Assembly: GCF_014647375.1 (NCBI RefSeq)
Contig: NZ_BMPB01000010.1
Location: forward strand, 1 to 64,000
Reading direction: 5' to 3'
DNA from: Parabacteroides faecis
Lineage (GTDB): Bacteria > Bacteroidota > Bacteroidia > Bacteroidales > Tannerellaceae
DNA: 64,000 nt
The translations under genes and the position numbers were made by a program. Position 1 is the stretch's first letter, and every line of letters starts with the position of its first letter. A model generated the notes under the pieces. That model had not been told where the DNA came from, did not search any database, and worked only from the letters and a program-made list of their open reading frames with translations. Shown piece after piece: positions 1-64,000 of this stretch.

Positions 1-768
1 AAGCTCTATAGTGATATCGGAGGCCGGTAAAATGGTAGTGTTGTCTGCAACAACATTTCCTTTATCGTTCATTGTAGCCGGAATAATATATTCGATATCT
101 TCTCCGGTCAATTCTCCGTTATGATTAAAAGAGCTTTTTGTTTTCTTTATTTTGTAATAAAAATTACCGTCTCTTGAATCCAACACTTTGATAACACCTT
201 TAGTGATCAAAGAAACTGAAGAAACTTTACGTGCTATCTTTAATGTTTCAGCACTAGCTTTTGTAGAAGTACTTTTCAAAGTAACCTGTCCGTAGAATAA
301 ATCTCCCGGTAAGCTTGCTGCAACACCATTGTTTTGTTTGAGGCTTACCTGTAGGTCTGAAATAATATTGGCTTGGTTCAAAGCACTGATATTTTCGTTA
401 TCTCCTGAGAGTCCGGCCCATGCCACCACTGTGATCTGATCAGATCCGGGACATGCGATCTCTATCGGTTTAGCCTGAAGCAAATAAGTTCTGTCCACAG
501 TCATTTGTTTGTAGAAATCTCCGCTCTGGTCAAAAATGAACAGTGTCGTCTGGTCTACATCACCTTTCACCGTGATATCTTTATTGTCCGAGTATGCTTT
601 AAGAACCACTGAGAAAGGAACTTCTGTTTTAGAAGTAGCGTCTTTGATAACGCTGTCGTCAATGCCATACGAAGAATCACTGTCTGCAGAACAACTAGCG
701 AAAGCGACCATAGCGATCAGTGTGCAAACAGCAACAATACAATTTGTAAAAATTCTACCCTTTTTCAT
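1..768 (-). CDS. FimB/Mfa2-like fimbrial anchor lipoprotein (partial, C-terminus off window)
   Basis: The reading frame is open from an ATG at 768 to the window edge (256 codons). The N-terminus is a lipoprotein signal peptide (MKKGRIF..., hydrophobic core, lipobox FASC with Cys at about residue 26). The body has features of the FimB/Mfa2 anchor family of type V fimbriae: a beta-strand segment reading TTLFIFDQSGDF, a VVAWAG segment and a DLFYGQ motif near residue 150. It resembles the protein at 4689-5630, which has the same DSLFYG and LHLVAWG segments. The predicted role is a membrane-anchored accessory or anchor subunit, an inference from family resemblance. It is transcribed away from the rest of the fimbriae cluster and has its own -7 element, but lacks the shared 60-bp module. 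The 3' end and any downstream partner are outside the window. Confidence 0.75.
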   Translation of the reverse strand, partial: MKKGRIFTNCIVAVCTLIAMVAFASCSADSDSSYGIDDSVIKDATSKTEVPFSVVLKAYSDNKDITVKGDVDQTTLFIFDQSGDFYKQMTVDRTYLLQAKPIEIACPGSDQITVVAWAGLSGDNENISALNQANIISDLQVSLKQNNGVAASLPGDLFYGQVTLKSTSTKASAETLKIARKVSSVSLITKGVIKVLDSRDGNFYYKIKKTKSSFNHNGELTGEDIEYIIPATMNDKGNVVADNTTILPASDITIEL

Positions 769-868
769 GACCTTAATTTTTTATATGCTTAAAATTACCC
801 TATACTCAGTAGAGAACATTTATCCGGTTAAGACCCTCATCAAAACCTATTGTCTCTTGCTGATATTG

Positions 869-876
869 CAAATATA
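869..876 (-). promoter_or_regulatory. Bacteroidetes -7 promoter element (TATATTTG)
   Basis: A perfect TAnnTTTG match on the minus strand about 100 bases upstream of the anchor-protein start at 768. No clear -33 TTTG is placed at the usual spacing. The stretch 877-1317 holds no gene; the only other feature seen is a weak -7-like CATCTTTG at 1213-1220 in front of the kinase gene. Confidence 0.5.
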
Positions 877-1317
877 GATACAAAAACAATGTGAGTATCA
901 AATAAAGCGATAATAAAAGTTAAAACGATCAAAATAGTTGCTGAAAATATCAAATAATACGATGTGATTCTCTCAAAACGTGTGTATGTCTCTCATTTTA
1001 TACCTGTGGAAACAACAGGGATGAAATCTCTTTATGTTCTTATTTGATAGAAATACATAGTTTTTGTGATATGAATACGCCTGTGTGAAATTTTATGTAT
1101 GGAGGTTCAGGTGTAGTGGCGATTTGCGTAAAAGATGCGAAAAAAATATGATAATCATGTCTTATTTCGTAAATAAACTGTTTTCAATGTTCTCTAAACG
1201 AAAATTTATTAGCATCTTTGCATAGATGATTATGTGCAATTATGGGAGAACACTTGATTGTTGATTGACAGTATATTCGGGAGAAAAATTATCTTAAGAA
1301 CTAAAATATATATCATT

Positions 1318-3384
1318 ATGTGTACTAGAGCTCTGTTCAGGAAATGGTTCGTCTTTCTTGTTTGCTTTGTTTTTTGCGGTCGACAGGCTTTTGCTGCAGG
1401 GGATTCTGTCAATCCTTTGGAAATAACCGTTCTTATTGTTGTCCTTATTCTTGTTCTACTATTCGTTCCTGCTGCTTTCTATTTAAGAAAGATGTATACC
1501 GGATTTACAGGTCAGTCTCAGAAAATCGTAAAGGAAAATGAGTTGCTGGCACTCAAACAAAATGAGGCGGACCGGAAATATAATGAGTTGGAAGCCGCGA
1601 AGAGAGAATTGGAAGAGCAAAAAGAAGCTGTAGAGTCAAAAGCCATCGAGCTCGAATCCCAAAAGAATGAGTTAGAATCCCAATATGATGCACTGGCGGC
1701 GGCCAATGAAGAATTAGCTAAGAAATGTGCTACCCAGGAAACGGCTATTTCCACTCTGAACAGTAATAAAAAGGATCTGGAGCAATTGCTCGTTACCAAG
1801 ATAAAAGAAAGTGATGCCTTGCAGCGCGAGGTTGCCGATAAACTTTCGGAAGCCGAATCCCGATTGAAAGATGCCGAATTGATCCATGATAATTTCTTTA
1901 TCGAGACAATCCATGAGATGCGTACGCCTCTTTCCCTTGTATTAGGTTCGCTGTCATTAGTCGTACAGAATAAAGACGATAGCCGTGACATGTCTACCCA
2001 GTTACTTTCGGCCTATCGTAACACATTAGCTTTGCAGGACCTTGCCGACCAGCTGATCGGGACACGCCGCGCCAACGATGTCGCCAACTATTTGCGTATA
2101 GCCCGTTATGACCTGATAGAGATATCCCGTCAGATTTGCGACCTGTTCGTCGACTGGGTGGCCATGAACAATGTCGATTTCCAGGTGAATACCCAGACCT
2201 CTATGTTATGGATCTGGCTGGATCGTCGCAAAATGGAATATGCATTACGTACATTATTGTCTAATGCATTCAAAAATACATTTGTTTACGGCAAGGTTAC
2301 GTTGGATATTTCGGTAGTCAGGAAAGACGGCAAAGCCTATTGCGCCATATCGGTACAGGATGAAGGGTTGAATGAAAACGAAAGTACCCGTCGTGGTTTG
2401 CGGCAGGTACATGATATGACGGACGATATTGGCGGATTCTATAGTAATGAAACGACAACATCGGGTACTACCTATACATTATTAATACCGCTAGGCAAAC
2501 AGCACTTGTTGGAGCGTCGTGTGGAATTTGTAGAACCGGAAGCCGACCTTGTCAAGCTGAATGATCGTCAGAAGGAAGAAATTGCAGAATTTATCCAGAT
2601 CGTTCCGCAAAAAAGGACAACCGGCAAGAAAATCCTAGTCATCGACGATAGCGACCAGATCCGTTGGTTCCTGAAGCATGTTTTTGCGAAGGAGTATGAG
2701 ATACTGGAAGCCCGTAATGGAAATGAAGGTCTGAATGTCGCTTTTGCAACCAATCCTGACCTGATCCTTTGCGATGTGATGATGCCGGTTAAAGACGGTT
2801 TCGAGACCTGTAAGGAATTGAAGGCCGATCCGCGAACATCCCAGACTCCAGTTGTTATGCTGACAGCAAAGGTGGAGAGCGAAGATATTATTGTCGGTCT
2901 CGAAGCGGGTGCGGACGATTATATCACCAAGCCATTCGATATTGAAATTTTGCGTAGCAAATTGAACAACCTGGTAAAGCGTCGTGAGCAATTGAAGCAA
3001 TACTTTACCAAGACGCTTGCCGGAACAGTTTCGCAGGAAACAGATGAAAATGAATCGAGCATACCGAGCAATCCGTTCATGGATCTGGTAGTGAAGAATA
3101 TCGAAATGCATTTGGACGATTCTACTTTTGAGGCGAAAGTGCTTGCAGACTCGCTGAATATGAGTTTGCCGACGTTGTATCGTAAAATCAAGCAGTTTTC
3201 CGATTGTAGTATCCTGGAACTGACCCGTACGATTCGTTTGAAAAAGGCTGCCGAATTGATCCAAACGCAGCAGTATTCGGTACAGGAGGTGGCTGAAATG
3301 GTTGGCTTCAACGATACCGCTACATTTCGTAAACGTTTCACGGAGCAATATGGAACAACGCCTTCGCAGTATGGGCAACCATAA
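1318..3384 (+). CDS. Hybrid histidine kinase / response regulator / AraC-type transcription factor
   Basis: A one-protein phosphorelay of 688 residues. In order: signal peptide (1-26), short linker, one membrane helix (about 36-57), a long Glu/Lys-rich coiled coil (about 60-195), a HisKA domain with phosphoacceptor His199 in an HEMRTPL box, and an ATPase domain with N-box Asn316. Then come a receiver domain with phosphoacceptor Asp486 (CDVMMP), conserved Thr (MLTAK) and Lys (TKPFD), and a C-terminal AraC helix-turn-helix of about 110 residues. Unlike typical Bacteroides hybrid two-component systems it has no large periplasmic sensor. The ATPase G1 box is degenerate (DEGLNEN), so kinase activity is uncertain. 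I chose the ATG at 1318 over an in-frame TTG at 1258 because the signal peptide starts there. It lies beside the fimbriae genes and may bind their shared promoter module (inference). Confidence 0.85.
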   Translation: MCTRALFRKWFVFLVCFVFCGRQAFAAGDSVNPLEITVLIVVLILVLLFVPAAFYLRKMYTGFTGQSQKIVKENELLALKQNEADRKYNELEAAKRELEEQKEAVESKAIELESQKNELESQYDALAAANEELAKKCATQETAISTLNSNKKDLEQLLVTKIKESDALQREVADKLSEAESRLKDAELIHDNFFIETIHEMRTPLSLVLGSLSLVVQNKDDSRDMSTQLLSAYRNTLALQDLADQLIGTRRANDVANYLRIARYDLIEISRQICDLFVDWVAMNNVDFQVNTQTSMLWIWLDRRKMEYALRTLLSNAFKNTFVYGKVTLDISVVRKDGKAYCAISVQDEGLNENESTRRGLRQVHDMTDDIGGFYSNETTTSGTTYTLLIPLGKQHLLERRVEFVEPEADLVKLNDRQKEEIAEFIQIVPQKRTTGKKILVIDDSDQIRWFLKHVFAKEYEILEARNGNEGLNVAFATNPDLILCDVMMPVKDGFETCKELKADPRTSQTPVVMLTAKVESEDIIVGLEAGADDYITKPFDIEILRSKLNNLVKRREQLKQYFTKTLAGTVSQETDENESSIPSNPFMDLVVKNIEMHLDDSTFEAKVLADSLNMSLPTLYRKIKQFSDCSILELTRTIRLKKAAELIQTQQYSVQEVAEMVGFNDTATFRKRFTEQYGTTPSQYGQP

Positions 3385-3483
3385 TTTTATAGATCATATA
3401 TAATACTGTATTAGTTAAAATGATCTGTTTTATTTGATATTAGTGATAAAAAGTCGGAAATAATGATATTTCGGTGACCATTG

Positions 3484-3518
3484 AATCTTCCAGAGCTTTT
3501 GTTCTGGAAGATTTTTTA
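3484..3518 (+). terminator. Intrinsic terminator after the hybrid kinase gene
   Basis: A perfect 11-bp stem (AATCTTCCAGA / TCTGGAAGATT) with an 8-base loop, followed by a T run. It lies 100 bases downstream of the kinase stop codon. Confidence 0.75.
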
Positions 3519-3583
3519 TTACAATAATTAACAGAATAGGGCGGTAATACATTTCAAATAGCTTGTTTAAAAGAAATTGTCAC

Positions 3584-3619
3584 TTCGTTTTAAACGAAAT
3601 TTTTTTCATTTTAAATGAA
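3584..3619. repeat. Twin 15-bp palindromes, operator-like
   Basis: TTCGTTTTAAACGAA (3584-3598) and TTCATTTTAAATGAA (3605-3619) are both perfect palindromes of the form TTCRTTTTAAAYGAA, and start exactly 21 bp apart (two helical turns). They lie in the gene-free stretch 3385-4062 between the kinase gene and the convergent HU gene. Apart from these palindromes and the terminator I see nothing in that stretch. The layout looks like a dimer-pair operator, but no gene starts nearby. Confidence 0.5.
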
Positions 3620-4062
3620 ATGGCTGTTTATTTAAGATAAGAATTGTGTTAAATAGTGTTGATTTGAAGTTTTTCGGAGATGTTTTTTGACTGGATTTAT
3701 ATGTTTTCGAGCAGGAATCTTTTCTGGAATGTCAGAGATGAGTGAAGAATATAAAGTGTTATAAATATCCCGGATGTGAATTTTATAGAAGAATTAGTTG
3801 TAATAAGGATGTCGTTCTTATTCCTTTGTTATGTATTTTCTTTTATGCCTGTCAATTTGATACTATTGAAGCTCTGGAGAATGTCCTGAAATGTGTCCGT
3901 CTCGTCCCGGTTCTCGAATAGTTGTCTTACGAGGTGCTTCAAATAGCATTTTGATAATTGGTAAATTACTTGGTTGCCTGATGAACCAATCGATATGAGC
4001 TGCCGTTTACCGGAGCACGACGGTAACCGGTAGCTTATGTAAATGACATTCAGATATCCCTG

Positions 4063-4350
4063 TTATTTTTGTTTTTTACCATTGATGGCTTCCAGCAAAT
4101 ATTTTCCGGGTTTGAATTTAACGGTGGTCCTAGCCTGGATCTCAACCGGATCACCGGTTTTGGGGTTACGAGCCATTCTTGTTGATTGTGCTCTGGGCGT
4201 CAATGTCCCGAAGCCCACAATAACGATTTCTTCCTTCTGGCACATTTTCTCTGTAACGATCTCCATGTAGGATTCCAGCACTTTCTTCGTTTTTTGCTTG
4301 TTCAATCCGGATTTTTCCGCTAATGCTACAATGAGTTCTGCTCTGTTCAT
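4063..4350 (-). CDS. HU/IHF-family DNA-binding protein
   Basis: A 95-residue classical HU-type protein: N-terminal helices (MNRAELIVALAEKSGLNK), the GFGTL beta turn, the RMARNPKTGDPVEI DNA-binding arm with its tip proline, and a C-terminal helix. The length is normal for HU. It would bind and bend DNA non-specifically as a dimer in nucleoid structure, recombination or transcription. It is a lone gene with its own -7 element upstream, convergent with the kinase gene. It is a different family branch from the longer HU-like proteins at 13297 and 14010. Being beside the fimbriae genes may be coincidental. Confidence 0.9.
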   Translation of the reverse strand: MNRAELIVALAEKSGLNKQKTKKVLESYMEIVTEKMCQKEEIVIVGFGTLTPRAQSTRMARNPKTGDPVEIQARTTVKFKPGKYLLEAINGKKQK

Positions 4351-4381
4351 AGGTATTTTGTTTTAATGATTAATAATTCTG

Positions 4382-4389
4382 CAAAGCTA
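4382..4389 (-). promoter_or_regulatory. -7 element (TAGCTTTG) for the HU gene
   Basis: A perfect TAnnTTTG on the minus strand, 32 bases upstream of the HU start codon. No convincing -33 box is visible. Confidence 0.5.
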
Positions 4390-4562
4390 ATGAAAACAAG
4401 CCGTATAATTAAAATGTTTGGCATGCAAAATATCGATGAACGCCTGCAAAAGATATTTTTACCCCTTTTTTGAGAGTATTACATTTATTGAAAACGTATT
4501 GAAAGACTCCTTGAAAAACATTTAGAGTTTTACCGCTGATATTCTTTTTGAAGTTGATAGTT

Positions 4563-4622
4563 TTATCTATTAAGATAGAGAGAACCACCTATACCCCATC
4601 TTTTTCATAACGATTACTTTTG
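4563..4622 (+). promoter_or_regulatory. Fimbrial promoter module D (split box plus -7 TACTTTTG)
   Basis: One of four 60-bp modules in the window that share a layout: TTAYCY at positions 1-6, GANA at 16-19, CC at 26-27, AT at 29-30 and the -7 element at 53-60. This copy is the most diverged (TTATCT first half, CCTAT second half). It starts 126 bp upstream of the gene at 4689. The two CC-containing halves are about 22 bp apart, two helical turns, as expected for an activator bound just upstream of polymerase. No -33 TTTG is present, consistent with activator dependence. Confidence 0.6.
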
Positions 4623-4688
4623 CTACATGAAAATAAGGTAAAATATAAATATAAGGATAGGGTAAAGTCAATCCGAAATTATTAGATT

Positions 4689-5630
4689 ATGAAACATAAT
4701 AAATTAATTACAAAACAAACCATTTTTCTGGCGTTAGCACTTGTCGCTTTATTTGCTACGAGTTGCATAAAAGACGATTTGGATGGGTGTCCTGGTTTGA
4801 CGCTCAAAGTTGTGAATCAGGATAATGAAGACGTCACTCCGCTGGGTGTTGTATCCTCTACGACACTTTATGTGTTCGATGAGAATTTGAAATTACTGGA
4901 AACACGCAACCTGGATGAGACTTTTATTAAGAACCGTCAAAGTATTCAACTGAATTATCCGTTGGATACTAAGCTACATTTAGTTGCTTGGGGAAATTTA
5001 ACTAAAGAAAATCAGATCGTACCAGATGTGAAAAGTGCAGAAGATTTGAATGTCATGTTAAATGCGAATAACGGAGAAGCCCAGTCTCCTGATAGTTTAT
5101 TTTATGGTTTAAAAAAGCTTGCTATCCAAGCTGTAGGTAATCAGGAAATTGTAATAGCTCCGATAGTGGGACAAGTTTCTATGAAAACCGAAGGATTGCA
5201 ATATGCTATTAAAAAGAATCCGGCATTCCGTTCTGCTAAAGCCTCCGGTGATGCTTCTGCTTACGAGTTCCAGTTGAACCGCACGTTGAGTGGTTATAAT
5301 TATAAAGGTGAGCAGATCGGCGACAGTGTCTATTATAAACCTGAAGGTAATTGGGATGAAACGGCAACCGAATGGATAACGCCTCAGACAACAAATGTTT
5401 GTTACGGTAACAATCTGTCAAGTTCTTTCATGGATGAAAATGGAGTCATACAGACGGTTAATGAATATGAGTATGAAGACGGAACAGTAGGTCCGATAGA
5501 CGTAAAAGTATACGAAAATATCCTGATTAAATTCCGATGGAACGACCAGGGAGCTTTCATCGGTGCAAAAGTAATAGTCACTCCGTGGGGCGTTGTGGAA
5601 GATACTCCAGATTTGAAACCTAAAAATTAA
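4689..5630 (+). CDS. FimB/Mfa2-like fimbrial anchor lipoprotein
   Basis: A 313-residue lipoprotein with lipobox ATSC and Cys at about residue 26, followed by KDDLDGCPG, a sequence typical of the FimB/Mfa2 family (PF08842) that anchors type V fimbriae to the outer membrane and limits fibre length. Family-like segments include TTLYVFDENLKLL, LHLVAWGNLT and DSLFYGLKKL. The last 20 residues (VIVTPWGVVEDTPDLKP) are a likely terminal beta strand. It is the first gene of a two-gene operon; a fimbrillin follows 6 bases after its stop. It is driven by fimbrial module D. The functional assignment rests on family resemblance; the specific partner fimbrillin is inferred from the operon. Confidence 0.8.
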   Translation: MKHNKLITKQTIFLALALVALFATSCIKDDLDGCPGLTLKVVNQDNEDVTPLGVVSSTTLYVFDENLKLLETRNLDETFIKNRQSIQLNYPLDTKLHLVAWGNLTKENQIVPDVKSAEDLNVMLNANNGEAQSPDSLFYGLKKLAIQAVGNQEIVIAPIVGQVSMKTEGLQYAIKKNPAFRSAKASGDASAYEFQLNRTLSGYNYKGEQIGDSVYYKPEGNWDETATEWITPQTTNVCYGNNLSSSFMDENGVIQTVNEYEYEDGTVGPIDVKVYENILIKFRWNDQGAFIGAKVIVTPWGVVEDTPDLKPKN

Positions 5631-5636
5631 TCGATC

Positions 5637-6746
5637 ATGATGAAGATGAATAAAATAGTATATGTGGGACTGGCCTTATTGTTATGTGCATCCTGTTCAA
5701 ATGACAATGATCCGAATATCTCTTCGCTGCCGGAGGCAAAGATATCTTTGCAGGTGAAAGCCAGCGGAGCGAACAAAAGGAATTCTCTGAAAGCTGCTAC
5801 AAAAGCCAGTACGGATGCCAACGAATTGCCCGGCGAAGCTTACATTAATAATATAACAGCATTCGTGTTCAGCGAAGACGGTTCGCAGTTGCTTTCTACT
5901 GCTCCCTATTATCAGGAAACAACTCCGGCCAATGGAGAGTTGACTATTCCGAATATTCCGGCGCGTGCAACCAAGGCCCGGATCGTACTGGTCGGGAATG
6001 CGGATGGAACTTTGAGCAATATCACTTCGTATGCAAGTCTTGAGGCAGCTCTTTGTCAACTATCCTCACAGGCGCAGGATAATCTGACTATGAGTAGCCA
6101 GGTGATCGAAACGAAAGAGTCACTGGTAGCCGGTGATGAAAATTATATCGGATACGAATCGATGGGTGAAAAAAATATCAACGGAATATCCACACCTTTG
6201 GAACTGACTCGCCTGGCGGCCCGTCTGGACGTTGTCGGAATAAAGACAAATTTCACCCGTCCCGAATTGCTGGGGCGTACCGTAACAATAGAATCTATTA
6301 CGGTTGACAACCGGAAGACGGCTTCACGTTTTTTCAGTCACGATTATTGGGGAGCCGTTGTTGCTGCCGGCAATTTAGGAACGAGTCCGTCCACCCCTAT
6401 GGATCTGGTAGTCGACAACAATACATCGCTCAGTGAAATAGCTTACCGTACGTACGTGATGGAAAACGACGGAAGCGAGCAGCCGACCGAATTGCTCATC
6501 AAGGCAACCATAAGCGCCAAAGATCCTTATCAGGCCCGGACACGCGAATTCAGGGCCGTTATCAACGAAAAAGGACTGTCGGCTTACGGACATAATTTTG
6601 TGAAACGTAATTACGTATATAAGATAATCATATCGTTCAACGATGATAGTTTTGAAGAAGATGAATTATATGCATCGGTTGACATCAATATCATAGTTGC
6701 CGAATGGGATAGGGAAATTATCGATATACCTGCTATTGATAACTAA
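5637..6746 (+). CDS. Fimbrillin-family lipoprotein (FimA/Mfa1-like)
   Basis: A 369-residue secreted lipoprotein (lipobox LCASC, Cys at about residue 21). After a linker rich in Lys and Ala comes a fimbrillin N-terminal domain (INNITAFVFSEDGSQLLS) and the conserved middle segment LTRLAARLDVVGI. The C-terminal strand is NIIVAEWDREIIDIP. In the type V pathway such proteins are lipidated, trimmed by an Arg-specific protease and assembled by donor-strand exchange. Here the paired anchor gene lies 6 bases upstream, so this may be the base-proximal or an accessory pilin rather than the main stalk. ATG at 5637 (MMKMNK) is used; an ATG three codons on is equally possible. The 216 bases after it hold the next promoter module. 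Confidence 0.75.
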   Translation: MMKMNKIVYVGLALLLCASCSNDNDPNISSLPEAKISLQVKASGANKRNSLKAATKASTDANELPGEAYINNITAFVFSEDGSQLLSTAPYYQETTPANGELTIPNIPARATKARIVLVGNADGTLSNITSYASLEAALCQLSSQAQDNLTMSSQVIETKESLVAGDENYIGYESMGEKNINGISTPLELTRLAARLDVVGIKTNFTRPELLGRTVTIESITVDNRKTASRFFSHDYWGAVVAAGNLGTSPSTPMDLVVDNNTSLSEIAYRTYVMENDGSEQPTELLIKATISAKDPYQARTREFRAVINEKGLSAYGHNFVKRNYVYKIIISFNDDSFEEDELYASVDINIIVAEWDREIIDIPAIDN

Positions 6747-6810
6747 TTAAATATTCAGGTAAATCTCTCAAATGATATTTGTAAAACTATCTATTTACTA
6801 TGATATAGAA

Positions 6811-6870
6811 TTACCCGTATTTTTTGAGACTTTTGCCAATCTAATAATAATGAAACCTCCTCTACATTTG
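6811..6870 (+). promoter_or_regulatory. Fimbrial promoter module A (TTACCC box, -7 TACATTTG)
   Basis: The same 60-bp layout as at 4563, 8831 and 15733: TTACCC at 6811-6816, TGAGA at 6825-6829, GCCAAT at 6835-6840, and -7 TACATTTG at 6863-6870. It lies about 92 bases upstream of the fimbrillin start at 6963. Confidence 0.7.
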
Positions 6871-6962
6871 CAATGTCAAACAAAACAGAGAAGTTCAAAC
6901 ATTCTTTTTAGTGTAGGGTAAACTAATAATAAAATATATCAACAATTTAAACATTTTGTATT

Positions 6963-7982
6963 ATGAAAATCAAGAATTTGTTTATTATGTCATTGGCCGC
7001 TCTTTCATTGGTGGCATGTTCCAACGATGAAGATGTGACTCCTAAAACATCTAATGTGGTAGTGAATCTGTCTAGTGTGGCTCCTGAGACAAAAGCCACG
7101 ACAAAGGCTGAAGATTTCGAAACATTAGCGCTTCAAAGTTTGACAGCTGAAAAAAAGATCTCTTCAGGTTCATTGTATGTTTTCGAAAACGATGTTCTTA
7201 TAACGAAAGTAGTTATAACCGGAAATGAAGTTTCAATTCCTAATCTAACTGTCGGTAATACATATAGTTTTGCGGCAGTTGTTAATAACACCGCTACTAC
7301 GGCAACAACGAAAGACGGTTTGAAAGCAGAAGTGATAGCATTAAGTGGAAAAGATGCCGGTAATTTTGTTATGTATGGTGAAAACAAAGTCAATTTGGAA
7401 GTGAAAGAAGTACCAGAGGGAGGTCAGAATTCTAATAATGTATCCATCGAAGTAAAACGAGTTTTGTCTGGTGTGCAATTGGTTTCTATTAAAACTGATT
7501 TTGGTGAAAATGTCCCTTTGTTTGCAAGAGAAGGTACAGCTGTTGTTAAATCGATGCAGTTGCTTGAGACAAACCCGACATCACGATTAGATGGAGGTGT
7601 GATTGCTGCTAAATCTGATAAAATAGAAGGTGTTGGTGCAACATTGAACCTTACGTTCACTAAGAACGAGACAGGTGTAACTGTTGGAGATAACAACGCT
7701 CTTCGTGCATACTGCTGCCCGGGTACGATAAAGTATGTTGTATTGAATGTTACTTATAATTATAAAGGAACGGATTATAATAGAGCATATAACATTACTA
7801 CATTGAGTAATCTTGACGGAGGTTTACTTGGCAATTATTTATATGGTTTGAAGGTTACATTGTCTGGTGCCGGTTCTGATGCTGGTGGTGATCCTGATAA
7901 ATTTGAGTCTGCAAAAGCAACTTTGAGCGTAGCCAATTGGTCTAATGGTCAGATTCATGATGTACCTAATCAGGAAAATTAA
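6963..7982 (+). CDS. Fimbrillin, probable major stalk subunit
   Basis: A 339-residue lipoprotein precursor: signal peptide MKIKNLFIMSLAALSLVACS with Cys at about residue 19, a Thr/Lys-rich processing region (PETKATTKAED), then a fimbrillin fold (GSLYVFENDVLITKVVITG, NLTVGNTYSFAAVVNN, VKRVLSGVQLVSIKTDF). The C-terminal segment is KATLSVANWSNGQIHDVP. It stands alone between its own promoter module and a strong terminator, which is what one expects for the most heavily expressed subunit (inference). Possible Arg-protease cleavage sites are not obvious in the processing region; Lys residues dominate. It could equally be a minor pilin; only expression data would tell. Confidence 0.75.
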   Translation: MKIKNLFIMSLAALSLVACSNDEDVTPKTSNVVVNLSSVAPETKATTKAEDFETLALQSLTAEKKISSGSLYVFENDVLITKVVITGNEVSIPNLTVGNTYSFAAVVNNTATTATTKDGLKAEVIALSGKDAGNFVMYGENKVNLEVKEVPEGGQNSNNVSIEVKRVLSGVQLVSIKTDFGENVPLFAREGTAVVKSMQLLETNPTSRLDGGVIAAKSDKIEGVGATLNLTFTKNETGVTVGDNNALRAYCCPGTIKYVVLNVTYNYKGTDYNRAYNITTLSNLDGGLLGNYLYGLKVTLSGAGSDAGGDPDKFESAKATLSVANWSNGQIHDVPNQEN

Positions 7983-8007
7983 TAGAATATACTTCCTACA
8001 ATAAAAA

Positions 8008-8042
8008 AGTCCTGTCAAGAAGATTGACAGGGCTTTTTTTCT
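8008..8042 (+). terminator. Intrinsic terminator after the monocistronic fimbrillin gene
   Basis: A 12-bp stem (AAGTCCTGTCAA / TTGACAGGGCTT, one G-U wobble) with a 5-base loop, followed directly by a T run. It lies 26 bases after the stop codon. Confidence 0.85.
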
Positions 8043-8199
8043 TCAAGAAGCTCCGTCAATCCGATTTTTTCGCCTTCTTTTCCCCAAGAAGCCTTGACAA
8101 TCCGATTTTCCCTTCGAATAAATTAGGATATCCTCTGTCAATCGCTTACCTTTATTGCTCTCTGAAAAAAAATAAAGTATTCATCCTAATTTAATGCAC

Positions 8200-8675
8200 A
8201 TGAAAAAAATTGCGACACTAAATTTAAACATTCTCCATGTCGAAGAAAGTTTCGGCTACCTCAAATTGGTCAGTGCGGAAACCCCTTTGTTGAATCCCGG
8301 AGGCGGAGGCGACCGTCCTGAAATCGAAATGTTGCCACCCAGGTGAAAGCACTTATTAATAAATATGGTAATCCTACCGAACTTTCTCAGACGGAAGAAA
8401 GCGGTGTGTTGCATAACCTGCTTCAGGATCTCAAAGCCTTGCCGCAGGAAAACCGTACGAAGATCGCGTGAAACAAGTGCGCCTGCAGGCCGAAGCCGAC
8501 TATCGTTTGATGGTGGAACTGGTAAACGCCCTTGTCCTGATAAACGGCGATGCAGCCTATGCCACTTTTATCGACCATGTGAATGTGTTTCGACCGCCAG
8601 AAAACAGTAATCAAGACCCGCAAGACTGTTAATACCAAGAAAAACGGCAGCAGCGACCGCCCGGAGATTGAATAG
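8200..8675 (+). pseudogene. Decayed DUF6261-like gene, apparently rearranged
   Basis: An ATG at 8200 opens MKKIATLNLNILHVEESFGYL..., which looks like the N-terminus of the Bacteroidales DUF6261 family (recalled, not searched). About 32 codons on it runs into PGGGGDRPEIE, a typical C-terminal tail, then stops. The following 330 bases contain family-like helical sequence broken by frameshifts and stops: QVKALINKYGNP... to 8471, VKQVRLQAEADYRLMVELVNALVLINGD, then DRQKTVIKTRKTVNTKK ending in SSDRPEIE at 8675. Two tail sequences in one locus suggest a fusion of two truncated copies. The stretch 8043-8199 holds only AT-rich sequence and short direct repeats of AAGAAG...GACAATCCGATTTT. Confidence 0.6.
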
Positions 8676-8702
8676 GCCAGCTGATTCACGCCGGTAAAAG
8701 AA

Positions 8703-8752
8703 AAAGAAGGAGGAGAATGCGTTAAAAAAACATTCTCCTCCTTCTTTGTTTT
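8703..8752 (+). terminator. Long perfect hairpin terminator
   Basis: A perfect 17-bp stem (8703-8719 with 8731-8747) and 11-base loop, followed by GTTTT. It closes the decayed gene and shields the following fimbrial promoter from read-through. Confidence 0.75.
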
Positions 8753-8830
8753 GGCACCTCGACCTTTGTAAATCTATCTCCCGTTAGGGGTGTAACTATC
8801 AATTTTCATCACTTTTCCACATTGCCACTT

Positions 8831-8890
8831 TTACCCCTTAAACATGATATTCTGACCTATCCTCACTTATTTCGGCATCTCTTACATTTG
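8831..8890 (+). promoter_or_regulatory. Fimbrial promoter module B (TTACCC box, -7 TACATTTG)
   Basis: TTACCC at 8831-8836, TGATA at 8845-8849, ACCTAT at 8855-8860, -7 TACATTTG at 8883-8890: identical spacing to modules A, C and D. Its -7 end lies 48 bases upstream of ATG 8939. This supports 8939 as the start and rules out the longer frame opening at 8822, which would begin upstream of the promoter. Confidence 0.7.
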
Positions 8891-8938
8891 CATTGTAAAT
8901 CGAATGAAATAGTAAATAAAGAAATAAAATATAGGGTC

Positions 8939-9865
8939 ATGAAATTACAGAATATCTTCGCATTAATCGTTACATTGATTGGTTTTGCTGCTTGTACTTC
9001 TGAGAGCGAATTGCCTGATACCCTTGTAAATGGCGATTTAGTTCCGGTAACAATAAGTTTAGGTTCTATGCAGACAAAAGCTTCTGTCGGTTTAGATACG
9101 GATGAGGGTACTATCCAAAATGCTGTTATTGCTATATTTGATAACAAAGGAATTCCGACAATTGCTCCGATAGTATTAAATGCTTCAAACAGCGGTACAA
9201 CGCGTCTTCCATTGGTTGAATCTAATGCTTATGCTTTTGTGAATGTTTCAAATGAAGATATTGCTGCATTGGAAACAATCAGCGATGAAACAGAATTTAG
9301 AAACTATACAATTAAAAAAGCATTAACCCAAGATGCATCTGCTTTGCCTAAATACGGAGAAAAAATGAACTTTACTCCAACAGCAAATGGAAATATTGCA
9401 ATTACAGTAAAGCAGTTGACAGCACGTGTTGAAGCAATGGTTGATATAAAAGTTATTCAGGATGAAAATGAAATCACAGAACACGGATTATCTTTTTCAA
9501 AAAGCAATTTGTCGTGGACGAATATGAAGTTTAAATCCGGGAATACACAAACAGATGGAATTGACGGTCTTTTTACGACAATTATAAATGGAATGACATA
9601 CACAAATGTTTTTAATCGTGCTTATACATATCCAGGGACAAATCCGCTTATCAATCTTACAGGTTCTATCAGTGGAACAATGAATGGTTTTACAGAAAAG
9701 CAGGTTTCTTTATCTTATACATTCCCTAACTCTTTAATCGCTGACAATGTTCATCTGGTAAAATTCATTGTAAAAGTAGATGTTACGCAACCCGCTAACC
9801 CTACGTTTACTTACGAAGTAATTCCAATGGAAAAAGTCGCAATTAATGTTCCTAGTTTTGATTAA
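8939..9865 (+). CDS. Fimbrillin-like lipoprotein
   Basis: A 308-residue lipoprotein starting MKLQNIFALIVTLIGFAAC (Cys at residue 19), then a Met-Gln-Thr-Lys-Ala processing region and a fimbrillin-type N-domain (GTIQNAVIAIFDNKGIP, LVESNAYAFVNVSNED). The middle segment TVKQLTARVEAMVDIKV resembles the conserved fimbrillin segment seen at 5637. It is the first gene of a two-gene operon with the large tip-like protein 40 bases downstream, which suggests a minor or adaptor pilin between stalk and tip (inference). The DNA is markedly more AT-rich than the housekeeping genes in this window. The start was chosen from signal peptide and promoter position. Confidence 0.7.
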   Translation: MKLQNIFALIVTLIGFAACTSESELPDTLVNGDLVPVTISLGSMQTKASVGLDTDEGTIQNAVIAIFDNKGIPTIAPIVLNASNSGTTRLPLVESNAYAFVNVSNEDIAALETISDETEFRNYTIKKALTQDASALPKYGEKMNFTPTANGNIAITVKQLTARVEAMVDIKVIQDENEITEHGLSFSKSNLSWTNMKFKSGNTQTDGIDGLFTTIINGMTYTNVFNRAYTYPGTNPLINLTGSISGTMNGFTEKQVSLSYTFPNSLIADNVHLVKFIVKVDVTQPANPTFTYEVIPMEKVAINVPSFD

Positions 9866-9904
9866 TATATAGGTGTAAAATTTCGAATATAAAAAATTAG
9901 CATT

Positions 9905-12697
9905 ATGAAGAAATATAGTATTTATCTGGTGTACATGCTATTCGGACTTTTTTTGTTCGGGTCTTGTTCCGATGAAAGTATAGTCAATAAGAAAGATGTG
10001 GTAGAAGGTGTACCTGTGTCGTTGAAGATTCCTTATACGGCACCAGAAATGGATATAATTATGACAAGAGCAGGGAAGAGTGATGTGAAACTTCTTTCTG
10101 ATTTGTATGTGTTTACATTTGATAGTTATTCAGGTGAATTTGTTTCTGGAGAAAATGTACTAATAGAAGGAAGTAATTCTTCGACTGGTAGTATTTCTAT
10201 AAATACGACATCTGGATATCGTAACATTTATGCTGTTGCTAACACTTTATCTGGTATGTATCCAAGTATACAGTCGAAACTTAACGAGGTTATTGCAAAT
10301 GAATTGAAGGAAAGTGAATTTCTAAAAATAGCTGCAGAACTTTCTTCAGATAATGTAGAGAATAACGATGATATAATGCTTATGAGTGGACAATGGTCTA
10401 ATGGCTCTGAAACAAAATGTCTGGTACCTGCAGGTAATGGTACTTTGTCTGGTACTATAAAGATTAAACGTGTTGCTGCCAAAGTAACTTTTAATATTAA
10501 AACAGGTCCAATAGAAACAGCTAAAGGTACATTTACGGCAAAAGAATATCAGGTATTGAGAGTTCCTTATGGTGCTAAGTTGTTTGAAAATGGAACAGCT
10601 TCTATTTCTAATTATTTTGATGTAAAAGATTTTATGCCTATTAAAGAAGGTGGTTCTTTTACTTTTTATATGTCAGAGAATTTAAAACAACCTTTGAAAG
10701 AGTGTTCTGATCATAATGACCGTGAACTTTATAGAGAAACTGAAAATGAAGATAAACTTTCTCGTACGTTTATAAATGCGGATCCCAATGCCACTTATGT
10801 AATTATTAAAGGTTCATTTGTTGGCAAAGCTGATGACCCAACTGATGGTAAAAGTGGAAGTGTAGTTGCTCCTCGTGTATTATATATCATTCATCTGGGC
10901 AAAGGAGCTGGTACTGTTGCAAATGAAAGTTATGATGCAAATGATTTTGACACATATCGTAACACTGATTATATATATAATTTGACTGTAAATGGTGTTG
11001 ACAATATTGTAGTAGAAGTATTAACGAACGATCCTGATAAAGATAATAAGCCTCGTGAAGAAGGTGATGTTATTTTTGGGGGTGATAATGATGTTATATT
11101 GCGTTGTGATGCTCACTTTGAACAACGCCTTTTACATTTTACGAAGGATAAGTTGAAAGACTATTCTTTTGCAGTAAAAACTCCTTATACTGATAAAGTT
11201 TATGATATTAATAGTGATGGCATTTATCCTATAATGGAGGGTGATGATTTATATTGGGTCACTTTTTATAAGAATCCGAATAATGAATCTTATTGTTACT
11301 CTTATACTTCGGCAAAGCAGAGTAGTGATGCAAATTTGTGGACTGTTGAAAAATTGGTTAAGGAGTTGAAGAAATGGAAAGAGGGAACTGATCATGAAGA
11401 GTGGGGAGAAGAAGTTAATTTTACATGCTTTGTAAATGAGTTTTATTATAATGATAAACCTAAAGAATGGTATAAATATGTCAATACAGGCGAAGATCGT
11501 ACATTACAAATTTTGTGTGAGACATCTTCTCAACAGGCAGGATTAGGAAGTAGTTCTGTTACCAAAAATGCTCAATATGTAATTACTCAACGTCCGATTG
11601 AAACCATTTATAAAAAGGCACAATCAGTAGCAGGTTCAATAGTTGCATGGGGAATTGAAACAGTGAATGAGACTGGTCGATTAATTAGTGGTGGCGGTGG
11701 AAGTAATGCAGATCATGGACGGAAAAATATGGCTTTTAATGGGGATTGGGATGATTTTCTTAATTTTAATAAAAGACCAAATGATGATGGAACTGTGAAC
11801 TATATGAAACAAAATTATGAAAAAGCATATTATGCATGTCTTCAACGTAATAGAGATGAAAATGGTAATGGACAAATTGATCCGGACGAAATAAAATGGT
11901 ATTTGCCTTCCAGTAAGCAATATATTTCTTTGTGGATCGGAAATGAGGCTATATCATCAGAGGCTAATATTTATGGAGCTGAAGGTGGTGATGGGAAAAT
12001 TTCTCCTGATCGACATTTTTATACAAGTACAAATGGTGCGCTAGTTTATTGGGCAGAAGAAGGGTATTCTTTAGGTGGCGTTGGAGGTGATAATAAGTAT
12101 GTTTTGAATAATGATGGAGGTAGACGTCAATATCGTTGTGTACGTGATTTAGGTATAACTAAGGAGCAGTTGGAGGCGTCGAATTATACTTTGTCGCCTA
12201 TTTATAAGAAATCTGGAAATTCGATAACATTAGACAATTTAAGTTCTGTTTCTTTAAGGACGCAGAAGGCTGTTGGAGAATTGAAAGTTCATCATGAGCG
12301 GGAAGACATAAATAAGCCTTATTCAGGAGGATTAACTGTAGCGAGTGAGGTTTGTAAGGAATATAGATGGGGATGGGTCGATGTTTCAGAAGATTGGAAT
12401 GAAGTTACAAAAAATGCCAATAATAATCCAACTAATTCTTATTGCGTAAATTCCAAAGATTTAGGTTCCGGTTGGCGTTTGCCTAACCAACGTGAATTAG
12501 GTGTAATGTATGTTGCTGGAACCGGAGGTTCTGGGTTGTGTAGAACTTATTATAGTGGAGTGCCATGGGACTGGAAAGATGGAAACTCTGGTAGATGGTA
12601 TAAAAAAGGTGAATCCCATACATTTCAGATTAGTAGCGGTGTGACTTTGAAAGCTAAGAATACAAAAACAACTTTCCGTTGTGTAAAGGATAACTAA
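9905..12697 (+). CDS. Large fimbrial tip-like lipoprotein (DUF4906-type)
   Basis: 930 residues: signal peptide and lipobox FGSC (Cys at about 22), then a fimbrillin-like N-domain (KLLSDLYVFTFDSYSGEFVSG, NIYAVANTLSG, TIKIKRVAAKVTFNIK) that fits the DUF4906 group. A long C-terminal part of about 450 residues is rich in Tyr, Trp, Asn and Gly. That part contains DENGNGQIDPDE, a canonical 12-residue EF-hand/dockerin-like calcium loop, followed by IKWYLPSSKQYISLWIG, and ends GWRLPNQRELGVMYVAG ... TTFRCVKDN, a module often seen in Bacteroidales surface proteins. The size and operon position after a small fimbrillin suggest the distal adhesin. The gene is visibly AT-rich, with many GAT/AAT/TTT codons, unlike the suf/infB block. 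The ligand is unknown. Confidence 0.7.
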   Translation: MKKYSIYLVYMLFGLFLFGSCSDESIVNKKDVVEGVPVSLKIPYTAPEMDIIMTRAGKSDVKLLSDLYVFTFDSYSGEFVSGENVLIEGSNSSTGSISINTTSGYRNIYAVANTLSGMYPSIQSKLNEVIANELKESEFLKIAAELSSDNVENNDDIMLMSGQWSNGSETKCLVPAGNGTLSGTIKIKRVAAKVTFNIKTGPIETAKGTFTAKEYQVLRVPYGAKLFENGTASISNYFDVKDFMPIKEGGSFTFYMSENLKQPLKECSDHNDRELYRETENEDKLSRTFINADPNATYVIIKGSFVGKADDPTDGKSGSVVAPRVLYIIHLGKGAGTVANESYDANDFDTYRNTDYIYNLTVNGVDNIVVEVLTNDPDKDNKPREEGDVIFGGDNDVILRCDAHFEQRLLHFTKDKLKDYSFAVKTPYTDKVYDINSDGIYPIMEGDDLYWVTFYKNPNNESYCYSYTSAKQSSDANLWTVEKLVKELKKWKEGTDHEEWGEEVNFTCFVNEFYYNDKPKEWYKYVNTGEDRTLQILCETSSQQAGLGSSSVTKNAQYVITQRPIETIYKKAQSVAGSIVAWGIETVNETGRLISGGGGSNADHGRKNMAFNGDWDDFLNFNKRPNDDGTVNYMKQNYEKAYYACLQRNRDENGNGQIDPDEIKWYLPSSKQYISLWIGNEAISSEANIYGAEGGDGKISPDRHFYTSTNGALVYWAEEGYSLGGVGGDNKYVLNNDGGRRQYRCVRDLGITKEQLEASNYTLSPIYKKSGNSITLDNLSSVSLRTQKAVGELKVHHEREDINKPYSGGLTVASEVCKEYRWGWVDVSEDWNEVTKNANNNPTNSYCVNSKDLGSGWRLPNQRELGVMYVAGTGGSGLCRTYYSGVPWDWKDGNSGRWYKKGESHTFQISSGVTLKAKNTKTTFRCVKDN

Positions 12698-12706
12698 CTT
12701 TATAGT

Positions 12707-12767
12707 AAACTCATAAGATTTGTTGCGAGATATTTTTCCCGAGAAGATCTTATGAGTTTATTTTTAT
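12707..12767 (+). terminator. Intrinsic terminator of the tip operon
   Basis: A 13-bp perfect stem (AAACTCATAAGAT, 12707-12719, with ATCTTATGAGTTT, 12747-12759) with a 27-base loop, followed by ATTTTTATA. Confidence 0.7.
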
Positions 12768-12937
12768 AACTTAATTATGAAAAATATCTCCAAAGAATAA
12801 TGATAAAATTAAATATAAAACCATGAGTTATATTTAAAATATAATCTGATTTCTTTTTTGAAAAATGCAATTAAGAGTAAAAGTACCTTTTTTTCATGTA
12901 AAGATACATAAGTTTTCGAGATTGCAGTTGCTTGTCG

Positions 12938-13020
12938 TACCTTTGTTTCATAATGATTTAAAAAACGTAGTACGGCATTTAAGTATGTAATAAAGAAAAC
13001 TGTATTCGGATTTGTTATGT
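12938..13020 (+). pseudogene. Remnant of an HU-like gene: promoter plus first codons
   Basis: A -7 TACCTTTG (12938-12945) and the bases after it match the promoter-to-start region of the gene at 13297 almost base for base. The start codon has become ACG (12972). The next codons read AFKYVIKKTVFGF, against ALKYVVKKTVFGF in the intact copies, before similarity stops. A further -7-like TACCTTTG at 13102-13109 may mark another lost copy. The stretch 12768-13296 contains no intact gene. Confidence 0.65.
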
Positions 13021-13032
13021 CTTTTGCAGCAA

Positions 13033-13062
13033 AAAGTTCCCGAAAGTTCCCGAATAGTCCCG
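13033..13062 (+). repeat. Three 10-bp tandem repeats
   Basis: AAAGTTCCCG twice and AATAGTCCCG once, in phase with one DNA turn, located 40-70 bp upstream of the -7-like element at 13102. Confidence 0.55.
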
Positions 13063-13180
13063 TATCCTTCCATAGGGTTCCTCGCCCCCTGACCTGTATC
13101 CTACCTTTGCAACATATTCAAGAAACAAAGATTTGATAGGGTTCGGATAAAAACAGTTACAAATAGAAGAATATGGGGTC

Positions 13181-13240
13181 TTAAACCTACTTATTCCTAT
13201 TTAAACCCTCTTATTCCCTGCTAAACCTATCTATTCCGAT
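13181..13240 (+). repeat. Three 20-bp direct repeats upstream of the HU-like promoter
   Basis: Units at 13181, 13201 and 13221 fit YTAAACCYWYYTATTCCNNN and abut without spacers. The array ends 20 bp before the -7 element at 13261. The two-turn period on one face of the helix suggests cooperative protein binding, i.e. an operator or activator array. Confidence 0.6.
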
Positions 13241-13260
13241 TCTGCAGGTTTTACCCGCTG

Positions 13261-13268
13261 TACCTTTG
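13261..13268 (+). promoter_or_regulatory. -7 element (TACCTTTG) of the first HU-like gene
   Basis: A perfect TAnnTTTG match 28 bases upstream of ATG 13297. It is repeated in near-identical context at 12938 and 13926. Confidence 0.6.
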
Positions 13269-13296
13269 TTTCATAATCATTTAAAACAAAATCAGT

Positions 13297-13761
13297 ATGG
13301 CACTCAAGTATGTAGTAAAGAAAACAGTTTTCGGGTTTGATAAAACCAAAACGACAAAGTATGTAGCCCGTCCTCTACCGGCAGGCACAGTGAATTATTC
13401 CGCTCTTTGTGATCAAGTAACCAAACTTGGTATAGTAGTCCCTCGTAGTGTGGTAAGGATGGTTATCGACAGTTTGGTCGAAGTGTTGGAGTATAATCTG
13501 GCCAATCATATGTCGGTGAAGCTAGGTGATTTTGGTACGTTACGTCTGAGGTTCAGTTGTAAGAGCCAGGATAGCGAAGAAGCTGTGAATGCGGAGACAT
13601 TGCGCCACCGCAAGATAATCTTTACCCCGGGTGCTTCTTTCAAGAATATGTTTCGTGATGTAAGTATCCGGAAATTTGAAATCTCTAAAAACAACGAAAC
13701 CGGTTTGGGGAGTGGTAGCTCAGGAAGCCATCCGGGAAACGAAGGGATTTCATTAGAGTAG
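13297..13761 (+). CDS. HU-like DNA-binding protein (Bacteroidales HU-HIG type), copy 1
   Basis: 154 residues beginning MALKYVVKKTVFGFDKTKT. An HU-type core follows (VRMVIDSLVEVLEYNLANHMSVKLGDFGTLRL, RHRKIIFTPGASFKNMFRDV), with an extended N-terminus and a flexible Gly/Ser-rich tail (GLGSGSSGSHPGNEG). This is the long HU-like class common in Bacteroidales (PF18291 as I recall), distinct from classical HU. It probably binds DNA; targets are unknown. It is clearly a tandem paralogue of the gene at 14010. The tail differs from copy 2, which ends in SDRPEIE. Confidence 0.85.
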   Translation: MALKYVVKKTVFGFDKTKTTKYVARPLPAGTVNYSALCDQVTKLGIVVPRSVVRMVIDSLVEVLEYNLANHMSVKLGDFGTLRLRFSCKSQDSEEAVNAETLRHRKIIFTPGASFKNMFRDVSIRKFEISKNNETGLGSGSSGSHPGNEGISLE

Positions 13762-13925
13762 ACGATTTGTTAAAGTATCTGAAATATTGCCGTTTTTGAA
13801 AAGCAGTGAGACGTAGGAAAAAAGCTCCTTTTATGAGTTGTTTTGAGATTAACAAGCTGTTTATTAGGTTTTTATCATATTTAGATATCTTACTCTCACT
13901 GCTTTTTACTCCTTTGAGCATAGTA

Positions 13926-13933
13926 TACCTTTG
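13926..13933 (+). promoter_or_regulatory. -7 element (TACCTTTG) of the second HU-like gene
   Basis: A perfect match 76 bases upstream of ATG 14010. It shows that the longer frame opening at 13806 is not the start, since that would begin upstream of the promoter. Confidence 0.55.
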
Positions 13934-14009
13934 CAGTGTAATCGATTACTCATTGAAAAATAAAGAATTCATTATATCCTTTTTTTATAATCATTTAATA
14001 ATTACAAGT

Positions 14010-14462
14010 ATGGCATTAAAGTATGTAGTAAAGAAAACAGTCTTCGGGTTTGATAAAACCAAGACAGTGAAGTATGTAGCCCGTCCATTGTTGGCTGGAA
14101 CAGTTGGTTATTCTGCTCTTTGCGATCAGGTAACTAAAGTAGGAATGGCGCCGCGTGGCGTAGTGAAAATGGTGACCGATGGCCTGATTGATGCGATCAT
14201 GTGGAATCTGGAAAATCATTTGTCGGTGAAGCTGGGTGATTTCGGGACATTCCGTCCTGCTTTCGGTAGCAAGAGCCAGGATAGTGAGGAAGCCGTGAAT
14301 GCGGAAGCTTTGCGCCACCGCAAGATCATCTTTACCCCGGGGGCTTATTTCAAGGATATGCTCAGCGAAGTAAGTATTCAGAAGTTCGAAATTCCCAAAA
14401 CTGATGAAACCGGCAGCGGTTCAGAAGGTGGTGGCGGTTCCGATCGCCCGGAAATCGAATAG
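14010..14462 (+). CDS. HU-like DNA-binding protein (Bacteroidales HU-HIG type), copy 2
   Basis: 150 residues and about 75% identical by eye to copy 1 through the core: the same MALKYVVKKTVFGFDKTKT start, LSVKLGDFGTFRP, and RHRKIIFTPGAYFKDML. The C-terminal tail is Gly/Ser-rich and ends GGGGSDRPEIE. The same tail closes the unrelated decayed gene at 8675 and occurs once inside it. I start it at ATG 14010 because that matches copy 1 and the promoter lies at 13926. The repeated cassette (promoter, leader, start) suggests recent tandem duplication followed by loss of other copies. The function is presumably nucleoid- or recombination-related; no partner is evident. Confidence 0.85.
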   Translation: MALKYVVKKTVFGFDKTKTVKYVARPLLAGTVGYSALCDQVTKVGMAPRGVVKMVTDGLIDAIMWNLENHLSVKLGDFGTFRPAFGSKSQDSEEAVNAEALRHRKIIFTPGAYFKDMLSEVSIQKFEIPKTDETGSGSEGGGGSDRPEIE

Positions 14463-14482
14463 GTTCCGTTGGAGTAAGTAAC

Positions 14483-14530
14483 AAGAATGTGTCAAAACCT
14501 GAGAATGGGTTTTTGACACATTCTTTTTTA
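14483..14530. terminator. Bidirectional hairpin terminator between convergent genes
   Basis: A long stem AAGAATGTGTCAAAACC / GGGTTTTTGACACATTCTT (one bulged T) with T runs on the plus side. It separates the HU-like gene from the convergent nuclease gene ending at 14541. Confidence 0.75.
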
Positions 14531-14540
14531 TGTGAAGTAT

Positions 14541-15494
14541 TTACAATGCTTGTATCTCGGCTTCGGTCAGACCTGTTGCGTGGGTGATGGATGGTAGGTC
14601 CATTCCCAGGTGTTTGAGACGGGCGGCTACGCTTTTGATGCCTTCGGCAAGTCCTTCGGCTTTCCCTTTCTCAATTCCTTTTTCCAATCCTTCTTCATAT
14701 TTGGTCTCCATGCAGGCATATAAATCCCTTTCAGTTGATAAGCTGAGTTCGTAAGCCAGTCGTTCGTCGGGGGTCATGCGTTCGATTTCCACAATGCTTT
14801 TCAGCTTCTGGAAAATCTGCTCGTTCAGTTCCTTGGGTAATCGTTCCATGATCTCAATGTTATTTAGTGCAAATAAAAACTTCTTATATAATGTATCACA
14901 TTCGGAGAGTCTCAGGTTAAACTTAGGCATCTCCAGATAAATTTCCATCAGTGTATCGCTGAAAGGCTCTTTCAGTTCCCGGTCCATCCGAATGATGTCC
15001 CATCGGTATTTCGCCGGATGTTTACGGTCCATGATGTAGTTTAAAAAACAAACGACATATACACGGTTCACCGCATAGTTCCAGCGAAGTCGCTTCGGCT
15101 TACTGCTGTTTCCTTCCTGCTCTTCTTTCAACAACTTCAATTCCTGTTCCAACTGCTCTTTGGCGTACGTCGCCTGTTGCTGGATGGCAAAAGAAGCATA
15201 ATACAAAACTCTGTCGGAGAAGTATTTCTGGGAACTTTTCTGCATTTCCACGATGATCAGTTCATGTTTGTCTGTTTCGCAGAAAATGTCGAAAACGGCT
15301 TTACGATCGTTCCGGCATATTCCCAGGGCTTCTACATTTCGGAAAGTGATGTCGGTAATTGTTTCGTTCAGCAAACTGTTCAGGAACCTGATGATCATGT
15401 CTTTGTTGATTTCATTCCCGAAAATTCTTTTAAAGCCCTCATCGGTAAAGGGATTGATAAACTTCTCCTTCGGAGGGAAAAACTCTTCATTCAT
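14541..15494 (-). CDS. Rpn-family recombination-promoting nuclease / putative transposase (PD-(D/E)XK)
   Basis: A 317-residue protein of the PDDEXK_2 (PF12784) group, which is abundant in Bacteroidales. The N-terminus has the family signature INPFTDEGFKRIFGNEINKD. The nuclease core shows KAVFDIFCETDKHELIIVEMQ (Asp ... Glu-x-Gln, the altered PD-(D/E)XK motif of this family). The end is the usual coiled, Glu/Gly-rich tail and LKHLGMDLPSITHATGLTEAEIQAL. Related Rpn proteins stimulate RecA-independent recombination in E. coli; biological function in Bacteroidales is not settled. There are no flanking inverted repeats, so I do not call it an insertion sequence. It sits between two fimbriae operons. 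Confidence 0.8.
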   Translation of the reverse strand: MNEEFFPPKEKFINPFTDEGFKRIFGNEINKDMIIRFLNSLLNETITDITFRNVEALGICRNDRKAVFDIFCETDKHELIIVEMQKSSQKYFSDRVLYYASFAIQQQATYAKEQLEQELKLLKEEQEGNSSKPKRLRWNYAVNRVYVVCFLNYIMDRKHPAKYRWDIIRMDRELKEPFSDTLMEIYLEMPKFNLRLSECDTLYKKFLFALNNIEIMERLPKELNEQIFQKLKSIVEIERMTPDERLAYELSLSTERDLYACMETKYEEGLEKGIEKGKAEGLAEGIKSVAARLKHLGMDLPSITHATGLTEAEIQAL

Positions 15495-15678
15495 AGCTAA
15501 GAAATTTAAATTGGTTTTTGCCAGCTATCGCCTTGATAGCATGGCGATGCAACAAATGTATGAATTATTCGTGAAACGGATGCTATACCATGTGTGATTT
15601 ATATTTATAACAGTACGACATTCTTAGAGTGTGATCTGTAAAAGCATATCTTTTATCAGATTTGTGACGAATGGAAGT

Positions 15679-15710
15679 CGGTATTTCTATCCGCAGGCGG
15701 TATTTCTATC
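15679..15710 (+). repeat. 13-bp direct repeat pair upstream of the DUF3575 operon
   Basis: CGGTATTTCTATC occurs at 15679-15691 and 15698-15710, starts 19 bp apart, ending 22 bp before promoter module C. It could be a second regulator site. Nothing else is seen in 15495-15678. Confidence 0.45.
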
Positions 15711-15732
15711 AAAAACGGTAAATATGGTAGAT

Positions 15733-15792
15733 TTACCCTATTAACTTGAAAGACTTGCCTATTATTAAAGATAATCGGAATAACTACTTTTG
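15733..15792 (+). promoter_or_regulatory. Fimbrial promoter module C (TTACCC box, -7 TACTTTTG)
   Basis: TTACCC at 15733-15738, TGAAA at 15747-15751, GCCTAT at 15757-15762 and -7 TACTTTTG at 15785-15792: the same spacing as modules A, B and D. It starts 120 bp upstream of the DUF3575 gene and ties that operon to the fimbriae regulon. Confidence 0.7.
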
Positions 15793-15852
15793 TAAACGTT
15801 GAAAATCTTTCTTTTTATGTAGATTTGCAGGGTAGAAAAAATAATAATAATA

Positions 15853-16416
15853 ATGTATATGAAAAAAGTACTTTTCCTCTTTTTGCTTTTGGCAGGTATG
15901 ACGAATGTCTATGGACAGAAGTTTGCGGTGAAGTCAAATTTACTTTATGATGCGACTGCTACCATAAACCTGGGAGTGGAAGTAGGGTTGGCTCAGAAAT
16001 GGTCGTTAGACCTGTCGGGTAATTATAACGGTTGGATGCTCGGTGACGAAGCCCGTTTTAAACATTGGTTGGTTCAGCCGGAAGTGCGCTACTGGCTATG
16101 CGAAAAGTTTAACGGACATTTCTTCGGACTGCACGCACATTATGCTGATTATAATGTAGGCGGTATGAAAATTCTGGGTAGTAATATGGAGAATCATCGT
16201 TATCAGGGAAATCTCTACGGGGCCGGTTTATCTTATGGTTACCAGTGGCTGTTGAGTAGCCGGTGGAGTATGGAAGCTGTGATCGGTGTGGGTTGGGCTC
16301 ATCTGGATAATGATAAATATCCATGTGCAGTATGTGGTACGATCGAAAAAAGTGGAACCAGAGACTACTTCGGTGTGACGAAAGCTGCTCTTTCTTTTAT
16401 CTATTTCTTTAAATAA
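15853..16416 (+). CDS. DUF3575-type outer-membrane protein of the fimbriae system
   Basis: 187 residues with a signal peptide (MYMKKVLFLFLLLAGMTNVYG) and then alternating beta strands (KFAVKSNLLYDATATINLGVEVGLAQKWSLDLSGNY, RHWLVQPEVRYWL-like segments, GLSYGYQWLLSSRWSMEAVIGVGWAHL) ending in an aromatic residue before the last Lys (FIYFFK), as outer-membrane barrels do. DUF3575 proteins are commonly encoded beside fimbrial genes in Bacteroidales. A role in outer-membrane assembly or anchoring of the fimbriae is an inference. The start is ATG 15853; ATG 15859 would give the same mature protein. It forms an operon with the gene 9 bases downstream, driven by module C. Confidence 0.75.
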   Translation: MYMKKVLFLFLLLAGMTNVYGQKFAVKSNLLYDATATINLGVEVGLAQKWSLDLSGNYNGWMLGDEARFKHWLVQPEVRYWLCEKFNGHFFGLHAHYADYNVGGMKILGSNMENHRYQGNLYGAGLSYGYQWLLSSRWSMEAVIGVGWAHLDNDKYPCAVCGTIEKSGTRDYFGVTKAALSFIYFFK

Positions 16417-16424
16417 GCAGGACG

Positions 16425-17921
16425 ATGAATAAGAAAATGAAAAATATATATATACTGGCAGCAGCACTGGTAGTGCTTTCTCCGGCTGCAATGGCACAGA
16501 ACGGTGTACTATCGAATGCGGTGAAAGTAGTTTGTAATGATGCGGTGCAACGGGGAGATTCGCTTTACCTGGATGCGGTCATCACTTTGAATAACAGTTC
16601 CGTTAAAACATGTAAGTCGCTCGAATTGACGCCGGTGGTGGAAGTCGGTGACAAGAAAGAAGGTTTTCTCTCCGTATTGCGTAACGGCCGTATCCGTCAT
16701 AAAGTATATTCCCGCGAGATCAAATTGAATAACCTGGTGGAAATACCGCATTATAGTGTGGCAAAGGTGAACAAAGACCAAACGGAAGAGGTGATTCGTT
16801 ACCAGGCCGCTATCGGTTGGGAAGACTGGATGAAGGATGCGAAGATTTCGCTGGCAGCCGATCTTTGCGGTTGCGGACAGGAAGATGCTAATAAATTGTT
16901 GGTAACGGATCATATCCGCCGCCGTCCGGATGCACGCTATGAGGTACAACCTACGCTGGCGTATATAACACCGGTAGCAGAAACGGAAAAACACCGCGCA
17001 GAAGTGGGTACGGCTTATCTGGACTTCCAGGTGGGCAAGTCACAGATTCTTCCCGATTTCCGGAATAATGCTGCAGAATTGGATAAGATCAATAGTACGA
17101 TCCGTTCGGTGACGTCGGACAAAAATATTACTCCGAAAGGTATTATGCTGAAAGGATATGCTTCTCCGGAAGGCTCCTATGCTTCGAACGACCGCTTGTC
17201 TGATAACCGTGTGAAAGCGTTGCGGGATTATATTCGTTCAAAGAATGATTTCCCTCAGAGTTTCTTTACATTAGAAAATGAGCCGGAAGACTGGGCTGGT
17301 TTCAAGGCACAGGTTGTAGCTGATTCGGAGGTACCTGCACGTGATGAGGTACTCGGCATTATAGATAGTGATTTGCAGCCTGACCAGAAAGAGGCCAAAT
17401 TACGTGCATTGAAAGGTGGATCGGCTTTCAGTTATGTATTGAAAAATATTTTCCCGTCATTGCGCCGTTCGGAATACCGTATCGACTATACGGTCCGTGA
17501 GTTCACAGTGGAAGAAGGCCGTGAGATTATCAAGACACGTCCGCAGCAGTTGAGCCTGAGCGAAATGTTTGCCGTAGCCAATAGCTATGAAACAGGAAGC
17601 AAAGAGTATAATAATGTATTTGAAATAGCTGTACGTATGTATAGCTCTGATCCGGTGGCGAATCTGAATGCTGCTAATATCTCTATAGGAAAAGGCGATT
17701 ATGCCGCTGCAAAAAATTATCTGTCGAAAGCCGGTGATTCAGCGGAAGCGATCCATGCCCGTGGTGTTTTGAAATTAATTGAAGGTGATCTCGATGGAGC
17801 TGAAGTGTTGTTGAAAAAGGCAAATGATGCCGGTGTGATAGGAGCAGCTAATAATTTGAGAGAATTGCAGAAGAAAAGAGATGACAATGCTCTGTTTGAT
17901 AGTTTCAACGCACATAATTGA
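16425..17921 (+). CDS. DUF3868 / OmpA-like protein of the fimbriae system
   Basis: 498 residues. A signal peptide (cleaved after AMA near residue 24) precedes a DUF3868-like beta domain (about 30-150) with paired Cys (CGCG). An OmpA-like peptidoglycan-binding region follows at about 190-320 (YLDFQVGKSQILPDFRNN, GYASPEGSYASNDRLSDNRVKALRDYI). The helical C-terminus looks TPR-like (about 390-490, ANISIGKGDYAAAKNYLSKA). It probably links an outer-membrane assembly to peptidoglycan. It follows the DUF3575 gene by 9 bases, an arrangement I associate with Mfa-type fimbriae loci. The exact role is not established. The start could also be ATG 16437. Confidence 0.75.
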   Translation: MNKKMKNIYILAAALVVLSPAAMAQNGVLSNAVKVVCNDAVQRGDSLYLDAVITLNNSSVKTCKSLELTPVVEVGDKKEGFLSVLRNGRIRHKVYSREIKLNNLVEIPHYSVAKVNKDQTEEVIRYQAAIGWEDWMKDAKISLAADLCGCGQEDANKLLVTDHIRRRPDARYEVQPTLAYITPVAETEKHRAEVGTAYLDFQVGKSQILPDFRNNAAELDKINSTIRSVTSDKNITPKGIMLKGYASPEGSYASNDRLSDNRVKALRDYIRSKNDFPQSFFTLENEPEDWAGFKAQVVADSEVPARDEVLGIIDSDLQPDQKEAKLRALKGGSAFSYVLKNIFPSLRRSEYRIDYTVREFTVEEGREIIKTRPQQLSLSEMFAVANSYETGSKEYNNVFEIAVRMYSSDPVANLNAANISIGKGDYAAAKNYLSKAGDSAEAIHARGVLKLIEGDLDGAEVLLKKANDAGVIGAANNLRELQKKRDDNALFDSFNAHN

Positions 17922-17956
17922 TACATACACCGTGTGAGATTGTTATAAATAGAGTC

Positions 17957-17964
17957 TATTTTTG
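17957..17964 (+). promoter_or_regulatory. -7 element (TATTTTTG) of the small unknown gene
   Basis: A perfect TAnnTTTG 36 bases after the previous stop and 39 bases before ATG 18003. It lacks the TTACCC box of the fimbrial modules. Confidence 0.55.
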
Positions 17965-18002
17965 CATTGGAATGATTTATGAAAAAGCATAAAAGTAATA
18001 AT

Positions 18003-18347
18003 ATGGAACATGCTGCACAAGTCGAGAACGTTTTAGTGAACGAGATCAACAACCGGAACGGAGTACATCTCTATCTGGAAGGAAACAAATGGTGCGCCTA
18101 TGAACGTTCCGCTTATTATCTGGCTCAGCTGAAAGTGCCGGTTGTAATAAAGAAGGAAGTAGTTCGTGACGGATATGACGTGATTTTGTTGAAAGCTTTT
18201 TTTGAAGTGGACGACATGCGTTTGCCTCTTGCTCCGAAAACTATTTTGAAACAAGTGGCTGATGATAAACTATTATTTCAGCTGAACGATCAGATAGACG
18301 GTTTCCCGGAATGGAAAGCTTGTCAACTGAATAAATTACCAGCATAA
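18003..18347 (+). CDS. Small protein of unknown function
   Basis: 114 residues from ATG 18003 (MEHAAQVENVLVNEINNRNG). An in-frame ATG at 17979 would add eight Lys/Asn-rich residues but leave a leader of under 15 bases after the predicted promoter, so I prefer 18003. There is no signal peptide or membrane segment. The sequence reads as a compact alpha/beta protein (GVHLYLEGNKWCAYERSAYYLAQL, VPVVIKKEVVRDGYDVILLKAFFEVD). I do not recognise a family. It has its own promoter and terminator, so it is probably a monocistronic cytoplasmic protein independent of the fimbriae genes. Confidence 0.65.
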   Translation: MEHAAQVENVLVNEINNRNGVHLYLEGNKWCAYERSAYYLAQLKVPVVIKKEVVRDGYDVILLKAFFEVDDMRLPLAPKTILKQVADDKLLFQLNDQIDGFPEWKACQLNKLPA

Positions 18348-18409
18348 AAGGTGAAGCCGTGAGGCTTTGGTTAAGTATACTAAGTTGTAAAATTGAGGGT
18401 GTATTAAGT

Positions 18410-18450
18410 CCCCGGAAGTGAGTGGTTATCCTTCCGGGGCATTTTTTTTA
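18410..18450 (+). terminator. Intrinsic terminator
   Basis: A perfect 9-bp GC-rich stem CCCCGGAAG / CTTCCGGGG with a 12-base loop and a run of eight T. It also separates the convergent thiamine pyrophosphokinase gene. Confidence 0.85.
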
Positions 18451-18458
18451 ATTGAAAG

Positions 18459-19094
18459 TTATAGAGGGGTTTGGAAATAAACGATCAGCCGGGCATCCGG
18501 AGAAAGGGTGAGGGTAAATTCCGTTCCGGTCGCTTCGTTGAGGCTGCCTTGCCACCAGGATGTCAAACGACGGCGGGTGATGGGCCAGCGGAGACCTTCG
18601 GTTGTTATTTCTCCGCAGGGATACATGGAAAAGATAGAGATTTGTTGGCCGGGTGTGCATGGCAGTGTTGCTGTTTGTAGCACGGGAACAAAACGGCCGT
18701 AATCCGAAATCATTTCTACCTGATCGAATAAAGGTTTGTAATCAGTCAGAAGGGATATATTTCCCAGTGTATGGTCTTCGCGCAGTCCGGTAGCTCCCAG
18801 GATCAGTAGGTTCCGGAAGCCTGAAGAGTGGGCGAAACGTACGGCTTTAGTGAGGTCGTTTATTTCCTGGTCTTCCACCGTATGGATGCGGTCGTCATAT
18901 AGTTGCAACATTGCGGGGGGGATGCTGTCGAGGTCGCCGACGATAGCTGTAGGGATCAGTCCCCGTTCATGCAGGTTCTGCACTGCCCCGTCGCATGCAA
19001 TGATGGCCGGTGCGGATTTTAAAAGTTCCAACGGCCCGGCTGTTTGCGGAAAACTACCGTTAGCAACCACTATACAATCATAAGATGTTGTCAT
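18459..19094 (-). CDS. thiN: Thiamine pyrophosphokinase
   Basis: 211 residues. Thiamine pyrophosphokinase transfers pyrophosphate from ATP to thiamine, making TPP in the cytosol. Family marks visible are the N-terminal CIVVANGSFP, IIACDGAVQNLHERGLIPTAIVGDLDSI (the conserved GDxDS substrate/metal motif) and LGATGLREDHTLGNISLL (GGRxDH-like motif). The C-terminal beta domain carries ISIFSMYPCGEITTEGLRWP and EFTLTLSPDARLIVYF. It is the last gene of the riboswitch-led thiamine operon. Its start lies 25 bases after the stop of the inserted DUF1016 nuclease gene, so it is probably transcribed both from the riboswitch promoter and from the internal promoter at 20216. Confidence 0.9.
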   Translation of the reverse strand: MTTSYDCIVVANGSFPQTAGPLELLKSAPAIIACDGAVQNLHERGLIPTAIVGDLDSIPPAMLQLYDDRIHTVEDQEINDLTKAVRFAHSSGFRNLLILGATGLREDHTLGNISLLTDYKPLFDQVEMISDYGRFVPVLQTATLPCTPGQQISIFSMYPCGEITTEGLRWPITRRRLTSWWQGSLNEATGTEFTLTLSPDARLIVYFQTPL

Positions 19095-19119
19095 TTGTAT
19101 TTATTCCTTTCTTTAAACT

Positions 19120-20181
19120 TTATTCTTTTAACTCGGCTTCAATTTCTTCAATGGAAGGTAGGCTTCCCTTAAAATCTTCCGGACATAAGCGTGTTAGCTC
19201 ATATTCTGAAACTCCGATAGGTTGGCTGATGCCTTTTAATGAATATTCGGCAATAAAACTATCTTTGTTTTTACATATTAATAACCCGATTGTTGGATTA
19301 TCGGTTTGGTGTTTTAATAAATCATTTACGGCAGTTAGATAGAAACTTAATTTGCCTGTATATTCTGGTATAAAATCAGTTGCTTTCAATTCTATAACAA
19401 TATAACATCGTAATTTCAGATGATAAAATAGCAAATCCAGATAAAACTCTTTATCTCCCACCTTTAAAGGAACTTGGCGGCCAACATAAGCAAAACCTGC
19501 CCCTAATTCAATCAGAAATTTTGTAATATTATCTGTTAAAGCATTTTCAAGCTCACGTTCTTTATAATTGTCCGTGAGTGTGAGGAAATCGAAATTGTAG
19601 GGATCTTTTAGTAATTGTTGAGCCAGGTCACTTTGGATCATTGGCAATAAACGGGAAAAATTAGAAATGGAATGTCTTGTTCGCTGAAATTCTTGTTGCT
19701 TGATATGTAGATCCAGAATGCTACGGCTCCAGCCATTTTCAATTGTTTTATGGATATAGAATATGGCTTCTTCTAGGAATTTGCATTGAGCAATAATACG
19801 AAGATTATGGCCCCAGGGAATTTGGCATACTAATTCTTGAATATTAAATGTATTTTCTAATTGGCCAACAAGTTGTTGGCCAATTGTAATGCCGTTATAA
19901 TAAAACAGATACCACTGTTTTATGTATTTGATATTACTGATAGAGAAACCTTTCATATCAGGAAATTCCTGTTGCAGATCATTGCTTAATTGTTTTATTA
20001 AGCCATCCCCCCACTGTGATTGTTCTTGTTTGGAAACAATTTCCTTTCCTAAATCCCAATATAAATTGATTAATTCGGAATTAACTTTCAATGCAGCTTT
20101 TATTTGGCTGTTTCGAATACGGGATTTGAGGTCAGTAAGCCATTGCTTGTATTGGACATCAGATTTAGGAATTGTATTCAT
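19120..20181 (-). CDS. DUF1016 / YhcG-type PDDEXK nuclease domain protein
   Basis: A 353-residue, YhcG-like protein. The N-terminal half (DUF1016_N) is helical (LKSRIRNSQIKAALKVNSELINLYWDLGKEI, NIKYIKQWYLFY). The C-terminal PD-(D/E)XK part has GAGFAYVGRQVPLKVGDKEFYLDLLFYHLKLRCYIVIELK (Asp in FYLDLLF, Glu-Leu-Lys as E-x-K) and ends NPTIGLLICKNKD. Homologues occur near restriction and other defence genes; the activity is DNA cleavage by family inference. The gene lies between pnuT and thiN and has its own promoter, so it looks like a cargo gene inserted in the thiamine operon without breaking it. No partner defence gene is adjacent. Confidence 0.85.
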   Translation of the reverse strand: MNTIPKSDVQYKQWLTDLKSRIRNSQIKAALKVNSELINLYWDLGKEIVSKQEQSQWGDGLIKQLSNDLQQEFPDMKGFSISNIKYIKQWYLFYYNGITIGQQLVGQLENTFNIQELVCQIPWGHNLRIIAQCKFLEEAIFYIHKTIENGWSRSILDLHIKQQEFQRTRHSISNFSRLLPMIQSDLAQQLLKDPYNFDFLTLTDNYKERELENALTDNITKFLIELGAGFAYVGRQVPLKVGDKEFYLDLLFYHLKLRCYIVIELKATDFIPEYTGKLSFYLTAVNDLLKHQTDNPTIGLLICKNKDSFIAEYSLKGISQPIGVSEYELTRLCPEDFKGSLPSIEEIEAELKE

Positions 20182-20215
20182 AAGGTTTTGTTTTTTATGA
20201 GTTTATAATACTTTA

Positions 20216-20223
20216 CAAAAGTA
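20216..20223 (-). promoter_or_regulatory. Internal -7 element (TACTTTTG) in the thiamine operon
   Basis: A perfect TAnnTTTG on the minus strand, 20 bases after the pnuT stop and 34 bases before the nuclease start. Confidence 0.6.
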
Positions 20224-20242
20224 GAGTTTATTTTTTAGTATT

Positions 20243-20836
20243 TCATATTTGTTTCGTATTTATTCCTTTCTTTTTCCACGTATAATATCCGACAATAGCT
20301 AAAATGCCGTAGCAAATGTACAAAAACATAGTAGGATATAAGCCACGCAGATAATAAAGATAGACGGATACGAAATTGACGATAACCCAGAATATCCAGT
20401 GTTCGATAATACGGCGCGCCAACATCCAGGTGGCAACGATTCCGACGGAGGTGGTGAATGCATCGCCCATAGGGATCGGAGAGTCTGTGAAATTGTGGAG
20501 TATGTAATAAAGCAGAGCGTATATGGCGAGGATAGCTGATGCTATCCCCGCGAATAATGACCAGGTGATATGACGGTAGAAAATTGTGTCATCCGGGACT
20601 TTTTCTTCGGAAATATTTTTTCCTGCGCAGGTCCATTTTCTGAAACCGTAAATGCTGATGGCAACATAGTAGATATTCAGTCCCATATCGGCATATATTT
20701 TTGAGAAGAAGAAAACAAAAACGTAGACCAGTGAGGTCATAAAACCGACAATCCACATTGCTTTATGCTGTCTGATCTCCAGTAACAGGTAAAGAAAACC
20801 TGTTATGACACCGAAATATTCCAGTAGTTGCTCCAT
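20243..20836 (-). CDS. pnuT: PnuT-type thiamine transporter (PnuC family)
   Basis: 197 residues with about seven hydrophobic helices. PnuC-family marks include LEIRQHKAMWIVGFMTSLVYVFVFF near the N-terminus and, at about 135-175, GIVATWMLARRIIEHWIFWVIVNFVSVYLYYLRGLYPT, with the Trp-rich substrate-binding helix. PnuC-family carriers facilitate vitamin diffusion, trapping it by intracellular phosphorylation. The operon with a TPP riboswitch, TonB receptor and thiamine pyrophosphokinase identifies thiamine, not nicotinamide riboside, as the substrate. This matches the known Bacteroides receptor-PnuT-kinase arrangement. Its start lies 4 bases downstream of the receptor stop. Confidence 0.9.
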   Translation of the reverse strand: MEQLLEYFGVITGFLYLLLEIRQHKAMWIVGFMTSLVYVFVFFFSKIYADMGLNIYYVAISIYGFRKWTCAGKNISEEKVPDDTIFYRHITWSLFAGIASAILAIYALLYYILHNFTDSPIPMGDAFTTSVGIVATWMLARRIIEHWIFWVIVNFVSVYLYYLRGLYPTMFLYICYGILAIVGYYTWKKKGINTKQI

Positions 20837-20840
20837 TTTT

Positions 20841-23039
20841 TCAGAATTTGAATGTTACTCTTGCCATGACATTTGTACCTGCCTGGGTGAAATAGCCGTC
20901 ATATTTGTGGACTTTACCTCCGCTGATGTAGGTGGAAACCCAGGCATTTGTTTCATATTGTTCGTTAAAGAGGTTGTTGATCGTAACATCTACTCCAAGC
21001 TCTTTGATGAATTTCGGTTTGAAGACATATCCAACACGCAGGCTGTTCACAAAGTAAGGATCGATCGAACGGTCTTTGGTGGAAGTGTTGTCGATGTACT
21101 GACGGCCTACGAACTGTGAGTTGAAACTCGCGGAGAATCCTTTCAGATTGAAGTCGAACATACTGTTGGCAATGATACCGGGGGAGAAGGCTATATCTGT
21201 TGTTCCCAGGTATTCGCTAGCCTGGCCGCCGTTATCATAATCGTCCATAAAATGAGTATAGTCTTTTATTTTGTTACGGCTCAGGGTAACGTTTCCATTC
21301 CATTCCAGCCAGTGGGTGATACTTACACCTCCGGTCAGTTCGATACCCATACGGTAGCTGTCTTTGATATTGCTGGTCAGATCCTCACCGATTTCGCTGA
21401 TTTTGCCACTAAGGATCAACTGATTGTTATAATCCATAAAATAGAGGTTGGCACCGACCCGGAAACGCTCGTTACCGAAGCTATAACCGGCTTCATAATC
21501 GTACAGGGTTTCGTGTGCGGGACGTTCATGGGGTTTGGCTTCCGTGAAATTGTCGCGGTTGGGTTCCCGGTTGGCAACGGAGAAGGAGATGAAAGCATTA
21601 TGACCGTCTTTCTGGAAATTGATGCCCGCTTTCGGGTTGAAAAAATTCCAGTGCTTGTCTACATCGACGTCACCGCGGGCTTTGTCGTCACTTCCTTTAA
21701 TGGTATAATGAATACCGCGGTATTGCAGGTCGAGATATCCGTTCAGATACGGGTGAAACCGGTAGTTGCCTTTTACATAAAAGTTATAGTCCAATTTGTT
21801 TCCTCTGTTACGGTAATATTCGTAGTCTGGCTGTGGAAGTGCTTCTCCGCTCTTTACCCACATGACACGACCGAAATGGTCGCCTACATATTTGTTTACA
21901 GCCGAACCGATACTCATCTGAAGACGTTCGGAACGGTAGTTTGCACTATAGACAACGCCGTAGAAATCATTATCCAGCCATTTACGGCGGACGAGGTCTG
22001 ATTTGCGGATGGTATCGCCTTTTCCGTTTATGTATTCGGGTAATTGGTATTTTTCGAAATCTGAATCTGCTTTATAATCTTCGTAATATCCTTCCCCATG
22101 TGTATAATGGAGAGTCAGGTTCATGTTCCATAGGTCACCCAGGCGTTGGCTGGCCATCAGATGATAGTTCTGTTGCCAGTAATTGTCAGTCTGGTTGTTG
22201 TAAAACTTTTTGACTCCGTTTTCTTCGTATTCTCCGCATGGATTGTAAGTTCGGTCGCTGTCCAGAAGAGAGGAGGGAACGCCGTTCCATGCCTGATACG
22301 TCTTCTCTATATTTCCGAAAGTCTGGAAACGGACCAGTGTGTTATCTCCGTAATAAGTACCGGAACCGAAGTAAGAATGCATATTGGCTTTTGCCCGGTC
22401 GATATATCCGTCACTTTGTACATTGGAATAACGGGCATCGAACACGAAATGGTCATGAAGTAATCCGGTTCCCAGCTTCACTGAGTTTTTAACGGTTCCG
22501 AACGAACCTGCCGAAAGGGAATATTCGGCATAAGGTTTCAGGTCCGGCTTCTGTGTCTGCATGGCAACGGTAGCCCCGAAGGCTGCGGCTCCGTTAGTGG
22601 ATGTTCCGGCTCCGCGTTGTATCTGTATGTTGTCGACAGATGAGGCAAAGTCGGACATGTTCGCCCAAAAGACCGTATGTGATTCGGAGTCGTTGACCGG
22701 CACGCCATTTACTGTGATGTTGATACGGTTGGCGTCTGTTCCGCGGATACGGAAACCGGAATAACCGATCCCTGTCCCTGCATCTGAAGTCATGATGACA
22801 GACGGAGATTGAGAGATCAGATAGGGAATACCCTGGCCGTCGTTTTTGCGGGTGAGTTCGTTTCTGGATACTTCGCTGTAGGCTACCGGAGTCCCTTTGG
22901 CTACCCGGGTGGCTGTGACGACTACTTCGTCCAGCGACAGATCGCGTGAAATTTTTAAAGAATCGACAGGGTCCGGTTGATTTTCCGCTGTGGCCCATGT
23001 GACCAGCGAACCGGCAATAAATAATAATACACTTTTCAT
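20841..23039 (-). CDS. TonB-dependent outer-membrane receptor, probable thiamine receptor
   Basis: 732 residues from ATG 23039 (MKSVLLFIAGSLVTWATA signal peptide). The longer open frame to 23225 runs through the riboswitch and is not coding. A TonB box-like LDEVVVTATRVAKG precedes the plug (SVIMTSDAGTGIGYSGFRIRGTDANRINITVNGVPVN) and a 22-strand barrel ending in VMARVTFKF. It would import thiamine or its phosphates across the outer membrane using TonB energy; this rests on the riboswitch and the operon partners PnuT and thiamine pyrophosphokinase. It is the first gene of the operon. Confidence 0.85.
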   Translation of the reverse strand: MKSVLLFIAGSLVTWATAENQPDPVDSLKISRDLSLDEVVVTATRVAKGTPVAYSEVSRNELTRKNDGQGIPYLISQSPSVIMTSDAGTGIGYSGFRIRGTDANRINITVNGVPVNDSESHTVFWANMSDFASSVDNIQIQRGAGTSTNGAAAFGATVAMQTQKPDLKPYAEYSLSAGSFGTVKNSVKLGTGLLHDHFVFDARYSNVQSDGYIDRAKANMHSYFGSGTYYGDNTLVRFQTFGNIEKTYQAWNGVPSSLLDSDRTYNPCGEYEENGVKKFYNNQTDNYWQQNYHLMASQRLGDLWNMNLTLHYTHGEGYYEDYKADSDFEKYQLPEYINGKGDTIRKSDLVRRKWLDNDFYGVVYSANYRSERLQMSIGSAVNKYVGDHFGRVMWVKSGEALPQPDYEYYRNRGNKLDYNFYVKGNYRFHPYLNGYLDLQYRGIHYTIKGSDDKARGDVDVDKHWNFFNPKAGINFQKDGHNAFISFSVANREPNRDNFTEAKPHERPAHETLYDYEAGYSFGNERFRVGANLYFMDYNNQLILSGKISEIGEDLTSNIKDSYRMGIELTGGVSITHWLEWNGNVTLSRNKIKDYTHFMDDYDNGGQASEYLGTTDIAFSPGIIANSMFDFNLKGFSASFNSQFVGRQYIDNTSTKDRSIDPYFVNSLRVGYVFKPKFIKELGVDVTINNLFNEQYETNAWVSTYISGGKVHKYDGYFTQAGTNVMARVTFKF

Positions 23040-23112
23040 CCTTTTTACCTTATTGTTTAAAAACTGATAAATGAATAGGAGAGGAGTGTTGTGTGAAGAA
23101 GTATACCATGTT

Positions 23113-23214
23113 TTACAATTCCCTTCGGCGGCATTATCCGTATCAGGTAATATGGGTATAATCTCAGCCTGCGGTACGTACGATATTCGGTACGCTGCAA
23201 GCACCCCTTTGTAT
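23113..23214 (-). promoter_or_regulatory. TPP (THI-element) riboswitch
   Basis: On the minus strand, GGGGTGC (from 23207) is followed by GGCTGAGATTATACCC, ACCTGATACGGATAATGCC and GCCGAAGGGA: the conserved core of the thiamine pyrophosphate aptamer. An extended P3 arm is inserted between the first two blocks. It starts a few bases downstream of the predicted transcription start and about 75 bases before the receptor ATG. TPP binding should lower expression of the receptor/pnuT/thiN operon. Confidence 0.93.
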
Positions 23215-23222
23215 TCGGATGG

Positions 23223-23230
23223 CAAAGGTA
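23223..23230 (-). promoter_or_regulatory. -7 element (TACCTTTG) of the thiamine operon
   Basis: A perfect TAnnTTTG directly in front of the riboswitch, placing the transcription start near 23216. Confidence 0.65.
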
Positions 23231-23259
23231 AGGAAAGTTAGGGGATTGTACAAATGGTA

Positions 23260-23291
23260 AAACCGCCGCGAATCACTTCGGGGCGGTTTCT
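23260..23291 (-). terminator. Hairpin terminator after the SusD-like gene
   Basis: Stem AAACCGCC / GGCGGTTT with an extended loop, followed on the minus strand by TTTT. It lies between the susD stop and the thiamine promoter. Confidence 0.55.
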
Positions 23292-23349
23292 GTTCCACAA
23301 TCTACCATCAATTATGTTGTAATTATTTACTGTGGATATTTTCTGTATG

Positions 23350-24957
23350 CTATTCAATCGTTGTATACCATGTACTCTTCATCCAGTTCAGCGGAGTGTA
23401 CCAGGAATCTTCCTTACCTCCCAGGTGGGCATTCAGATTATCCGAGTTATAGTCTTTTTCGTCAGACGGATACTGGATGCGGTCGAGAGGCAGGGGAGTG
23501 GCTACGGACTGGTTATCACGTTTGAAATAAATTTCCGGATAACCGGTACGGCGAACGACGTTCCAGGCTTCATATTCCTGGATTGCGCCATGATGTATCC
23601 AGCGTTGTGTCAGAATACTCTTCTGAGGATTGCTGGCATCCCACTGTGTTTCGGCATACGCTTCTACGACAGAAGCGGACGGAGCTGTCAGTGCATCGCG
23701 GAAAGTTCCTGTAGAATTCAGGTCGAAATAAAACTCGGTAGAGAGTTTCATTGCATTTATGAATTCACTTTTGGCATTGCCGCTGGCCCAGTTGTTGGCA
23801 TAAGCTTCCGCCTTCATAAAAGAAACTTCGGCAGCTGTCATCCAGAGACCAGGGAATCCCGGGTTACGGGTGAAGGTCGATGTATCCAGTGCGGCGTAAT
23901 ATTTAGCAGTACCGTGTGTCGAGATACTCAGGTTCGTTTCCTGGTCCGTAATGGTTTCTTTCGGGTCGAGGCCGATATACTCGTTGTTCCAGTTACTGTC
24001 GTATAACACTTCCAGACGAGGGTCTTCATTGTTTGTGTTTGCATTTAAGGCACGTTGCATAGCACCTGACATGCGGTTGTAGCGGGTGTTTTCGATTGCG
24101 TTCTGCAGGTCACGGTCGAAGTCGAACTGATCGTCGTCGGTCTGTGGTACAGTGATATTATCTGAATTGACATCTACCATAGGATAAGTTCCCGGGTTTT
24201 CCAACATCGTCTTGATCGCTGTACGGGCTTCGTTGACCAGATCGCCGTTGGAGGCAAGATGGGTAGCAACACGTAAACGCAGTGAGTTTACATATTTCCG
24301 CCATAAGGAAACATCTCCGTTGTTTACGTAATCTTCTGCGCTCAGGAAAGTACTGGCATTAGATGGAAGCGAACGGCCGTTAAGATATGTATTGACTTCG
24401 TCCAGGTCGGTCAGGATCATCCGGTACAAATCGATGTCCGAATTGTATTTGGGTTTGGAGGTCGCAACATTCCCGGTTGCCCATAATGTACCGGCTTCTG
24501 AGAATGGAACTCCTCCCCAGGCAGAACACACTTCATACAATTGTTCTTCCATCACAGTACGTCCCAGCAGGAAGAAGATACGGTAATCTTCTTTTTCTTC
24601 TTCCGGGAGATTATTGAATTCGCTTTCCAATACTCTGAACTGAGTCAGTGTATTGTAGAAGTTTCTCCAACGTTCGTTGAAATAACCCTGTCCGGCACCG
24701 GCAAAGCGGTCCTTGCTGTTTGTATGGCCGATAACACCGGAGAACAGGCCGGAAGTGGTGGAAGATACATAGTATCTGTAATAAACCGGATTCATCCATG
24801 TATTGGAGGCTTGCCAGACACCGACCATTAAAGCCGGACATGTCACCTTTTGCGTTTTCGACGGATCCTGGTATTGGTCCGTAAATTTGTCGTCACTGCA
24901 GGAAAACGTTGCCAGTAAGGCTGCGCATCCGAGTGCGAGTGCATATATTTTTTTCAT
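23350..24957 (-). CDS. SusD/RagB-like nutrient-binding lipoprotein
   Basis: 535 residues: lipoprotein signal MKKIYALALGCAALLATFSC (Cys about residue 20), then the SusD-like_2 type of TPR-helical fold (RFAGAGQGYFNERWRNFYNTLTQFRVLESEFNNLPEEEKEDYRIFFLLGRTVMEEQLYEVCSAWGGVPFSEA). The C-terminal part carries the conserved NPQKSILTQRWIHHGAIQEYEAWNVVRRTGYPEIYF. It caps the SusC partner encoded 39 bases upstream and binds substrate at the cell surface. No glycosidase gene accompanies this pair, so the substrate (glycan or peptide) cannot be told. The end lies 120 bases from the start of the thiamine operon. Confidence 0.9.
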   Translation of the reverse strand: MKKIYALALGCAALLATFSCSDDKFTDQYQDPSKTQKVTCPALMVGVWQASNTWMNPVYYRYYVSSTTSGLFSGVIGHTNSKDRFAGAGQGYFNERWRNFYNTLTQFRVLESEFNNLPEEEKEDYRIFFLLGRTVMEEQLYEVCSAWGGVPFSEAGTLWATGNVATSKPKYNSDIDLYRMILTDLDEVNTYLNGRSLPSNASTFLSAEDYVNNGDVSLWRKYVNSLRLRVATHLASNGDLVNEARTAIKTMLENPGTYPMVDVNSDNITVPQTDDDQFDFDRDLQNAIENTRYNRMSGAMQRALNANTNNEDPRLEVLYDSNWNNEYIGLDPKETITDQETNLSISTHGTAKYYAALDTSTFTRNPGFPGLWMTAAEVSFMKAEAYANNWASGNAKSEFINAMKLSTEFYFDLNSTGTFRDALTAPSASVVEAYAETQWDASNPQKSILTQRWIHHGAIQEYEAWNVVRRTGYPEIYFKRDNQSVATPLPLDRIQYPSDEKDYNSDNLNAHLGGKEDSWYTPLNWMKSTWYTTIE

Positions 24958-24996
24958 AAATCTTTCAATTTTATTATTCTATATTTATTTCGTCGA

Positions 24997-27900
24997 TTAG
25001 AAGCTTGCACGTACTGAGAAGCCGAATGAACGTGTTGTGGCTGTAGAACCGCCAATCTGTGCCTGGCTGATCCAGGTCGTTCCGTCAGTACATTCCGCAT
25101 CGAATTCTTTCAGGCTCTTATAGAAGTAGAAGAGGTTACGACCGTATACGGAAACCATCAGGTTTTTGCAGCCGAATTTGCTGGTGATGTTTTTAGGTAA
25201 TCTGTAACCAAGGCTCAATTCGCGCATTTTTACATAAGAGTTTTTCTGTATCGCATTTTCGTAAGTGATATTACCGGAATATCCCCATCCATATTGGTTG
25301 TAATAGACTTCACCGGCTGTAATGATCGTATTGTTTTGACTGCCGTCCTGTTTAACACCCGGCTGGATAACACCATTATCGTAAACCATATTGCCGTTCA
25401 CTGTTGTTCCGGCAGCCTGGTCGGTCAGGTGACGTTTGGAGGGGTCTGACAAGTCGTTGCCGTCTGCATACCAGGTAAGACCGCCACGGGATGCGTCACG
25501 GTTGTCCAGCGTACAATCCAGGATACCCAGTTCTGTCATGTACTGGTAAGGCAAGTTCATTACATCACCGCCAATACGGAAGTCGATTGTTGCATCCAGA
25601 TAGAAGTCTTTGTAGTTCAATGATGTACTGAATCCTCCGACTACTTTTGGCATGGCATTTCCTGCTTTCTGGCGCTCTGTATAGTCTACGATATACAAAC
25701 CGTTGTCGTCAACGATTTTATTACCGTTTTCATCTTTTACCGTTCCATATACATACCAGTCACCCATCGGGCGGCCTACGGATGATTGAAGCACTGCTGC
25801 CCCGTTATCCACTGTAGAATGGTCGATAGAGCTGACGCCGTCGATCAGTTTGGTTACTTCGTTCTTATTCCATGCCCAGTTTGCACGGACATCCCATGTC
25901 CAGTCTTTGGTTTGAATAGGAGTACCGTACAGAGACATTTCAACACCGCGGTTTTTCAACTCGCCGACGTTCATCAGGATGGAAGTACCTCCCGAGGAAG
26001 CAGACGTCGTAGTCTGAAGGATTTGATCTTTCACCACATTACTGTAGAAAGAAAGTTCGAAACCTAAGCGGTTGCCGAGGAACTTGTTTTCCCAACCTAA
26101 TTCGAATTCATACTTTTGTTCCGGCTGTATCTCGTTGTTTCCAAGAGATTGTGGAACCTGGTTGTAAATATAGCTTCCGACTGCACTCTGGTTGTAACCG
26201 GTGGCGGCTCTGTAAAGTTCAGGTGCGTTACCTACCACACCGTAACTGAGACGTATTTTACCATAATCCAGCCAGCTGGGGTTGAGGTCTTTCAGCAAGG
26301 ATGAATAAATGATGCTACCGTTGACTGAAGGATAAACGAATGTGTTGGAGCCAGGGGCCAGCGTGGATGATTTTTCCTGGCGAACAGTACCTTCCACATA
26401 GGCCCAGCTGTCATAACCGAATGATGCTGTGGCGAAGAAGGCTTGTTTTAACAGGGATGCTTTTTTCATGCCGGGGTTTGCCGGTGTTAAACCTGAAGAG
26501 TTCAGGTGAAACCAGTTTTCAACGCTCAGACCGCCGCGGGTACCCACGGATGTGTCGTACTGATTTTCCTGGCGGGCAGACCAACCGGCATTTGCGCTGA
26601 CATTGTATTTTTCGGCAAATGTACGGTCAAACATCAACATAAGGTCGCCGTAGTAGATTTCATACTTGGAGTTTTTCAACCCATAGTATCCGGTGTAATT
26701 GCCCGGCTGTCTGAATACGTTCGGGGTTTCTGTCGAGTTTTTGCTTTCGATTACGTTGTATGTCAAGTCGGTTGACAAACGTCCGCGTGCGGTCAGACCC
26801 GGAATTATTTCCCATGATGGCGTCACACTGGCGATGAAACGGTTGTTGTCTTCCAACTGTTCTTTGCCGAAGATATTCCAGAAATATTCGGTTGCCATCT
26901 GATAGCCTGCCGGATTCCAATCCCATGCTTCATCTGGGGTCAATGTGTTGCTGTTGTAGTTTGTGTTCATGTAGCCGAGACTGGTCACTGTGCTGTTCTT
27001 TAAAGCTGCGATATCATCGTAACCGGTGAACATACCCTGATAGTTTGTCAGCAATCGGCTGATACGGTAAGCACGGTTCTTTACATGCTGGCGCATATAG
27101 TTGGCCGAATAATCTACTTTTAAGTTTTTCAGGATATTGGCGCTACCAGATAATGCAAAGTTGTGCTTGTTGTTATGTGAGTTCAACTGCGTAGGAGTAT
27201 TGTCTACATAAGTGTAGGAGAAACGCAGATTTCCTTTTTCCGTACCGTTGGTAATAGCCAGGTTATAAGTCTGGTTGATACCTGTCTGGAAAACATCGTT
27301 CCACTGGTTGTGGTCGATAGGTGCATGGGTACGGGTTACTCCGTTCCAGTTGTATAACTGTGTCGTGTAGTCGTACGGACGTCCCCATGAATAATACGTG
27401 TTACGCGGACTGATCACCTGGTTACCGTTCCGGTCGGTACGGGTGTTCTGGAATCCGGTCTGTTTCTCAAAATCACTGGCGGTGGACAATAGCGCATTAT
27501 CATAGCCCGGCCCGAATTCTTTCTGGATATTGGGCATGTAGGCTACTTTATCAAAGCTTAAGTTTGCACTGAAGTCTACACCCAGACCACTTTGTCCTTT
27601 ACCACTTTTGGAGGTGATCATTACAACACCGTTAGCAGCTTCCGAACCGTACAGGGCTGAGGCGGCAGCCCCTTTCAGGATGGAGATACTTTCGATATCT
27701 TCGGGGTTGATATCGACCATACCGTTCGATTCTACACGCTGGTTGGTCCAGTATCCGTCTTTGTTGGCGTCGCCGTTGTGAATGGGCACACCGTCCATCA
27801 CGATCAATGGCTGTGTTGTACCGGTGATAGACGACAGACCGCGCACTGAGATGGATACAGAAGAGGTTCCACCACCCGGAGCAGCCTGTATGCGCACACC

Positions 27901-28392
27901 GGAAGCCTTACCATACAATGATGTGGCGAAGTCGGGAGTTCCGGTTTTGATCAACTCTCCGGCATCGATTGTACTGACTGCATACCCCAGCTTTTTGGCA
28001 TCTTTCCTGATACCCATGGCGGTAACGACTACTTCGTCCAGCTTCTGAGTATCTTCAGAAAGTTTGATAGAAAGAGAAGATTGGCCGGTATATGGCATCT
28101 CTCTTGTGGCATACCCGATGAAAGATATCTGGATGATATCTCCATTCTTTACACCGTTCAATGTAAAATTACCATCATTGTCGGTAATAGTTCCATTTGT
28201 GGTTCCTTTCACAACTACAGATGCTCCGGCAATCGGGCCGAAATCATCTTCTACAGTACCGATGACTTTCCCACTCTGCTGGGAAACTGCGGTTTCATGT
28301 TTCTCTGGCGCTAAGTCAGCATATGCACTTACGGGAAGTGTCATCGCTCCTGCGACAAGAATCAAACTGACAGGTTTGAAGTTTTTCAACAT
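24997..28392 (-). CDS. SusC/RagA-family TonB-linked outer-membrane transporter
   Basis: 1131 residues. A signal peptide (MLKNFKPVSLILVAGAMTLPVSAYA) is followed by a CarboxypepD_reg-like domain (about 40-115, VIGTVEDDFGPIAGASVVVKGTTNGTI), a TonB box (LDEVVVTAMGI), a plug with SVSISVRGLSSITGTTQPLIVMDGVPI, and a large barrel ending TRSFGFSVRASF. No N-terminal STN domain is present, unlike the three other SusC proteins here, so it is not expected to signal to a FecR. It pairs with the SusD at 23350. The upstream 28393-29382 has no gene but carries a predicted invertible promoter segment, whose promoter currently points away. Expression is therefore predicted to be phase-variable and OFF in this orientation. 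Confidence 0.92.
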   Translation of the reverse strand: MLKNFKPVSLILVAGAMTLPVSAYADLAPEKHETAVSQQSGKVIGTVEDDFGPIAGASVVVKGTTNGTITDNDGNFTLNGVKNGDIIQISFIGYATREMPYTGQSSLSIKLSEDTQKLDEVVVTAMGIRKDAKKLGYAVSTIDAGELIKTGTPDFATSLYGKASGVRIQAAPGGGTSSVSISVRGLSSITGTTQPLIVMDGVPIHNGDANKDGYWTNQRVESNGMVDINPEDIESISILKGAAASALYGSEAANGVVMITSKSGKGQSGLGVDFSANLSFDKVAYMPNIQKEFGPGYDNALLSTASDFEKQTGFQNTRTDRNGNQVISPRNTYYSWGRPYDYTTQLYNWNGVTRTHAPIDHNQWNDVFQTGINQTYNLAITNGTEKGNLRFSYTYVDNTPTQLNSHNNKHNFALSGSANILKNLKVDYSANYMRQHVKNRAYRISRLLTNYQGMFTGYDDIAALKNSTVTSLGYMNTNYNSNTLTPDEAWDWNPAGYQMATEYFWNIFGKEQLEDNNRFIASVTPSWEIIPGLTARGRLSTDLTYNVIESKNSTETPNVFRQPGNYTGYYGLKNSKYEIYYGDLMLMFDRTFAEKYNVSANAGWSARQENQYDTSVGTRGGLSVENWFHLNSSGLTPANPGMKKASLLKQAFFATASFGYDSWAYVEGTVRQEKSSTLAPGSNTFVYPSVNGSIIYSSLLKDLNPSWLDYGKIRLSYGVVGNAPELYRAATGYNQSAVGSYIYNQVPQSLGNNEIQPEQKYEFELGWENKFLGNRLGFELSFYSNVVKDQILQTTTSASSGGTSILMNVGELKNRGVEMSLYGTPIQTKDWTWDVRANWAWNKNEVTKLIDGVSSIDHSTVDNGAAVLQSSVGRPMGDWYVYGTVKDENGNKIVDDNGLYIVDYTERQKAGNAMPKVVGGFSTSLNYKDFYLDATIDFRIGGDVMNLPYQYMTELGILDCTLDNRDASRGGLTWYADGNDLSDPSKRHLTDQAAGTTVNGNMVYDNGVIQPGVKQDGSQNNTIITAGEVYYNQYGWGYSGNITYENAIQKNSYVKMRELSLGYRLPKNITSKFGCKNLMVSVYGRNLFYFYKSLKEFDAECTDGTTWISQAQIGGSTATTRSFGFSVRASF

Positions 28393-28515
28393 AATAATTG
28401 ATTTTATTAATAAATGAGGCTCTCTCTTGGTCCCCTTCTTTTGGCTTTTTACTCTATTTTGTTTAAAATGTGTATAGAATGCTTTAGATTCTGACGTTTA
28501 AATCTGGCGTGTTCA

Positions 28516-28531
28516 TAGTTCTAAAAGAACT
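28516..28531 (-). repeat. Left inverted repeat of predicted invertible promoter segment
   Basis: On the minus strand AGTTCTTTTAGAACTA, identical to the plus-strand sequence at 29109-29124. The core is itself a dyad (AGTTCT-TTT-AGAACT), matching the core of the 41-bp repeat in the fecR pair (AGTTCT-CTT-AGAACT). Confidence 0.7.
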
Positions 28532-28609
28532 AATGTATTCTTGTTTTATTAACCATTGAAGACTAATGTCTATATATTCAGTTAGTTATGTTGTTGTTTA
28601 AATGTATTG

Positions 28610-28617
28610 TATATTTG
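28610..28617 (+). promoter_or_regulatory. -7 element (TATATTTG) inside the invertible segment
   Basis: A perfect TAnnTTTG. It precedes a structured stretch ending in a terminator-like hairpin at 28771, with no reading frame between. Confidence 0.4.
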
Positions 28618-28621
28618 ATAT

Positions 28622-28772
28622 ACCGGATGTAGGATCCTAGTAGATATTTCCAATCCGGTCAATTTATATATATTGATCTGTTTTTTTTGAAAAAATACCG
28701 GTTTTTGATAGTGAATTGTTTATTAAGAAGAGGAGAACAGGCAATTTGTCGTATTCTGTTGCCTGGTTTTTC
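28622..28772 (+). ncRNA. Candidate small RNA inside the invertible segment
   Basis: A -7 element just upstream, a 5' stem ACCGGAT (28622-28628) / ATCCGGT (28653-28659), an internal T run, and a terminal hairpin CAGGCAA/TTGCCTG followed by GTTTTT. There is no convincing coding frame. Speculative; it may only be spacer with a terminator. Confidence 0.25.
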
Positions 28773-29081
28773 TACAGCTCTTAAATCTTAATTAATGAGC
28801 TGTTGTTATAAGGTTATAATGTATGTATACAGATGATTATCAAAGATATTTATACTACCTGATGATGAGGTATGAGCTCGTATCTTCTTTTTTAACAGTA
28901 TGTGTCTCCTTATTGTTTATTTTATGTTATGATAAATAAATCTTCGCGTTTTTTTTACTTTGGAATGTAGGAAAGGATTATTTACGATTAGTCATGAACC
29001 TTACAGCCAATTGAATGTTAAAAAAGAGTCTACCGGTCATCTTTTTTTAAATAAATGCAATATAATAAAACAATTATTCTA

Positions 29082-29089
29082 TATATTTG
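29082..29089 (+). promoter_or_regulatory. Outward-facing -7 element (TATATTTG) at the right end of the invertible segment
   Basis: A perfect TAnnTTTG 20 bases inside the right repeat, reading toward rimP in this orientation and toward susC if inverted. No -33 TTTG at standard spacing. Confidence 0.5.
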
Positions 29090-29108
29090 CACCGTGACAA
29101 TAGTATAG

Positions 29109-29124
29109 AGTTCTTTTAGAACTA
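29109..29124 (+). repeat. Right inverted repeat of predicted invertible promoter segment
   Basis: AGTTCTTTTAGAACTA, an exact inverted copy of 28516-28531. Flanking bases on both sides differ between the copies, so the identity is confined to this 16-bp site. Confidence 0.7.
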
Positions 29125-29291
29125 AGTCATTTCTCTTATCTTTTCTTCATTTCCCCCTTTTGTTTTTCATCTTTTCATTTTGTATCTGCTTTTATATGGC
29201 AAAATAGTTTTGATATCTCCCTTGCAGAATTAAAAAAAGAACCTGTTGCCTTATATGTAAAAGAACTTTTCTGATAAAAAGATTGCATTTG

Positions 29292-29322
29292 TTTGAAAAC
29301 TCACTGATTATTTGTATATTTG
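29292..29322 (+). promoter_or_regulatory. Canonical -33/-7 promoter of the rimP-nusA-infB operon
   Basis: TTTG at 29292-29295, a 19-bp spacer and TATATTTG at 29315-29322: a textbook Bacteroidetes promoter, 60 bases before the rimP start. Confidence 0.75.
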
Positions 29323-29382
29323 CGGGCGATTAAGCGAAGATGAGGAGGGGGCGGGTAGTCCCCTTCTTTTGTTCTTAACAGT

Positions 29383-29856
29383 ATGTTTATGATTGAAAAG
29401 GGAGTAATAACTCAGTTGGTTGAAGAAAAATTGGCTTCTTCCGACAATTATTTGGTTGACGTAGTCGTTAAACCTGGAAACCTTATCATTATTGAGATAG
29501 ATAATGATGAGGGTGTTTGTATTGATGATTGTGCGGAGTTGAGCCGGTATGTGGAAGAACATCTGGACCGTGAGGTGGAAGACTTCGAACTGGAAGTCGG
29601 CTCGGCAGGTGTCACTTCTCCTTTTAAAGTACTTCGTCAATACGTGAAAAATATAGGGAACGAAGTGGAAATGCTGCTGAAAAGTGGGGTGAAACTGACC
29701 GGAGTATTGAAATCGGCAGATGAGAACGGAGTGGTAGTAACAGTTGAAAAGCAAGTGAAACCCGAAGGTTCCAAACGAAAAGTTACTGTCCAGGAAGATC
29801 AATCCTATACATTCGATGAAATAAAATATACAAAATACCTAATAAGATTCAAGTAA
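29383..29856 (+). CDS. rimP: Ribosome maturation factor RimP
   Basis: 157 residues with the two-domain RimP layout: an N-terminal alpha/beta domain (VDVVVKPGNLIIIEIDNDEGVCIDDCAELSRYVEEHLD, then FELEVGSAGVTSPFK, the SSPG-like signature) and a C-terminal SH3-like domain (VEMLLKSGVKLTGVLKSADENGVVV). RimP helps 30S subunit maturation. It is the first gene of the conserved rimP-nusA-infB cluster, with nusA starting 10 bases after its stop. The start is ATG 29383; ATG 29389 is an alternative. Confidence 0.93.
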   Translation: MFMIEKGVITQLVEEKLASSDNYLVDVVVKPGNLIIIEIDNDEGVCIDDCAELSRYVEEHLDREVEDFELEVGSAGVTSPFKVLRQYVKNIGNEVEMLLKSGVKLTGVLKSADENGVVVTVEKQVKPEGSKRKVTVQEDQSYTFDEIKYTKYLIRFK

Positions 29857-29865
29857 AGAAAGATT

Positions 29866-31131
29866 ATGGCCAAGAAAGAGGAAACAATCAGTATGATTGA
29901 CACACTTGCGGAGTTCAAGGAGTTGAAGAATATAGATAAGGATACGATGATCAGCGTGCTGGAAGATTCCTTCCGTAACGTAATCGCTAAAATGTTCGGT
30001 ACGGATGAGAACTATGACGTAATTATCAACCCTGAAAAAGGTGACTTCGAAATCTGGAGAAACCGTACGGTTGTGGCTGACGACGAACTGGAAGACCCGA
30101 ATCTGCAACTTACGTTGACCGAGGCTCGTAAAATCGATGCTGACTGCGAAGTGGGTGAAGAAGTGACCGATGAAGTTCATTTCGCCGATTTCGGACGTCG
30201 TGCCATTCTGAACCTTCGTCAGACACTGGCTTCGAAGATTCTTGAATTGCAGAAGGATAGTTTGTATGCTAAATATAAAGATAAAATAGGTACAATTGTC
30301 GCAGCTGATGTCTATCAGGTGTGGAAGAAAGAGATTTTGCTGCTGGATGACGAGGGTAATGAGTTGCTGCTCCCGAAATCAGAACAGATCCCTTCCGATT
30401 TTTACCGGAAAGGTGAAACTGTCCGTGCAGTTGTACAGAAAGTGGATAATTATAATAATAATCCGAAGATTATTCTGTCGCGTACAGATAAAATTTTCCT
30501 GCAGCGTTTGTTCGAACTGGAAGTTCCCGAAATCAATGATGGCCTGATCACGATCAAAGCTATCGCACGTATCCCGGGAGAAAGAGCAAAAGTGGCTGTT
30601 GAGTCATACGATGATCGTATCGATCCGGTTGGTGCCTGCGTAGGAATGAAAGGTTCCCGTATCCACGGTATTGTCCGTGAGTTGAGAAACGAGAACATCG
30701 ATGTAATTAATTATACATCCAATGTATCGCTGTTTATCCAGCGTGCATTAAGCCCGGCTAAAATTTCCTCTATACGAGTGAACGAAGAAGAACATAAGGC
30801 AGAGGTTTATCTTCGTCCCGAAGAAGTTTCATTGGCTATTGGTAAAGGTGGTTTGAACATCAAACTGGCTTGTATGTTGACCGAATACACAATCGATGTA
30901 TTCCGTGATGTGGAAGGAGCTGATGAGGAAGATATTTATCTGGATGAATTTACAGATGAAATAGACGGCTGGGTAATTGACGCAATGAAGAATATCGGTT
31001 GCTATACGGCTAAGAGCGTGCTTGCTTTGAGCCGTGATGAAATTATTGAACGTGCCGACCTTGAAGAAACAACAGTCGACGAGGTGCTTGCTATCTTATC
31101 TGCCGAATTTGAAGATGAAAGTCAGGAATAA
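29866..31131 (+). CDS. nusA: Transcription termination/antitermination factor NusA
   Basis: 421 residues. An N-terminal polymerase-binding domain (about 1-125) is followed by an S1 domain (about 135-200, GTIVAADVYQVWKKEILLLDDEGNELLLPKSEQIP), a KH1 domain with GACVGMKGSRIHGIVREL, and a KH2 domain with LAIGKGGLNIKLACMLTEY. A short acidic C-terminus follows. NusA binds RNA polymerase and nascent RNA to modulate pausing, termination and antitermination. The length is typical for Bacteroidetes NusA, without the E. coli C-terminal repeats. Second gene of the cluster. Confidence 0.97.
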   Translation: MAKKEETISMIDTLAEFKELKNIDKDTMISVLEDSFRNVIAKMFGTDENYDVIINPEKGDFEIWRNRTVVADDELEDPNLQLTLTEARKIDADCEVGEEVTDEVHFADFGRRAILNLRQTLASKILELQKDSLYAKYKDKIGTIVAADVYQVWKKEILLLDDEGNELLLPKSEQIPSDFYRKGETVRAVVQKVDNYNNNPKIILSRTDKIFLQRLFELEVPEINDGLITIKAIARIPGERAKVAVESYDDRIDPVGACVGMKGSRIHGIVRELRNENIDVINYTSNVSLFIQRALSPAKISSIRVNEEEHKAEVYLRPEEVSLAIGKGGLNIKLACMLTEYTIDVFRDVEGADEEDIYLDEFTDEIDGWVIDAMKNIGCYTAKSVLALSRDEIIERADLEETTVDEVLAILSAEFEDESQE

Positions 31132-31155
31132 AAAAGTAGTACGACAAAGTTAGAT

Positions 31156-34100
31156 ATGCCTATAAAATTAATACAAGTACAAAGAAAATTGAACGTAGGG
31201 ATCAACACGGTTGTTGAATTTCTACATAAAAAAGGTCATCCTGTTGAGGAGAATGCGAATCCCAACACGAGGATCAGTGATGAACAGTATGCTTTGCTCG
31301 TAAAAGAGTTTGGAAAGGATCTGCCTGAGGGTGGTTTTGAACGTCCGCGGGTAGAACGTCCTCACAGAGAGAAAGAGAGAGAAGTCGCTTCTGTGAAAGA
31401 AGAGAAGGCTTCGGAAATTAAGACAGTGATCCCGGAAGAGTTCAGGCCTAAGATCGTAACGAAAGGCCGTATCGACCTGGACGGACAGCATAAAAAATCG
31501 CAGGAGGTTCCTGATGTGAAAGAAGAACCGGTAGCCAAGCCGCAACCGGTTGTGAAGCCTCAGCCTGTTGCAGAACCGCAACCAGTAGTTAAACCTCAGC
31601 CTGTTGCCGAGCCGCAACCGGTTGTAGTCTCTGCTCCTGCCCCTGCTCCTGAAGAAAAAAAGGTAGAAGCCCCTGCTAAACAGGAAAAACAGGAGACTGC
31701 ACCTGTAGAAAAGCCTGTGGAGAAAAAAGAAGTAAAAGAGATAGTTGTGGAAAAAGAAAGAATCGAAGAGAAAAAACCGGAAGTAACAGTGAAGCCGGAA
31801 GCGACAAGAAGCTCTTCTGAAGAAGTGGACAAAACGGCTGCTGAAGGTCAGTCTTCTGTAGAATCGGAAGATGATAACTTGTTCCGGTTGAACACTCCGA
31901 AGTTCGAGTCGAATATCAAGGTAACCGGCAAAATTGACCTGAATGCCTTGAACCAGTCTACACGACCTAAAAAGAAAACAAAGGAAGAGAGACGAAAAGA
32001 ACGCGATGACAAACGCGAAAAGTTCAATAACAACAACAGACCGGGACAACCGGGATTCCATAAGGGACCGAAAGATCCGAATGCTAAGCCGGGTGCACCG
32101 GTAAAGCCGGGCGCTCCTGTGAAACCAGGTGCTCCTGTTAAGCCGGGTGAAGTCGGTGCAGATGCGAAAAAGAAACGCAACCGTATCAAGAAGGATCGCG
32201 TGGATGTGAACAATACTCCGGGTACGAATTACAGCCGTCCGGCTAATCAGCGTGACGACCGGGGTAAACCGCGCCTGAAAAAGCCGGTTAAGGCAGAAGT
32301 AAGCGAGGAGGATGTACAGAAGCAGATCAAGGAAACACTGGCTCGCCTGACCAATAAAGGTAACAAGAATAACAAAGGTGCCAAGTACCGTCGTGATAAA
32401 CGTGATGCCGCCGTCAAACGTGAGCATGAATTGATGGAACTGGAGGAACAGGAAAGCAAGGTATTGAAGCTGACCGAGTTCGTTACGGCAAACGACCTTG
32501 CCAACATGATGGATGTACCTGTGACAAAGGTTATCGCTACTTGCATGAGTATCGGTATCATGGTTTCTATCAACCAGCGTTTGGATGCGGAGACAATCAA
32601 TATCGTTGCCGACGAGTTTGGTTTCAAAACTGAATATGTAAGTGCAGAGGTGGTGGAAGCTATCAATGCAGATGAAGAAGATGATAATGAAGAAGACTGG
32701 GTAGCACGTCCGCCTATCGTAACTGTAATGGGACACGTCGACCACGGTAAAACTTCTTTGCTGGATAATATCCGTAAAGCAAACGTAATTGCCGGTGAAG
32801 CGGGTGGTATCACTCAGCATATCGGTGCTTATAATGTGAAACTGGCGAGCGGACGCCGTATTACTTTCCTGGATACACCGGGTCATGAGGCATTTACCGC
32901 GATGCGTGCCCGTGGTGCCAAAGTGACGGATATTGCTATTATCATTGTTGCTGCTGACGATGCTGTCATGCCGCAGACTATCGAGGCGATCAACCATGCT
33001 TCTGCAGCCGGGGTTCCTATCGTATTTGCTATTAATAAGGTAGATAAGCCGCATGCTAATCCTGAGAAGATCAAGGAAGAGCTGGCTAATATGAACTATT
33101 TGGTGGAAGACTGGGGTGGAAAGTATCAGAGCCAGGATATCTCTGCCAAGAAAGGTGTCGGTGTTGAAGAGTTACTCGAAAAAGTATTGCTTGAAGCTGA
33201 CTTGCTGGATCTGAAGGCTAACCCGAAGAAACGTGCAGTCGGTTCTATCATCGAATCTTCTCTGGATAAGGGACGTGGATATGTTTCTACCGTATTGGTA
33301 GAGAACGGTACATTACAGATGGGAGATATCGTATTGGCTGGTACGCATCACGGTCGTATCAAAGCAATGTTCAACGAACGTAACCAACGTGTGGAAAAAG
33401 CTGGTCCTTCCGAACCGGTACTGATCCTCGGCTTGAACGGTGCTCCGCAGGCTGGCGATACATTTAATGTATTGGAAACAGAACAGGAAGCTCGTGAAAT
33501 TGCAACACGTCGTGAACAGTTACAGCGTGAATTGGGTATCCGTACGCAGAAGATGCTTACGCTCGATGATATCGGTCGCCGTATTGCTGTGGGTAACTTC
33601 CAGGAATTGAATGTGATCGTGAAGGGTGACGTGGACGGTTCCGTAGAGGCATTGTCCGACTCTCTGATCCGTTTGTCAACTGAAGAGATCCAGGTGAATG
33701 TAATCCACAAGGCTGTCGGTCAGATTTCCGAATCGGATGTAGTATTGGCTGCTGCTTCGAATGCGATCATTATCGGATTCCAGGTACGTCCGTCTGTACA
33801 GGCTCGCCGTAATGCGGAGAAAGATGGCGTTGAAATCCGTCTGTACTCTATCATTTACGATGCGATCGAAGAAGTGAAGAGTGCCATGGAAGGTATGCTT
33901 TCACCGGAGATCAAGGAAGAAATTACTGCCTATGTGGATGTACAGCAGGTATTCAAGATCACGAAAGTGGGTACGGTTGCCGGTTGTATGGTTAAGGAAG
34001 GTAAGATCAAACGTACGAACAAGATCCGCCTGATCCGTGACGGTATTGTGATCTATGCCGGCGAACTGGGATCTCTGAAGCGTTTCAAGGATGATGTGAA

Positions 34101-34212
34101 AGAGGTTGTGGCCGGACTGGATTGCGGTTTGAATATCACAAACTTCAATGACATTCAGGTAGGTGACGTAATTGAATCGTACGAAGAAACTGAAATAAAG
34201 AAAACTTTATAA
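31156..34212 (+). CDS. infB: Translation initiation factor IF-2
   Basis: 1018 residues, long because of a low-complexity N-terminal half. An IF2_N winged-helix-like start (about 1-55) is followed by Pro/Val/Lys-rich repeats ([13 protein letters not shown] units at about 120-155 and KPGAPV units at about 312-335). A second IF2_N-like region lies near 440-500. The GTPase domain has GHVDHGKT at 526-533, DTPGHEAF and NKVDKP; domains II to IV complete it. IF-2 places initiator tRNA on the ribosome. It follows nusA by 24 bases. The repeats are encoded by imperfect DNA repeats at 31540-31630 and 32089-32150, so length may vary between strains. The very long open frame on the opposite strand is a composition shadow. 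Confidence 0.97.
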
Positions 34213-34214
34213 AC

Positions 34215-34706
34215 ATGAACTGGTTAGACATTGTATTAGTATGTCTGGCAGGAATTGGATTTGCGAAGGGCCTGTTTGATGGAGTCATCAAACAGGTTGT
34301 TTCGCTTATAGCCCTGATGGCTGCGATATTTTTCTGTGCCAAAGCTGCAGCCTGGCTGAGAGGATATATACTGGCATCGGGCTGGTTCCCGGAAGAGGGA
34401 GTGACCATCCTTAGTTATATAGCCGGATTTATCCTGATTCTGGGTGTGGTCATGCTGGCCGGAGAGGTTGTGCACAGGGTGATCGGGGTTACGCCGCTCA
34501 GTATTTTGAATCATCTGGCTGGTGGCCTGTTCGGTTTGTGCCTGATGATCCTGTTCGTCAGTTTATTGTTGAACATACTGGAGGCAGTCGATCGGGGATC
34601 GGTATTGATTCCCCGCGAAGCGAAGATTGAATCCCGTTTCTATAATTCTGTTAAAGAAATAGTTCCAACCATTTACCCCGGAAATTTGTTCTCATGGAAG
34701 GAATAG
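34215..34706 (+). CDS. CvpA family membrane protein
   Basis: 163 residues and four hydrophobic helices (WLDIVLVCLAGIGFAKGLFDGVIKQVVSLIALMAAIFFCAKAAAWL, ILSYIAGFILILGVVMLAGEVV, LAGGLFGLCLMILFVSLLLNIL): the CvpA/colicin V production family of inner-membrane proteins. The start is 2 bases after the infB stop, so it is translationally coupled. The cellular role of the family is poorly defined. It is followed by a hairpin element before sufB. Confidence 0.85.
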   Translation: MNWLDIVLVCLAGIGFAKGLFDGVIKQVVSLIALMAAIFFCAKAAAWLRGYILASGWFPEEGVTILSYIAGFILILGVVMLAGEVVHRVIGVTPLSILNHLAGGLFGLCLMILFVSLLLNILEAVDRGSVLIPREAKIESRFYNSVKEIVPTIYPGNLFSWKE

Positions 34707-34719
34707 TATAATAATTGAG

Positions 34720-34780
34720 AATTGAGAATTGAAAATTGGGAATTGCCGGGGTGGATGTCTTTAATTTTCAATTCTCAATT
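34720..34780. repeat. 18-bp inverted repeat between cvpA and sufB
   Basis: AATTGAGAATTGAAAATT (34720-34737) and its exact complement (34763-34780) with a 25-base GC-richer centre, flanked by extra AATTGAGA / CTTTCAATTA partial repeats. It looks like a small hairpin repeat element, not a typical terminator since no T run follows. Confidence 0.55.
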
Positions 34781-34802
34781 CTTAACTTTCAATTAATTAG
34801 AT

Positions 34803-36248
34803 ATGCAGGAGTCAAACGACATACTAAATGAGGTAACAAGTGGTGACTATAAGTACGGCTTCGTTACCGATATCGATACGGAATTGATTCACCGTGGTCT
34901 CGATGAAGAGACTGTCCGTATCATTTCTGCTAAGAAGAATGAGCCGGACTGGTTGTTGCAGTTCCGGTTGAAGGCTTTCCGCCACTGGCAGACATTGGAG
35001 ATGCCCACATGGCCTCACCTAAACATTCCACCGATTGATTATCAGGATATAATCTATTACGCTGCTCCCAAAAAGAAAGAAGGGCCCAAAAGCCTCGATG
35101 AAGTGGATCCGGAGTTGCTGAAGACATTCGACAAACTGGGGATTCCTTTACATGAGCGTGCCCAATTGGCTGGTATGGCGGTCGATGCCGTAATGGACAG
35201 TGTTTCAGTAAAGACGACCTTTAAGGAGACGTTGGCAGAAAAAGGGATTATCTTCTGTTCATTCAGTGAAGCAGTGCTACATCATCCGGATTTGGTACAA
35301 CAGTATCTGGGAAGTGTAGTAGGCTACCGGGACAATTTCTTTGCAGCTCTGAACTCGGCGGTTTTCTCTGACGGCTCGTTCGTTTATATACCAAAAGGCG
35401 TACGTTGCCCGATGGAACTTTCCACCTATTTCCGTATCAATGCGGCAAATACCGGACAGTTCGAACGTACATTGATCGTAGCTGACGATGAGGCGTATGT
35501 CAGTTATTTGGAAGGATGTACCGCGCCGATGCGTGACGAGAACCAGTTGCATGCAGCGATTGTCGAGATCGTTGCCAAAGAGCGTGCCGAGGTGAAATAT
35601 TCGACTGTTCAAAACTGGTATCCGGGCGATAAAGAAGGAAAAGGCGGTATCTATAACTTCGTGACCAAGCGTGGTTTGTGTAAAGGGGAAGGTAGTAAGA
35701 TATCCTGGACCCAGGTAGAGACAGGTTCTGCTATAACCTGGAAATATCCGAGTTGTATTCTGGCAGGTGATAATTCGGTCGGCGAGTTCTATTCGGTCGC
35801 TGTTACCAATAATTATCAGCAGGCGGATACCGGAACGAAGATGATCCATTTAGGAAAGAATACCCGTAGTACGATTGTCTCCAAAGGTATTTCGGCCGGT
35901 CATAGCCAGAATAGTTATCGTGGTCTGGTAAAAGTATCTCCGCGTGCCGAGGGTGCCCGTAACCATAGCCAGTGTGACAGCTTGTTGTTGAGTTCGACCT
36001 GTGGTGCACATACATTCCCTTATGCTGATATTCAGAATGAAACAGCGGTGGTAGAGCATGAAGCTACAACAAGCAAGATCAGTGAGGAACAGTTGTTCTA
36101 TTGCCAGCAACGTGGTATTTCCGTAGAGGAGGCTGTCGGTCTGATCGTGAACGGATATGCTCGTGAGGTAATGAATAAACTTCCGATGGAGTTCGCTGTG
36201 GAGGCTCAGAAATTGCTGACCATCTCACTGGAAGGAAGTGTAGGATAA
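34803..36248 (+). CDS. sufB: Fe-S cluster assembly scaffold SufB
   Basis: 481 residues. SufB marks are [66 protein letters not shown] and the C-terminal [49 protein letters not shown]. It forms the SufBC2D complex in the cytosol where Fe-S clusters are built. It is followed by sufC (24 bases) and sufD in one operon; no separate promoter is obvious, so it may be read from the rimP operon or from within the hairpin region. Confidence 0.97.
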
Positions 36249-36272
36249 ATCAAATTGTCAATTAATAAAGTT

Positions 36273-37028
36273 ATGTTAGATATAAAGAACTTACATGCCA
36301 ATGTAAATGGCAAAGAGATATTGAAAGGAATCGACCTTTCTGTAAAGGCTGGTGAGGTACATGCCATCATGGGGCCGAACGGTTCGGGTAAAAGTACCCT
36401 GAGTAGTGTACTCGTTGGTAATCCGGCTTTCGAGGTAACCCAGGGAGAAGTTATTTTTAATGGGAAGAACTTGTTGGAACTGGAACCGGAAGACCGTAGC
36501 CGTGAAGGTATTTTTCTCAGTTTCCAGTATCCGGTTGAAATTCCGGGTGTAAGTATGGTGAACTTTATGCGTGCCGCACTGAATGAACACCGTAAATATA
36601 AAGGATTGGATCCTGTTTCTGCGACCGACTTTCTGAAACTGATGCGTGAGAAACGTGCTATTGTGGAACTGGATAATAAGTTGGCCAGCCGTAGTGTGAA
36701 CGAAGGGTTCTCAGGTGGTGAAAAGAAACGTAACGAGATATTCCAGATGGCTATGCTGGAACCTAAACTGGCTATTCTGGATGAAACGGACAGCGGTCTG
36801 GATATCGATGCCCTCCGTATCGTAGCAAACGGTGTGAACCAATTGCGTACGCCGGAAAATGCAGCGATCGTAATCACTCACTACCAACGTCTGTTGGATT
36901 ATATCAAGCCGGATGTGGTACATGTGTTGTACAAAGGACGTATTGTAAAAACAGCCGGTCCGGAACTAGCCCTTGAACTGGAAGAAAAAGGTTACGACTG
37001 GATCAAGAAAGAGATGGGAGATGAGTGA
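36273..37028 (+). CDS. sufC: Fe-S cluster assembly ATPase SufC
   Basis: 251 residues from ATG 36273 (MLDIKNLHANVNGKEILKGID). An ABC-type ATPase: Walker A GPNGSGKST, Q-loop SFQYP, signature GFSGGEKKRNEIFQ, Walker B LAILDETDSGLDID and switch His in VITHYQRLL. It drives conformational change of the SufBD scaffold. The end overlaps the start of sufD by 8 bases, indicating translational coupling. Confidence 0.97.
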   Translation: MLDIKNLHANVNGKEILKGIDLSVKAGEVHAIMGPNGSGKSTLSSVLVGNPAFEVTQGEVIFNGKNLLELEPEDRSREGIFLSFQYPVEIPGVSMVNFMRAALNEHRKYKGLDPVSATDFLKLMREKRAIVELDNKLASRSVNEGFSGGEKKRNEIFQMAMLEPKLAILDETDSGLDIDALRIVANGVNQLRTPENAAIVITHYQRLLDYIKPDVVHVLYKGRIVKTAGPELALELEEKGYDWIKKEMGDE

Positions 37029-38373
37029 GATGAGAGCCGAACAACAATATATCGACCTTTTTACCAAATATGAAGACCTGGTATGTCGGCATAGTGCTGC
37101 GGTGATGAATGCTCCGCGTGCCGAGGCTTTGGCCGATTTCGATCGCCTGGGGTTTCCTTCGGTAAAGAGTGAAGATTATAAATATACAGATGTGGCGCAG
37201 GCTTTTGCTCCTGATTATGGGGTGAATATAAACCGCCTGGCTATTCCGGTCAATCCTTATGACGTGTTCCGTTGCGATGTCCCGAATCTGAGTACATCCC
37301 TGTATTTTGTTGTGAATGATACTTTTTACGACAAGATGATGCCGAAAGCTCATTTGCCGGAGGGTGTATATGCCGGTGGTTTGAAAAACTTTGCGGAGAA
37401 ATATCCGGAAGTGGCTGCCCGCTATTACGGAAAAGCAGCCAAAAGCAATCATGACGGTATAATCGCACTGAATACGATGCTGACCCAGGATGGTTTTGTG
37501 CTTTATGTACCGGAAGGTATAGCGGTGGAACGTCCTATCCAGTTGATCAATATATTCCGTAGCGATGTGGATGCGATGGCTAACCGCCGTATTCTGATTA
37601 TTATGGAACCGCGCTCGGAAGCTAAATTACTGATCTGCGATCATAGTATAGACGATGTGAAGTTCCTGGCAACTCAGGTCGTCGAGATATTTGCAGCTGA
37701 AGGTGCTTATTTCGATTATTACGATCTGGAGGAAAGCAGTATTTCCACATCCCGTTTTGCCTCTGTTCATGTAAAACAGGAGGCTTCCAGTAATGTTCTG
37801 GTAAACGGTATTACATTAAATAACGGTCTTACACGTAATAACTATTATATCGAGTTGAACGGTGAGTATGCAGAAACGACACTTTGCGGTATGTCTGTAA
37901 TGGACCGTGAACAACAAGTGGATACGTATAGCCATATTACACATGCCGTTCCTAATTGTACAAGTAACGAGTTATTCAAGAATGTGCTGGACGATCATGC
38001 TGTCGGAGCTTTCAGCGGGCGTATCCTGGTGAAAGAGGATGCTCAGAAAACGGCTGCTTACCAGACAAACCGTAACCTCTGTGCTACGCGTGAAGCTCGT
38101 ATGTACAGTAAGCCGCAGTTGGAGATCTATGCGGATGATGTAAAATGTTCGCACGGTATGACAACCGGGCAGTTGGATGAAAATGCTTTGTTCTATATGC
38201 GTAGCCGTGGTATTCCATTGAGTGAGGCACGTATGATGTTGAGTGTTGCTTTTACATCGGATGTGATCGATCATGTACGTCTGGATGCGTTGAAAGACCG
38301 CTTGCATAAGCTGGTTGAAAAACGTTTCCACGGAGAGCTGGCACGTTGTGCCGATTGCCGTATCTGTAAATAA
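37021..38373 (+). CDS. sufD: Fe-S cluster assembly protein SufD
   Basis: 450 residues from ATG 37021, overlapping the sufC end; a second ATG at 37030 is possible. Helical N-terminus with FPSVKSEDYKYTDVAQAF, then the SufBD beta-helix (FVLYVPEGIAVERPIQLINIF, LICDHSIDDVKFLATQVVEIFAAEGAYFDYYDLEE) and the conserved C-terminus QLEIYADDVKCSHGMTTGQLDENALFYMRSRGIPLSEARMML. It ends in a Cys-rich tail (CADCRICK). A cysteine desulfurase gene (sufS) does not follow; a terminator and a VOC-family gene do. Confidence 0.96.
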   Translation: MSEMRAEQQYIDLFTKYEDLVCRHSAAVMNAPRAEALADFDRLGFPSVKSEDYKYTDVAQAFAPDYGVNINRLAIPVNPYDVFRCDVPNLSTSLYFVVNDTFYDKMMPKAHLPEGVYAGGLKNFAEKYPEVAARYYGKAAKSNHDGIIALNTMLTQDGFVLYVPEGIAVERPIQLINIFRSDVDAMANRRILIIMEPRSEAKLLICDHSIDDVKFLATQVVEIFAAEGAYFDYYDLEESSISTSRFASVHVKQEASSNVLVNGITLNNGLTRNNYYIELNGEYAETTLCGMSVMDREQQVDTYSHITHAVPNCTSNELFKNVLDDHAVGAFSGRILVKEDAQKTAAYQTNRNLCATREARMYSKPQLEIYADDVKCSHGMTTGQLDENALFYMRSRGIPLSEARMMLSVAFTSDVIDHVRLDALKDRLHKLVEKRFHGELARCADCRICK

Positions 38374-38397
38374 GATATTATTCTGATCTTTATAAAG

Positions 38398-38432
38398 GCC
38401 CGGATAGATGTTATGTCTGTCCGGGCTTTTTG
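38398..38432 (+). terminator. Intrinsic terminator after sufD
   Basis: Stem GCCCGGATAGA / TCTGTCCGGGC (one mismatch) with a 7-base loop, then TTTTT. Confidence 0.8.
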
Positions 38433-38434
38433 TT

Positions 38435-38442
38435 TATCTTTG
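38435..38442 (+). promoter_or_regulatory. -7 element (TATCTTTG) of the VOC/GNAT pair
   Basis: A perfect TAnnTTTG immediately after the sufD terminator and 25 bases before ATG 38468. Confidence 0.55.
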
Positions 38443-38467
38443 TATTTCACCAATCATTTATTATTAT

Positions 38468-38848
38468 ATGCAGTTGACTCATATCGCAATCTGGACGAAT
38501 GAATTAGAACGTTCCCGCGAATTTTATACGACGTATTTTAATGGAAAAAGTAATGAGAAGTACGTAAATCCCAAGAAAGGATTCGCTTCTTATTTTGTAA
38601 CTTTCGAAGGAGGTGCTTCCCTGGAAATTATGCAACGGACAGATGTAACAGAAGAGAAGAATGGTCTTTTTATCGGTCTTGCTCATTTTGCTTTTTCTGT
38701 CGGTTCAAAGGAAAAGGTGAATAGTATGATAGAACTGTTCCGTGAAAATGGCTATACGATACTTGGGGAACCGCGGACAACGGGAGATGGTTTTTATGAG
38801 GGATCCATTGCTGATCCGGACGGAAATATTGTAGAAATAATTGTCTGA
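38468..38848 (+). CDS. VOC (glyoxalase/dioxygenase fold) family protein
   Basis: 126 residues from ATG 38468 (MQLTHIAIWTNELERSREFYTTYF). Two beta-alpha-beta-beta-beta units typical of the VOC fold: H4 at the first strand, a middle GLAHFAFSVGSKEKVNSMIELFRENGY and an end SIADPDGNIVEIIV with the usual terminal Glu. The metal-ligand pattern (His, His, Glu) fits a small metal-dependent isomerase or lyase such as lactoylglutathione lyase-like proteins; the substrate is unknown. It is coupled to the GNAT gene starting 2 bases after its stop. Confidence 0.85.
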   Translation: MQLTHIAIWTNELERSREFYTTYFNGKSNEKYVNPKKGFASYFVTFEGGASLEIMQRTDVTEEKNGLFIGLAHFAFSVGSKEKVNSMIELFRENGYTILGEPRTTGDGFYEGSIADPDGNIVEIIV

Positions 38849-38849
38849 T

Positions 38850-39302
38850 ATGGAGATACGTATTGAACAAGCGACAGATTATCCTTATAACCTGCTTTTG
38901 TTGGCGGATCCCAATCGTGAGTTGGTGGATAGTTATCTGAAAACATCCGATTGTTTTGTCGCTTTTTATAAGGATCGGATGGTAGGAGTGATTGTTGTTC
39001 AGAAGCAGTCTGTAAATCAGGCTGAAGTATTAAACGTCGCTGTAGATGAATCTTTTCAGCGGAGAGGTATTGCGCGCCGTTTACTTCGTTTTGTCTTTGA
39101 TGAATGGGCACGACCGAACCGGATCACTCTTCTGACAGTCTGTACCGGGACTTCTGCTCCGGGTCCTATGATGTTATATCAACAGGAAGGTTTTGATCTG
39201 AAAGAGTTGGACCGCGATTATTTCGTTCGGAATTACCCGGAACCGATCTGGGAAAACGGTGTTCAATGCCGGCATCGGTTGATACTGGAAAAAGAACTAT
39301 AA
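38850..39302 (+). CDS. GNAT family N-acetyltransferase
   Basis: 150 residues from ATG 38850. The acetyl-CoA-binding motif is clear: VLNVAVDESFQRRGIARRLLRFVFDEW (QRRGIA as the Q/RxxGxG/A loop), followed by TLLTVCTGTSAPGPMMLYQQEGFDLKELDRDYF, the usual motif-B region. The substrate is unknown. It is the second gene of a two-gene operon, convergent with the sigma factor gene, 3 bases between stops. Confidence 0.85.
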   Translation: MEIRIEQATDYPYNLLLLADPNRELVDSYLKTSDCFVAFYKDRMVGVIVVQKQSVNQAEVLNVAVDESFQRRGIARRLLRFVFDEWARPNRITLLTVCTGTSAPGPMMLYQQEGFDLKELDRDYFVRNYPEPIWENGVQCRHRLILEKEL

Positions 39303-39305
39303 TAA

Positions 39306-39872
39306 CTAATTGATATAAAATAAATACAGAAAGACCGGATAATAATCTTTCAGGCTGGCATGTAGCTTTTTCAAGGCTTTGGAAATATGGTACTCGACGC
39401 CTTTGGTGGTTATTCCTAATGTTTCTGCAATATCTTTATGCGATTTGTTTTCGTAACGGCTCATGATAAATACGACCCTGGTCTGTTCAGGTAAACCGGC
39501 CAGGGTTTTATTGACAATTTCCTGTGCTTCGGCTGTGAATAGTTCGCCTGGATCGCAAGCCTCCAGGGTGGATATGCGGGTATTCAACTCCCATTCGGCA
39601 TGATTCAGTAATTGTTCGTTAACATCTTCTCTTACCTGCAAGTGCTGTAAATAGTTTAGGCATTTATTTTTGATGGTGGTAAGGATATAGGCCGGTATAT
39701 TTGAATTTTCTTCCAGCGAATGGCGATTCTCCCAGTAATACATCAAGGCTTCAATGGTAAAATCTTCAGCAACAGCAATATCCCTTACATACGTATTAGC
39801 AAAGCGGATAAATCTGCCTTGGTAATCAGTAAATAGTTGATTGAACGCTTTTAAGTCTGTTGTATTCTCCAT
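39306..39872 (-). CDS. ECF-type RNA polymerase sigma factor without adjacent fecR
   Basis: 188 residues. Region 2 (NQLFTDYQGRFIRFANTYVRDIAVAEDFTIEALMYYWENR) and region 4 (LAGLPEQTRVVFIMSRYENKSHKDIAETLGITTKGVEYHISKALKKLHASL) are both complete. It is of the Bacteroidetes sigma class that normally pairs with a FecR anti-sigma factor. No fecR gene follows; the upstream neighbour is the GH92 gene of the mannosidase locus. Its partner may be the locus FecR at 47497 or one of the sigma-less FecR proteins at 56307/57397 (inference). Confidence 0.9.
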   Translation of the reverse strand: MENTTDLKAFNQLFTDYQGRFIRFANTYVRDIAVAEDFTIEALMYYWENRHSLEENSNIPAYILTTIKNKCLNYLQHLQVREDVNEQLLNHAEWELNTRISTLEACDPGELFTAEAQEIVNKTLAGLPEQTRVVFIMSRYENKSHKDIAETLGITTKGVEYHISKALKKLHASLKDYYPVFLYLFYIN

Positions 39873-40028
39873 TTCTCCCTGAGCGTAATAAGTTGTAAAT
39901 ATAATAATATTTATACAATACGATCATTTATTTAACACAATAGTGCTACAAATTATAGGATTAGTGTGTCGCTATAGGTAGCACTATTGTTTCCGGGAGA
40001 GTAGAACTACTGTGTCGTTTCGGTAGCT

Positions 40029-42278
40029 CTACATGCCTAACGATGGTGGAAGTGAAGTTGGGGAAGATGCCCATTTTTTATTAGGAGTATTACCCATTAC
40101 AAAGGATAGTTTTCCTCCGTTCATAATGTCAGTATGCAAAATATAATTTTTGTCGTATGGTTTGCCATTAAGGCTAGCCGACTGGATGTAGATATTATCT
40201 TTTGAAACACCTTTAGCATCAATATGGAATTTTTTACCATTTTCAAGTGTGATAACACTTTCTTCAAAACTTGGACTACCGATTACATAATAGGGCATTC
40301 CCGGGCAGACAGGATAAAAACCAATCATACTGAATACCAGCCATGCGGACATTTGTCCGGCATCGTCATTTCCGGAAAGTCCGTCCGGAGAAGTAAAATA
40401 TTCCCGGTCGATAATATTATGTACCCATTTTTGTGTTTTCCAGGGTTCACCGGCATAAGCATACAAATAAGCTATATGATGACCGGGTTCGTTGCCGTGC
40501 CAATAATAATCACCATCGAAAAAGGTGTCTAAACGTGAAATGAACTTCTCTTTTCCTCCGATTTGTTCTATCAGTCCGGCAACATCCTGAGGAACATACC
40601 AGGTATAATGATAGGGAGTTCCTTCGCAAATGGATGGAGTGAAGGCATATGGGTCAAACGGTTCTATCCAGCTGCCGTCTTCATGTCTTCCACGGGCATA
40701 TCCTGTTTCGGGATCGATTACATTCCGGTAATTCCCGGCACGTTTGATCAAAATATTGTAATCGTCTGTTTTATTCAGCTTTTTAGCAACTTGTGCAAGG
40801 ACAAAATCATCGTATGCATATTCCAATGTACGAGATACCTGCTCTTGGCGATGAAATGCATCCATGACAGGATCTTCTAAAGGAATATAGTTATATTTTA
40901 AATAAGATTTCATAGCCCGACGTCCTTTTCCATCCCGGTAACTGGTGGAATCCGGGTTTATTTCAAATGCATTTTTGCGCATTAGTGCATATGCTTCCTC
41001 ATAATCAAATCCGGGTATATCTTTTATTATTGCATCACCGATCATAGCAATACAGTGATCACCAATCATAGCTGCTGTATAACTGTTCCAGGATGGAAAA
41101 ATGGGTAACCAACCACCTTGTAATCCTTTTAATACAAGCGAGTGAGCCATATCACCGTTACGTGACGGATTGAGAATTGTAAAAAGAGGGTGAACGGCAC
41201 GGTAGGTATCCCATTGGGAAAAATCACAGTAATATGTGCCTTGTTCCATCTTCATTGTTTTTTCACCTCCGTCAAATTTGGGGTATGACCCGTCTATATC
41301 GCTGAATGTACGTGGAAGGAAATGAGCATTGTACAAGGCTGAATAGAATTTGACTTTGTCTTCTTCATTTCCCCCTTTTACTGCAATTTGTCCGAGTGTC
41401 TCATTCCAGATAGAAGAGGATTGGTTGCGTACAGCTTCAAAATTCCAGGAAGGAATTTCAGCCTGTAAATTTTTGCGGGCATTCTCTATGCTGGTAAAAG
41501 ATGTTCCTATCTTTATCAGCTTATCACCCGGTTTATCGGATGATAGTTTGAGCCATGCAACCGGATGGTTCAAACTCGTACTATCAATATCGAAGTGTGA
41601 AAATTCATCGTTTAGCTGGATAACAAAATGCCCGCTGAAACCTGCACTTTTTCCATATCCCTGATAGATACGATGAACGGGGTTATATCCTGTGATCTCT
41701 TTTTTCTCAGGATCAATTCGGATAATGGCTTCTCCTTCATCACTGTTTGGGTCGATTACAATATAATGATCGCCGTCTTGCCGGAAACCTAGTCGTATGA
41801 TCCCGGCTCGTGATAGGCCGGTGATCTCTGCTTGGATGGCATAATCTTTCAATAATACGCTGTAATAGGAAGGGGTGGAGATTTCTTCGGTATGGTCGTA
41901 AGCCGAAGCTCGCTTTAGCGGGTCTACTTCCAGTTTATTACTCAAAGGCATGATCGTTACACTGCCATAATCCTGAGTACAGGAACCATTCATCCAGTGA
42001 CTGGCGCGGAATCCTTGAATTGCATCCTGAAAAAAGTAGTAAGGAGGATGACATTTCTGTTCTGTTGCCTGGCTTTGGGCTACCCAATTAGTCATACCAT
42101 GAGGTACGCCGACTGCGGGCATGATCTGTCCGCGTTCTTCCGTTGAGCTTTTATCCTTTCCTTGCACAATACGGATGTCCGTACCTATCAAGGGATTCAC
42201 ATATTTTTCAAAACTCTTTTCCTGTTGATTGCAAGATAACAGGCACAACGAACTTAATAATATATTCCAGGCTTTCAT
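40029..42278 (-). CDS. GH92 family alpha-mannosidase (lipoprotein)
   Basis: 749 residues: lipoprotein signal (LLSSLCLLSC), then a GH92 N-terminal beta domain (VNPLIGTD..., IMPAVGVPHGMTNWVAQSQ, GFRASHWMNGSCTQDYGSVTIMPL) and an (alpha/alpha)6 barrel with DFSQWDTYRAVHPLFTILNP and the active-site region DGLSGNDDAGQMSAWLVFSMIGFYPVCPG. GH92 enzymes are calcium-dependent exo-alpha-mannosidases acting on N-glycans or yeast mannan. It follows the SusC/SusD pair of the same locus and is the only glycosidase there. The linkage specificity cannot be read from the sequence. Confidence 0.92.
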   Translation of the reverse strand: MKAWNILLSSLCLLSCNQQEKSFEKYVNPLIGTDIRIVQGKDKSSTEERGQIMPAVGVPHGMTNWVAQSQATEQKCHPPYYFFQDAIQGFRASHWMNGSCTQDYGSVTIMPLSNKLEVDPLKRASAYDHTEEISTPSYYSVLLKDYAIQAEITGLSRAGIIRLGFRQDGDHYIVIDPNSDEGEAIIRIDPEKKEITGYNPVHRIYQGYGKSAGFSGHFVIQLNDEFSHFDIDSTSLNHPVAWLKLSSDKPGDKLIKIGTSFTSIENARKNLQAEIPSWNFEAVRNQSSSIWNETLGQIAVKGGNEEDKVKFYSALYNAHFLPRTFSDIDGSYPKFDGGEKTMKMEQGTYYCDFSQWDTYRAVHPLFTILNPSRNGDMAHSLVLKGLQGGWLPIFPSWNSYTAAMIGDHCIAMIGDAIIKDIPGFDYEEAYALMRKNAFEINPDSTSYRDGKGRRAMKSYLKYNYIPLEDPVMDAFHRQEQVSRTLEYAYDDFVLAQVAKKLNKTDDYNILIKRAGNYRNVIDPETGYARGRHEDGSWIEPFDPYAFTPSICEGTPYHYTWYVPQDVAGLIEQIGGKEKFISRLDTFFDGDYYWHGNEPGHHIAYLYAYAGEPWKTQKWVHNIIDREYFTSPDGLSGNDDAGQMSAWLVFSMIGFYPVCPGMPYYVIGSPSFEESVITLENGKKFHIDAKGVSKDNIYIQSASLNGKPYDKNYILHTDIMNGGKLSFVMGNTPNKKWASSPTSLPPSLGM

Positions 42279-42343
42279 ATGGTATTACTTTATTGAGTGA
42301 TATTGCAAAGTTAATTATAAATGGTTACACATTGGATAAGTTA

Positions 42344-42478
42344 GGATGTTTCAACAGTTACCCCTGTACGATGTCGTTTCTGGGGGATCATACATCAGTG
42401 ACGGACTGATGTTTTCCCAAAGGAGAGGCATACGAAAGAATCGGTAAACCAGACGGTAGGAGAACTGTTGAAACATCC
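42344..42478. repeat. 135-bp palindromic element between susD and the GH92 gene
   Basis: Perfect 16-bp terminal inverted repeats (42344-42359, GGATGTTTCAACAGTT; 42463-42478) and a central hairpin ACATCAGT-gacgg-ACTGATGT (42392-42412). As RNA it could fold into a long hairpin separating susD from the enzyme gene. It could also be a MITE-like element; no target-site duplication was seen. Confidence 0.6.
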
Positions 42479-42492
42479 GCTTTTAAGCATTT

Positions 42493-43977
42493 TTATTTAG
42501 GTTCGATGACATATTGGTTTTGTGTCAGACCTGGATTCACATCTATCTGCTTCTGAGGAATCGGACAAATCAGATTTGTTTCATTTAAAGAGAAACCTTT
42601 ACTCTTCAACACTTCTACTGCCCGGCCGGTACGAATCAGATCAAACCATCGATGATTTTCGAATGCCAACTCAACCCTACGTTCCTGTTCTACCATTAGG
42701 GCAAATGTTGCTTTATCCGTGGTATGAAGATCGACAGGTGTTGTTTCTGTTGTCTGATAACCAAAGCCGCGTCGGCGTGTCATATTCAGGTACTTGCAGG
42801 CTTCTGCGGTTTTCCCGTTCTGGTTTAGAGCTTCGGCATACATAAGGATTACATCCGCATAACGGATAACAGGATAGTTGTTGCTGGCATCATTGCTTTG
42901 ATACGGAACATCCATGAATTTGCAAACATAGCGTGATTCTACCCATTCTCCGTTTTTTCGATTGTCGTAATATCCCAGAGACATGGAAAAATCCCGTCGG
43001 AGATCACCTTCTTCATAGGCATTGTAGATATCCATTTCCGGGATATTGTTTCCACCGGTACCACCGACAGTAACAACATTGGTCCCTGAATTTTCAGGCG
43101 CAAAATTGTTGGCAAAGTTAGAACCTTCACCATAACCTCCTTTAAGGAACTGGATTTCAAAAATACCCTCTTTACTATTATGGTTGACGGGACTGAACAC
43201 CTCTTTATACCCTTCTATATTGAGAGTTCCCGGTGTATTTTCTAACAGAGAATAGCGGTTGCTATTTATAATTTCACCCAAAATAGATTCGGCTTCGGCA
43301 TATTTATGTAGGGTCATATAGATCTCTCCTAATAACGCTTTAGCTGCTCCTTTCGTTGCACGTCCGTCTTCTGTTGTCGGGTAACTGTCCGGTAGTTCGG
43401 CTGCTGCCTCTTTCAGGTCGGATATGATCAGGTTATATATATTCTCTTTGGGTTCCCGTAGGATATCATATGCTTCAGAGATTGTTATTTCCTTCAATAC
43501 CAACGGAACATCACCATAAACCCGCACCAGGTTGAAATACATCAGGGCACGGATGAATTTACATTCCAATTTGTAACGGGTAGCCAACTCTGCGTCGATA
43601 TCTATACCATCAATACGTCCTAAGACTGTATTGGTCCTGTTTATAGTCAGATAGGCGGCGGTCCAGAAGTCTTTGATATAACTGTTTTGTGTGTCTATGT
43701 AGAATTTATCGAATTCATCCTGACTGGTTACCGAGCCGGATAATTGATTACGTGTATTATCAGATGGTATTTCTGCAAATACATACCAGTTACCATATAT
43801 ATTGGATTCCTGTAATGCTGAATAGGCTCCGTTTACTGCTGAAGTAAAATCTGCAACAGTTTTATAAAAATCATTTTCACTCAAATCCGTTTGAGGGTTC
43901 TGATTGAGAAAATCGTTGCAGGAAGAAAGACTGACACCGAACAGTGCGATTGTAATAATATTATATTTTAGTTTCAT
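42493..43977 (-). CDS. SusD/RagB-like glycan-binding lipoprotein (mannosidase locus)
   Basis: 494 residues: lipobox VSLSSC at about residue 20, NQNPQTDLSENDFYKT after it, then the SusD/RagB helical domain (CKFIRALMYFNLVRVYGDVPLVLKEIT, GRATKGAAKALLGEIYMTLHKYAEAESIL). The C-terminal conserved block is VIRYADVILMYAEALNQNG, RRGFGY and VEQERRVELAFENHRWFDLIRTG. It pairs with the SusC ending 14 bases upstream of its start. It binds oligosaccharide at the surface; the GH92 partner suggests mannose-containing glycans. Confidence 0.93.
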   Translation of the reverse strand: MKLKYNIITIALFGVSLSSCNDFLNQNPQTDLSENDFYKTVADFTSAVNGAYSALQESNIYGNWYVFAEIPSDNTRNQLSGSVTSQDEFDKFYIDTQNSYIKDFWTAAYLTINRTNTVLGRIDGIDIDAELATRYKLECKFIRALMYFNLVRVYGDVPLVLKEITISEAYDILREPKENIYNLIISDLKEAAAELPDSYPTTEDGRATKGAAKALLGEIYMTLHKYAEAESILGEIINSNRYSLLENTPGTLNIEGYKEVFSPVNHNSKEGIFEIQFLKGGYGEGSNFANNFAPENSGTNVVTVGGTGGNNIPEMDIYNAYEEGDLRRDFSMSLGYYDNRKNGEWVESRYVCKFMDVPYQSNDASNNYPVIRYADVILMYAEALNQNGKTAEACKYLNMTRRRGFGYQTTETTPVDLHTTDKATFALMVEQERRVELAFENHRWFDLIRTGRAVEVLKSKGFSLNETNLICPIPQKQIDVNPGLTQNQYVIEPK

Positions 43978-43991
43978 AATTCATCTGCAGT

Positions 43992-46900
43992 TTAAAAAGT
44001 TACGTTAATGCCAAATGTACAAGTACGATAGAGTGGGTACATCCCATAGTCTGTACCGGCTGCTGTTACATTGTCTTCTTTGAAGCTAGTTTCCGGATTG
44101 TAACCACTGTAGCTACTTATAGTCAGGAGATTTTGTGTCGATACATAGATACGTGCTCGTTGCATACCACATTTTTTAGAAAAAGTATCAGGCAACGTAT
44201 AGCCGACTGTCAGATTATTGACACGCAAGAAAGATCCACTTTCCACCCAACGTGAAGATATGGCGTTGTTTTGTCCTGTTGGTTGTGAGTTTGCCCTGGG
44301 AATCCATCCTGTTCCCGGATTCTCTTCTGACTGCCAGCGGCCGAGCATTTCCCGCAATTGATTCTGATTACCTTCGCCTTGCGTATAGAAACGTCTGCCT
44401 AAGTGAAGGACATCATTTCCAACAACACCTTGTAATGAAAAACTGGCATCGAAATGCTTAAAAGTGAAAGTATGGGTCATCCCCCAGGTAAAATCCGGCA
44501 TATTGTTGCCAATGATCGTACGATCATCCGCGTCTATTACTTTATCACCGTTTACATCTTCAAACATAACATCTCCGACTTGCGTATCAGCAAAATGTGG
44601 GTAGTTCTTCAGTTCTTCTTCTGTCTTGAAAATACCTTTCATTTTGTATCCATAGAAAGAACCGATAGGTTCGCCAATCATTGTAATATGAGTAGTACCT
44701 GCACCTCCATCACTAAAAATAGGATCGCCTGTAGGACCTAATGCCAGGACTTTGTTGCGGTTAACTGAAATATTGCCTGTTGCTTCCCATGAGAAATCTT
44801 TCTTTTTGAATGGTATGCCGGTAACTGTAATTTCAAGTCCTTTATTGCGCATCTTACCTATATTCTGCATCGCGTTACTGAAACCGGTAATTGTCGGTAT
44901 ATCTACATTCATTAATAAATCTGTAGTCTTGCGATAATATAAATCTAATGATAAGGACAGGCGGCTGTCCAGGACAGAGATCTCAATTCCCAAGTCTGTT
45001 TGACGTGTTTTTTCCCAGGTCAGGTCTGCATTAGAGAAGCTTTTTTGTGCGGCCCCGTTAATGATATTACCTGTACCTGTGCCTAATACGTAGTTGGCAT
45101 TTTCCATAATACCGATGGCTGCATAGTCCCCAATATTATTATTACCAGTGATACCATAGCTGGCACGTACTTTCATGTCTGATAACCATTTGATATCTTT
45201 CAGGAAATCTTCCTGTGATAAACGCCAGGCAATAGATCCTGAGGGAAAATAGCCGTATCGGTTATTTTTTCCAAAGCGGGAGGAACCGTCAGCACGAATA
45301 GATGCAGTGAGGTAATATTTATTGTTGTAACGGTAATTCACACGGGCCAGATAAGATAATAAAGTCCATGATTTCCGTTCGGATTTACTACTTTTTACGG
45401 TAGCATTATTTAGAGTCTGGATTTTGTCATTGGGAAAATCGGAGCCACTGGCTTCCGTATAACGATAAATATTCTTTTGGGCTGTGAAACCGGCGACAGC
45501 GTCTATTTCATGTTTATTCCATGAATTAAAATAAGTGACAGTGTTTTCATTCAGCCAGTTAACTGTTTCTGCAGACTTTTCTGTCGCTTTTCTTTCTGTA
45601 GAAGGTAGAGGGGCTACATTCCCATTGTTCGGAATCGTGGATGGACGGAAATATTCATTTCTGTATTCTCTGATATCTGCTCCGATCGTTGATTTAATTT
45701 TCAGATTTTTTAATGGAGATAATTCGATATAACCATTACTGAACAAACGTAAGTCTGTATCATAATTATGGATATATGTACAGGCTAAAGCATTTGGCAC
45801 ACCTGTTAAACCATCGCTGGCTACAGCATACATTGACTGTGATGCCCATGTTCCATCCTCATTGTAAACGGGAGTGACCGGAGCTGTGGCTAAAGCAGAA
45901 TTGATTACACCGTCACTGGCCCAATGTCCTTGAGTTGTTCTGTTTGCATTCATGTAAGTAGGAGCCAGGTTTACTCCCATTTTTAACCAGGGGTTTAATT
46001 CGCTATCGATCTTAGCTCTGGCAGAGAAGCGCTCGTAATCACTGTTGACTACAACTCCCTGTTGATTAAAATAGCCGGCAGAGAACATATATTTTGTCCG
46101 TTCATCACCACCGGTTACGGTCAGTTGGTAGTTTTGCACAGGTGAAGTCCGGAATATTTCATCCTGCCAGTTTGTCCCTTCTCCTAAAGATGCTACATAG
46201 GCCGCATCGTCATAGAATGCAGGATAACGATAGCGGTTTCCGGAAGGTCTTGAACTTACCGGATCATTGATCGTTGCCCCGGGTACTTTGTCTAAATAGT
46301 GATTATTAAAGGCTTCCCTGCTAAACTCGACAAACTCCTGGGCATTCATTAAATCCAATTTTTTGGTTACATTCTGGAAGCCGGCATAGATGTCCAAATT
46401 GACGCTGACTTTACCTGTTTTTCCTGATTTGGTGGTTACCAATACAACACCGTTAGCTGCACGTGAACCATAGATGGCCGCCGCAGAAGCATCTTTTAAA
46501 ACTTCGATCGATTCAATATCGTTAGGATTGATAGCATTCAGGTTTTGTTCACCTAACGGATATCCGTCTACTACATATAACGGGGCACTCGATGCTGTAA
46601 TAGAACCTGAACCACGTACACGGATAGTGGCTGCTTGTCCTGGTTGACCGCCAACCTGCTGAACCTGTACTCCAGCCAGTTTTCCAGCCATGGCTTCCGT
46701 GGGATGCGATACCTTTAAGTCTTTTAAGGAGTTGCTTCCTACCTGTGATACAGCACCGGTCAGATCCTTTTTTTTCATCACTCCATATCCGACTACAACA
46801 ACTTCATCCAATGATTCGGAGTCTTCTTTTAAGGTTATATTGATTATACTTTGATTTCCAACAGCTATTTCCTGGGGTGTGTATCCAATATATGAGACGA

Positions 46901-47399
46901 CAATGATTGCGTTGGCGGACACATTTTCGATTGTAAACTTCCCGTCCATGTCTGTTATATTACCGTTGGTCGTGCCCTTTACAATTATATTTGCACCCAC
47001 AATAGGTCCCATAGCATCTTGTACTATGCCACTGATTGTCCGTCTTTCTTGTTGCGGACTTTTCGGAAATGAGGCTAATTTTTCTTTTGAAAGAATGATC
47101 TGTCGGTCAGATACATAATAACGAATATTGGTCCCTGTAAAAATTTGTTCAAGTATCTTTTCCACATTTTCTTCTTTTGCTTTTACAGATACTTTACGGT
47201 TCAAATCGATGGACTTATCCATATAAAAGAAAATGTATTCACTTTCTTTTTCGATTTTGCTGAGTACTTCTTTGATTGTCTGGTTATTCGACTCAATAGT
47301 GAGGAATGTTCGTTGCGAATAGATTTCGGAAGCAAAGCATATTTTTATCCCCATGAACAAGAAAAACAGACATTGACTAAATCTGATGCTTTTTTTCAT
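43992..47399 (-). CDS. SusC-family TonB-linked transporter with STN signalling domain
   Basis: 1135 residues. Signal peptide (about 1-25), an STN domain (about 30-100, FLTIESNNQTIKEVLSKIEKESEYIFFYMDKSIDLNRKVSVKAK), a CarboxypepD_reg-like domain (about 120-200, ISGIVQDAMGPIVGANIIVKGTTNG) and a TonB box LDEVVVVGYGVMKK. The plug has AGVQVQQVGGQPGQAATIRVRGSGSI and the barrel ends TFGINVTF. The STN domain couples ligand binding to the FecR encoded 97 bases upstream, which controls the sigma factor at 48788. Complete sigma-FecR-SusC-SusD-enzyme cascade. Confidence 0.95.
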   Translation of the reverse strand: MKKSIRFSQCLFFLFMGIKICFASEIYSQRTFLTIESNNQTIKEVLSKIEKESEYIFFYMDKSIDLNRKVSVKAKEENVEKILEQIFTGTNIRYYVSDRQIILSKEKLASFPKSPQQERRTISGIVQDAMGPIVGANIIVKGTTNGNITDMDGKFTIENVSANAIIVVSYIGYTPQEIAVGNQSIINITLKEDSESLDEVVVVGYGVMKKKDLTGAVSQVGSNSLKDLKVSHPTEAMAGKLAGVQVQQVGGQPGQAATIRVRGSGSITASSAPLYVVDGYPLGEQNLNAINPNDIESIEVLKDASAAAIYGSRAANGVVLVTTKSGKTGKVSVNLDIYAGFQNVTKKLDLMNAQEFVEFSREAFNNHYLDKVPGATINDPVSSRPSGNRYRYPAFYDDAAYVASLGEGTNWQDEIFRTSPVQNYQLTVTGGDERTKYMFSAGYFNQQGVVVNSDYERFSARAKIDSELNPWLKMGVNLAPTYMNANRTTQGHWASDGVINSALATAPVTPVYNEDGTWASQSMYAVASDGLTGVPNALACTYIHNYDTDLRLFSNGYIELSPLKNLKIKSTIGADIREYRNEYFRPSTIPNNGNVAPLPSTERKATEKSAETVNWLNENTVTYFNSWNKHEIDAVAGFTAQKNIYRYTEASGSDFPNDKIQTLNNATVKSSKSERKSWTLLSYLARVNYRYNNKYYLTASIRADGSSRFGKNNRYGYFPSGSIAWRLSQEDFLKDIKWLSDMKVRASYGITGNNNIGDYAAIGIMENANYVLGTGTGNIINGAAQKSFSNADLTWEKTRQTDLGIEISVLDSRLSLSLDLYYRKTTDLLMNVDIPTITGFSNAMQNIGKMRNKGLEITVTGIPFKKKDFSWEATGNISVNRNKVLALGPTGDPIFSDGGAGTTHITMIGEPIGSFYGYKMKGIFKTEEELKNYPHFADTQVGDVMFEDVNGDKVIDADDRTIIGNNMPDFTWGMTHTFTFKHFDASFSLQGVVGNDVLHLGRRFYTQGEGNQNQLREMLGRWQSEENPGTGWIPRANSQPTGQNNAISSRWVESGSFLRVNNLTVGYTLPDTFSKKCGMQRARIYVSTQNLLTISSYSGYNPETSFKEDNVTAAGTDYGMYPLYRTCTFGINVTF

Positions 47400-47496
47400 T
47401 TTCTGTAATGATTTAAGTTAGTAAATAGTGATGAACTTTTTTAGAATTGTAGTTTTTTTGATTTTATATGATTTAAGGATCCATAATACAATGATT

Positions 47497-48705
47497 TTAA
47501 TGTTTGACTTTAATTTCTATGCTCTCATTTTTTTTCTCAATTTCAATAGGTATCGCTTTTTTCAAAGAACTTAACACGTCTTCCAGGTCTTCTTTCAAAT
47601 CCAGTTTGCCACTGCAACTGACTTCGTTTATGTCTTCTCCGCAGTAGAGTAATACTCCGTAATAGCGGGATAGTTTTTTTAATATCACTTCTAATGATTG
47701 TTGCTTGAATTGATAATATCCATCTTTCCACGCAACATAATCGTCTATATCCACACGACTAACCGTTCCTTGATTTATTTCTTTATCGTAACGGAACATT
47801 TCGTTCGGTGACAGAATATCTTTATGCTTATTTCCTGATTTTATTTCGACTTTGCCACTAACAAGAACGACCTGCATATCCTTTTCATTATCATATGCCG
47901 TTACATTGAATTGAGTTCCTAATACTTTGATGTCCATTTGTCTGGTTTTGACAATGAATGGCTTTTTTTCATCTTTGCTGACTTCCAGATAAATTTCACC
48001 TTCTACAAATATTTCTCTTTCCTTTTCAGAAAAGACTACAGGGTAAATTACTTTGGAATCAGAATTTACCCATATTTTAGTCCCATCAGAAAATGTTACT
48101 GTAGAACGTTTGCCAACCGGTACAATCAGTTGGTTGAATGTTGTTTTCTGCTTTTCTTTTTTTATCTGTTCTATTTTTTGGGAGTTTATATTGATTGATC
48201 CTTCCTGCTTATATTCAAGCTGGCTGTCTTCTCCGTCAATAGTCATTTTTTCATTGTTTGATAAGATGAGTTGTACTTTTGAAGAGGTACTGTCTGATTG
48301 TGGGATAGCTTCTATTATTGATAGATAGTTTGTTTCCTGTTTGTCCGATTGTAGCGTTATGTATTTTCCCAATGACAGTAAAATACAGATGGACGCAGCG
48401 ATTCCTATAACTGATAGAAGCAGATATCTTTGTCTGCTTTTTCGATCAGTCGAATTGTTTTTTTGTTCAATGCACTGCCATAAAGCTTCGCTTTCGCTGT
48501 TTGGTAATGCCGTTTTATTGACATTGGTCCGGATAGCGTTCAAAAAAAGACGAGCAACCTCTATCTCTGCTGCCAATGATTTATTCTCTGCCATCTGCTT
48601 TTGCCAAAACAACAGGCTTTCTGCAGTCGGAGATGATTCGGACTTTAGAAAAAAATCATCATTCAGTAGTTGATCAGCTGTATATTTGGTATAATCTTTA
48701 TCCAT
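47497..48705 (-). CDS. FecR-type anti-sigma factor (mannosidase locus)
   Basis: 402 residues. A cytoplasmic N-terminal sigma-binding domain (about 1-95) and membrane helix (YLLLSVIGIAASICILLSLG, about 100-120) precede an unusually long linker of about 80 residues. The periplasmic FecR domain (LIVPVGKRSTVTFSDGTKIWVNSDSKVIYPVVF, EIYLEVSKDEKKPFIVKT, DIKVLGTQFNVTAY) and C-terminal DUF4974 domain (ISLEVILKKLSRYYGVLLYCG-like) follow. It senses the SusC STN domain and controls the ECF sigma factor encoded 82 bases upstream. Intact, in contrast to the truncated copy at 56307. Confidence 0.93.
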   Translation of the reverse strand: MDKDYTKYTADQLLNDDFFLKSESSPTAESLLFWQKQMAENKSLAAEIEVARLFLNAIRTNVNKTALPNSESEALWQCIEQKNNSTDRKSRQRYLLLSVIGIAASICILLSLGKYITLQSDKQETNYLSIIEAIPQSDSTSSKVQLILSNNEKMTIDGEDSQLEYKQEGSININSQKIEQIKKEKQKTTFNQLIVPVGKRSTVTFSDGTKIWVNSDSKVIYPVVFSEKEREIFVEGEIYLEVSKDEKKPFIVKTRQMDIKVLGTQFNVTAYDNEKDMQVVLVSGKVEIKSGNKHKDILSPNEMFRYDKEINQGTVSRVDIDDYVAWKDGYYQFKQQSLEVILKKLSRYYGVLLYCGEDINEVSCSGKLDLKEDLEDVLSSLKKAIPIEIEKKNESIEIKVKH

Positions 48706-48787
48706 TTAATGAGTATATTTTATGAAAAGGACAAGCTGCCTCTTTTTTTATACTCACTATAAAAGAGTTTTTTTATATGAATTGTTT

Positions 48788-49372
48788 TTATTGGACTGAA
48801 ATAGATAAAAGAAGAATAAATATTTCAACAGAACCATACGTATCCCTGATCTTTTTCAGAGAACGCTGGATAAGATTTTGGGCAGATTGATAGTTCATGT
48901 CCATAATAACGCAGATTTCATCAAAACTGAGTTCCTGAATATATCGGTAATAGATGATTTCCTTCTGACGTGGGGTTAATAGAGTTAGAATTTCTTGTAT
49001 CCTTTTTATTTGATTTTGGTAGAGTTCATTGTTTACGTATTGCTCTTCAACGGTTAACTCTAATGAAAAAGAGATAGTTTCACTATTATAACGTTCATAG
49101 TGAGACTCTTGATAGAGTGCATTGATCAGACAATTCTTTAATGCAATAAGCAAGTATAATTTGATATTGTCAGGAATAATAAGCCGTTTTCTATTGTTGT
49201 ACAATTTGGTAAAGACTTCTTGGATACAGTCCTTTATTAGTTCTGTATCCGATGTGAAACGTTTACCATACTGGAAAAGTGTTTGTATATGTACTTTATA
49301 TATCCAGCCGTAAGCATCTTTATCACCAGCGATAAACTGACCCCATTTTATTTTACTTTCATCTTCTTGCAT
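48788..49372 (-). CDS. ECF-type RNA polymerase sigma factor (mannosidase locus)
   Basis: 194 residues. Region 2 is visible at about 10-75 (FIAGDKDAYGWIYKVHIQTLFQYGKRFTSDTELIKDCIQEVFTKLYNNR) and region 4 at about 125-180 (LLTPRQKEIIYYRYIQELSFDEICVIMDMNYQSAQNLIQRSLKKI). It ends in a hydrophobic tail (VEIFILLLSISVQ), common in sigma factors of this class. It directs transcription of the SusC/SusD locus when released by FecR. First gene of the locus. Confidence 0.92.
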   Translation of the reverse strand: MQEDESKIKWGQFIAGDKDAYGWIYKVHIQTLFQYGKRFTSDTELIKDCIQEVFTKLYNNRKRLIIPDNIKLYLLIALKNCLINALYQESHYERYNSETISFSLELTVEEQYVNNELYQNQIKRIQEILTLLTPRQKEIIYYRYIQELSFDEICVIMDMNYQSAQNLIQRSLKKIRDTYGSVEIFILLLSISVQ

Positions 49373-49494
49373 ATAGGTGATTTGATTCGCAAATATAAAA
49401 CAAATAAAGTAAAATCAAAGCGCTGATGTTATGGATTGCTGTAGTTCTTTTATAAAAAGCGTTCAATACTTATGTCTGAGAGGGTATGATATAA

Positions 49495-49536
49495 ATAAAT
49501 TTAGAGGTAGATGTAAATTGATTTACACCTACCTCT
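49495..49536 (-). terminator. Hairpin terminator after the GH29 gene
   Basis: Stem AGAGGTAGGTGTAAAT / ATTTACATCTACCTCT (one mismatch), followed on the minus strand by AAATTTATTTATA. A second small hairpin AAGACATTT / AAATGTCTT lies at 49545-49577. Confidence 0.7.
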
Positions 49537-49594
49537 TTAGGAAAAGACATTTCTAGGTATCATCTAAATGTCTTACGTTTTCCGGATATATCAT

Positions 49595-50959
49595 TTAGAT
49601 GGTTTCAAAAACTGAAAAGTTCATGATTTGGGGATCGGCCTTTGATTCGTCTACAACTAATTTGATCGCATCGAGTGTTTGAGGTTCGAAACGGTCTATA
49701 TGTTTATGTCCGATGCATGATCCTGAAGCGAGGTCGATCCATTCGTTATTCTTTTTTCCTTTCAGGGAATATTTTAAGACCCGTTCTCCTTTGGCGATGT
49801 CTTCCTGTAGGATGACACGGTTTATGCTGGTCGGTTTGTCAAACGACAGGATATACTCCGAGCCGGTTCCGGATGTTTGCTGAAGAGGAATTCCGTATTG
49901 GCGAACTATTTCTTTACCTAACGTTTCTATCTGGCGGACATCAGCATCAGGTATAAGTCCTTTATCGTTGATAACAAGGCCTAACAACATATTGGTATTC
50001 CTTCCTACACTGGTTTCGTATTTGGTAAGCAGTTCAGGAATATTGAACATCATGCTATCTTGTCCGGCTGTCCAGAACCATCCGCCCTGGAAAGAGCGGT
50101 TCCAACGCAAAGTGAAATCAGATTCTCCCGGGCACCAGAACGGGGCAAAAGGATCGCCGTTCAAACCATTTATCACACGTGTTCCGTCGGCATTGGTGGT
50201 CGAGTCGGCTGTTGACCAGCAGGGATAAGGTGCGACACCTTCTTCATTCCCTACCCATCTGACCAAGTTAGGATGTCCGTACGGACCTTGAAAAGCAATT
50301 GCATTCGGCTGCAGTTTCTGTACAAGCGATAATACATCCGCACCCCCTTGTTCTTTGGACAGTACACCGCCATCGAACCATATTTCGAACAGTTCACCGT
50401 AGTTACTCCATAATTCGGTCAATTGCTGCGTTACAATTTTATTGTATTCTTCCTGACTGACCGGACCTCCTTCCTGAACAACTCCCGGATTATCTACATA
50501 CAGGTAACCGTTTGCGGTTGTACTGGCATAAATGCCCGGTTTGATATTATATTTTTTACAGGAAGCGATGAAATCGGCAACGATATCTCCTTCACCGTTT
50601 TTCCAGGGAGATTGTTTGATGCTGTAGTCATGCGCTTCTGTAGGCCACAGGCTGAATCCACTACAGTGCTTCGCTACGAGGACAGCATATTTGGCTCCCA
50701 GTTTATGAGCTGTTTCCAGCCATTGGTCGGTATTTAATTCAGTAGGATTGAAGACGGAAGCATCCGGATGTGTGCCCCAATTCCTGAAATTATAGTCCGG
50801 TTGGTAGACCGGCATGTCAAAATGGATCAATACACCCATTTCTGCATCTGCCCAGGCTAGCTGGCGGGCATTAGGGGTAACGACAGTTGTTGTTTCGTTT
50901 GAAGAGCAGGATATAAGTACCGACAAGGCTGCCAGTAATCCTGCAAATGTCTTTTTCAT
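49595..50959 (-). CDS. GH29 family alpha-L-fucosidase
   Basis: 454 residues: lipoprotein-like signal (LSVLISCSS), then a (beta/alpha)8 barrel with MGVLIHFDMPVY, GAKYAVLVAKHCSGFSLWPTEAHDYSIK and the nucleophile motif ELFEIWFDGG (Asp near residue 195), followed by a beta-sandwich domain with a C-terminal carbohydrate-binding character. It removes alpha-linked L-fucose from glycans such as mucin O-glycans or N-glycans; the linkage is not determinable here. It follows susD across a terminator-like hairpin and is the only enzyme gene in this locus. Confidence 0.92.
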   Translation of the reverse strand: MKKTFAGLLAALSVLISCSSNETTTVVTPNARQLAWADAEMGVLIHFDMPVYQPDYNFRNWGTHPDASVFNPTELNTDQWLETAHKLGAKYAVLVAKHCSGFSLWPTEAHDYSIKQSPWKNGEGDIVADFIASCKKYNIKPGIYASTTANGYLYVDNPGVVQEGGPVSQEEYNKIVTQQLTELWSNYGELFEIWFDGGVLSKEQGGADVLSLVQKLQPNAIAFQGPYGHPNLVRWVGNEEGVAPYPCWSTADSTTNADGTRVINGLNGDPFAPFWCPGESDFTLRWNRSFQGGWFWTAGQDSMMFNIPELLTKYETSVGRNTNMLLGLVINDKGLIPDADVRQIETLGKEIVRQYGIPLQQTSGTGSEYILSFDKPTSINRVILQEDIAKGERVLKYSLKGKKNNEWIDLASGSCIGHKHIDRFEPQTLDAIKLVVDESKADPQIMNFSVFETI

Positions 50960-50991
50960 GATGAACTTATATTTTACGATGCAAGTATAAT

Positions 50992-51030
50992 AAAAAAAGA
51001 TGTAGGAGCGAAATTTTTCCCGCTCCTACA
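50992..51030 (-). terminator. Terminator-like hairpin between susD and the GH29 gene
   Basis: A perfect 10-bp stem TGTAGGAGCG / CGCTCCTACA (51001-51010 with 51021-51030), followed on the minus strand by TCTTTTTTT. It lies only 12 bases after the susD stop, so it should attenuate read-through to the fucosidase gene. Confidence 0.75.
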
Positions 51031-51042
51031 AATGAGGTCATT

Positions 51043-52671
51043 TTAATTTGCCCAACCCGGATTTTGAGGTAATAAGTTCGGGTTGTAAGTAAACTCGTCA
51101 GTTGGTATCGGATACAGATACAAACGATCGTACCATGTGCGTGTCATACCTGGATAAAGAACGCGGTATTCGCCTGTTGCCGGATCACGCGGACCTAAAT
51201 AGGTCTTCAGGTTTTCCAGTAACTTACCGGCTTTCCATCTGCATAAGTCATTCCAGCGAAGACCTTCACATGCTAATTCTACACGGCGTTCGCGACGTAT
51301 TTCATTCAGCAGCGGAGAGATGGCTACTTCCCATTTTGGCCAGTTCGGATCAGTGAATCCTACATTTACCGTCAGATGCTTCATACCTACACGGTCACGC
51401 AGTTTATTGATCGTTTTGTCCAAAACAGTCTGGTCGCATTCTCCCAGTTCGGCTTTTGCTTCTGCATAGTTCAGGAGAACTTCACCATACCGATAGATCA
51501 GGTCGTCCAGTGTACATTTGATATATTCGTTATCTTCTGCTAACGGAGAGTACATCTTATACAAACGGTAACCGGTAAATGACAGACTGTTGAAGACCGG
51601 AGAATTTTCGTATTCCTCCGAACCGTCAGCCAATATGGCGATAGGGCGTTCAGGAGTGTAAACACATTGTTTCAGACGTGGGTCACGATTTTCGAATTCA
51701 TCAGTGAATTTGGCATCTCCTTTGTAACGATCGCTTAATGCAATAGGTTTGCCATCATCACATAAGAATGATTCGACGAAATCTTTAGTCATACCTGTAC
51801 CTGCCTCACGTACAGTACGGGGACGATTGTTCATACGCTTGTCTGTCACATAAGCTGCAAAAAAGATTGCTTCTTTATTATTCGTATAATCCTGCTGATT
51901 AAATAGAGCATGGTAGTCGTCTTCGATATTCCCTGTTGAATAGATGTCGTATTTACCGCTATTCATAATCTTTTCTGCAGCTTCTATGCTGGAACGAAGA
52001 TACTTATCTGCATTATCAAGATTTCTGTACTTTCTCCATGTACCTTCAAATAGACAAACTCTGGATTTGAGTAATAAGGCTGCGTATTTGCTAAGCCGTG
52101 TGTCGATCATTGTTTCCGGTAGCCAAGCTGCAGCTTTATCTAAGCAAGCACAGATTGAATCGATAACAGCTCCGCGGTCATTTCGTGGGTTATACAGTTC
52201 TTCCGAAGAAGTCGTAAGATCAGTTGTTAACCAAGGTACATCACCGAATCGAAGAACCTTTTCGTAATAAAATTTGGCTTTAAAGAAGTAAATTTCACCG
52301 ACATACTGATTGATCTTTTCTGCATTCCCTTCCACTGTATGATAACGAGACAGGAAATAATTACAACTCCGGATATTTGCCCAATCGCCTTTAGCCCAGC
52401 CTCCTCCGGCTGTAGGGATCGTATAATCACTCCAGATAAAAGCATCTTTTGTCTGATGTGCCTGGTTATCGGAAGCATTGTCGTTGCCATAAGCACCGGT
52501 ATTATCCAGCGTGGTGTAGAACTGATTTGCAAAGTTTTTCAAGTCATTTTCTGTCTTCCAATAGGTCTCGTCGTTGATCTTATCTTCCGGGTACAAGTCC
52601 ATAAAGTCATTATTACATCCGGAAAATCCAAGTAATAAAGACAAGCTTGCTATATAATATACTTTTTTCAT
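51043..52671 (-). CDS. SusD/RagB-like glycan-binding lipoprotein (fucosidase locus)
   Basis: 542 residues from ATG 52671 (MKKVYYIASLSLLLGFSGC, lipobox Cys at 19); a longer frame starting 12 codons upstream lacks the signal at its N-terminus. NDFMDLYPEDKINDETYWKTENDLKNFANQFYTTLD is a typical SusD start. Further family blocks are GEIYFFKAKFYYEKVLRFGDVPWLTTDLTTS, DLIYRYGEVLLNYAEAKAELGE and LNEIRRERRVELACEGLRWNDLCRWKAGK. It partners the SusC encoded immediately upstream. Confidence 0.93.
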   Translation of the reverse strand: MKKVYYIASLSLLLGFSGCNNDFMDLYPEDKINDETYWKTENDLKNFANQFYTTLDNTGAYGNDNASDNQAHQTKDAFIWSDYTIPTAGGGWAKGDWANIRSCNYFLSRYHTVEGNAEKINQYVGEIYFFKAKFYYEKVLRFGDVPWLTTDLTTSSEELYNPRNDRGAVIDSICACLDKAAAWLPETMIDTRLSKYAALLLKSRVCLFEGTWRKYRNLDNADKYLRSSIEAAEKIMNSGKYDIYSTGNIEDDYHALFNQQDYTNNKEAIFFAAYVTDKRMNNRPRTVREAGTGMTKDFVESFLCDDGKPIALSDRYKGDAKFTDEFENRDPRLKQCVYTPERPIAILADGSEEYENSPVFNSLSFTGYRLYKMYSPLAEDNEYIKCTLDDLIYRYGEVLLNYAEAKAELGECDQTVLDKTINKLRDRVGMKHLTVNVGFTDPNWPKWEVAISPLLNEIRRERRVELACEGLRWNDLCRWKAGKLLENLKTYLGPRDPATGEYRVLYPGMTRTWYDRLYLYPIPTDEFTYNPNLLPQNPGWAN

Positions 52672-52708
52672 TCTGTTTTTTGATTTAATTATTCTACAAT
52701 GTTCCATT

Positions 52709-55700
52709 TTAGAATGTCAGGTTTGCACCAAAAGAGAATGACCTGATAAATGGATAAGCATTTACTGTTGCCAATTCAGGATCGAAAGTGTCGGGCATTC
52801 CTGAGAATTCAAACAAGTTGTCTGCATTGAAATAAACTCTCAATTTGGAGATTTTAGCCTTTTCCGTGATGTATTTAGGAATAGTATAACCCAGCGCTAA
52901 CTGTTTACAACGGATATAAGCACCATTCAGCATGAAGCGTGTCTGGTTTTCATTTACGGCAGAACCATTCAAGCGGGCACGTGGAAAGAATGCATCGCGG
53001 TTGTCTTCTCTCCAATAGTCATAATTGATCTTTTGGGGAACAGACCATTCAGATGTATAATGAGACAGATAGAATGTCTTCGACGGCATAATATCACGTT
53101 TCATAGTACCCTGGAAGAATAACGTGAAATCGAAGCCCTTATATTCGGCTGTACCACGGATACCGAAGTTATAACGCGGTGTTTCATTACCAATGATCTT
53201 CAGGTCACCTGAGTTGTTGGCTGTGTTTTCACCTCTTGTAACCTCTCCATCGCCATTCAGGTCAGCAAATTTAATATCACCCGCATATTGCGTGTAACCT
53301 ACTATTTTTGACTGGTTCCATGAAGATGCTTCTTCGTCAGACTGAAATAAACCATCTGTGACAAATCCCCAGATTTCTCCCAGTTTCTTACCTTCATAAT
53401 AATTGTCAGATAAGTTTTTTGTCGGATTATCATATTTGGTGATTTCGGCCTGGTAGTCGGATAAAGATAGTGTTGCACTATAAGCCAGACCGTTTTGTAA
53501 GGACGATTTCCATGTCAAAGCCACTTCCCAGCCACTCGTTCTTAAATCGGCTGCGTTCATTTGCGGTTCACTGGTACCGAGGATGGATGGCAATGTTTTC
53601 GATTTGGTCAGCATATCTTCTGTTGTACGAACATAGTAGTCGAATTCACCGGTCAACTTACTATCAAACATAGAAAAATTAAAACCTAAGTCCCACTGTT
53701 TCACAGTTTCCCATGTCAACTGGTCGCTAACTAACCCCGGAGCATATACGCCCATTTGTTTCTCTCCGTTGAACAAATAACCTACTTCACCTGTAGAATA
53801 GGTAGAAATATAGGGATAATAAGAAGCATAACCGCCCTGGCTTAATACCTGGTTTCCTAAAGCACCGTAAGAACCTCTGATCTTGAAATCATTCACGATA
53901 TGAGAGATCGGTTTCCAGAATTTCTCCTGTGAAAGTCTCCAACCTAATGAGAATGTCGGGAAAAATGCGAAACGATCGTCTTTCGGGAAGCGTGAAGAAC
54001 CGTCGTAACGTCCGTTTACTTGTACCAGATACTTGTCGTCGTATGCATAGAACAAGCGGAAAAATGCACCACGGATAGCCCACTGGTTCATGTAGTCGGT
54101 TGTTGTACGATCGCCGGTTGCCAGATTCAAGAATGGAATATCATTTGCGATTAGGTTGTTTCTGCTCAGACCGACTCCTTTATAGGTTTGGTTTTCCTGG
54201 TTAAAACCGACCATTCCTTCGAAAGCATGTACTTTATTGAATTTTTTCTTATAAGTAGCATACGCATTGAATACATCATATTGTGATTCATTTTTTGTAT
54301 ATGATACCTGATTCGGAGAAGTATGCGGGAAGATCGAGCCCTGATTTCCATCCGCATCATAATCGATATATTCGCGAACATGGTTTTTGAAAGAATAGTT
54401 ATAATAATTATATGTATAATCCACATTGATTTCCAAACCTTCCAGTGGGGTTAATTTGGCAAATGCCGTAGCATACATATTATTATTTCTCATTTCGGCA
54501 TTACCACCCTGAGACAGCCAGGCTGCCTGGTTAGTGAAATAACCGTCACCGCAGTAACCGGCAAAATGTCCGTCCGGATGATAAACCGGCATTAACGGGC
54601 GGCTGTCGCCCGGAATCGTAGCTCCCAAAGAGTTATTTCCATATTTATTCTGAGGACCGGTGTTCATTTTTACCATTGATAAAGTAGCTCTCAATCCCAC
54701 CTGTAACCAGTTGTTTACTTTGTAGTTTACATGTTGCAGTACGTTGAAACGTTTGTAATCTTCATCCGTCCATTTGGAGATACCGTCCTGCTGGAACATA
54801 CCGGCTGAGGTCATGTATTTAGCTGTTTCGCTACCTCCCTGTACACTGATGTTGTACTGTTGCATCGGATAGCTTTTCTTATTCAATGCCTCATACCAGT
54901 CTGTATTTCCGCAATAACGGTATTTGCTGGCTGCGTCGTCCGGATGATGAAACACCGGAAGATTGTTATTCGGATCATTATAATATTTTTTGACATGCTC
55001 CATTGTGATGTCGTCAAAATAATTGCTACCGTTACTTGTCGTATTGGCATCATTCATCCACTGGGTATATTCCATTGAGTTCATATAATTAGCATGAACG
55101 GTTGGAACATTGATAGAATAGTTGGCGCTTAAAGAAACAACCGGCTTTTGTGAGACGAAACCTGTTTTAGTCGTGATTAAGATTACACCGAACGCAGCAC
55201 GTGCTCCGTAAATAGAAGCCGATGCAGCATCTTTCAAAACAGTAACATCTTTTACATCCTGTGGATTAAGCAGGTTCGGGTCCATTTCGATACCGTCTAC
55301 CAGAATAAGAGGTTCACCACCGGATAGGTTGGTTGTACCACGGATGTTAAATTTGGAGCCTGTTCCCGGCGCACCATTGGAAGAGGTAATGTTCAGGTTG
55401 GCAATGGTCCCCTGCAATCCGGCTCCCAGGTTGGTCAGCGGACGGTCTTCGATAACTTCCGAACCGACCGTTGCGACAGAACCTGTCAAGTCGGCTTTTT
55501 TCATTGTACCGTATCCTACAACAACTACTTCTTCCAGTGTTTCTGCATCTTCCTGAAGGATGATTTCCATTCTCTTGCTAGGGTTCGCCTTTACCTCCTG
55601 TTTGACATAACCGATAAAAGTGATAACCAGTGTGGAGCCTGATCGGGCATTGATCGAGAAGAGTCCGTCCACATCAGTCGTAGTACCATTGGTTGTTCCT

Positions 55701-56158
55701 TTCTCAACGATGTTGGCACCGATAACGGCATCTCCATTCGTATCGATAACTTTACCTTTGATAGTACTGTTTTGTTGCGGAGCAGCGGCCATATTCTGTT
55801 TACCGAGTACGATATGGTTCCCTTCTACAGAATATGTAATACCCGAATCAGCTAACAACTCTTTCAGAACTTTTGCAACTGGTTGATTTTTGGCTTTTAA
55901 AGATACCTTTTTGTTTACATTTACCTGATTGTTATAGATGAACAGATAATCTGTCTGATGTTCTATCTCGTTCAGGACCTTTTCCAGTTGAACATTTTTT
56001 TGGTTGATACTGACTCTTGCATTTTGTGAAAAGATATTATCCGCATAACTGTTGAGTATGCAGACCAAAAGCAGGAACGTCGTGATTCTCATAATTCTGA
56101 AAATTTTTAAGGGTCGCGGTGCCCGATATTTGCACCTCGACAAAGTGTTTCTTTTCAT
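52709..56158 (-). CDS. SusC-family TonB-linked transporter with STN domain (fucosidase locus)
   Basis: 1149 residues: an N-terminal extension before the signal helix (MRITTFLLLVCILNSYA), an STN domain (about 45-115, VQLEKVLNEIEHQTDYLFIYNNQVNVNKKVSLKAKNQPVAKVLKELL), a CarboxypepD_reg-like domain (about 130-210), TonB box LEEVVVVGYGTMKKADLTGSV, plug and barrel ending SFSFGANLTF. It is a paralogue of the SusC at 58499 (same start, STN and TonB box). Its upstream fecR is 5'-truncated in the present DNA orientation, so sensing through FecR should be broken unless the segment at 57059 inverts. Confidence 0.94.
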   Translation of the reverse strand: MKRNTLSRCKYRAPRPLKIFRIMRITTFLLLVCILNSYADNIFSQNARVSINQKNVQLEKVLNEIEHQTDYLFIYNNQVNVNKKVSLKAKNQPVAKVLKELLADSGITYSVEGNHIVLGKQNMAAAPQQNSTIKGKVIDTNGDAVIGANIVEKGTTNGTTTDVDGLFSINARSGSTLVITFIGYVKQEVKANPSKRMEIILQEDAETLEEVVVVGYGTMKKADLTGSVATVGSEVIEDRPLTNLGAGLQGTIANLNITSSNGAPGTGSKFNIRGTTNLSGGEPLILVDGIEMDPNLLNPQDVKDVTVLKDAASASIYGARAAFGVILITTKTGFVSQKPVVSLSANYSINVPTVHANYMNSMEYTQWMNDANTTSNGSNYFDDITMEHVKKYYNDPNNNLPVFHHPDDAASKYRYCGNTDWYEALNKKSYPMQQYNISVQGGSETAKYMTSAGMFQQDGISKWTDEDYKRFNVLQHVNYKVNNWLQVGLRATLSMVKMNTGPQNKYGNNSLGATIPGDSRPLMPVYHPDGHFAGYCGDGYFTNQAAWLSQGGNAEMRNNNMYATAFAKLTPLEGLEINVDYTYNYYNYSFKNHVREYIDYDADGNQGSIFPHTSPNQVSYTKNESQYDVFNAYATYKKKFNKVHAFEGMVGFNQENQTYKGVGLSRNNLIANDIPFLNLATGDRTTTDYMNQWAIRGAFFRLFYAYDDKYLVQVNGRYDGSSRFPKDDRFAFFPTFSLGWRLSQEKFWKPISHIVNDFKIRGSYGALGNQVLSQGGYASYYPYISTYSTGEVGYLFNGEKQMGVYAPGLVSDQLTWETVKQWDLGFNFSMFDSKLTGEFDYYVRTTEDMLTKSKTLPSILGTSEPQMNAADLRTSGWEVALTWKSSLQNGLAYSATLSLSDYQAEITKYDNPTKNLSDNYYEGKKLGEIWGFVTDGLFQSDEEASSWNQSKIVGYTQYAGDIKFADLNGDGEVTRGENTANNSGDLKIIGNETPRYNFGIRGTAEYKGFDFTLFFQGTMKRDIMPSKTFYLSHYTSEWSVPQKINYDYWREDNRDAFFPRARLNGSAVNENQTRFMLNGAYIRCKQLALGYTIPKYITEKAKISKLRVYFNADNLFEFSGMPDTFDPELATVNAYPFIRSFSFGANLTF

Positions 56159-56212
56159 ACTTTCTTTGATTTGAAATTAATAAATTAATAATTCGTTTGT
56201 GTCAATTGATGT

Positions 56213-56246
56213 CTGCCGGCTATTGCCCCCCAGCTTTCACCGGCAT
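56213..56246 (-). ncRNA. Conserved G-rich hairpin in the leader before susC (minus locus)
   Basis: ATGCCGG, then a loop containing GCTGGGGGGCAAT, then CCGGCA. The same structure and loop lie at 58410-58443 in front of the other susC, although the surrounding leader sequence differs. It may be a cis-acting RNA element controlling susC (inference). Confidence 0.5.
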
Positions 56247-56306
56247 TACGGTTAACAAGTTTTTATCCCATAAGCATTTAATTTTTGGTGAAACATAGTG
56301 TTTAAA

Positions 56307-57055
56307 TTATTTGATATAAATCATGTGATTGTCGTCATCGCGTTCGTAGGTAAACTTTATATCCTTCTGCAACACTCTCAGGGCATAATCGACGCCGTCT
56401 GTTTGCCTGAACTTGCCGGTATACAGGTATTTCTGTACCTGTATGTTTGTGATATAGATGTTTATCCCATAGTATTTTTCAAAATCTTTCATGATTGAAG
56501 CGAATGTTTCTTTCTTGAAACAGATCAGCCCCTCCCTCCAGCGGTAAGAAGAATAATCGTCGACAGGCTTTACCCGTAATTTCCCATTATGCAGATAGGC
56601 TTTATTATGAGGGGTGAGTGTCAGGCTTTCTGTATCATCCGTCAGGGATGAGATCCTGACACTACCTTCCATCAATGTTGTTTCAAATATTTCGGTACCC
56701 GAATAAGAATCGACATCGAATTGGGTTCCCAGTACTTCTACATTGTATTTATTCGTTTGCACGATGAAAGGTTTGGTTTTGTCTTTCGCTACATCGAAGT
56801 AGGCTTCTCCATCCAGTTTGACCAAGCGTTCTTTTGAATTGAAGGTAATGGGATATTGGATTGTGGTACGTGCATTCAGCCAAACATTCGTTCCGTCCGC
56901 CAAAGTGATATTGATCCGCTGTCCTGCCGGGACCGTGATCGTTTGTAATGCTATAGGGGTTTCTTCCCTTTGCATTTCCTGGTAGATAAAACTCCCGCCA
57001 AGCGTAAGGGCAATGATGGCTGCGATTTTGATCAACTCAGTTCTAAGAGAACTAA
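56307..57055 (-). pseudogene. FecR-type anti-sigma factor lacking its N-terminal domain (OFF half of predicted switch)
   Basis: An open frame coding the membrane helix (ELIKIAAIIALTLGGSFIY), FecR domain (TITVPAGQRINITLADGTNVWLNARTTIQYPITF, GEAYFDVAKDKTKPFIVQTNKYNVEVLGTQFDVDSY) and DUF4974 domain, but no cytoplasmic sigma-binding domain. Upstream the frame continues KLNFFRKKLNDLSSLRTE and then meets a TGA, with no ATG. The first usable initiator would be TTG at 57035. It is homologous to 57397-58341 throughout, and shares with it a perfect 41-bp inverted repeat exactly where truncation begins. I read it as the inactive half of an inversion switch, not a decayed gene. Confidence 0.75.
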
Positions 57056-57058
57056 GGT
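57018..57058 (-). repeat. 41-bp inverted repeat, left copy (in the truncated fecR)
   Basis: Exact reverse complement of 57590-57630, 41 of 41 bases. It contains the dyad AGTTCTCTTAGAACT. It codes LSSLRTELIKIAA in both fecR genes, in the same frame; sequence similarity drops sharply on either side. Confidence 0.85.
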
Positions 57059-57589
57059 CATTCAGTTTCTTCCGAAAGAAATTTAATTTTCATTCGGAAG
57101 AAACTGAAAAAGCTCTCGATAGAATAAAAAAAGACATAAAATGTAAAATATCTTTTTGCTATTACTGTACCGGGAAAATTGGATTTCTACCCCGTGTAAA
57201 TGGAATTAGTATCGCGGGTAATATTTTTTAACGTATCAGAATTTTGTTAAAAGGGCTTTTTTTATGTCACTCTGCTAAAGAAGAATAGAGCGTTTGAAAA
57301 AGGAAATTGATTTTATATTATTTTTTTCATTATTTTACTAGGGATATTCAGTTGTGAACTGCTATTAATATAGAAGGGTAATCCTAAACAACAGAAATGA
57401 ACAAAGAAACATTATATAAATTTTTTGAAGGCAACGCATCTTTTGAAGAGGAAGTGGCTGTAAAACAGTGGATGGAAGAATCCATTGAGAACCGTCAGAG
57501 CTTTTTGAAAGAGCGAAAACTCTTTGATGCAATGTTGCTTTTAGGAAACGAGAAAGTTATAAAAGCCGGGAAGAAAAGATATTCAATAA
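57059..57589. other. Predicted invertible segment carrying the FecR N-terminus
   Basis: 531 bp between the 41-bp inverted repeats. From right to left it holds codons 1-64 of the intact fecR (57397-57589), about 290 bases of upstream sequence presumably containing its promoter, and a 16-bp perfect hairpin next to the left repeat. Inversion keeps the reading frame, since the repeat is entered in the same codon phase in both genes. It would attach this N-terminus to the minus-strand fecR. Confidence 0.75.
57061..57108. repeat. 16-bp perfect hairpin adjoining the left inverted repeat
   Basis: TTCAGTTTCTTCCGAA (57061-57076) and its exact complement (57093-57108), 16-base AT-rich loop, 2 bases from the 41-bp repeat. 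It does not precede a T run in either direction. Confidence 0.6.
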
Positions 57590-58341
57590 ACCTTAGTTCT
57601 CTTAGAACTGAGTTGATCAAAATCGCAGCCGTTATAGCGATCACTTTGGGGGGAAGCTATCTTTACCATCAGTATTCGTTTGAAAAAGAATTGATGGCAA
57701 CGAATACAATCAGTGTTCCGGCAGGACAGCGGATCAATATGACTTTGACTGATGGTACGAATGTTTGGCTAAATGCCAGAACTTCACTTACCTATCCGGT
57801 AAAGTTCAGTAAAAAGAACCGTCAGGTGATATTGGATGGTGAGGCTTATTTCGAAGTGGCGAAAGATAAAACCAAACCCTTCATCGTACAAACGAATAAA
57901 TACAATGTAGAAGTACTGGGAACTAAATTCGATGTGAACGCTTATTCTGAAACGGGTGAATTTGAAACAACATTGATGTCAGGTAGCGTAAGGGTAGCTT
58001 CCACCAGTGATCCGGCGCAGAATTTGACGTTGAAACCGAACAATAAGGTCTATTTACAGGACGGCGAATTGCATGTTTCCGTGGTAGACGATTTTAATCC
58101 TTACAGATGGAAAGAAGGACTGATTTGTTTTAAAAATGAATCGTTTACATCCATTATGAAAGATTTTGAAAAATATTACGGATTAACGATTCAGGTACGG
58201 AATAAAGAAGTACTTAAATACGTTTACACCGGTAAATTTCGTCAGACGGATGGCATAGATTATGCGTTGAGAGTCTTGCAGAAGGATATAAAGTTTAGTT
58301 ATCAACGGGATGATGAAAATCAGATAATCTACATAGAGTGA
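57397..58341 (+). CDS. FecR-type anti-sigma factor, intact (ON half of predicted switch)
   Basis: 314 residues: cytoplasmic sigma-binding region (1-67, MNKETLYKFFEGNASFEEEV, VKQWMEESIENRQSFLKERKLFDAMLLL), membrane helix (about 70-92), periplasmic FecR domain (TISVPAGQRINMTLTDGTNVWLNARTSLTYPVKF, GEAYFEVAKDKTKPFIVQTNKYNVEVLGTKFDVNAY) and DUF4974 domain (FTSIMKDFEKYYGLTIQVRNKEVLKYVYTGKFRQTDGIDYALRVL). No sigma factor gene is adjacent, which is unusual. Codons 1-64 lie inside the predicted invertible segment. It precedes the SusC/SusD pair at 58499, whose STN domain it should sense. Confidence 0.92.
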   Translation: MNKETLYKFFEGNASFEEEVAVKQWMEESIENRQSFLKERKLFDAMLLLGNEKVIKAGKKRYSINLSSLRTELIKIAAVIAITLGGSYLYHQYSFEKELMATNTISVPAGQRINMTLTDGTNVWLNARTSLTYPVKFSKKNRQVILDGEAYFEVAKDKTKPFIVQTNKYNVEVLGTKFDVNAYSETGEFETTLMSGSVRVASTSDPAQNLTLKPNNKVYLQDGELHVSVVDDFNPYRWKEGLICFKNESFTSIMKDFEKYYGLTIQVRNKEVLKYVYTGKFRQTDGIDYALRVLQKDIKFSYQRDDENQIIYIE

Positions 58342-58409
58342 GAAGAATATAATATCATAATTTATTAACCTTAAAAAAGGAGCTTATGGAATATACATGA
58401 AAACAAAAA

Positions 58410-58443
58410 ATGCCGGCAAACGCTGGGGGGCAATTACCGGCAT
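58410..58443 (+). ncRNA. Conserved G-rich hairpin in the leader before susC (plus locus)
   Basis: ATGCCGG (58410-58416), a loop with GCTGGGGGGCAAT, and CCGGCAT (58437-58443). It corresponds to 56213-56246 in the divergent locus, including the six-G run. It sits 56 bases before the susC start. Confidence 0.5.
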
Positions 58444-58498
58444 TCAATCAACACAATTCAATTAAAAACTGTATTAACTTCAAATCATCAACAAAGGT

Positions 58499-61400
58499 AT
58501 GAAAAAAAACTCTTTGTCGGGTAGGTATTATCCTAAATCCCCGCAACTTAAACAAATCTTTAGAATTATGCGAATCACCACATTCCTGTTATTAGTTTGT
58601 GTTTTTTGCTCTTTCGCGGAAAATACACATTCTCAGAATGCCCGGGTAAGTATTAGTAAACGTAATGCGCAACTGGACGAGGTTCTTAGCGAAATAGAGA
58701 ATCAGACAGACTATTTGTTCATCTATAACAATCAGGTAGATGTAAACCGTAGAGTGTCAGTGAAAGCAAAGAACCAACCTGTTTCTGCACTACTCAGTGA
58801 TATACTGAAAAACTCGGGGGTTAATTATGCAATGGAAGGTACTCATATCGTACTTACCAAGACAGACGAAACTGCTGTCGCAGCGGCACAGCAGCAAGCC
58901 CGTAAAATTGACGGCACGATCCTCGACTCCAACGGCGATCCGATAATCGGAGCGAACGTCGTTGTAAAAGGAACTACCAACGGAACGGTTACGGATATAA
59001 ACGGTGAATTTTCGATCGAAGCGGAAGCGGGTTCTACTTTGAATATTTCTTATATCGGTTATTTGACAAAAGAAATGCCGGTTGGAAATGAAACGAATAT
59101 CCGTGTGGTATTGGTGGAAGATACCAAAGCGCTGGACGAAGTTGTCGTGATCGGATATGGTACTCAGAAGAAAGCTGACCTTACTGGTTCTGTTGCGAAT
59201 ATCAGCACGGAGAAACTGAGTACACAGAGTAATGTGAATATCGGCCAGGCACTTCAGGGCAAGATCGCCGGTGTGGATATCGTATCCCAGGGAGGTGCTC
59301 CGGGACAAAGTAGCCGTATCATGGTTCGTGGTATCGGAACGTTGAACAACGCCAATCCGTTATATATTGTAGATGGTATGTATATGAGCAGTATGGATCA
59401 TCTGAATCCGAATGATATCGAGAGTATCGACGTATTGAAAGATGCTTCTTCTGCAGCTATTTATGGTTCGAGAGCCGCTAACGGTGTGATCATTGTCACA
59501 ACCAAATCGGGTACGAACACGGAAGGTAAGCCGATTATCGATGCTTCCGCCAACATCGGTGTACAGACTCCTTCTAAATATCTTGATATGCTCGGTGCTA
59601 ACGACTGGGCACGTCTGACAACTGTTTCCCGTGAAGCGATCGGAGCCAAGCCGCTGGAAATGGGAATAGACATGAAAGAAAATAATGATTGGCAGGATAT
59701 TATGATGGGACCGGCACTGATGCAGAACTATAACCTGACAGTGCGTGGCGGAACGAAATACTTTACTTATTATACCGGTCTGGGGTATGTCAATCAGGAC
59801 GGTACGATCAAGGGTACCAACTATGAACGCTACAATGCCCAGTTCAAATCTGAATATAAGAGAGGTTGGTTTACATTCGGTAATAATGTCGTGTTCAGTT
59901 CACAGCAGAACAATCCGTTGTATGGATTTGCCCGTGGCGGTTATCTGGGAATTATCCTCCAGTCGATTCCTTCTTTACAGCAATATGATCCGACCAACGA
60001 GAAGGGCGGCTATGGGAAAGTCTATGGCGATGCAACAGATATCCCGAACCCGCTGGGTATTCTGGACGAGAACTTGACCCGCAGAACCTGGGATTCGTAC
60101 AACGCTTATATCAATCTGTATGCGGAGGTAAAATTGCCGTTGGGATTGAAATATCGCCTGAATGCAACGCCTGACTTCTCCTTTGAACGGAATACTTCTT
60201 ACGAGAATATTTATGATTTCGGTTTGCGTAATAATGCGGTTTCCAATATGACCGAATATCGTTATCGTAAAAATAATTTCCTGATCGAGAACTTGTTGAC
60301 ATTCGATCAGACATTTGGGAAACATAAGATCAGCGCCTTGTTGGGATATTCTTACCAGAACTACCGTACACGTTATATCATGGCTTCCGGTAAAGGACTG
60401 CCCGAAGGAATAACGGAGGTCGGAGCGGCTACACAGGATCGTATGAATGATGCCTGGTCGAAAGAAAGTGCGTTGACTTCCATTATCTCCCGTGTTTTCT
60501 ATTCGTACGATAATCGTTATCTGATCACTGCGACTTATCGTCGTGACGGTTCTTCTAAGTTTGCGAAAGAAAATCGCTACGGTCATTTCCCTTCCGTTTC
60601 TGTCGGTTGGAACGTGGCAGAAGAACATTTCATGGAAAATTCAAGAAGCTGGCTGGATCAGTTGAAGTTAAGAGGCGGTTACGGTATCCTGGGTAATCAG
60701 GAAATCGATGACTATATGTATACCAGCGTTGTAACTTCCAATATCAACTATCCTGACGGAAACGGTGGGGTGATCAGCGGTGCTTTCCCGAAAGATTTCG
60801 CTAGTCCGGCTATTAAATGGGAAGAAACAGAGATGACTAATATTGGTGTGGATCTGGCTTTCTTAAATTCGCGTTTGATGGTTACGGCCGATTGGTACCG
60901 CAAAAATACAAAAGATATTTTGCTGAAAGTTCCTATTCCTGTCTCTACGGGTGGTGCAAACGACCCTGTGCTTAATGCGGGGAAAATCAAGAATACCGGT
61001 GTAGAATGGACCGTAGGCTGGAATGATGCGCCTTCAAAAGACTTTGCCTATGGCGTAACGTTTACAGGAAATGCAATGAAGAATGAAGTGGTTGCAATGG
61101 GTACTGCCAACGGGGTGATCGAGGGTGGAACAAACCGTACGAATGTTCCGACAACCAGAACATTGGCCGGATATCCGATCGGTGGTTTCTGGCTGATTCC
61201 GACAGAAGGTATTTTTCAGAACCAGGCGGAAATCGATGCGTATGTGAAAGACGGTAACCTGATCCAGCCGAATGCAAAACCAGGGGATATCCGTTTCAAA
61301 GATTCTAATAACGACGGAAAGATCACGGATGACGATCGTGAATATTGCGGCAGTCCGTTCCCGAAAGTAACATTGGGATTGAACTTCAATGCAAGCTATA

Positions 61401-61858
61401 AGGGTTTTGACCTGTTGTTGGGAATGCAGGGTGTTTTCGGTAATAAAATTTATAATGGTACGCGCCTGGAACTGGAAGGAGTGAACAAAGGTACAAACTT
61501 CCTGGCTACTACACTGGATTATTGGACACCGGAGAATACAGGAGCTTCGCATCCGCGTCTGGTATGGGATGACCCGAATCAGAATACCCGTCCGCAGAGT
61601 GACCGCTTCCTGGAGAACGGTTCATTCTTCCGCTTGCGTAATGTGCAGTTGGGATATACATTCCCTAACCGCTTGTTCCAGGATAAAATTCAGAAATTAC
61701 GTGTGTATGTCAATGCTGAAAATCTGTTTACGATTACCGGATATAGTGGTTATACACCCGATATCAACAATAGCGACAATGCAACATCACGCGGTTTCGA
61801 TAATTTCGTTTATCCGACAAACAGAGTCTTTATGCTGGGACTTAATCTTACATTCTAA
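58499..61858 (+). CDS. SusC-family TonB-linked transporter with STN domain (plus locus)
   Basis: 1119 residues. Start MKKNSLSG, signal helix MRITTFLLLVCVFCSFA, STN domain (about 45-115, AQLDEVLSEIENQTDYLFIYNNQVDVNRRVSVKAKNQP) and CarboxypepD_reg-like domain (about 135-215, IDGTILDSNGDPIIGANVVVKGTTNGTV). TonB box LDEVVVIGYGTQKKADLTGSV, plug (GVDIVSQGGAPGQSSRIMVRGIGTLNNANPLYIVDGM), and a barrel ending RVFMLGLNLTF. It is a paralogue of the SusC at 52709. It is paired with the SusD 14 bases downstream, and its upstream FecR is intact in this DNA orientation. Confidence 0.95.
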   Translation: MKKNSLSGRYYPKSPQLKQIFRIMRITTFLLLVCVFCSFAENTHSQNARVSISKRNAQLDEVLSEIENQTDYLFIYNNQVDVNRRVSVKAKNQPVSALLSDILKNSGVNYAMEGTHIVLTKTDETAVAAAQQQARKIDGTILDSNGDPIIGANVVVKGTTNGTVTDINGEFSIEAEAGSTLNISYIGYLTKEMPVGNETNIRVVLVEDTKALDEVVVIGYGTQKKADLTGSVANISTEKLSTQSNVNIGQALQGKIAGVDIVSQGGAPGQSSRIMVRGIGTLNNANPLYIVDGMYMSSMDHLNPNDIESIDVLKDASSAAIYGSRAANGVIIVTTKSGTNTEGKPIIDASANIGVQTPSKYLDMLGANDWARLTTVSREAIGAKPLEMGIDMKENNDWQDIMMGPALMQNYNLTVRGGTKYFTYYTGLGYVNQDGTIKGTNYERYNAQFKSEYKRGWFTFGNNVVFSSQQNNPLYGFARGGYLGIILQSIPSLQQYDPTNEKGGYGKVYGDATDIPNPLGILDENLTRRTWDSYNAYINLYAEVKLPLGLKYRLNATPDFSFERNTSYENIYDFGLRNNAVSNMTEYRYRKNNFLIENLLTFDQTFGKHKISALLGYSYQNYRTRYIMASGKGLPEGITEVGAATQDRMNDAWSKESALTSIISRVFYSYDNRYLITATYRRDGSSKFAKENRYGHFPSVSVGWNVAEEHFMENSRSWLDQLKLRGGYGILGNQEIDDYMYTSVVTSNINYPDGNGGVISGAFPKDFASPAIKWEETEMTNIGVDLAFLNSRLMVTADWYRKNTKDILLKVPIPVSTGGANDPVLNAGKIKNTGVEWTVGWNDAPSKDFAYGVTFTGNAMKNEVVAMGTANGVIEGGTNRTNVPTTRTLAGYPIGGFWLIPTEGIFQNQAEIDAYVKDGNLIQPNAKPGDIRFKDSNNDGKITDDDREYCGSPFPKVTLGLNFNASYKGFDLLLGMQGVFGNKIYNGTRLELEGVNKGTNFLATTLDYWTPENTGASHPRLVWDDPNQNTRPQSDRFLENGSFFRLRNVQLGYTFPNRLFQDKIQKLRVYVNAENLFTITGYSGYTPDINNSDNATSRGFDNFVYPTNRVFMLGLNLTF

Positions 61859-61872
61859 AATACCATATAGTT

Positions 61873-63381
61873 ATGAAAACAATAAAATTAATCATATTCG
61901 TATTTATTGCCGTTGCATTAAACAGTTGTGAAGGCAAGCTGGATCTGACTAATCCGAACAAGCCGACCGGTGCTACATTCTGGAAGACGGAAGCCGACTT
62001 TAAGCAGGCGATGGCTTCCTGTTATACTCCGTTGAAAAACTGGAACGGCGGTTACTATGGAACCCGCGGACTGATGACTCGTATTTCCCGTGCCGACGAT
62101 ATCGAATTTCGTAATGATATCGCTGATATCTATTCGATGCACCGTTTTACGAACGACCCGAACAATTCGGTGGCACATAATATCTTCTATCAGTTCTATA
62201 ATGCTATCTATCGTGCAAATTCTATTTTGCAGGAAATCGAAGGAAAAGATTTTCCGGAAGATTTTATAAAGAAGACCCGCGGTGAAGCTTTATTTATCAG
62301 AGGCATGTATTATTTCCAACTGGCAAAAGAGTTTGGAGATGTGCCTTTGAGATTGGAAGCATCCCAGGATCCGGTGACATTCCAGTTGGCCAAGTCGAGC
62401 CAGGCAGATGTTTATGCACAGGCGGCAAAAGATTTTATTGAGTCGGCCAATTTACTTCCTGTATCGAATGATAAGGGAAAACCGACAAAAGGTACGTCTT
62501 ATGCTTATTTGGGTAAATTGTATGTATATACAGAGAAATGGCAGGATGCTAAAAATACCTTGGAACCATTGACAAAAGCACCTTATACTTATAAGTTAGT
62601 CGATGATTTTACCTGGAATTTTGATGAGGAACATGAAAATAATGCGGAAAGTATTTTTGAGATCCTGTATGAACCGGTCGGCGGATCTGACCAGTGGGAT
62701 AATGGCGAAACGGCCAACTCGGCACAGTCTACCACTATCGCAGTTGAATATGCGGCCGGTGCTGTAGGCGGATGGTTTGAAGCTAAACCGACACAGAAAA
62801 TGATGGATATTTTCCTGCAGGAAAAAGCGGCTAATGGCGAGTACGATTATCGTGCTCTGACATCTGTCGCCTGGAATTATCCGGGATGTATGTATTATAT
62901 GAAACCTATTCAGGAGGTACTATCCGGTGACGATCTGAATTCCTATTGGATTCTTAAATATCAGAACTCCAAAACCCGTGAACAGGAAGTGGAAACAATT
63001 CCTTCTTATATCAATGAACGGGCTATGCGTTTTGCGGATGTGATCCTTCTGCTGGCAGAATGTGAACTGAACCTGAACAATACGGCACAAGCTATCAGTT
63101 ATATCGATCAGATCCGTACCCGTGGCGGTAACCTGCTTCCTTATTCCGGTAAAACCGATGCGGCATCAGTTAAGAATGAGTTGGTTCATCAACGTGCTAT
63201 CGAGTTCTTTAAGGAAGGGGAGCGTTTCTACGATCTTCGTCGTTGGGGATTACTGGAACAGGAATTGAAATCGCAGGATCCGATCCGTTTCGCCAGCTTC
63301 CAGAAGCGTCATTATTATTTACCGATCCCGGCTAAAGAAATACAGACGAATTTACTATGTACTCAAAATAGCGACTGGTAA
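61873..63381 (+). CDS. SusD/RagB-like glycan-binding lipoprotein (plus locus)
   Basis: 502 residues: MKTIKLIIFVFIAVALNSC signal (lipobox Cys at 19), then LDLTNPNKPTGATFWKTEADFKQAMASCYTPLKNW, a SusD N-terminus, GEALFIRGMYYFQLAKEFGDVPLRLEASQDP, and PTKGTSYAYLGKLYVYTEKWQDAKNTLEPL. The C-terminal block is INERAMRFADVILLLAECELNLNNTAQAI and HQRAIEFFKEGERFYDLRRWG. It works with the upstream SusC at the cell surface. A hairpin follows before the next gene. Confidence 0.94.
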   Translation: MKTIKLIIFVFIAVALNSCEGKLDLTNPNKPTGATFWKTEADFKQAMASCYTPLKNWNGGYYGTRGLMTRISRADDIEFRNDIADIYSMHRFTNDPNNSVAHNIFYQFYNAIYRANSILQEIEGKDFPEDFIKKTRGEALFIRGMYYFQLAKEFGDVPLRLEASQDPVTFQLAKSSQADVYAQAAKDFIESANLLPVSNDKGKPTKGTSYAYLGKLYVYTEKWQDAKNTLEPLTKAPYTYKLVDDFTWNFDEEHENNAESIFEILYEPVGGSDQWDNGETANSAQSTTIAVEYAAGAVGGWFEAKPTQKMMDIFLQEKAANGEYDYRALTSVAWNYPGCMYYMKPIQEVLSGDDLNSYWILKYQNSKTREQEVETIPSYINERAMRFADVILLLAECELNLNNTAQAISYIDQIRTRGGNLLPYSGKTDAASVKNELVHQRAIEFFKEGERFYDLRRWGLLEQELKSQDPIRFASFQKRHYYLPIPAKEIQTNLLCTQNSDW

Positions 63382-63400
63382 TAAATTGTATATTATAAAG

Positions 63401-63432
63401 ATAAGGCCGTTACCGTTTGGCGACGGCCTTAT
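63401..63432 (+). terminator. Hairpin between susD and the next gene
   Basis: A 10-bp stem ATAAGGCCGT / ACGGCCTTAT with a 12-base loop, followed only by a short TTTG. A weak terminator or processing hairpin. Confidence 0.5.
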
Positions 63433-63465
63433 TTGTCTCTGATCATTAATGTAAAAATAGATTGT

Positions 63466-64000
63466 ATGAAATATAACAGTGTAATCGCGCTAATAACCGC
63501 GGGCTTTTGCCTGGCTGTACAAGGTTATGCGCAATCAGTGAATGGCGTAACACATTCCGGACAGTCTACCGGTCAACCGCCTTTCCCCGTGACATCTTAT
63601 ATGGAATTACCGAATCCGGCCGTGACAAACCTCGACTTGTGGGAAAAAGTGAAAGGGACGAAAGTCAGTTGGGGGTCGACGGATATCCGTTACAAGAAAG
63701 AAGAACCGGCTCCGGTGGGATCGATAAAAAAGGAAATAGCATTAACTGCCTGGAAAGGGGAACGTGTCGCTTCACAATTTGTTGTCTGGGGGGATCAGCC
63801 GCTCACAGATCTTTCTTTTTCGGTAAGTGACCTGGTTTATAAAAATGGAAAATACACAATCGGCAATAGTCGGCTCTTATGCGGTTTTGTCCGTTATGTC
63901 ATGACAGATGAATTGAATAAGGATGGAAAAGGAGGATGTGGCGACCGTCCTGATGCGGCTGCTTTCGATTCGTCGCTTGTAGCAGATCCGATAGACCATC
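63466..64000 (+). CDS. Secreted DUF4091-like protein (partial, C-terminus off window)
   Basis: Open from ATG 63466 to the window end (178 codons). Signal peptide MKYNSVIALITAGFCLAVQGYA, then MELPNPAVTNLDLWEKVKGTKVSWGSTDIRYKKEE, ALTAWKGERVASQFVVWGDQPL, CGFVRYVMTDELNKDGKGGCGDRPD and SLVADPIDH. These resemble the N-terminal beta domain of Bacteroidales proteins carrying DUF4091, which are often encoded in glycan loci and treated as putative glycoside hydrolases. That assignment is from memory of the family; the catalytic region is outside the window. It is the first gene after the SusC/SusD pair. Confidence 0.6.
   Translation, partial: MKYNSVIALITAGFCLAVQGYAQSVNGVTHSGQSTGQPPFPVTSYMELPNPAVTNLDLWEKVKGTKVSWGSTDIRYKKEEPAPVGSIKKEIALTAWKGERVASQFVVWGDQPLTDLSFSVSDLVYKNGKYTIGNSRLLCGFVRYVMTDELNKDGKGGCGDRPDAAAFDSSLVADPIDH

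Follow-up and report, generated by a model that had tools for sequence, protein, structure and literature searches.

A predicted inversion switch that would carry a promoter-like block and a FecR head between two divergent SusC/SusD operons of Parabacteroides faecis

The UU172/MBA element of Ureaplasma is a short inverted segment with an upstream spacer and a 5' coding part, and Southern blots placed it before either of two neighbouring genes, according to the available sections of the report (PMC3047005). Among the described cases that we found, this element appears to be mechanically the nearest to the fecR locus analysed here. In both, as far as those sections go, the segment holds an upstream region together with a 5' coding part, and one repeat lies inside a coding sequence. 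While the Ureaplasma element acts on a surface antigen and its other receiver, UU171, is given there as a conserved hypothetical ORF, the target here would be a regulator and both receivers are in-frame FecR bodies. The likeness is one of anatomy; we claim no sequence kinship, and the present case is known from sequence alone.

In gut Bacteroidales, DNA inversion varies capsules, outer-membrane proteins, and restriction enzymes (PMC4747536 and PMC11892184 among others, in the parts available). The tyrosine recombinase Tsr0667 of B. fragilis is responsible for SusC/SusD shufflons and for nine further regions, as the accessible text of PMC4747536 has it. The targets lie beside susC/susD in both systems, but Tsr0667 is described there as exchanging promoters or SusC/SusD genes, while the head of an anti-sigma factor would be exchanged here. 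In FecR systems, the sigma factor can be a target of the cytoplasmic N-terminal part (excerpts of the review PMC9249621). The locus shares with FecI-FecR-FecA, as those excerpts outline it, a receptor with a signalling domain, the FecR fold, an ECF sigma factor, and the N-terminal cytoplasmic part. It differs in that the sigma gene is not adjacent and in that DNA inversion would let a single head work with two bodies and two receptors.

Intragenic inversions were reportedly described in 2024. Invertible intragenic regions occur in genes including regulatory ones, according to the available portion of PMC10939037, which refers to its Table S1. Intragenic invertons and hsdS shuffling, as presented in the accessible part of PMC11892184, resemble the fecR locus in that the inversion ends within coding sequence and alters the protein. 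However, hsdS variants alter DNA specificity, whereas a constant sigma-binding head would here move between two sensor bodies. A sequence-only reading of this locus knew of no description of a shuffled fecR N-terminus, and we likewise found no paper on an invertible N-terminus of FecR or an anti-sigma factor among those that the literature searches listed, whose reach stops short of most subscription papers. The available parts of PMC13114119, PMC11892184, PMC10939037, PMC3090145, and PMC5903667 do not describe such a switch. PMC5382811 contains both 'FecR' and 'DNA inversion', and its subject, in the part available, is Acinetobacter regulators; 'anti-sigma' and 'inverton' co-occur in the accessible text of PMC12548429 and PMC12324116.

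The window is a stretch of 64,000 nucleotides of P. faecis (contig NZ_BMPB01000010.1, positions 1 to 64,000), in which two divergent fecR frames each stand ahead of a susC/susD pair. The plus-strand FecR is complete (57397-58341, 314 aa, Pfam FecR and FecR_C). After it on the same strand come susC 1 (58499..61858; TIGR04056, with an STN signalling domain, PF07660), susD 1 (61873..63381; PF07980, PF14322), and a GH123-like gene (63433..63999; PF22680) that runs off the window. The minus-strand fecR frame extends without interruption from 57089 to a stop at 56307, and it has the transmembrane and periplasmic parts and no head. It is followed on the minus strand by susC 2 (52709..56158; TIGR04056, with an STN signalling domain, PF07660), susD 2 (51043..52707; PF07980, PF14322), and an alpha-L-fucosidase-family gene (49595..50959; PF01120).

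Both fecR frames run into an inverted repeat, which had been read as perfect over 41 bp, and comparison of the arms in the window (57018-57058 and 57590-57630, neither assigned a strand) confirmed that they are exact reverse complements. The left arm lies within the headless minus frame, the right arm covers codons 65-78 of the plus fecR, and each is part of a longer inexact repeat. Counting both arms, the predicted invertible segment measures 613 bp (57018..57630, no strand). The divergent frames meet the repeat at an identical codon phase (SSLRTELIKIAA). When 57018-57630 was flipped in silico, the minus strand had an open frame of 317 codons with a full 314-aa FecR inside and the plus frame was headless with 260 codons, the mirror image of the present arrangement, and both frames were kept. 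The earlier claims of an open but headless minus gene, of a common codon phase, and of a reciprocal rebuild all stood. Taken with the evidence below, the segment is probably a site-specific inversion switch that would move a promoter and the FecR head, and thereby select the receptor for one shared sigma factor.

The functional unit of the repeat is a 15-bp core (57039-57053 and 57595-57609), which encodes codons 67-71. The exchanged head is therefore codons 1-66 (57397..57594, plus strand) and not codons 1-64 as had been proposed, although the plus gene does hold its sole copy at the locus. In the predicted FecR structure (mean pLDDT 90), the head has three helices (residues 3-11, 16-28, and 30-50), which are predicted to be cytoplasmic. 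A disordered, low-confidence linker (51-64) follows, and then a long helix from residue 66. The exchange point at codons 67-71 would thus fall at the junction of linker and helix, where a swap should be harmless. No Pfam model matches the head itself. Body 1, which is joined to the head in the assembly (57595..58341, plus strand), comprises the transmembrane helix and the periplasmic domains with the Pfam FecR and FecR_C matches, and its fold matches the anti-sigma structures 4m0n and 4m0h and PupR 6ovk. Body 2 is an open frame without a head in the assembly (56307..57053, minus strand). With FecR and FecR_C, a membrane helix, and an N-terminal cytoplasmic head, the protein belongs to the FecR-type anti-sigma factors (Pfam, predicted structure, and fold matches), and the neighbouring receptors have the STN domain (PF07660 in both SusC). 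A cognate ECF sigma gene is adjacent to neither fecR; the protein is still a FecR by its domains. A TTG codon at 57035 is a possible start for a headless protein.

Each core is an AGTTC-N5-GAACT site (AGTTCTAAGAGAACT at 57039..57053 and AGTTCTCTTAGAACT at 57595..57609, both predicted recombination sites with no strand), and the second is in frame, giving SSLRT as codons 67-71. The window has four such sites versus 0.09 expected, and the whole genome has 66 versus one for a reversed control pattern. Among the 50 sites listed of these 66, 17 pairs are less than 1 kb apart, and 16 of them have inverted-identical spacers, as do five of the remaining 1208 site pairs; the 17th close pair is a direct pair within a triple. 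A recombinase that needs matching overlaps is expected to have sites whose spacers differ between pairs. The spacers of the listed sites are unlike between most pairs, and those of the fecR core pair match. The fecR locus has two of the marks of AGTTC-type inversion in Bacteroidales, an inverted site pair and matching spacers. The site consensus of B. fragilis Tsr0667 is said to be AGTYYYN4GDACT, and 47 of the 50 listed sites fit it.

The neighbourhoods of the sites were compared in 20 chosen regions covering 34 of the 50 listed sites (the other 16 are 12 lone sites and the window's four, and a further 16 of the 66 are unlisted). A susC gene or sigma-fecR genes stood beside the site in 18 of these regions, and in none of the 20 did a site fall within an ATG-started ORF of at least 130 aa, so the in-frame placement at fecR is special among those. 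The other AGTTC pairs examined (12 pairs and the triple) are intergenic and mostly ahead of susC or sigma-fecR operons. A strict pattern detected in-frame sites in 6 of 124 family genomes and misses G012, which has the site. Of the 23 tyrosine recombinase matches listed for the genome, 22 are over the Pfam cut-off; when ten of the 23 were scanned with NCBIfam, one (XerD-like) passed any curated cut-off and none passed an invertase cut-off.

Upstream of the head and inside the segment is a conserved block, AYTRGGGAT-N9-TGARCTGYTA (57337..57364, plus strand), found by alignment of nine genomes, which we infer to be a promoter. It occurs as a single copy in each of 11 of the 124 family genomes and not at all in controls. 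In nine genomes of the genus it precedes the head, and it lies inside the segment in those that have the paired fecR genes. A leader hairpin with a conserved loop GCTGGGGGGCA is located before susC 1 (58409..58444, plus strand), and the same motif is before susC 2 (56212..56247, minus strand). A motif search over 39 genomes gave 13 matches in nine of them, all ahead of the susC genes of this locus, with none in controls; there is one per genome in five single-fecR genomes, two in the four pair genomes (one per susC), and none in the other 30. Each of the four pair genomes accordingly has one head, one promoter-like block, and two leader hairpins. The hairpin is a putative RNA, with 93% of cells paired and weak covariation (a double change at a single pair; 48 of 500 shuffles scored as high). 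General scans of the sequence found 11 promoters by the sigma-70 consensus, compared with 7.7 (sd 2.9) in shuffles, and one terminator-like element, compared with 1.4 expected.

The likely partner of both FecRs, on sequence evidence, is an ECF sigma gene at 39306..39872 (minus strand, TIGR02985), which the sequence-only reading had missed. This gene closes another PUL, has no fecR of its own, and is stranded 17 kb from the fecR pair. Orthologues at 70% or more were present in 10 of the 39 genomes, namely the seven with the core site, G026, G032, and G022, and thus in all nine genomes that have this fecR. In G026 and G032 the sigma gene is the divergent neighbour of fecR, whereas 11-24 kb separate the two genes in the seven site genomes, where the sigma gene is syntenic throughout. 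Nine of the ten orthologues are near the same SufD gene, and the stretch read from G032 shows no SufD. In G022 (a 490-contig assembly), the sigma (88%) is present, but no fecR reaches E 1e-85, and the leader and the promoter-like block are absent. G026, in which a contig end cuts fecR in two, likewise falls short of that cut-off.

Moreover, a relative of the stranded sigma is found in the flank of 72 of 80 related FecR loci, and none is in the stretch at the other 8. All 72 flank sigmas are closer to the stranded sigma than to the other sigma of the window, and FecR scores follow sigma scores across these 72 loci (rho 0.84, part of which is shared descent). The other sigma gene, 48788-49372 in the adjacent PUL, was rejected as partner because it already has a fecR beside it (47497-48705) and is the closer relative of none of the 72 flank sigmas. 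The FecR head would presumably bind the stranded sigma. The case is a concrete one in which comparative genomics can match a lone sigma factor to its partners.

Several relatives within the genus have simpler forms of the locus. In G032 and G026, this fecR is beside the divergent sigma gene and the stretches read have no core site. G001 has a single core site, within fecR. G012 and G015 have one fecR and two core sites 312 bp apart, the outer one in non-coding DNA; the spacers match inside each of these genomes and differ from one genome to the other. In the pair genomes, a second PUL with the headless body is found past the outer site. We infer an order of events that runs from genomes lacking the site, through one site, to two sites, first with one body and then with two; such a series hints at a route by which a switch of this kind could come about. 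Elsewhere in the Bacteroidales, none of 80 related FecR loci has the core site inside fecR, and none has an exact inverted repeat of at least 13 bp that pairs the initial 320 nt of fecR with its upstream DNA (up to 1.5 kb, or less at shorter loci).

We lean, if slightly, towards a model in which either of two glycan receptors can signal to the one stranded ECF sigma, with inversion selecting between them through the promoter and the single head. A tyrosine recombinase acting in trans would carry out strand exchange at the two cores. With each flip, the sole promoter-like block and the sole head (codons 1-66) would leave one body and be fused in frame with the other. The operon that faces the segment would then produce a full FecR together with its SusC/SusD, and the opposite operon would be silent, having no promoter, no start codon, and no head. 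Because the head would be common to both FecRs, they would act on a single ECF sigma (39306-39872), and each body presumably senses its own SusC via the STN domain. A flip would therefore pick which of two TonB-dependent glycan receptors the sigma serves. If this is true, the locus represents phase variation in the wiring of a signalling pathway, beyond mere expression of a surface protein. The same sigma would be coupled to one receptor or the other, with a heritable split of the population in the glycan that is sensed, and the locus would be a natural test of FecR heads and bodies as interchangeable modules.

The sequence-only reading had taken the segment for a reciprocal switch of the FecR N-terminus that decides which of the two loci is properly regulated. 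The inversion cassette itself gained support from the site family, the matching spacers, the four species, and the signs of selection, and inversion is what they would point to; which locus is properly regulated would be a further step. The N-terminus would not move alone, since the promoter-like block lies inside the segment, and inversion should thus also switch transcription of the whole operon. The segment might instead be an ordinary Bacteroidales promoter inversion that turns on one of two operons, the break in fecR being incidental and the shared head having no regulatory meaning. The only promoter-like block does sit in the segment, the outer site is non-coding in G012 and G015, and the other AGTTC pairs examined are intergenic ahead of similar operons. 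A promoter inversion, however, does not need sites inside a coding frame, which were seen in none of the 20 chosen regions. The codon phase and the five codons of the core are kept in all eight bodies of the pair genomes, and one stranded sigma would be common to both operons. We therefore regard this explanation as unlikely.

We compared 39 genomes of the genus, that of the window included, with one genome per species. The reciprocal layout of one head and two bodies is present in four of them (G000, G009, G013, and G038). Related genomes had been proposed as a place to find both orientations, and they showed only one: the head is on the plus body in all four pair genomes, each the single genome of its species. 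Four out of four would occur by chance once in eight if orientation were random, and it is possible that the switch is rarely used or locked. This agreement would also suit a fixed relic, in which old sites no longer recombine, the head stays with the plus body, and the minus body decays or else works as a headless periplasmic protein, for which the TTG codon at 57035 could serve as start.

The headless body, however, is under strong purifying selection. Its NG86 dN/dS is 0.032-0.063, as low as that of the headed body (0.054-0.071), although these ratios are rough because synonymous sites are near saturation between the species (NG86 dS 0.7-2.6). NG86 values were used, as YN00 gave no result for 3 of the 12 body comparisons. 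In all eight bodies, the distance from the core to the codon before the stop is 744 nt, without a frameshift in any of the four species. All eight arms share the 15-bp core without a single change, although the residues that it encodes (S, S, L, R, and T) have highly degenerate codons. In the tree, the four plus bodies are apart from the four minus bodies, each with support of 99/97 against the other (with all 14 rows, 87/95 for the plus fork and 99/97 for the minus fork). Since the plus and minus bodies are on separate branches, the pair is probably older than the four species. That four species keep a headless gene makes little sense if it is never completed and cannot function headless. With the many matched-spacer site pairs elsewhere in the genome also against it, we give the fixed relic little credence and prefer a switch that can still invert.

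The two fecR genes had been described as otherwise clearly diverged, which is only roughly true. The bodies have 70% DNA identity in the window (70-73% across the four pair genomes), and the longest other exact inverted match between them reaches 35 bp in the window and 32 bp in G009, and is 23 bp in both G013 and G038. The exact arms measure 41, 33, 23, and 23 bp in the same order. The length of the exact repeat was therefore dropped as evidence, because comparably long matches occur elsewhere between the bodies; the motif and its position count instead. Starting from the core, body-body identity is 30/30, 30/30, 28/30, and 28/30 over the first 30 nt in the four pair genomes, 16-20 of 30 over the second, and again 24-29 per 30-nt window at nt 121-180. 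The further exact patches suggest that gene conversion patches or strong protein conservation also act. Outside the core, the arms of G013 and G038 diverge within ten codons, and in G000 and G009 the two arms agree fully across the ten codons next to the core, even though each of these two species has different codons there.

Such paralogous bodies with exact stretches elsewhere and arms alike within but not between species are what the trace of an inverted duplication might leave, with likeness kept by gene conversion or protein conservation and no recombinase target, but this is highly improbable, as the 15-bp core is the same in eight arms while adjoining codons vary, repeats a motif found genome-wide in matching-spacer pairs, and is followed by a sharp drop in identity after the first 30 nt. 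An assembly artefact, which the sequence-only reading had named as what could undo it, was rejected, since the layout recurs in three further genomes of the genus. With the same 15-bp core in those three genomes and the motif enriched, chance or assembly error is very unlikely as the source of the repeat. A search of 55800-59000 against Rfam gave three microRNA-family matches over a palindrome at 57041-57124 (best E 0.001), which lie far under the gathering scores and were taken as chance.

In two relatives, the same fecR gene carries a two-site segment of its own next to a single fecR body (1448-1789 of sequence stretch L144 and 1374-1715 of stretch L145), and the two sites are separated by 312 bp. 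These single-body segments are probably an on/off form of the fecR switch.

The motif scan also identified another AGTTC-N5-GAACT pair in the window (28517-29123), with the sites 592 bp apart and matching spacers. The pair lies upstream of a minus-strand susC gene (24997-28392), and it probably marks another invertible promoter region. Elsewhere in the same genome, a susC gene has a triple of AGTTC sites upstream (C10:84064-84259; 2065-2260 of stretch L244), one of them inverted and the other two direct. The triple might be a three-site switch.

Inside the fecR segment, a near-perfect (92%) 24-bp palindrome is located at 57061-57108, just inside the left arm. The terminator scan reported nothing at this palindrome, and sequences matching it over about 40 bp are present in several other genomes of the genus. 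The segment also contains an element of about 90 bp (57149-57241), of which about a dozen further copies are scattered on both strands across the genome with 73-80% identity.

The start regions of the two divergent susC genes flanking the segment (58487-58532 and 56125-56170) are 76% alike. On visual inspection, a short putative hairpin (ACAAAG...CTTTGT) spans the start codon in each. An ECF sigma gene in stretch L039 has its first 53 codons duplicated (1761-1919, 96% identical); the extra copy runs in the same direction as the intact gene and lies about 1 kb upstream of it. Two adjacent open frames at C20:72472-73390 of the P. faecis genome constitute one split fecR.
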